Shown here: piece by piece, positions 1 through 23,929 of the stretch | How positions within the stretch are numbered: position 1 is the first letter of the stretch | Layout: each line of letters starts with the position of its first letter | Source: a virus | Reading direction: 5' to 3' (one strand) | Length of the DNA: 23,929 bases | IMG/VR virus record: IMGVR_UViG_3300020470_003465 | Span: 1 to 23,929 of that record | Position numbers and translations under genes: made by a program | The notes under the pieces: model-generated | Database searches by the model: none | The model's input: the letters and a program-made list of their open reading frames with translations, nothing else | What the model was told of the DNA's origin: nothing

Positions 1-179
1 TCTATTTGCGGTTCTTCTTCTACTTCCTCAACAGTTTCTATTATCTCTTCTTTCTCTTCAACAATAAAATCTTGAACAGAAGGGAGTTCCTCTGCGTTCT
101 CTTCTGTTATAAAATCTTCGACTGATGGAAGGTCATTATTGACCAAATCATCAATAGAAGGCAAGTCTTCTCTGGACAT
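1..179 (-). CDS. Acidic protein with LPSxxDF repeats, N-terminal part only
   Basis: Read directly from the bases: an ATG at 179..177 opens a frame that runs off the left edge after 59 codons. The visible N-terminus contains three copies of a short motif, LPSIDDLV (residues 6-13), LPSVEDFI (17-24) and LPSVQDFI (32-39). A strongly acidic, Glu-rich stretch follows (residues 41-56, mostly E with I/V). It lies 41 bp downstream of the small terminase gene, where the large terminase gp17 would be expected in T4 order, but the sequence does not resemble a gp17 N-terminus. No strong Shine-Dalgarno sequence is seen close to the ATG; the leader carries a small GGGA/TCCC hairpin at 203..216. I do not recognise the family. 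The repeated motif and acidic linker look like a protein-docking tail, but that is inference. The C-terminal part lies outside the window. Confidence 0.75.
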   Translation of the reverse strand, partial: MSREDLPSIDDLVNNDLPSVEDFITEENAEELPSVQDFIVEEKEEIIETVEEVEEEPQI

Positions 180-220
180 TTTATTAGTAACTTAAATACT
201 TCGGGATTTCTCTCCCAAGG

Positions 221-640
221 TTATTTAGGATCTTCCTTTAGTCCGTCCTTTAACATTTTTGCAAGGTCTGCAGTCGATCCAACAAATAAAGCATTATTGA
301 CTGTAGATGGTCCCTTGACCTTTTCTTCTGCTTCAACGTCCTTCAGTTTCTTTTGCAGATCCAATAACTTATCTGTTGCATCAGCAACATTTTTAATCAA
401 CTGACCTGCAACTTCATATGCTCTTGGCATCTCACTTTCTTGTGCAAGTTCAAGGACGCCGTTAAGAGCCTCTTGTCCCTTTTCTATGATAGAGTAAAGA
501 TTACCTCTAGTATATTCATAATCTTTTTTGATGTCATCAACACCCTCTTTTACCTTTTCAATTTTTTTCTCTACCACCTCTGGTTGAATAAGATCATCAT
601 CAGTGTTAAAAGCAGTATTCAATTCATTAAATTTAGACAT
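221..640 (-). CDS. gp16: Small terminase subunit, T4 gp16 homologue
   Basis: This 139-residue protein is the DNA-recognition and regulatory subunit of the packaging motor. It acts with the large terminase gp17 to initiate headful packaging at the capsid portal. Recognition rests on the central block from about residue 40, with DYEYTRGNLY, then KGQEALNG, RAYEV, ADATDKLLDLQKK and finally NALFVGSTADL, which parallels T4 gp16 (about 164 aa) as I recall it. The middle (about residues 20-110) is predicted to be mostly helical and coiled-coil, as expected for the ring-forming oligomer. The start is ATG at 640, and its A is shared with the TAA stop of gene 15 (TAATG), suggesting translational coupling. 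It ends CCT AAA TAA; these bases also spell CCTAAATA, a candidate late promoter for the next gene. It is somewhat shorter than T4 gp16. Confidence in identity is high. Confidence 0.92.
   Translation of the reverse strand: MSKFNELNTAFNTDDDLIQPEVVEKKIEKVKEGVDDIKKDYEYTRGNLYSIIEKGQEALNGVLELAQESEMPRAYEVAGQLIKNVADATDKLLDLQKKLKDVEAEEKVKGPSTVNNALFVGSTADLAKMLKDGLKEDPK
222..229 (-). promoter_or_regulatory. Candidate late promoter CCTAAATA before the acidic gene
   Basis: On the minus strand the end of gene 16 reads TCCTAAATAACC. The octamer differs from the T4 late consensus TATAAATA only in its first two bases, and its last bases form the TAA stop of gene 16. It lies 42 bases before the ATG of the next gene. 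Inferred from sequence and position only. Confidence 0.45.
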
Positions 641-1638
641 TAGAATGTACCACTAAATCCAAAGTCATCACCAACCTCAATTAGAGCATTATCTGCAGCG
701 TTGATAGCATGGACAGCAGATCCTCCAACATGAGTTTCAATTTGAGTTCCATCCTGACCTCGATTAACGGTAATCTTGTTACCACTAATTGACTTGATGA
801 ACATTTCCTCATCATCAATCGCAATATATGTTCCTTTAGTTAAAGTAGATCCATCTGCAACTTCAAAGGTCTTAGATGTTATTGACAGATCAGCACTAAG
901 AGTTGTTGCTGCATCTCCTGTATAATTCTTTGTTGCTCTGGGTAAAGAGGAGTAAGAATATTCTCTGGTTGTATTTGTGGTATCTGTACCAGTAAGGTAA
1001 CTGATAGTAGCCTTCTTGATAATATCCTTGGTCGCAGAGGATGCAGGACCAAACAGATATGTTTTCGCAGTAAACCTTAAGGTATAAAGAAGAACTCTTC
1101 TAGAAGTAAAATCTCCTTCATAATCATCTTGCATAGTAATGTTTTCTAACACCACAGGAATATCTCTTTTTTCCTGAAGTGCTTCAACCAACTCCACGGT
1201 GAGATTATAAGCTGGTTGAAAGTATGGTAAAATTTGTTCTACAATCTGAAGAGCGTCATCATTCAACTTTGACATGATTGACAGTTCAAATTGCATATTG
1301 TATGGAACAGGCATGAATGCCTTTTTGCTTTCTGTTCCACTGTCAGGATCTTTGACTGTGAATGTTTGAGTGGTGGTTACTTTTCTTGTGGGATCATAAG
1401 TTAATCCAGTAAACTCAAACGACATCCTTGGTAAGGTAATCGCAAATGGTTTATTCAGATCTGGAGATTGTTCTAATCTCGCTAAAAATTTCTGTGTAGG
1501 TCCATATGCTAAAGGAACTTTTACAACACTGACAACATTGTCCGAAGAATCTTCGTGTTTAATTGAAATGTTGTTAAACAGAGTACCAAAGGATATAATG
1601 GTCCTCCTCAAAATTTCGTTGTAAAAATACTCAAACAT
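640..1638 (-). CDS. gp15: Tail sheath stabiliser/completion protein, T4 gp15 homologue
   Basis: This 332-residue protein caps the finished tail and joins it to the neck. The N-terminus MFEYFYNEILRR and following LFNNISIK, plus IVEQILPYFQPAYN near residues 132-145, match T4 gp15 (MFGYFYN..., IVEQILPYFQPHFN) as I recall it. T4 gp15 is about 272 aa; the extra length here is a C-terminal module (about residues 245-312) with a beta pattern, an acidic EEMFI (277-281) and VNRGQDGT (291-298) followed by H303. The same type of module occurs in two other virion genes in this window. A ribosome site TAGGA lies at 1650..1646, seven bases before the ATG. The gene overlaps gp16 by one base. Upstream lie a CCTAAATA motif and an 8-bp inverted repeat. 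What is novel is the C-terminal addition, not the core identity. Confidence 0.92.
   Translation of the reverse strand: MFEYFYNEILRRTIISFGTLFNNISIKHEDSSDNVVSVVKVPLAYGPTQKFLARLEQSPDLNKPFAITLPRMSFEFTGLTYDPTRKVTTTQTFTVKDPDSGTESKKAFMPVPYNMQFELSIMSKLNDDALQIVEQILPYFQPAYNLTVELVEALQEKRDIPVVLENITMQDDYEGDFTSRRVLLYTLRFTAKTYLFGPASSATKDIIKKATISYLTGTDTTNTTREYSYSSLPRATKNYTGDAATTLSADLSITSKTFEVADGSTLTKGTYIAIDDEEMFIKSISGNKITVNRGQDGTQIETHVGGSAVHAINAADNALIEVGDDFGFSGTF
703..906 (-). other. C-terminal RGxxGT module added to gp15
   Basis: Residues 245-312 of gp15 form a beta-rich unit with KGTYIAIDDEEMFIKSISG then ITVNRGQDGT and H303. The T4 protein as I recall it ends before an equivalent segment. A similar unit lies in the DUF4815 protein (EEIIEYTNVSG ... 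IVRGTDPRTY) and in the giant protein (SEIMKIEGVG ... VRRPWLGT). Confidence 0.7.
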
Positions 1639-1651
1639 TTTTAAGTCCTAC

Positions 1652-1673
1652 AATATCTTTATATTAAGATATT
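1652..1673. repeat. AT-only inverted repeat in the gp14/gp15 spacer
   Basis: AATATCTT at 1652-1659 and AAGATATT at 1666-1673 are perfect 8-bp arms around a 6-base spacer. It lies just downstream of the CCTAAATA motif and upstream of the gp15 ribosome site, so it would sit at or next to the transcript start. No T-run follows on the minus strand, so it is not an obvious terminator for the local genes. Confidence 0.7.
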
Positions 1674-1675
1674 TT

Positions 1676-1683
1676 TATTTAGG
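1676..1683 (-). promoter_or_regulatory. Candidate late promoter CCTAAATA before gp15
   Basis: The minus strand reads TTCCCTAAATAAAAATATC. The TAA is the stop codon of gene 14, and the octamer lies 37 bases before the gp15 ATG. It keeps the TAAATA core of the T4 late promoter. An inverted repeat follows immediately. Confidence 0.5.
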
Positions 1684-3133
1684 GAATACCGAATGGGTTC
1701 TGCTCAGAGAAGTCTATGATAGCGTCTGCTTCTGTTTCAATGTTAATATTATCAGCAAATCCATCATCAGCAGGTTGATTATCTGATTTTCTTAATGGAT
1801 AAGTTGCACCAGATGTAGAACCAACAATATTTTCACCAACAGTAAACTCTCCAGTAACGGTGCCAACTTCAAGAACATTTTCTGTCGCATCCCATGTTCT
1901 GACTCTGGCTGTGGTTCCACTAGAGGAACCTGTAACAATTTCATTAAATGCAAACGTGCCTGAACCAGAACTCTCTGGATTTCCAACAACGATTGTTGGA
2001 GCAACTGAATATCCAAGACCAGCATTGGTAACGTGAATTGCAGAAATAGTTCCAGCAGCACTTACAATTGCGATGGCAGTCGCTGATGCAGTTGTAATAC
2101 CAGATTCAAATACCTCATCAGTAAACGAAATGGTAGGAGATACAGTGTATCCTCCACCACCAGAGGTGACTGTAATCAGACCCACCACACCATCACCGAT
2201 AACCGTTGTTGCTGCTGCCCCCGATCCACCTTGACCAGACGGGACGCTAAACTTAACAGTCGGAGCAACAGTATATCCTGCTCCAGAATTTGCGACGTTT
2301 ACTGCTTGTACTGATTGTAGTTTTGCGTTTGCATTAAGATTACAAACATTTATACCACCAATCATTGTTGCTATACCAACTGCTGTTGTGCCGCCAGCAG
2401 GTGCTGAAGTGACGCCAACGGTTGGAATGACGCTATATCCGCCACCTCTATTAGTGATATCGAAATACCTAACACCACCATCAAAGATAGCAGATGTTGC
2501 AGTTGCTGTTACTCCAGCACCAACCAAAGTAAGTGTTTGAGTTGGTCCTTGAATGGTATTGATACCATCATCAGTTTGTCCATCATAATCCTCACCAATG
2601 AGATTATTATCAATTTCATCTATACCAGTTGATATAACCTCATCTTCAAGACGGAAGAGTTCGCAGTAAAGTTCATAGACATAAAGGTTTTGAAGTTGGT
2701 AATATGGTTTTGCATATTCAACATCTTTGATCTCATAAATTCTATCATCAAGTGGGAACCAAATTAAGTCTCCACCTTTTGGTCTTGTGGATAATTTGAT
2801 ATTGGACTGATCTTCTATTAGAGGTGTAATATAATTTTCAAATCTTTCTCTTGATATAATAAGTCTCACTTCATCTTGAGACTGAATACCAAATTTTGAT
2901 AAGATGTTTCCAGCACCAGAATATTGATCGTAGTTGTCAATGTATGCTTCAAGAGGTAAAGCTAAGTCAAACTTTGATTGAACAACCTCTCTAATGACAG
3001 TATTTTCTGTCATATATTTTCTAGGCAGATAGAAGATATCTACTCCATATGTTCGGAGTTGTTCATTAATCAAGTCCTGAACAAGATTTTGTTCAGAAGT
3101 CGTGCCTTGAGTGAAAAACGGATTTAACACCAT
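1679..3133 (-). CDS. gp14: Neck protein, T4 gp14 homologue with a large beta-repeat insertion
   Basis: This 484-residue neck or head-completion protein works with gp13 to close the filled head and dock the tail. Residues 15-165 carry the conserved core: GVDIFYLPRKYM, YSGAGNILSKFGIQSQDEV, KGGDLIWFPLDDRIYEI and PYYQL, all with clear parallels in T4 gp14 (about 256 aa, from memory). The C-terminus NPFGIP recalls the SPFDNDF end of T4 gp14. Between about residues 195 and 450 there is an insertion absent from T4: four GxGYxxxPT repeats at 230, 284, 326 and 372, followed by two GE...SGxT units at 396-447. The start is ATG at 3133, four bases after the gp13 stop, with AGG as a weak ribosome site. 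The stop TAA at 1681..1679 is part of a CCCTAAATA motif. Core identity is confident; the role of the insertion is unknown. Confidence 0.9.
   Translation of the reverse strand: MVLNPFFTQGTTSEQNLVQDLINEQLRTYGVDIFYLPRKYMTENTVIREVVQSKFDLALPLEAYIDNYDQYSGAGNILSKFGIQSQDEVRLIISRERFENYITPLIEDQSNIKLSTRPKGGDLIWFPLDDRIYEIKDVEYAKPYYQLQNLYVYELYCELFRLEDEVISTGIDEIDNNLIGEDYDGQTDDGINTIQGPTQTLTLVGAGVTATATSAIFDGGVRYFDITNRGGGYSVIPTVGVTSAPAGGTTAVGIATMIGGINVCNLNANAKLQSVQAVNVANSGAGYTVAPTVKFSVPSGQGGSGAAATTVIGDGVVGLITVTSGGGGYTVSPTISFTDEVFESGITTASATAIAIVSAAGTISAIHVTNAGLGYSVAPTIVVGNPESSGSGTFAFNEIVTGSSSGTTARVRTWDATENVLEVGTVTGEFTVGENIVGSTSGATYPLRKSDNQPADDGFADNINIETEADAIIDFSEQNPFGIP
1949..2536 (-). repeat. Four GxGYxxxP(T) protein repeats inserted in gp14
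   Basis: Degenerate repeats of about 42-54 residues within gene 14: GGGYSVIPTV, GAGYTVAPTV, GGGYTVSPTI and GLGYSVAPTI, each preceded by a beta strand such as ITVTSG or IHVTNAG. The codons vary between copies, so similarity is kept at protein level. Confidence 0.85.
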
Positions 3134-3137
3134 GATA

Positions 3138-3974
3138 TCAACCTATCATATCCAGTGGAGGAAGTTCATAGGTGTTTGACATCTGCTCCCTAATAATTTC
3201 TAAATCTTTTTCTGCATCATCATAAATTTGTCTTCCATTTAATTCGATTCCTCCGGGTAACTTAACACCTTGGAATTTAATTAAGTTTTGACCCCACTGC
3301 CTTTTTATAAGAGCTGTAAGATACCTCTTTAAGAAAGAATCATTATATACTCTGGTAAAATCATTTGGATCTAAAAGTCTAGTGCAATCTATAACAAGAT
3401 AATCATCAACGCTAACAGATCCCCAATCAAGATCTAAGTAAAGTCTATCTTGTCTTTGATTAAATCTAATTTGTTTTTCTGTAGTGAGAAGAAAATCAAT
3501 ATCTTCAAGATATGTCTTTGTCATTGCATAAGTCAATAACTCAGTTGATCCCCAATAATAAATGTCGTTCAAAAATAACTGATATCTAACACTAAACATG
3601 TTATTAGTAACAGTGTTAGATCCGTCAAATCTGAAAATTTTTGTTATTCCGAGAACCTCAGGAGGAACCTGAAGATAGTTGCTATTCTCTTCATATTGAA
3701 ATGATGTTGGAGTTCCATTAATAGAAGCACTAGCACTGGTAGTGACGATACCAACTTCGTTTGTTCCTTTTCCCCTATCAATATCTGCTTGCGTAATCTT
3801 ATATTTTAAATATACCTGACCTACACCGTCAAAGTGTCTTTCATGAAAATACTGTAAGGCATCATCAACAAGATCATCTACTTGCTCATCGGCAACATTA
3901 ATTTCAAGCACTGGAGCTCCCAGTTGCCTTTTGCAATAATTGATTAGATCCGCTCTACTTGCTGGTTTTGCCAT
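3138..3974 (-). CDS. gp13: Neck protein, T4 gp13 homologue
   Basis: This 278-residue protein is a head-completion or neck subunit that assembles on the portal with gp14. The N-terminus resembles T4 gp13: RQLGAPVLEINV (residues 16-27), a helical DDLVDDALQYF segment, and HERHFDGVG. The C-terminus KFQGVKLPGGIELNGRQI followed by DDAEKDLEIIREQM also matches the T4 pattern (ARHQGMMLPGGVTVDGQ, from memory). T4 gp13 is about 309 aa, so the length fits. The start ATG at 3974 follows GTGGAATAA, in which GGA is a short ribosome site. Upstream, within the 26-bp gap to the preceding gene, lies a CCTAAATA candidate late promoter that overlaps that gene's stop codon. This protein has no inserted repeats, unlike gp14. 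The identity is secure; nothing odd is seen. Confidence 0.93.
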   Translation of the reverse strand: MAKPASRADLINYCKRQLGAPVLEINVADEQVDDLVDDALQYFHERHFDGVGQVYLKYKITQADIDRGKGTNEVGIVTTSASASINGTPTSFQYEENSNYLQVPPEVLGITKIFRFDGSNTVTNNMFSVRYQLFLNDIYYWGSTELLTYAMTKTYLEDIDFLLTTEKQIRFNQRQDRLYLDLDWGSVSVDDYLVIDCTRLLDPNDFTRVYNDSFLKRYLTALIKRQWGQNLIKFQGVKLPGGIELNGRQIYDDAEKDLEIIREQMSNTYELPPLDMIG

Positions 3975-3997
3975 TTATTCCACAAGTTTCCTAAGTG

Positions 3998-4005
3998 TAT
4001 TTAGG
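3998..4005 (-). promoter_or_regulatory. Candidate late promoter CCTAAATA before gp13
   Basis: The minus strand reads CACCCTAAATACACTTAGG. The TAA is the stop codon of the Ig-like gene, and the octamer lies 23 bases before the gp13 ATG. Same octamer as before gp15 and after gp16. Confidence 0.5.
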
Positions 4006-4387
4006 GTGCTGATGAGACTGGATTATAAACGTACACGTTTCCATTAGCAAGCGTGTAAAAAGTCCCACCTGCAGCGACTAAAATATCGTAAACATATCTA
4101 CCTTCTGTTGTTGCTCTGGTATCAGTTGAACCTAGAGAAATCTTCATTTTGCCATCATATGCACTAGTAAATCCAACAGTGAAAGATGAAGTTATTCCAA
4201 GTGTAGCTCCAACAGCAACACTCTTAGACATCGCTGCTGATCCAGAGTATCCTGTCAAATCAAAAGCGGCATTTGATGTTGTTTTGACATTCAAATTAAC
4301 TTCAAAATCAGATCCACCATACATTGTCAAATTCAAACCATATGGCACTCCTGAATCTGGATCGAAGGTGATATTTTTAGTTGCCAT
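4001..4387 (-). CDS. Small Ig-like beta virion protein, function unknown
   Basis: This is a 128-residue beta-rich protein. I place the start at the ATG at 4387 (MATKNITF...), with AGGTG at 4398..4394 six bases upstream. A GTG at 4396 would add three residues but would destroy that ribosome site. The pattern GSDFEVNLNV, then FDLTGYSGSAAM, a Gly/Lys turn with KISLG, T-T-E-GRYVYDILV and a final NGNVYVYNP resembles the immunoglobulin-like fold seen in baseplate upper proteins (BppU N-terminal type) and many small phage structural proteins. That comparison is from memory and is inference. It overlaps the end of the preceding 60-residue gene by 11 bp and precedes gp13, so it probably belongs to the virion. 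Its stop is GCA CCC TAA, merged with a CCTAAATA motif. No catalytic residues are evident. Confidence 0.7.
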   Translation of the reverse strand: MATKNITFDPDSGVPYGLNLTMYGGSDFEVNLNVKTTSNAAFDLTGYSGSAAMSKSVAVGATLGITSSFTVGFTSAYDGKMKISLGSTDTRATTEGRYVYDILVAAGGTFYTLANGNVYVYNPVSSAP

Positions 4388-4559
4388 CTGGTACACCTAT
4401 TATGGAAATTGTTTCTTGCTGCTTATAATAAAGTTTTGCAAAAGATTTTGCAATATTCTTAAGCATTTCACGATCATCACAATTATCTATATCAGTTGCA
4501 ATTTGCTGATATGCAAAACTTTTTGACAAGTTTTTTAGTTCGATAGTGTCAGGATCCAT
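4377..4559 (-). CDS. 60-residue helical protein, unknown
   Basis: A small gene of 60 codons with one of the best ribosome sites in the window, AAAGGAG at 4573..4567, seven bases before the ATG at 4559. It overlaps the upstream 74-residue gene by 11 bp and the downstream Ig-like gene by 11 bp. The protein is predicted to be two amphipathic helices: IELKNLSKSFAYQQIATDI and MLKNIAKSFAKLYYKQQETI, joined by DNCDDR. I believe short proteins of this pattern recur in marine T4-like phages next to baseplate genes, but I cannot name a function. There is a faint resemblance to the helical NblA phycobilisome-degradation adaptors in size and in a KLY segment, too weak to use as an annotation. The signal and tight packing make it very likely to be translated. 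Confidence 0.72.
   Translation of the reverse strand: MDPDTIELKNLSKSFAYQQIATDIDNCDDREMLKNIAKSFAKLYYKQQETISIIGVPDGN
4394..4398 (-). promoter_or_regulatory. Ribosome-binding site that decides the Ig-like gene start
   Basis: AGGTG on the minus strand, six bases before the ATG at 4387. The alternative GTG start at 4396 lies within this site, so the ATG is preferred. Confidence 0.6.
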
Positions 4560-4773
4560 GTAATAACTCCTTTAGTAAAGATTTAATTTCATCAATGTCA
4601 TCCTTCATGTTAGCAAGTTCTTGCTCCATGTTCTGTGTCTTATGATTCTTTTCACTTTTCACTTTACGTCTCGCAAGATATTGCTGATATTCTAAAGTGT
4701 TGACATTAACAACTGCATTTGTCTCAGGATCTCTTGCGAGATCCTTATGACCCTCTAATCCGTAAAAGTCCAT
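4549..4773 (-). CDS. 74-residue protein with C-terminal coiled coil, unknown
   Basis: A 74-codon gene whose ATG at 4773 shares its A with the TAA stop of the DUF4815 gene (TAATG), suggesting translational coupling to that very long message. The N-terminal half has the pattern GLEGHKDLARDPETNAVVN, then VNTLEYQQYLARRK, a type I recall in small conserved proteins of T4-like marine phages. The C-terminal half, from about residue 45, is a heptad-like helix with MEQELANMKDDIDEIKSLLKEL, a likely short coiled coil. It could be a small structural or chaperone protein for the large neighbour; this rests only on position and coiled coil. Its end overlaps the following gene by 11 bp. No enzymatic motif is present. 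Confidence 0.75.
   Translation of the reverse strand: MDFYGLEGHKDLARDPETNAVVNVNTLEYQQYLARRKVKSEKNHKTQNMEQELANMKDDIDEIKSLLKELLHGS
4567..4573 (-). promoter_or_regulatory. Strong ribosome-binding site of the 60-residue gene
   Basis: AAAGGAG on the minus strand, seven bases before the ATG at 4559. It lies inside the end of the upstream 74-residue gene and is a main reason to accept this very short gene. Confidence 0.8.
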
Positions 4774-7700
4774 TATGCTAGTGCAATCACTCTAAGTTCT
4801 TTGATCCTAGGAACAAAGCACTGACTATTGGATGCTAGTGAAATCTTCACTCTGTAAGTTCTGAATGCAGGGAGTTCATCCGCTGTAAACGTGTACTCTC
4901 TATAATCAAGAGCTTCACTATCAAACGCTTTTGTATTTGATTTGACAATGAAAGAATCAGACTCTCCATTGCTATTTTCTGCAGCGATTACTTGACCTTT
5001 AGAATTCAAATTAGAATAACCAGGGAATGGTGTAAATACGGGGTCAAGACCAACCTTATCGTTAACAGCATAGAATGCTCTAATATCAGCATCTTCTCCA
5101 ATATGTGCAGACAATATAATTTTAATCGAAGATGCTGAATTCTCAAGAACAGTCTCTTGGGAAATGTATTGACATGCAGTTGGATCCTCTCCAATCGTAT
5201 CTACTCTAGAATCTGTAGCATAGTTTGTAATAATATTATTGACTCTATTAGATGTTACAATGGCGTTCACTCTTTGAGCGTCAATAACTGGACTTATGCG
5301 AGTGTCAGTTGTATTCAGTGCCAAACTCATTTGCATCGACTTTCCACCAACAACATTAGTCAACTTCAAATCTTCATTTATCTTAGAAGCAATCATTCTT
5401 GGAGTGTCAAAATAATTCTTTTGATTAATTACAATATTCTCGAATCCAGCATCAACATATGGGATCTCATTTCCACTGAAACTCTTGCTAGTTGTTGTTC
5501 TAACAGTAGCACTAATATTTGTTCCAGTAACAGTGAGATTTTGAACTTGTGGTGTGATAATCTCAAATGGCATGTTTTGCGTGGCCCTTACCTCTCTACC
5601 ACCAGTGGATTTATTTCCACCGATATAGAGTTTTGGATGACCAACATCAGTGCTTCTATCAGTTCCAGTGGTAGAACTCATATCCAATTTGACTTTATAA
5701 GAATCAAATGTAAATGGATCTGATTCGGTAACGTCACTCAAATCATGAGTTCTATTTACTCTCTTCAAGTTTATACCTGAGTTTTCATATTTAAATACTG
5801 GAGTTCCAACTGGATACGTTCTAGGATCTGTTCCTCTAACAATATCTCCACCAACATTATTGCCAGAGACATTTGTATATTCAATGATTTCTTCTCCAAT
5901 CAGAAGGTATCCAACATTTGTAGTTCCGACTCCAACATTTTCAAATGTAGAGAATGTTGTTCCAGATCCAACAGCGATTGCTGACGTAGATCCAGAGGAA
6001 TACTCTGCAGTCAACTTAGTTGGTTTAACATCTGGAAGAACTCCAGAAATAGCGACAGAGTTTTCTGTGAAATACATACCATGATTCTGATGGTTCACCT
6101 TAAAGTGAGTTCCCTCACTATCAACATTAATTGATGTAATCTGAACATCTCCACCTACACCGCCAGGAAGTCCATAATTAAGTTCTGTGCTAATTCCAGA
6201 ACTGTTAGTGTACATGAGAGTTTTTGCTGCACCGACAACAAATTCTCCTTGAACATTATTGAAGACCAATTCATTAGTGATACCAATTCCAGCAATTGTC
6301 AATCTTGCATTTCTGCCAATGGTAGCAATACCGATTGTAGTAATGCCAAGAACATCTCCAACTTGATATCCAGAACCACCACTTGCAATTGTTGCACCAC
6401 TTGCGACAATTGAACCATCTTTAATACTGATATCGGCAGTAGCACCTCTACCATTACCTGTAATGGTTACAAGGTTTACTCCAGAGAATGTAAAACTTCC
6501 ATCAGCTGGAGTGTATCCAAGACCTGCATTACTGATAGTAAGATTGCCAACCGCAGATGCAGCAGATCCTACATAATCTCCTGTTGCATTAGTTCCTTGC
6601 TGAGTAAATGTATTACCCAATTCAAATCCAGAGTCAGCTACAGTAGTGCCTAAACCAACTCTAATTTGTCTAGAGTTCATGACGATTGGATCTGGAAGAA
6701 GTTTTGGAATCTGATTATTTCCTCTAGTCAACTCTGGACTGTAGAATTCGACAGATCCAGTTTCAACAAAGTCTGCTCTATAAAGAGTAAACTTAAGGTC
6801 TTCCCACTGACTTGGTTCCCATGTAGAAGCGTTTTGTGACTTAAACAAAGATCCAAGATATGGTTGGTTAGAAATAAACGTATCTGAGAGAAGATCGTTT
6901 TCACCAATACGTGAGATGTAAACACTATATTTGGTGGAGTTAGATGCAAGACATATGGCATATTCAGTGCCACCCTCTACATAAACAGGAGCTTTAAATT
7001 GAACATTAGTCGCAACTGATCCATCTGCAGAAGTTTCAATATCATCTGGATCAAGAACAATTTCAGAGAATGGAAGAACTCTAGGAGATGGAACTCCATT
7101 TTCCATTGATCTAAGTTGGAAGACAACAGGAACATCCATGTCGTCTTTTGTTCTGAAAAATACGTCGCAACTAGTTAAGAAACATCCAGTTTCATCTTCA
7201 ACTAAGAAAGATTGAGCCAGTGGATCATACCAAGTGATAATTTGTTGAGTTCTTGTTCTTGAAGAAATAACTCTACTCTCAACAACTTCAGCATCAAGGA
7301 CTCTGTTAATGTTTCTACTTTGGAACTCATTCTTCATTTCAACTCTTGCATTTCTGACAGAGATGATATTTTCTTGAACGGTTTCTAAAGTTCCTGTAGA
7401 AGCAAATCCTTCTTCTGCAATAGTTACTGCTTGATCCTGATTATTGTCAATATTATCAGTCAAAGTAAATGTTTTTGTCCCAGTTTCAAATCTTGGGAAA
7501 CTAGCATTGTTTGGATCAGGAATGTAGTAACTACCAATCAATGTAGCAGATATGTCAGAGACAAGTCTTACGTTGGACACAGATGCGATAGCACCACTAC
7601 TTTGTCCACGAAGAGTCATTCCTGATCTGACCCATCCATAGTATTGTCCTTGAGCTTCATTAGAAAGAGAGAAAGTATCAACGTTCAAAACAGTTGCTGT

Positions 7701-10700
7701 TGAAGAATAGGCAGCAGATAAGTCCTGACTATTATATGGATTTTGTCTAAACGTTTTTGTTGGTGCATCATAAGGACCTTCCCTATGATTAGATTGTGCC
7801 ACTCTAAATCTAATAAATGGTGAAGATGGAAGAGTGTTAGATCCGATGTCACCAACAACTTCTGTCAGTCCAACTACAGTTTCACCGACTTCAAATGTGC
7901 CAGAGACCATTGTGATTTCCAATAACTTTGGAACACAGTACTTAGAAACATCAACACCATCAAAGAATGGATAAAGTCTTGTGAGCGGTTTAACTTTCTT
8001 AGAAACAAACTCAACGTTTCTAGATCTCATGAATGGAATGAGATCTCTACTAACAACTCTATCTCCAACAGACTCACGATCAAACTGTTCGGTAACAATG
8101 GTTCTAACACCATTTCTGGATCTAGTTCCCGTCATTGTTCCGGTCTGAATTCTCTCTTCGGTAACCGAATCCGTTACTTGTCTTGTCTCAACTCTTGTAC
8201 GAGATCTACCCCCAGGGCCCTGGCGGTGAATAACATCAGGACCATTTTGAATAACTCTTGTTCTGGTTGATTCAACTATGTCAATACCAGTCCAGTTGGT
8301 TTCCCAGGAGTCCCAAGTAATAGGACCAAATCCTGTCTGGGGATCAATGACCCCATCATCAACCATATTATTAAAGGTTTCTGCGTAATTGCCCTCTGTT
8401 TCAATAATTTTTGCTTCTAGTCTTGCAGTATCAACCCAACTATCAGATGCTGGAGTAAGTTCAAGAGTTCCGTTCCAGAAACTAATCAAGAAAGGAGTTA
8501 CACTTTCGGTTCTGGTAGCGAAATTTTGTTTGATGTATTCAACTTCTGCATAATCAAGAGTTAATATATCATTTTGTTTTCTAACGTTAGCACCTTCTAC
8601 GGTAGAAAAGTTGAGATCTAAGGTTGGATCTGCATCTACTACAGGTCCAAAGATCATGTCAACTGAATTTGTATAATGTCTTGGTCTTAGTTCATTATAC
8701 TTTCTATCAATTGCGTTGTTAATTTTAAATGCAGTATCTTGAGCTAAGAAATCATTGAAGTTATCTACAAAGAATCCAGACTTAAACCTGTTTAAACCCT
8801 CACTATCTGAAATAAAGAAGTTTGCAGTTTCTTTCTCTAAAAGTGAAAGAGTTGTGTAATATTCAAGACTCTTGATTCTATTTTCAAGTTCCTTGATATC
8901 CTGCATTCTAAATCTCTTATGTTGCAAGAAAGTGAACTTAGCATCTCTGACGTTATACAAATATGCTGGTAGTTCTACTCTACAAATTTCAAGAGAATCA
9001 TCAACAGGATCTGGTTTTTGTGGGTTATCTGATGGTGTTCCATAAACAACTTGGAATTTACCTTCTTTGGACAGATAAACTCTGTCAATTCTTCCTTGAT
9101 AATAAGAAACGTCTGTTAAAATTGCATCATCCGATGCAAGAGGATTTGCAGCAGATTGTCCAGATCCATCAAATGCTCTACCAAAAAACTCAAGTGGAGA
9201 TCTTGAACTCTCTGAGACAGTGTGATCAGAGACTCTAGGTCTAATATCAATAATATCTGATGTTCTGAAGACGTTTACATTCTTAATATCATTGGTGTAA
9301 TCTAACTGTGAATAAGAATTAACCGTTGTAATATCACCATCATCAGTGCTTGAGTATGATGCACTTGAGAAATAAATTTTTAACTGCTTCGATGGTTGAG
9401 TATAGTCTGATTTTCTCTTTATTCTTCCATGGTCATAGAAAGTATTTTCTTGACCAGTCTTGAAAGTGTAATTAGAAGAGATATTAAAACTAGGAGTTGA
9501 TAATGTTGAAACCAGCGCAGATGCATTTGACTCTTCAAACTGTACCGTTTCACCCTCAACGAAAGCTATTTCATTTTTGTAAAGGAATGAAATAGATGAA
9601 TCATTTAGTTTTTCTGCTACTATAGCTGCAGCACCACTTGTTTGTCCAACAAACTTCTCACCAATTAAAAGTTCTGCAGTTGTTGTTGAACTGGTATTAA
9701 TCGATTGCAGCACACTTTGTGGGCAAGATGGAGCAGAAGTATCTGCAGATTCAAAAACTCCATGAATTTCGATGACATCTGGAGTATTCAACGAAATAAT
9801 TTCATCTTCAACTCTTACACCAAAAGGATAACTACCAAAGATTAATCCGTTATTCAGAGTCGTTGATCCAGTTCCAGAACCAGACAGTTTTGATTTATCT
9901 ACAATAATAGAGTTGACTCTATTTTTAATTTTTTCTTTTGCTTTTGGTTTTACTTTTCTGAGAGTTGCGATTAAAGTCGCACCAGTATCATCTGTTCCAA
10001 GGTTACGGATCAATAAAGTTTTACCGGTTGTTGCAATATCAAATTTATCTGCACTTAATGCTTCTGTTGATCCATCAGATCTAATCAACAAATATCTCTC
10101 TTCATCAAATGGCAAAAATGATTCATTAGTATCTGCCACCACCTGTGCAGATAATTCATTATTTGCAATGTTTACTGTGAATGTTTTTCTAATGCTCAAA
10201 GACGCATCGGCAAGATCGACATTAGAAACATTGATTTTAGGTAAAGGTGTGAATAAAGTGTCATCAGATGAAGGTGCTAATTCAGTGGTTAGAACCTTCA
10301 GATCCGTTACATTTAATGTTGCAGCTGGTAAGAATCCACTAGAAATGCCAGTAACTGCTGCGACACCTGCTACAGTAACGTGAGTTGTTCCAACGCTAGT
10401 AACTCTTGCAACAATCGGATCACCGTCTAATCCTGGTGTGGTGTCGCTGTATTGAATTAAATCATTTTCTTTTACGATAGTTCCTGGGAACAGTGTATTT
10501 GTACTCTTAATGGTGCTAATTCCACCGGAGAGAGGACTTACGGTCGCAATACCAACTGTAAATTTATTAGATTGAATTACATCAGCACTAAAGGTGTTAA
10601 TACCAGTTGTTCCATCATTTGTTCCATACACAGACTTAGCGTCAGAAATAGTATGCTCAGTAATTGCTATAGCAATTCTACCGTCAGCAATTCCATTAAA

Positions 10701-12302
10701 GATAAGTTTTTCATTTGGAATAAAGGTTCCATTAGTTTCATATACAGTCATTGCTGTTCCAGCAGAAACAGCATGTCTTAAAAATCCTGTGGCACCACTA
10801 TTATCTCCTTTGACAAATGTAGGAATAGATAAAGTGTGTGCCTGATTCAGAGCAATGTCAGTTGTTGTTTGTACATCATAAAGAGCAAGGTTCCATTCGT
10901 TCTCATTAGCATTGGAGGAACTATATGACCCAGACTCCAATCTGAAATCATACACCCTTGCAACACCAACTTCATTTCCAGGAAGAGTTTCTGAACTACT
11001 ACCAAGTCTTTGATCTCTTAGACTTACAAAATATGTGTTTCCAACTCCGATTGTAGGTGTTCTATGTACCCGATTAATCCTTAAGGTTGGTCCAGTATTA
11101 TAAATTATGCTTTGATCTTCTAACGTTCTGGTTGTTCTTGGTTTATCTACATCAAGATATACAGCATTGACGCTTTCAATCTCATAACCTTTAATGTATG
11201 CTTTACCAGGAGAGACTTTATATAATGCTAAATCATCAGTTGGTGTAACACCACCTGGAGTAAATTGACCTGAATTGAATATTCCTTCATTGCCGATATT
11301 ATCATTTAATGATTCAAACGCAGTTATATCAAAAGCCTTTACATAGTAATTTCCAGATTCATCAAAAGTTCTTCTAGCAAGTGTATCGGTTACATCATTA
11401 AAACTAGCTCCTCCACCAAAGAGAGTCTTTCTAGATGTGGTTTGAAGAACACCATTAATTACTGTTGCCAATAAAATAAAATTATCATCATTAAAGTCAT
11501 CAAGTGATTTTTTGAAAAGACTTGTGCTAATTCTGAGTCTATCCGCACCTGGTGCAGAGTAATTACTAAACCCCTGCGAATTATCATTCAGTTCTTCATC
11601 TAAATCTGAAGTGATAATTTCTTCATTAATAAAAAGACCAATTCTATAACTAGGAGTATTTGAATATTGATCTAAGATTAATGTCTCTCTATCTACATTG
11701 ACAAAATTTCCTCTAATAAAGTAAACACCATTTTCAATTTGAAAAGCAGATCCTATCTGAGCCGCATTGGTTTCTATTGTTGCACCAAAAGGAGTTCCAG
11801 CAGCAATCGTCGTATTGCCCAATAAACCGGAGGTTATAACTTCACTGGATGAAAGTTGTTCACCATCAAAAAAGGTTTGAGTTGAGTTATTTGCAGTGCT
11901 AGATCCCAGATAATTTATATAAAGTGTCAAATTTCCATTTTCCGAGTCCTCTGGTAAAAGGACACTTTCAACAACAGCAGTTACTCCAGATGTTTGTCCA
12001 GTTATCTTTGTACCAACTACCTGATCCGCATATGCAGATACAGGAACACCCTGGAAAGAGTTATCCAACTGAACACAATAATATATTTGAGAATATCCAG
12101 TATTTCCTGGAATTACCTTAGCACCCTCTTTAAAGAAATGTTGACCAAATCTTTCAATTTGATTTTGCAGTATGGATTGAAGAGATGTTAACTCTCTAGC
12201 TTGGACAGGATATCCAGGTTTGAATAATACCTTATGATAATCGTTCGTAGGATCAAAATCGTCAAAGTAGGGTGCTACGTTGAGGTTCGTCTGCTGTGGC
12301 AT
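4773..12302 (-). CDS. Very large virion structural protein, DUF4815 type
   Basis: This 2509-residue protein begins with the DUF4815-like pattern: YFDDFDPTNDYHKVLFKPG, VQARELTSLQSILQNQIERF and a following GAKVIPGN (residues 12-67). Other conserved-looking blocks are a helical segment RMQDIKELENRIKSLEYY near 1131-1150; an Arg-rich stretch (about 1340-1400) leading to LIPFMRSRNVEF and YPFFDGVDV; DPLAQSFLVEDE near 1691 with DVFFRTKDDMDVPVVFQLR; and QPYLGSLFKSQNASTWEPSQ near 1811. The C-terminus, from about 2300, carries DTRISPVIDAQRVNAI and FRTYRVKISL. I recall such blocks in large virion proteins of cyanophages and pelagiphages. Short modules shared with other genes are embedded: SGxTAxV units near residue 100, GxGY units near 1925-1980, and an EE...RG unit near 2131-2170. 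It starts six bases after gp8 with a weak AAAGA site, so it is probably co-transcribed with gp8. Likely a baseplate or fibre component; the exact role is unknown. Confidence 0.85.
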   Translation of the reverse strand: MPQQTNLNVAPYFDDFDPTNDYHKVLFKPGYPVQARELTSLQSILQNQIERFGQHFFKEGAKVIPGNTGYSQIYYCVQLDNSFQGVPVSAYADQVVGTKITGQTSGVTAVVESVLLPEDSENGNLTLYINYLGSSTANNSTQTFFDGEQLSSSEVITSGLLGNTTIAAGTPFGATIETNAAQIGSAFQIENGVYFIRGNFVNVDRETLILDQYSNTPSYRIGLFINEEIITSDLDEELNDNSQGFSNYSAPGADRLRISTSLFKKSLDDFNDDNFILLATVINGVLQTTSRKTLFGGGASFNDVTDTLARRTFDESGNYYVKAFDITAFESLNDNIGNEGIFNSGQFTPGGVTPTDDLALYKVSPGKAYIKGYEIESVNAVYLDVDKPRTTRTLEDQSIIYNTGPTLRINRVHRTPTIGVGNTYFVSLRDQRLGSSSETLPGNEVGVARVYDFRLESGSYSSSNANENEWNLALYDVQTTTDIALNQAHTLSIPTFVKGDNSGATGFLRHAVSAGTAMTVYETNGTFIPNEKLIFNGIADGRIAIAITEHTISDAKSVYGTNDGTTGINTFSADVIQSNKFTVGIATVSPLSGGISTIKSTNTLFPGTIVKENDLIQYSDTTPGLDGDPIVARVTSVGTTHVTVAGVAAVTGISSGFLPAATLNVTDLKVLTTELAPSSDDTLFTPLPKINVSNVDLADASLSIRKTFTVNIANNELSAQVVADTNESFLPFDEERYLLIRSDGSTEALSADKFDIATTGKTLLIRNLGTDDTGATLIATLRKVKPKAKEKIKNRVNSIIVDKSKLSGSGTGSTTLNNGLIFGSYPFGVRVEDEIISLNTPDVIEIHGVFESADTSAPSCPQSVLQSINTSSTTTAELLIGEKFVGQTSGAAAIVAEKLNDSSISFLYKNEIAFVEGETVQFEESNASALVSTLSTPSFNISSNYTFKTGQENTFYDHGRIKRKSDYTQPSKQLKIYFSSASYSSTDDGDITTVNSYSQLDYTNDIKNVNVFRTSDIIDIRPRVSDHTVSESSRSPLEFFGRAFDGSGQSAANPLASDDAILTDVSYYQGRIDRVYLSKEGKFQVVYGTPSDNPQKPDPVDDSLEICRVELPAYLYNVRDAKFTFLQHKRFRMQDIKELENRIKSLEYYTTLSLLEKETANFFISDSEGLNRFKSGFFVDNFNDFLAQDTAFKINNAIDRKYNELRPRHYTNSVDMIFGPVVDADPTLDLNFSTVEGANVRKQNDILTLDYAEVEYIKQNFATRTESVTPFLISFWNGTLELTPASDSWVDTARLEAKIIETEGNYAETFNNMVDDGVIDPQTGFGPITWDSWETNWTGIDIVESTRTRVIQNGPDVIHRQGPGGRSRTRVETRQVTDSVTEERIQTGTMTGTRSRNGVRTIVTEQFDRESVGDRVVSRDLIPFMRSRNVEFVSKKVKPLTRLYPFFDGVDVSKYCVPKLLEITMVSGTFEVGETVVGLTEVVGDIGSNTLPSSPFIRFRVAQSNHREGPYDAPTKTFRQNPYNSQDLSAAYSSTATVLNVDTFSLSNEAQGQYYGWVRSGMTLRGQSSGAIASVSNVRLVSDISATLIGSYYIPDPNNASFPRFETGTKTFTLTDNIDNNQDQAVTIAEEGFASTGTLETVQENIISVRNARVEMKNEFQSRNINRVLDAEVVESRVISSRTRTQQIITWYDPLAQSFLVEDETGCFLTSCDVFFRTKDDMDVPVVFQLRSMENGVPSPRVLPFSEIVLDPDDIETSADGSVATNVQFKAPVYVEGGTEYAICLASNSTKYSVYISRIGENDLLSDTFISNQPYLGSLFKSQNASTWEPSQWEDLKFTLYRADFVETGSVEFYSPELTRGNNQIPKLLPDPIVMNSRQIRVGLGTTVADSGFELGNTFTQQGTNATGDYVGSAASAVGNLTISNAGLGYTPADGSFTFSGVNLVTITGNGRGATADISIKDGSIVASGATIASGGSGYQVGDVLGITTIGIATIGRNARLTIAGIGITNELVFNNVQGEFVVGAAKTLMYTNSSGISTELNYGLPGGVGGDVQITSINVDSEGTHFKVNHQNHGMYFTENSVAISGVLPDVKPTKLTAEYSSGSTSAIAVGSGTTFSTFENVGVGTTNVGYLLIGEEIIEYTNVSGNNVGGDIVRGTDPRTYPVGTPVFKYENSGINLKRVNRTHDLSDVTESDPFTFDSYKVKLDMSSTTGTDRSTDVGHPKLYIGGNKSTGGREVRATQNMPFEIITPQVQNLTVTGTNISATVRTTTSKSFSGNEIPYVDAGFENIVINQKNYFDTPRMIASKINEDLKLTNVVGGKSMQMSLALNTTDTRISPVIDAQRVNAIVTSNRVNNIITNYATDSRVDTIGEDPTACQYISQETVLENSASSIKIILSAHIGEDADIRAFYAVNDKVGLDPVFTPFPGYSNLNSKGQVIAAENSNGESDSFIVKSNTKAFDSEALDYREYTFTADELPAFRTYRVKISLASNSQCFVPRIKELRVIALA

Positions 12303-12308
12303 AATTCT

Positions 12309-13862
12309 TTAGAACTGCAAAATAACTTTTATGTCTTCCTTTTGGTTTGACGATCTTGTTATAGATGGTCTGTTGTCAACGTAAATTATATTACCGGAGT
12401 GTTTCTTAACCTCTGGATTGGCAACACCACTCGTAAAGGTTTGACCAAGATAGTATGTACGATTATTTATTACGGTAGATATACCGGAGAAGTTACTATC
12501 GATTGATAAATCAACTCCAGTCGTAGGTGTAATGGTTACTGCTCCACCAGTTCCAGGAGAAGAGGTAAACTCCTCTAAATTAAATCCATATGTTGGTTGA
12601 GTTTGTGCAGTTCCTACAGTATTAAATCCTGCAAGGGATCTATCTTGCCAGTACTTAAGAACTCCAGTATTTTGATCATAACTTATAACTCTACCAACTG
12701 CTGTTGTGCCTGTTGATACAGTCTGAGTAAAATATGAATCCGCTGTAAAAATAGCAGTGCTATATCCAGATCCAACTAATTTAAGAGCACCCAGAGCACT
12801 AGCTTTATCTGCGGAAAGCAAACTAGTGGATCCAAACTGTTCTGGATTTTCTACAACACCAACTCTTGCAATTTGATTGCCTGTTATAAAGTCGGGATTA
12901 TTGTTATCATTTTCAATTCTAGAATAAAGTAAGACATTATATGCTCCAAGTTCTCTATAAATGTCGGCACCATGACCACCTTGTGGCGGAATGATTACAT
13001 CAAACGTTGGTCTAGTGGTTCCTGTTGGAACTCCACCAGCAACCAAATCAACATTTCCATAGGTATATCCAGATCCTTGAGCAGAAACTGTTACAGAACT
13101 AACCTGTTGATTTGCGTCAATAACAATAGTACATTCTGCTCCACTCCCATCCCCTTTAATTGGGACAGAGGTGTATGTAAAGTTTGCAGTTCCAAGTCCT
13201 ACTCCTTTATTCGTAACCGTTACGATCTTAATCGATCCATCTACTGCGTTGTCTCTAACGGCAGAATTATCAGTTGCAGTTTCCCAGTCTGTTGGAACTG
13301 GCATGTAGTCTGTAGATTCAAACTTAGCAACATCACTTGGTTTGATAGTGTAGAGATATTTCCAAATATAACCATCACCACTTGTTCCCGCAGCTCTTGG
13401 TTCTAGATCAGTAAATGTTGGTTCATCCAAAGATGGTCTACCGGTTGCATTATCAGGATCTATACCATTTTGAAGACAAATGTAAACTCGGAAATCACTA
13501 TTCATTACAAAATAATTTGCAAGATATAATGATGTTGATCCAGAAACTACAGCAGTATTTGACCTACTATAATCATGTCGATACATATCATAACTTGTAC
13601 CCGATGACCAAGTTCTTTTAGGAACAACCTGCCTTGCATCATCAGTGTTAATTTTTTTCAATGCAACCATTGTATCCCAATAGTCGTTTTCTTGATCAAA
13701 ATTATCCTTTGGCGAAGGAGGATCAGAATCCCAATCAGTCTGATAATCTGCTGGATTAGTCAATCCAATAAAAGAATAATATGAATTACTGGCGTTAGAT
13801 ACACCAGCAATAAAATTCTTTGCATTTAATATTCTAATCTGATCAGTTATAATGGCAGCCAT
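12309..13862 (-). CDS. gp8: Baseplate wedge subunit, T4 gp8 homologue
   Basis: This 517-residue baseplate wedge protein shows the T4 gp8 hallmarks in order: VALKKINTDDARQVVPKRTW (residues 67-86; T4 has a similar VIPRRDW), GDGYIWKYLYTI (162-173; T4 GDGYVWEYLFEI), and a C-terminus from about 486 with HSGNIIYVDNRPSITR and EDIKVILQF (T4 HSGEMIYMENRPPI ... EINILFTF). The T4 sequences are from memory. T4 gp8 is 334 aa; most of the extra length lies between about residues 210 and 450. It includes a beta-repeat segment (211-270) with GSGYTYGN and the phrase PPQGGHGADIYRELGA (292-307). It sits between the collar-type fibre gene and the DUF4815 gene. A GATAAATA late-promoter candidate lies 19 bases before the ATG. 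The identity is strong for the two ends; the middle is phage-specific. Confidence 0.9.
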   Translation of the reverse strand: MAAIITDQIRILNAKNFIAGVSNASNSYYSFIGLTNPADYQTDWDSDPPSPKDNFDQENDYWDTMVALKKINTDDARQVVPKRTWSSGTSYDMYRHDYSRSNTAVVSGSTSLYLANYFVMNSDFRVYICLQNGIDPDNATGRPSLDEPTFTDLEPRAAGTSGDGYIWKYLYTIKPSDVAKFESTDYMPVPTDWETATDNSAVRDNAVDGSIKIVTVTNKGVGLGTANFTYTSVPIKGDGSGAECTIVIDANQQVSSVTVSAQGSGYTYGNVDLVAGGVPTGTTRPTFDVIIPPQGGHGADIYRELGAYNVLLYSRIENDNNNPDFITGNQIARVGVVENPEQFGSTSLLSADKASALGALKLVGSGYSTAIFTADSYFTQTVSTGTTAVGRVISYDQNTGVLKYWQDRSLAGFNTVGTAQTQPTYGFNLEEFTSSPGTGGAVTITPTTGVDLSIDSNFSGISTVINNRTYYLGQTFTSGVANPEVKKHSGNIIYVDNRPSITRSSNQKEDIKVILQF

Positions 13863-13881
13863 TTTGGACAGAGTTTTCCTT

Positions 13882-13889
13882 TATTTATC
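13882..13889 (-). promoter_or_regulatory. Candidate late promoter GATAAATA before gp8
   Basis: The minus strand reads CAGGATAAATAAAGG, ending 19 bases before the gp8 ATG, in the longest spacer of the window (76 bp). It matches seven of eight bases of the T4 late consensus and fits the NATAAATA form I recall for marine T4-like phages. It probably drives gp8 and the co-linear DUF4815 gene. Confidence 0.65.
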
Positions 13890-13938
13890 CTGCGAAAATA
13901 TAGTTTTTTAGTATGAGTTAATTCTGATGTTATTGAGT

Positions 13939-15792
13939 TCAAAGTTTCATAATGAATGCAAGAGCATAATATGGAGGTCTGTTTTCGTGTGCCTGACCAC
14001 CACCTGCGGATCCAGTGTCAACAGCGGATCCATTACCGCTCGATGTGGCTACACCACCTGGAGGTGTTCCAGTACCCTCAGTGTATGCAGAGTGAGTGTG
14101 AGCTGGAAGTTGACTGACAGTAAGAGTAACCTCCGCTGATCCACCAGTATCTGCAATACTATACGTATCTCCACTTCCAACAATAAACCTATTTCTTAAA
14201 TCTGGAGTTCCATTTGAACCATTACAGAGTGCCCATCCAGCAGGAACAGATACACCAGACCACATGATAATACCACCAATTGGAATTCCACTACCAGTGA
14301 TGGTAAATGTACCACCCATTCCAACATGAGAGGTACACTGATAATAGAGTGAATCGGGAGCATCTTGTCGAACTTCAAGAGTTACAGTTCCGTTTGATGC
14401 TCCATTATTTGTAACCCCATCAGTATATGCGGATCCACCCGATCCAAAAGTTGATTGAATCTGAAATGGATGAGCACCCATTCCATTTACGAATTTATAC
14501 GTTTTACCTCTTTGAAGATAAAGGGTTGGATCATTTTGCGATCCATCTAATCCAGGACCAGTGAATGTATAGTGGTTAGTGCCACTAGCACCAAGAGTCC
14601 ATTGACCCTCTGTTATATCAGAAGCATCACCATAGAATGTTCCAGATGTTACAGATTGTGCCACAGATACATTTGTTGCAGTTACAATACCAGCAAATTC
14701 TGCGTTTCCAACTGCGGTAATTGTACCACCAACTCCAGATGCTCCAATTTCAAATCCACCTCTTGCGGTAACGATACCAAGAGAATCTACGTTGGTTACA
14801 TCTTCATAAGTAAGAACACCAGTAAATGTTGCGGCAACACCTGTAATGTTTCTAACATTGATATCAGGTGTTCCACTTAATCCTGTTGCATTACCAGTTA
14901 CATTACCTAAGAATGATGTAGCAGTGACAACACCAGTAACATTTACTCCAGTTGCAGTAATAATTCCACTTGCAGCATCAGCGGTGATAGCAGTTCCTAC
15001 GGTTACTGATGTATAAGCAGTTAGAACTCCAACTGTTGTGACGCCACTAATGTTTACGTTGTTAGTAAAGGTGGCAGCCGTGCCAGTGACAATATTGTCA
15101 GTTGCTGCAATACCGGTTATACCCTCACCAGATCCAACAAATGATGTTGCTGTAATGATACCAGCACCTACATCAATACCAGTTGAGTTTGCTGTGATAA
15201 TACCTGCAATAACTGCTGATGCAGCGGTTGCGACACCAGAAACTGCAAGTGTGGTAGTTGTAGTTACACCAGTAACTTCTAAGTCATTTTCAATCTTAAC
15301 TTTCTTTGTGGTGCTAATTCCAGTACTAGTATCATAGTCAGCCCATTTGGATGATCCACCACTTCCACCACCTCCACCGGAAATAGAAACTTCAGAAATG
15401 CCAGTAATTCTACCATTAGAATCTACTACAATTTGAGCAACATTTGATGCATCACCATAAGTAGCAGCAGAGGCACCAGTTAATCCAGTCAGACTAGATC
15501 CATCACCACTAAAACTAATAGCAGTAATAATACCCGAAGTGCCATCCATAGTAATGGCAGTACCCACTTGCAGAGTTCCTTGTGGATTGGTAGTTCCGAT
15601 ACCAACACTAGAGAGAGTGTTAATACCAGCACTAGTTAGATCCCAAGTACCACGAGACAGAGTGCTTCCATTTCCAAAACTTAATGCATATAATTCAATA
15701 AAATTATCATTAATTTTTCCACCAGCTTTTCTTAAATTATCACCTGTACCATCATTTGGAGCTGAACCGGTGTTTATTCCCTGTCTTGCCAT
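13939..15792 (-). CDS. Tail fibre protein with tail-collar tip and cupredoxin-like domain
   Basis: This 617-residue fibre protein has four parts. Residues 1-40 form the attachment motif common in phage fibres, APNDGTGDNLRKAGGKINDNF followed by ELY. Residues 60-390 are a beta-repeat shaft rich in GIITATSF-type units, with a Gly/Ser linker at 139-148. Residues 395-500 look like a cupredoxin: LYLQRGKTYKFVN (424-436), H441 in AHPFQI, and YYQCTSHVGMGG with C486, H489 and M492. Residues 503-617 are a phage tail-collar domain (PF07484 type): IPIGGIIMWSG, PAGWALCNG, TPDLRNRFIVG, QLPAHTHSAY (H565, H567, like the metal-binding HxH of T4 gp12) and the end PPYYALAFIMKL. It is probably a short tail fibre or baseplate appendage that contacts the host surface. 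A perfect TATAAATA lies upstream. Its position between the gp7-like and gp8 genes differs from T4. Confidence 0.88.
   Translation of the reverse strand: MARQGINTGSAPNDGTGDNLRKAGGKINDNFIELYALSFGNGSTLSRGTWDLTSAGINTLSSVGIGTTNPQGTLQVGTAITMDGTSGIITAISFSGDGSSLTGLTGASAATYGDASNVAQIVVDSNGRITGISEVSISGGGGGSGGSSKWADYDTSTGISTTKKVKIENDLEVTGVTTTTTLAVSGVATAASAVIAGIITANSTGIDVGAGIITATSFVGSGEGITGIAATDNIVTGTAATFTNNVNISGVTTVGVLTAYTSVTVGTAITADAASGIITATGVNVTGVVTATSFLGNVTGNATGLSGTPDINVRNITGVAATFTGVLTYEDVTNVDSLGIVTARGGFEIGASGVGGTITAVGNAEFAGIVTATNVSVAQSVTSGTFYGDASDITEGQWTLGASGTNHYTFTGPGLDGSQNDPTLYLQRGKTYKFVNGMGAHPFQIQSTFGSGGSAYTDGVTNNGASNGTVTLEVRQDAPDSLYYQCTSHVGMGGTFTITGSGIPIGGIIMWSGVSVPAGWALCNGSNGTPDLRNRFIVGSGDTYSIADTGGSAEVTLTVSQLPAHTHSAYTEGTGTPPGGVATSSGNGSAVDTGSAGGGQAHENRPPYYALAFIMKL
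14293..14610 (-). other. Cupredoxin-like domain inside the tail fibre protein
   Basis: Residues 395-500 of the fibre protein. The pattern LYLQRGKTYKFVNGMGAHPF followed about 45 residues later by YYQCTSHVGMGGTFTI parallels plastocyanin (a strand, FVN...PH, then YCSPHQGAGMVG). Candidate ligands are H441, C486, H489 and M492. The His-to-Met spacing is two residues shorter than in plastocyanin, so copper binding is not assured. Confidence 0.7.
14623..15615 (-). repeat. GIITATSF-type beta-repeat shaft of the tail fibre
   Basis: Residues 60-390 contain degenerate repeats built on G(I/V)(I/V)TATSFxG and SGVxTxxT. Examples are GIITAISFSGDGSSLTG (87-103), GIITATSFVGSGEGITG (211-227) and GVVTATSFLGNVTG (287-300). 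They are typical of trimeric beta-structured phage fibre shafts. Confidence 0.75.
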
Positions 15793-15811
15793 TATTCTTT
15801 GGGTTTAAAAA

Positions 15812-15819
15812 TATTTATA
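15812..15819 (-). promoter_or_regulatory. Late promoter, perfect TATAAATA, before the tail fibre gene
   Basis: The minus strand reads CAGTATAAATATTTTT. This is an exact match to the T4 late promoter core, 19 bases upstream of the fibre-gene ATG. The TAA in the motif is the stop codon of the giant gene. Only a weak AAAGA ribosome site follows. Confidence 0.7.
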
Positions 15820-18800
15820 CTGTGTAGTTCTTAAATTTAAGAAAGCTATCTCTTATCAAAATATCAGAAGTGGAAATTCCAGCAATTCCTTCTAAAGTAT
15901 GTGCAGTATAAGAATTATTCTTTGTCCTTGCGACAAGATCAATTTTACCCCAAGAGAACTCTCCAAAGTAATTTGAAGTTGATATACCACCAGCATATCC
16001 AGAATTTTCACTATGATCCATGGTTACTGTCTCGTCATCCATAAAAATTGTAGTAACACTAAAGTTAATAGTTCCAATACCACTCAATTCAGAATTAACT
16101 CTCAAGACATTTGTTGAAATTCCACCAACATTTCTAGAAACAACTGAAACTCGTTTTGCTTGATGCACTGTATCAATAAATTGAGTTGCAAATCCTATCT
16201 GATTACCTTCATTATCAAATGTTTCAATTGTTGAATTTCCTTCGACACTAGCATTTGAATTAAAGATAGTGAAGTAATCGTTAACAGATATAGAACTTAA
16301 AGTAACAGCAGTTCCAACTAAGTCAGGATCTCTAAGGAAAGAATCATATGGAATATGAAGATCCACAATTACTTCATTGACTCCACTAATTGTTGTAGTC
16401 CCAAATCCAACAATAACTCCAGAATCACCAACATAAGAAGAAACATTACATGCTTCCTCAGAATATGCTTGAGGTTCAATTAATACACTTGGAGGATTAC
16501 TGGTAGTATATCCAGTTCCAGCATTTGTTAAAGTAATAGAAGTAACTTCACCCGATGTTAGAGTTGCAGTTGCAACCGCAGTTGTACCCAAACCAATGGA
16601 TTGAGATGTGCTACCGATAGTAACTGATGGTACGGAATCATATCCAGATCCACTTTCTGTTATTGAAATAGAAGAGATAGTACCAAATTCAGAAACAACT
16701 GCAGTTGCAGCAGCAGCTACCTTAGTTTCTTGTTTTATAAACTTAATTTTATTTTGGAATGTAAGACTTGTATCATTCTCGTTTTGAGAGTTAAATATAG
16801 GTCTTAAATTATCAACATAGATTGCTGTAGATCCCACTCCAACAGACTTAATAATGTATGCACTTGGGTTAATAACTGGTTCATAAAGTTCTCTATCCTT
16901 ACCAACAGGAATATCATTGATAAAGACATCTTCAGTTTGTCTACACCAAACTACTGGTCTTTCTAAAGTAACATCTGCTGTGTTTCCTGGTCCAGAGTAT
17001 GGATTTGTTCCAACTAAGTTAGTTGATTTAATTTGATCGACTACTCTCTCATCTTCATCCAAGGAAGATGCTTGTCCAATGGACGCATCATGCATGATTT
17101 GAAGAGTGTCTCCCTTCTTAACAGTTTCAATTATATTTCTAAAGATAACATCAGTATCTCCAGTTCCTTTGTAGAACAAGATGTTAATAGAATCACCTAT
17201 TTTTGGTGCCTCTGTAAATGTAATGATACTTCCACCAGTAAATGTATATGCCTCACCTGGAACTTGAAGTATGTCATTTACAAATATGAGTAGAACGTCT
17301 TGAACGTTAATTTTAGATCCTTTGCGAGTAACAATGGAAATTCTGTTTCCTGCTTGGAAAAGTGGGAAGTCTTTTCTAGTTCCATCAATAAAATCTCTAA
17401 CATTATCAAGAGCTTGAAGTTGCCCAACTGACCAACCAGAGAAGGCATCATTAAAGACTTCATCTATAGTAAGTTGGAATTCATTTGCAGTAGAGAAAGA
17501 TGATGTCGTTGGTATACCAGTAAGTCCACCAACGGGAACTGTCAATATTTCACCATTACCAAATCCATATCCAGTATTTCTAAAGGTAAAGTCAATGACA
17601 CTAGATCCTTGACCAACTACAATATCAACAACTGCGCTGGTTCCTACTCCAACAACACTTGAAGAAGAATAATTCAAATGAATATTAGAGTAACTTAGTG
17701 GATCGTCGATTACAACATCAAGTGGTTTATTGACTTTACCACATCTTGCATAGAAATGTTTTCTAGTTGAAATACCAGTGTTTATTTCAAAAGTTGTACT
17801 GTCAATGACTTTAAGAACATTTGTTCCGTCTACTGCTGGGTCATTTCCGCTAGCAGAATTGTTGATTGCTCTTGGTGCAATAAGAACAGGTTGAGCAGTT
17901 CCTCCACTTTGGAAGAAAGTTGGAACTGTAGAAACACCAGCATTGATTTCAAATTCAGTGGAACTGTTAACTGCAGTTACCTTAGCACCACAATAAACAG
18001 GGTCTGTTGTTCTTGGATAAGTATGAGTGGATGACCCACCATCAAGTCCACAAGTAAATCCAAGACCGGTCAGAAGAACGTCACTCTTTTCTCCAGTAGT
18101 AGAAAGGTTATGAGCAGCTGATGTGGTCACAGTCATAATGCCACTTACGTTATTATAAATGGCGTTAGTGACATTAACTGGTCCTGCACCACTATAATCA
18201 CATGTGAACGCTATACCAGAAACAATAACTTGATCATCGAAAGACAATCCATGTGCAGTTGATGTAGTGACTGTTGTTAATCCGGTTATTGAATTATAAC
18301 CAACATTTGATATATCTCTTGGTGCATAGAATACCTGGGAGTTTGTAACCGCAACTCCAGTAATATGTCCACCAGATATTGATGCAGTTCCGATAGAAAC
18401 AATGTTCGATCGTGCTGTAGAATCTGTTCTGATAGCAACATTAACAGTCGTTTGTATTCCAGCTCTATATCCAGAACCACTGTTACCAATGGCGATAGAG
18501 GTGATGGTTCCAGAGGCAGATACAACAGCAGTTCCACCAGCAGATATGAGTGGTTGATATCCAAGACCTTCCTCAGATCCAACAGAAACAATAATTCCAC
18601 CTTTAGGGAAACTAGAGATTCCTACATCTGGACCAAGTGGAGATGTTTCTGTACCCTGGAAAGCAATCGTAGAAATTCCAGCAGACTCATTAATGATATA
18701 TTGGTCAGAGAGTCCTGGTGCTTGGAATACACTGTTGATTAAGATGATTCCATTTTCTGTAGAAATTCCTGATACATTAGATCCGGTTTGTTTTAATGTA

Positions 18801-21800
18801 AATTCATTTTCCGTGCCATTGAACTGATCCGAAATATTATCAAAGATATAGTTTTTATGATAGGATTCATCGGAGGTGTTTTCAATGCCAGATCTCATGA
18901 AACTTCTACCTTGGAAACTAGAACTGGTTGATATTCCAGTCCAATCTCTTTCATCTGGTGGATTTGTTGTAGAACCAATAGGAACATTTCCAAATGGTGC
19001 CTCTACAAAATTAAGATGATTATCAACGATGTTATAGTTGCCAGTAATCTTGGTTACAAGTGTTCCGGTTCCATATCCAGATAAGACCGTGCCTAACCAA
19101 GGTCTACGTACTCTAATGGCATTTGTTGATCCAATACCAACACCTTCAATTTTCATTATCTCTGATCCTATTTGTATCAAATCAGATCCAAAGAAAGATG
19201 TTATGCCGCTAAATTTTATTAAATTGTCAACGTCAAAAACTTGCTCAGCAAGAGTAGTTGTTACCGAAGTGGCCACAACTGGTGACTGGATAAGATTATC
19301 CAAAGCAACAAGCACTTTGGCATTCTGGTTTGTTGAAATAAATCTATGGGATGTGCCAATACCGACACTTTCAAGTTCAACAATTTCTGGAATTGATTTA
19401 AGTGCATTTTCTGCGCTGGTGGCAATTTTAATGTTGTTGTCGTCAACTTTAACTGCAAACAGATTGTCTCCGGGCAAGAATGTAGTATTAGCAGCGCCAA
19501 CAAATGTTGTTGTTGCAATACCGACAGCAGATGAAGCTGTTCCAACATGAACATATCTAATTTTTTCACCACTTACAAAGAAGTGATTTGGAATCTTAAT
19601 TGCATTAGTTGTTACGTTAACAATATCGCTATCATTACCTAAGAAATATCTTTCAAAAATAGGTTCGTTTTCATGAGTTAATGCAAACTCTCTCTTAATG
19701 TCAGATTCCGTTCCAAAATATTCTCCAAGTCCATCACCAATAGATGCATTTGTAAATCCTACACTGGAACTATTATCGGAGTTATCATTGACAGTCAAAG
19801 CATTCATGTAAACATTAACTACAGTGTCAATACTTGCATTTGGAGTAAACACAAGAGAAACCGTTCCTGCAGCAGAAACTCTTGATCCAAATGTTCCAAG
19901 ACCTGATGCAGTTTCAACGTTTGCATATTCGGTCATGTAGACATCATATGAATTAGTTGTGTCTACATAATCGTCAACCAACACAATTTCCGACATTTGA
20001 GTGGAAGTATTAGTTGTATCAATAACTTGTGCAATAAAGTACGCACCATCATGATCATTTTGATATTCAGCGACCGTAGTAATTCCTGGAGTTCCTGACG
20101 CAGATATACTTGTCGTTCTACCTTCAAGTCTAGATCTTCTCAGATTGATAGTTCCTATTCCGGTGGAGGTATCTGTTGCAAGTCCAACAGTGACTGTGTT
20201 AACAGCACCAGTTGTTCCAATACCAGTAGCCGTTGGAATAAAGTCAACTTTTAACGTTGATCCATCAAGATATGCATAATATGTTCCAACACCGGTTATT
20301 GCATATTCTCCAGGACTGGTTGATAATCTACCGTATTCGAGAATTTCTACATTTGTTCCATCGTGAACAATATTTAATTCAATTGCTTCAAATTCATTTC
20401 CAGAAACATCAGTGTTGATGTTAACCAGAACTTTTGCAGAAGTATAAGTGTTTGCAATAGAAACGATGGTTTTAGTTGTATTGGATGGAACTTCAACACT
20501 CTTAGTATCGATTAAAACAACTCCACCAAGACTTGTGCTTCCAGTGCTCAGAACAGTATCTTTTATATTGTATCCGAGGGTAATAATATCGTAATCATTA
20601 ATAGTAGAATTACTTGGGTGGAATTGCAATTGTGCATCAGAACCAGCAAATGCAAAGTCAAAAGATCCTTGATCATAATGAGTTTCAACTCTTGCATATT
20701 GATTCATGTATCCATTAGATCCATCATGCAGTAAATCAACCAGCATCAATTGTCTTTGAGCTACGAATCTCTTGTCTCTTATATACGTTATGTACTTTTG
20801 AAGTCTGGCATCTGATAATGGTGTGGTTGCAACTACACTGAAATCTGTTGGTCTTGGATTACTATTAAATTGACCACTCAGATCATCGATGGAAAGAACC
20901 CTATTTCCAACAGATTCAAAGAAATCAGTTAAGATTCTATTTGAGAATATAATTTCATTTGAAATTGTCTTCGTATTTTGATTTAGATTATTTTCTGCAA
21001 CTAAATCAAAATCATAAACACAGTGTAGACTTGCAAATCCATCTAAGTGATTAACAGCATCTAATGTGGTAAGAGCAGTTGTGAGACCAACAGACATGCT
21101 GTTCTCATTCACGGTTTCCAATTGATAATCAGAGAACTTTCTGAATCCTAATGTGTGATTTAAACTAGCAACAGAATCGTTCCAGGTATCATATGGAACT
21201 TTAGACTTAATAGAGTATGAGAAGTTTTGATAGTAGAAACTATCTTGAATTTTTTGAATATCTTTATTTAAGAATCCAGTGTCGTTTTGCCATCCTTGTG
21301 CTATTTTGGATGATGTTTGCAAGTTTACATACTCTACATAAGATTTGATAGAAGAAGCGATTCCCTGAGTTTTTGAACTTGTTCCCTCTATAATCTCTCC
21401 AACTTTAAACTTATTGTCTGAAGAAACTCTTAAGGTTACAACTTTTGTATCCCAACTATCAACAACTCCTATTGCAGAATCAGATTTAACTGTCTCTCCA
21501 ACAATGAAGTTATGGGTATCTAAAAATACATCGAAAGATGGGAATCGTTTTTGTGCCAGTATCTTTCCAGAAGAATTTACAGAATCAAATGTTCCTGGAA
21601 TTTCACTTCCAACGAGAAGATCAGAAACATTGAATGACACATCACCAATTCCACCCAAGTTTTCAGTGACTCCGGTCACTGAGAACAGTTTATAATCATA
21701 AGCGGATGAATTATATCCTTTTCCTGTTGATCCAACACCAACACTAACTCCCTCTACAAGAATTTTGTCTCCAACTGCAAATGGGAAAGAATTAATTGTG

Positions 21801-23929
21801 CTGAATCCAACTGATAATGTTGCAGTTGCAATTCCAGTTGAAGGAGTATATGATATTGAACTAATACCAACACCAGCTCCACTTTCAGTAGGAATGATGG
21901 TTGGAGTAACGTTACTCATCCCTTTTGTATTCTGAAGGATTTCAACTTCAGATACTCCTGGAGTTACTTTAAAATCTACATCAGGAACTACCTTCCCAGT
22001 TACTCCATCAATAACCACCAACTTGGGTGACACCATGAATCCTCTGCCGAAGGACACAATTCCAATAGAATCGAATGAAGCAAGAGACTCTATTTTTATT
22101 ACTTGTGGGAAAAGGACGGTTGGATCTAAAGTTCTATCTGATGGATACTTGAATCCAATATCCTTAAGTGATACTGATTTTACAGATCCAATGCCAACTC
22201 CAAAAGTTTCAAATTCTGCTCCATTTCCAGATGCAGTAGTTACAGTGGTTATTCCTGGTAGAGAATAATAATTAGCTCCTGGATTTGTTACCTGTATCTC
22301 AGAGATAGGTCCATAAGTATGAGTACAATCGGTCTCATATGAAATATCAGCAGATGATCCATATGATGGTTTTTCTGGAACTTCTGGTAAAGTATAAGTG
22401 AATGAAGTTGTTGTTCCTAAAGTAATGACATGTTTACCATTATACAAACTTTCTTCTATTCTTATTTCACTTCCAGAAACAATTTCATCGTCAACGATAA
22501 TGTTTCCTTTTGCTTTGGGTACATCTGGAACATTTTTTTCTATTAAAACATCCAATTTGTAGTATAAAATTTCTGGGATGTTTTTATTAACCGTCAAAGT
22601 GGCTTTTGCTCCCGCAGTTCCTACCTTTCCTGTTTTTATTAATTCAAAGGTATTGTTAGTTCCCGAAGTGTTCCAAACTTTTGTGAAATTTTTATCAGTA
22701 TAGAGATTAAATTCAAAAGCTGAATATGTTGTCCCTTGTCTTGTATACGCAAGAGAAGAATCGGAAAGATCAAAAGTTATAGTAGAATCTTTGTAAAGTT
22801 CAATTGGAGGGTTGATTGGATTAATTGTTCCAAGCGATGCGCTGGTTATTCCAACCACAATTGGTTTTAATTCGGTTGAATCAAAATAAGTATTTGATAG
22901 TTTTAATGTATTGTTGTCAACTTTAACAACATAGTACATTTTTTCATTATCCAGACCCACGGATGGTGCTGAAGAAGTATGAATAATTTTATCACCAGTC
23001 TTAAATCCATGAGAAGGTAATGTAATTGCGTTTGTCGAAGTATTAACACCTGCAGTTACAAATCCAACTGGATTGATTACTATTCTTCCATTGTTGTCAT
23101 TATATTTTACAGTTACAATTCCAGTGTTTTGTGGATTTACTTTTACAAAAATATTGTGAGGAGCACTAAGTCCATGAGTTTCTGCTGCAGAAACAGTAAC
23201 TATATTTCTTTGGACCTGTCCAGTAATTACGTTATAGTTTGTTGTGAAACTATGAGTATCACCTGCACCAACTGATCTAAAGAATAATGTAGAGGAATCT
23301 GTGTTGGCTCCACCTACAAATGTTCCAGTAGTTCCGAGTCCAACTCTAATGGTCGCAATTCCAATTAGATCATCAGATATTTTTGCAACAAATAAAGTTT
23401 GACCATCAGATAAAGTTGTCCCCACTCCAACGTTTGTTTCATCCTGGACAATGATACCAGATCCACCAGTGCCAGGGGAATATGTAATTTGATCTCCAGT
23501 CTTAAGGTTATGATTTTTAATGAAAATGCTCTTAGATGGAATAAATGCCTGTGTTATTCCTGACCCTGGGTTTGCAAAAGAAATCGTTGTTCCAATACCA
23601 ACACCAGCGGTTGTTCCCAAACCAACTGCACTTGATGGATCAAAGTAAATTTGTCTGTTTAGACTATAGTTATAATCTGTGTTAAAACCTGCGTTAACTT
23701 TAATTTTTCTTGGAACTTCATAGATGAACTTACCAATCGTGTGAGAGGACCCTGTGGTGCCCTCCACTGCCCTCAAAACTCTAATTCTAGAGGATAGGGT
23801 GTCTACGTTCAATACTTTTATTTTCTCATTACCAACTAAGAGAATGTCATTTTCTCTAATACTTGGGTAAGACAAATCTCCAGTTACTCTGAAGAAGGTT
23901 ACAATTCCAGTAACACTAGGAGCTCCTAT
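15815..23929 (-). CDS. Giant virion protein with gp7-like baseplate segment, 5' end outside window
   Basis: The frame has 2704 sense codons and is still open at the right edge, so the true start lies outside; the TTG at 23875 is only an internal candidate. Residue numbers below count from that TTG. At 789-843 a GE...GE module is followed at 870-919 by NKDIQKIQDSFYYQNFSYSI and then KSKVPYDTWNDSVASLNHTLG. This order and spacing recall the C-terminal part of T4 gp7 (DLLQNNIDYINRSRSYYVMK, then IKSNLPSSRW), so I infer a greatly enlarged baseplate wedge protein; T4 gp7 is 1032 aa. Other parts: repeated VGxGTT peptides (85-180), AHGL units (118-299, 1855-1943), GxGY units (about 523, 1781, 2388), an RG-type module (1560-1608), and an NDILQVPGEAYTF block (2200-2212) leading into RPVVWCRQTEDVFIND (2306-2321). 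The gene ends at a TAA inside a perfect TATAAATA. Confidence 0.8.
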   Translation of the reverse strand: MGAPSVTGIVTFFRVTGDLSYPSIRENDILLVGNEKIKVLNVDTLSSRIRVLRAVEGTTGSSHTIGKFIYEVPRKIKVNAGFNTDYNYSLNRQIYFDPSSAVGLGTTAGVGIGTTISFANPGSGITQAFIPSKSIFIKNHNLKTGDQITYSPGTGGSGIIVQDETNVGVGTTLSDGQTLFVAKISDDLIGIATIRVGLGTTGTFVGGANTDSSTLFFRSVGAGDTHSFTTNYNVITGQVQRNIVTVSAAETHGLSAPHNIFVKVNPQNTGIVTVKYNDNNGRIVINPVGFVTAGVNTSTNAITLPSHGFKTGDKIIHTSSAPSVGLDNEKMYYVVKVDNNTLKLSNTYFDSTELKPIVVGITSASLGTINPINPPIELYKDSTITFDLSDSSLAYTRQGTTYSAFEFNLYTDKNFTKVWNTSGTNNTFELIKTGKVGTAGAKATLTVNKNIPEILYYKLDVLIEKNVPDVPKAKGNIIVDDEIVSGSEIRIEESLYNGKHVITLGTTTSFTYTLPEVPEKPSYGSSADISYETDCTHTYGPISEIQVTNPGANYYSLPGITTVTTASGNGAEFETFGVGIGSVKSVSLKDIGFKYPSDRTLDPTVLFPQVIKIESLASFDSIGIVSFGRGFMVSPKLVVIDGVTGKVVPDVDFKVTPGVSEVEILQNTKGMSNVTPTIIPTESGAGVGISSISYTPSTGIATATLSVGFSTINSFPFAVGDKILVEGVSVGVGSTGKGYNSSAYDYKLFSVTGVTENLGGIGDVSFNVSDLLVGSEIPGTFDSVNSSGKILAQKRFPSFDVFLDTHNFIVGETVKSDSAIGVVDSWDTKVVTLRVSSDNKFKVGEIIEGTSSKTQGIASSIKSYVEYVNLQTSSKIAQGWQNDTGFLNKDIQKIQDSFYYQNFSYSIKSKVPYDTWNDSVASLNHTLGFRKFSDYQLETVNENSMSVGLTTALTTLDAVNHLDGFASLHCVYDFDLVAENNLNQNTKTISNEIIFSNRILTDFFESVGNRVLSIDDLSGQFNSNPRPTDFSVVATTPLSDARLQKYITYIRDKRFVAQRQLMLVDLLHDGSNGYMNQYARVETHYDQGSFDFAFAGSDAQLQFHPSNSTINDYDIITLGYNIKDTVLSTGSTSLGGVVLIDTKSVEVPSNTTKTIVSIANTYTSAKVLVNINTDVSGNEFEAIELNIVHDGTNVEILEYGRLSTSPGEYAITGVGTYYAYLDGSTLKVDFIPTATGIGTTGAVNTVTVGLATDTSTGIGTINLRRSRLEGRTTSISASGTPGITTVAEYQNDHDGAYFIAQVIDTTNTSTQMSEIVLVDDYVDTTNSYDVYMTEYANVETASGLGTFGSRVSAAGTVSLVFTPNASIDTVVNVYMNALTVNDNSDNSSSVGFTNASIGDGLGEYFGTESDIKREFALTHENEPIFERYFLGNDSDIVNVTTNAIKIPNHFFVSGEKIRYVHVGTASSAVGIATTTFVGAANTTFLPGDNLFAVKVDDNNIKIATSAENALKSIPEIVELESVGIGTSHRFISTNQNAKVLVALDNLIQSPVVATSVTTTLAEQVFDVDNLIKFSGITSFFGSDLIQIGSEIMKIEGVGIGSTNAIRVRRPWLGTVLSGYGTGTLVTKITGNYNIVDNHLNFVEAPFGNVPIGSTTNPPDERDWTGISTSSSFQGRSFMRSGIENTSDESYHKNYIFDNISDQFNGTENEFTLKQTGSNVSGISTENGIILINSVFQAPGLSDQYIINESAGISTIAFQGTETSPLGPDVGISSFPKGGIIVSVGSEEGLGYQPLISAGGTAVVSASGTITSIAIGNSGSGYRAGIQTTVNVAIRTDSTARSNIVSIGTASISGGHITGVAVTNSQVFYAPRDISNVGYNSITGLTTVTTSTAHGLSFDDQVIVSGIAFTCDYSGAGPVNVTNAIYNNVSGIMTVTTSAAHNLSTTGEKSDVLLTGLGFTCGLDGGSSTHTYPRTTDPVYCGAKVTAVNSSTEFEINAGVSTVPTFFQSGGTAQPVLIAPRAINNSASGNDPAVDGTNVLKVIDSTTFEINTGISTRKHFYARCGKVNKPLDVVIDDPLSYSNIHLNYSSSSVVGVGTSAVVDIVVGQGSSVIDFTFRNTGYGFGNGEILTVPVGGLTGIPTTSSFSTANEFQLTIDEVFNDAFSGWSVGQLQALDNVRDFIDGTRKDFPLFQAGNRISIVTRKGSKINVQDVLLIFVNDILQVPGEAYTFTGGSIITFTEAPKIGDSINILFYKGTGDTDVIFRNIIETVKKGDTLQIMHDASIGQASSLDEDERVVDQIKSTNLVGTNPYSGPGNTADVTLERPVVWCRQTEDVFINDIPVGKDRELYEPVINPSAYIIKSVGVGSTAIYVDNLRPIFNSQNENDTSLTFQNKIKFIKQETKVAAAATAVVSEFGTISSISITESGSGYDSVPSVTIGSTSQSIGLGTTAVATATLTSGEVTSITLTNAGTGYTTSNPPSVLIEPQAYSEEACNVSSYVGDSGVIVGFGTTTISGVNEVIVDLHIPYDSFLRDPDLVGTAVTLSSISVNDYFTIFNSNASVEGNSTIETFDNEGNQIGFATQFIDTVHQAKRVSVVSRNVGGISTNVLRVNSELSGIGTINFSVTTIFMDDETVTMDHSENSGYAGGISTSNYFGEFSWGKIDLVARTKNNSYTAHTLEGIAGISTSDILIRDSFLKFKNYTV
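18026..18307 (-). repeat. Tandem AHxL / (I/L)xFTC duplication in the giant protein
   Basis: Residues 1855-1893 and 1903-1943 (counted from the TTG at 23875) repeat with a period of about 48: TTVTTSTAHGL ... SGIAFTC and MTVTTSAAHNL ... TGLGFTC. Each copy holds one His and one Cys at matching places. Confidence 0.75.
21119..21511 (-). other. gp7-like segment inside the giant virion protein
   Basis: Residues 789-919. A two-part module (FIVGETVKS ... KFKVGEIIEG) is followed by FYYQNFSYSIKSKVPYDTWN and SLNHTLGFRKF. The T4 gp7 C-terminal region as I recall it has the same order: a GQ/GQE beta module, RSRSYYVMKIKSNLPSSRW, then HPVGFGF. Confidence 0.6.

Follow-up and report, generated by a model that had tools for sequence, protein, structure and literature searches.

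In outline, the fibre described here resembles fibritin (wac) of phage T4, and its gene, too, adjoins neck genes. In the available part of PMC3797505, T4 fibritin is presented as having an N-terminus of about 50 amino acids conserved for neck attachment, a loop-interrupted coiled coil and a replaced C-terminus; unlike the fibre reported below, no repeated-motif arm is described for it there. According to the accessible portion of a review (PMC2984593), wac and several T4 tail-fibre genes were not found in cyanomyoviruses—with analogues being expected—and a whiskered cyanomyovirus from St. Kilda is mentioned. The interval between gp16 and gp17 is treated in the part of PMC3037559 at hand as a hot spot of Synechococcus-phage gene content, and neither that part nor the accessible portion of PMC2984593 yielded an explanation of how fibres encoded in this interval are attached.

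We analysed a stretch of viral DNA of 23,929 nucleotides (IMG/VR record IMGVR_UViG_3300020470_003465, positions 1 to 23,929; hereafter the window), at the edge of which the 5' part of a gene runs off the end of the record (59 codons, positions 1–179, minus strand). On the evidence of sequence comparison, we assign a probability of about 0.6 to the reading that this open reading frame (ORF) encodes the N-terminal end of a long virion fibre of T4-like marine (cyano)phages, carrying a multivalent docking arm and an exchangeable tip. The reading builds on direct observations of the extent of the gene, the conservation and copy variation of its motif, its linkage to gp16, its match to fibre families and the exchange of fibre types at the locus. 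What is new is the N-terminal arm of the fibre, built of short motifs in tandem; the known kind to which it belongs is the phage tail fibre.

The gp16 neighbourhood

The upstream neighbour of the fibre gene, across a 41-nt gap, is the terminase small subunit gene gp16 (221–640, minus strand), assigned by its matches to 488 phage records—most of them named Synechococcus phages or cyanophages, and annotated mostly as terminase small subunit among the matches listed. Beyond it on the same strand lie genes for a gp15-like tail sheath stabilizer (640–1638; from annotated features in Bellamy and S-SM2), a gp14-like neck or head closure protein (1679–3133) and a gp13-like neck or head-tail adaptor protein (3138–3974), the last two identified from annotated features in named relatives. 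The named phages listed for the first 4 kb are led by Bellamy, S-SM2 and SynMITS9220M01, with DNA identities of 71–73%. Stretches resembling GxGYxxxPTV recur, by eye, in the gp14-like protein and in two very large ORFs (4773–12302 and 15815–23929), and the C-terminal half of the SynMITS9220M01 fibre weakly matches the gp14-like and wedge proteins of the same phage—as if a repeat module were spreading among structural genes.

The sequence-only reading placed the motifs where T4 has gp17, directly after gp16. In none of the four named relatives examined is gp17 the next gene, since two to five genes intervene: besides the fibre, the interval holds four genes in SynMITS9220M01, two in S-SM2 and Bellamy, and one in P-TIM68. 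Because of this separation, the position of the gene after gp16 does not imply a part in the packaging motor. P-SSM2, S-SM1 and syn9 carry genes other than these fibres after gp16. Between the fibre and gp17, two further loci encode tiny proteins (L084:4075–4194 and L095:8951–9106) that start with MKTFKQFQE or MKSFKQFQE, starts that may resemble the T4 capsid-targeting leader.

A motif arm on a fibre-type protein

Translation of positions 179 to 1 (minus strand) from an ATG at 179 gives 59 residues, and agrees with the motif pattern first noted from the letters—LPSxxDF/L starting at residues 6, 17 and 32, with Glu-rich sequence after the third copy. By translation and alignment, the first copy is LPSIDDL (residues 6–12; 144–164), followed by LPSVEDF (residues 17–23; 111–131) and LPSVQDF (residues 32–38; 66–86), with an acidic stretch at residues 40–56 (12–62) ahead of the helical shaft, all on the minus strand. 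Acidic residues account for 22 of the 59 positions and K/R for 2 of the 59. Of 200,000 shuffled versions of the arm, 4 contained a single match to LPS[IV].D[FL] and none contained more; elsewhere in the window, frames of at least 40 codons hold one copy only of the pattern LPS..[DE][FYL], namely LPSSLDL in a 71-codon frame lying opposite a large ORF. The codons for Leu, Pro and Ser differ between the copies (TTG CCT TCT, CTT CCA TCA and CTC CCT TCT, in order), and the three copies are therefore not a recent DNA duplication. The triple motif on an acidic arm is confirmed.

The remainder of the gene could be obtained from related loci. In the nearest listed relative, L002, gp16 is 100% identical and a complete gene (L002:4462–6351) encodes 630 amino acids, the first 59 of which are the same as those of the window ORF; an orthologue of 1167 amino acids, annotated as 'hypothetical protein', is present in SynMITS9220M01 (QJT70106.1). 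The L002 protein is laid out as a motif arm (approximately residues 1–60), a helical shaft, a linker and a beta-type tip, with PEV[KR]YYD elements in the shaft at residues 79, 99, 126, 153 and 337 and a conserved DPLTP...GGGG linker near residues 395–432. Hydrophobic periodicity at 3.4–3.6 in residues 60–190 was equalled by 0 of 1000 shuffles, with a maximum not exactly at 3.5 (power 0.35 there), hence no canonical heptad is demonstrated; in residues 193–380, the periodicity exceeded 990 of 1000 shuffles and peaked nearer 3.67.

The same region of the locus is occupied by comparable fibres in named phages. QJT70106.1 shares the three-copy arm, the shaft and the position, with 54% identity over a 460-residue query, and differs in being longer and in its PFILALS tip. 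The Kyanoviridae proteins SSM2_107 of S-SM2, 121 of Bellamy and AVU42_gp096 of P-TIM68 are like the LPS-arm fibre in their gp16-adjacent position, where they are annotated as 'tail fiber protein', and in a linker of the GGGGEVRLEFLDDVDRD type, which is found also in some LPS-arm fibres (L071). However, they differ from it in having an LxxFFxxIG N-terminus, no LPS array and no PEVKYYD before the linker. In S-SCSM1, the gene after gp16 bears the note 'long tail fiber protein (virion protein)' and the product name 'baseplate wedge subunit'; its protein has a PFILAL-type tip, as in some arm-bearing fibres, on a different N-terminus, with no LPS arm or shaft in the part examined. This annotation lends indirect support to a virion location of the LPS-arm fibre. 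The S-SCSM1 virion contains 45 proteins by mass spectrometry, as given in the available part of PMC9602691; for the LPS-arm fibre, our searches found no virion proteome or structure.

Profile searches likewise point to a fibre. Three PHROG tail-fibre families match: phrog_30742 to the full protein P0002 (E 1.5e-36, with the best stretch in the tip), phrog_28263 to the shaft and linker of P0002 (E 4.3e-32) and phrog_17885 to the tip of P0003 (E 8.5e-146), the other matches being to tail or fibre families, to families of unknown function and, weakly, to others. The arm alone (P0001) had no PHROG match, and the full-protein matches leave it uncovered. Pfam and NCBIfam searches found no terminase-type domain in P0002 or P0003. 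Candidate matches to baculovirus PEP_C, NPV_P10, spectrin-like, seadornavirus VP6 and Vat(C) families were rejected, with Pfam or NCBIfam scores below the curated cut-offs, and searches of PDB sequences returned weak matches only (best E 0.036). Neither Pfam (E up to 0.1) nor the PDB sequences (E up to 1) gave a fibritin match, and membership in the T4 fibritin family by sequence was dismissed on this ground. Foldseek comparison of the full-length model with BFVD gave eight matches at E ≤0.001—one tail fiber-like protein (P-TIM68), one uncharacterised S-SKS1 protein and six without names—which, with a mean query pLDDT of 47 and TM-scores of about 0.1, amount at most to sequence-level support.

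Structure prediction was carried out on single chains, for the full-length protein and for residues 1–140. The full-length AlphaFold model (22 sequences) had a mean pLDDT of 47 and a pTM of 0.20, with nearly all of the first 60 residues below 50 and a low-confidence shaft of helices separated by breaks. The model of residues 1–140 (91 sequences) was better locally, with a mean pLDDT of 71.5 and values below 50 at residues 43–53 of the acidic stretch, and had a pTM of 0.20, with no global fold. In the full-length model, short helices were placed at residues 3–5, 9–13, 21–24 and 35–37, the last three starting no more than two residues from a Pro-Ser; in the shorter one, they were placed at 3–5, 9–13, 20–23, 26–28 and 35–37. 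Both models thus put a helical turn on each motif copy (9–13 on the first, 21–24 or 20–23 on the second, 35–37 on the third), and also short helices outside the motifs, at 3–5 in both and at 26–28 in the 1–140 model only. The models fit motif turns on a flexible arm, in which Ser may act as the N-cap. The sequence-only reading had considered that the full protein might be a structural one in which the motif residues are buried in the fold: the protein is indeed of structural type, and burial finds no counterpart in the models, where the arm is without a fold at low confidence.

Conservation of the array

Arm loci were gathered from viral-contig searches, in several of which the best 80 loci were kept, and from the named records L082 and L090. 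At least 190 loci carry an LPS arm and hold at least 126 distinct arms; the 190 include overlapping loci of the same contigs (e.g., L002 and L100), represent 135 distinct gene starts over the first 180 nt and reach the gene stop in 108 cases. The motif, a search for which in proteins between gp16 and gp17 of related phages had been suggested, occurs two to six times per arm. With the looser pattern, 108 of the 126 distinct arms have three copies, 11 have two, 5 have four, and one each has five and six (the latter a tandem array in L229); with the strict pattern, the corresponding numbers are 92 with three, 27 with two, 6 with four and 1 with five. In 185 of the 190 loci, gp16 lies within 150 nt upstream of the arm, and within 1500 nt in the other 5. 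The linkage is the same when the 149 loci retrieved through arm, shaft or linker, and not through gp16, are considered by themselves (144 within 150 nt and 5 within 1500 nt). In L310, near position 2738, an LPS arm is followed by a Cys-rich stretch, GEYFCNDEQKCKPIPKGHKV, that resembles one in a GC119-type protein encoded close to the fibre gene of other phages (SynMITS_097).

When L002 was aligned with 90 of the 126 other sequences listed (91 in all), L6, P7, S8, L17, P33 and S34 were invariant and P18, S19 and L32 were present in 89, 90 and 88 of the 91, respectively—a conservation that is partly built in, since the aligned set was selected for at least two motif copies. D/E predominates at motif position six and F/Y at position seven, and several spacer columns reach 2–3 bits of entropy against the near-invariant Leu-Pro-Ser. 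Selection by at least three shaft elements limits this circularity, while missing proteins with decayed shaft repeats: among 130 distinct ORFs chosen in this way, three copies were found in 96, two in 12, four in 6, six in 1 and none in 15, so that 115 have at least two copies and not one has exactly one. At the LPS columns, six codons are used for Leu and four each for Pro and Ser, in a count that required LPS and so shows variation of codons, not of residues. The peptide, therefore, and not the DNA has been kept.

These observations bear on two other explanations of the arm. A low-complexity repeat with no specific function would match its acidic, repetitive character and its lack of a fold in the models; against that, Leu-Pro-Ser is nearly invariant under many codon spellings and the shaft-bearing ORFs carry two or more copies or none, and we regard this explanation as scarcely credible. 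Mimicry of DNA by the arm, raised in the sequence-only reading, would likewise suit the charge; the conserved LPS core and aromatic position are unlike what a mimic depending on charge only would be expected to keep.

Within SynMITS9220M01, no other protein carries the LPS motif in frames of at least 40 codons. A relaxed scan of that phage (P[SAGTK][DEQKSNR][FYLI]F or PS..[DE][FY]) found near-N-terminal matches in _011 and _028 besides the fibre, together with scattered further matches, in numbers too small to interpret. The strings LPSVEDF, LPSIDDF, LPSVEDY, KKPSDFF and KYYDEEI were absent from the literature searched, where sequences are seldom printed.

Sister fibres, exchange and a proposed docking role

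Fibres that share the linker and lack the LPS array have a short motif of their own. In 64 of 73 distinct ORFs, P[SAGTN][DEQ][FYLI]F occurs near the N-terminus, with its Pro at residue 6 in 59 of the 64; the first Pro of the LPS arm is usually residue 6 or 7. Of the nine that do not match, three belong to an LxDFF class and several are close variants (SPKELF, KPSELL), and some sister fibres carry a second copy about 30–40 residues on (e.g., APKEYF). Among control ORFs of at least 200 amino acids from the same loci, 10 of 636 match, and on inspection by eye these seemed themselves to be fibre genes, either truncated ahead of the linker or overlooked by the pattern used for it. Named members of this PSDFF type—BOW86_gp223 of S-CAM7, SWZG_00030 of S-SKS1, QCW23021 of S-B05 and the AG-345-O18 fibre—have the linker common to LPS fibres and a short P-[SG]-[DEQ]-aromatic-F near the N-terminus, and those of S-CAM7 and AG-345-O18 have PExKYYD shaft elements too. 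They differ in having one motif, or one and a second P-K-x-x-F, instead of the LPSxxDF array, and S-CAM7, S-SKS1 and S-B05 differ also in having no annotated gp16 in the 5–6 kb flanks examined. A third arm class starts with LxxFFxxIG (S-SM2, Bellamy and P-TIM68). LPSxxDF and PSDFF may be equivalent, judging by position and resemblance; direct homology is not claimed, since their spacing and register differ.

Three further observations concern the same group. Many fibre genes at PSDFF-arm loci (L007, L010, L019 and others) are apparently GTG-started, and a search restricted to ATG begins about 100 residues late and misses the motif. SWZG_00030 of S-SKS1 (L336:3933–7496) is a PSEYF-arm fibre with the product name 'baseplate wedge subunit' and no annotated gp16 within 5 kb. 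Finally, an ORF near the baseplate hub genes of SynMITS9220M01 (L086:6590–8569) starts with MRSTKALSPSKFFGG and has a fibre-like PSxFF near its N-terminus.

The tips vary across both arm types. Of 110 distinct ORFs whose 3' end is present, the 55 with an LPS arm divide into LTVALDG-type (24), PFILALS (10), FKV-type (10) and other tips (11), and the 46 of PSDFF type include 9, 4 and 4 of the first three, respectively. The LPS-arm ORFs hence have what marks a tail fibre, a conserved N-terminal part and a variable, exchangeable tip. This distribution also bears on a host-side role, in which the arm would be exposed and bind, for example, a host surface or periplasmic protein: the variable copy number and spacers would be in keeping with it, whereas the motif core is conserved across differing tip types and the short aromatic motif near the N-terminus of sister fibres hardly shifts in position, which makes such a role improbable in our estimation.

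Comparison of close relatives revealed exchange of the whole fibre type. L161, which has an LPS arm, and S-SM2, which has another, share 89.6% identity along 3,258 nt, to the last base of S-SM2 gp16; past gp16, only 52 nt (83%) near the 3' end of the fibre match, and beyond the fibre a match of 205 nt resumes at 96.6%. Similarly, identity between L127 (LPS arm) and L242 (PSDFF arm) is 89.0% along 3,486 nt that reach to the end of gp16, after which the sole match is 251 nt at 72%. These pairs at about 90% are the closest found, the median identity between arm classes being about 71%. In L161, near 3070–3080, the gp16 match falls into two pieces in different frames, through either a sequencing error or a real frameshift. 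Taken together, these comparisons give the fibre the appearance of a modular cassette carried by a particle that is otherwise conserved.

The same pairs weigh on the partner of the arm. The sequence-only reading had considered it plausible, from position, that the partner belongs to the packaging motor or prohead, and binding of gp16, gp17, portal or prohead during DNA packaging would accord with the close linkage to gp16 and with the strong acidity of the arm. Yet the remainder of the protein is fibre-like, loci with gp13–gp16 about 90% identical carry fibres without this arm, and several genes lie between gp16 and gp17 in the named relatives. The LPS-arm gene is probably not part of the DNA-packaging motor, and we consider a packaging role, DNA mimicry included, very improbable. 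What stands of that earlier proposal is its more general part: an array of two to six copies with no predicted fold fits a repeated linear motif that would bind several copies of a partner.

A different partner might be a fibre chaperone or trimerisation helper, bound during maturation and not at a docking site on the virion. Phage fibres often need chaperones, transient binding suits short acidic repeated-motif arms, and S-SM2, Bellamy, P-TIM68 and S-SCSM1 each have, just upstream of gp13, a gene named 'L-shaped tail fiber protein assembly'. On the other hand, the arm is N-terminal, normally the virion-proximal end in such fibres, and arm classes differ despite upstream genes that are about 90% identical; both points would still accommodate a chaperone, and we hold this reading to be unlikely. 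The N-terminus is also the attached end in T4 fibritin, as presented in the available part of PMC3797505.

Under the preferred reading of the arm as a docking element, a flexible, acidic segment of about 60 residues, usually with three LPS[VI][ED][DE][FY] copies, would precede a long helical shaft that is broken up by PEVKYYD elements and probably forms a trimeric coiled coil, the trimer being conjectural, and a conserved GGGG-ending linker would lead to the variable beta-type tip. Each motif copy could form a short helical turn when bound, with Ser as the N-cap and an acidic residue closing the cap, such that Leu and Phe/Tyr would lie on one face and might dock in a groove on a protein of the virion. 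Avidity would come from having more than one copy on each of several chains, and the joint would thus be multivalent yet flexible. The arm would then act as a conserved plug, presumably located at the virion, whether at the neck in the manner of whiskers or at the baseplate, and the tip as the exchangeable host-recognition end.

We further propose, tentatively and with more doubt than conviction, that one fibre socket common to marine T4-like phages reads either P-S-[DE]-aromatic-F or tandem LPSxxDF, with the grip tuned by two to six copies. If true, a common socket would imply plug-and-play fibres and a mode of docking that differs from attachment through a folded N-terminal domain. With a docking motif that is short and can be counted, such fibres could be recognised and grouped in metagenomes, and the motif could explain how differing fibres fit nearly identical particles.
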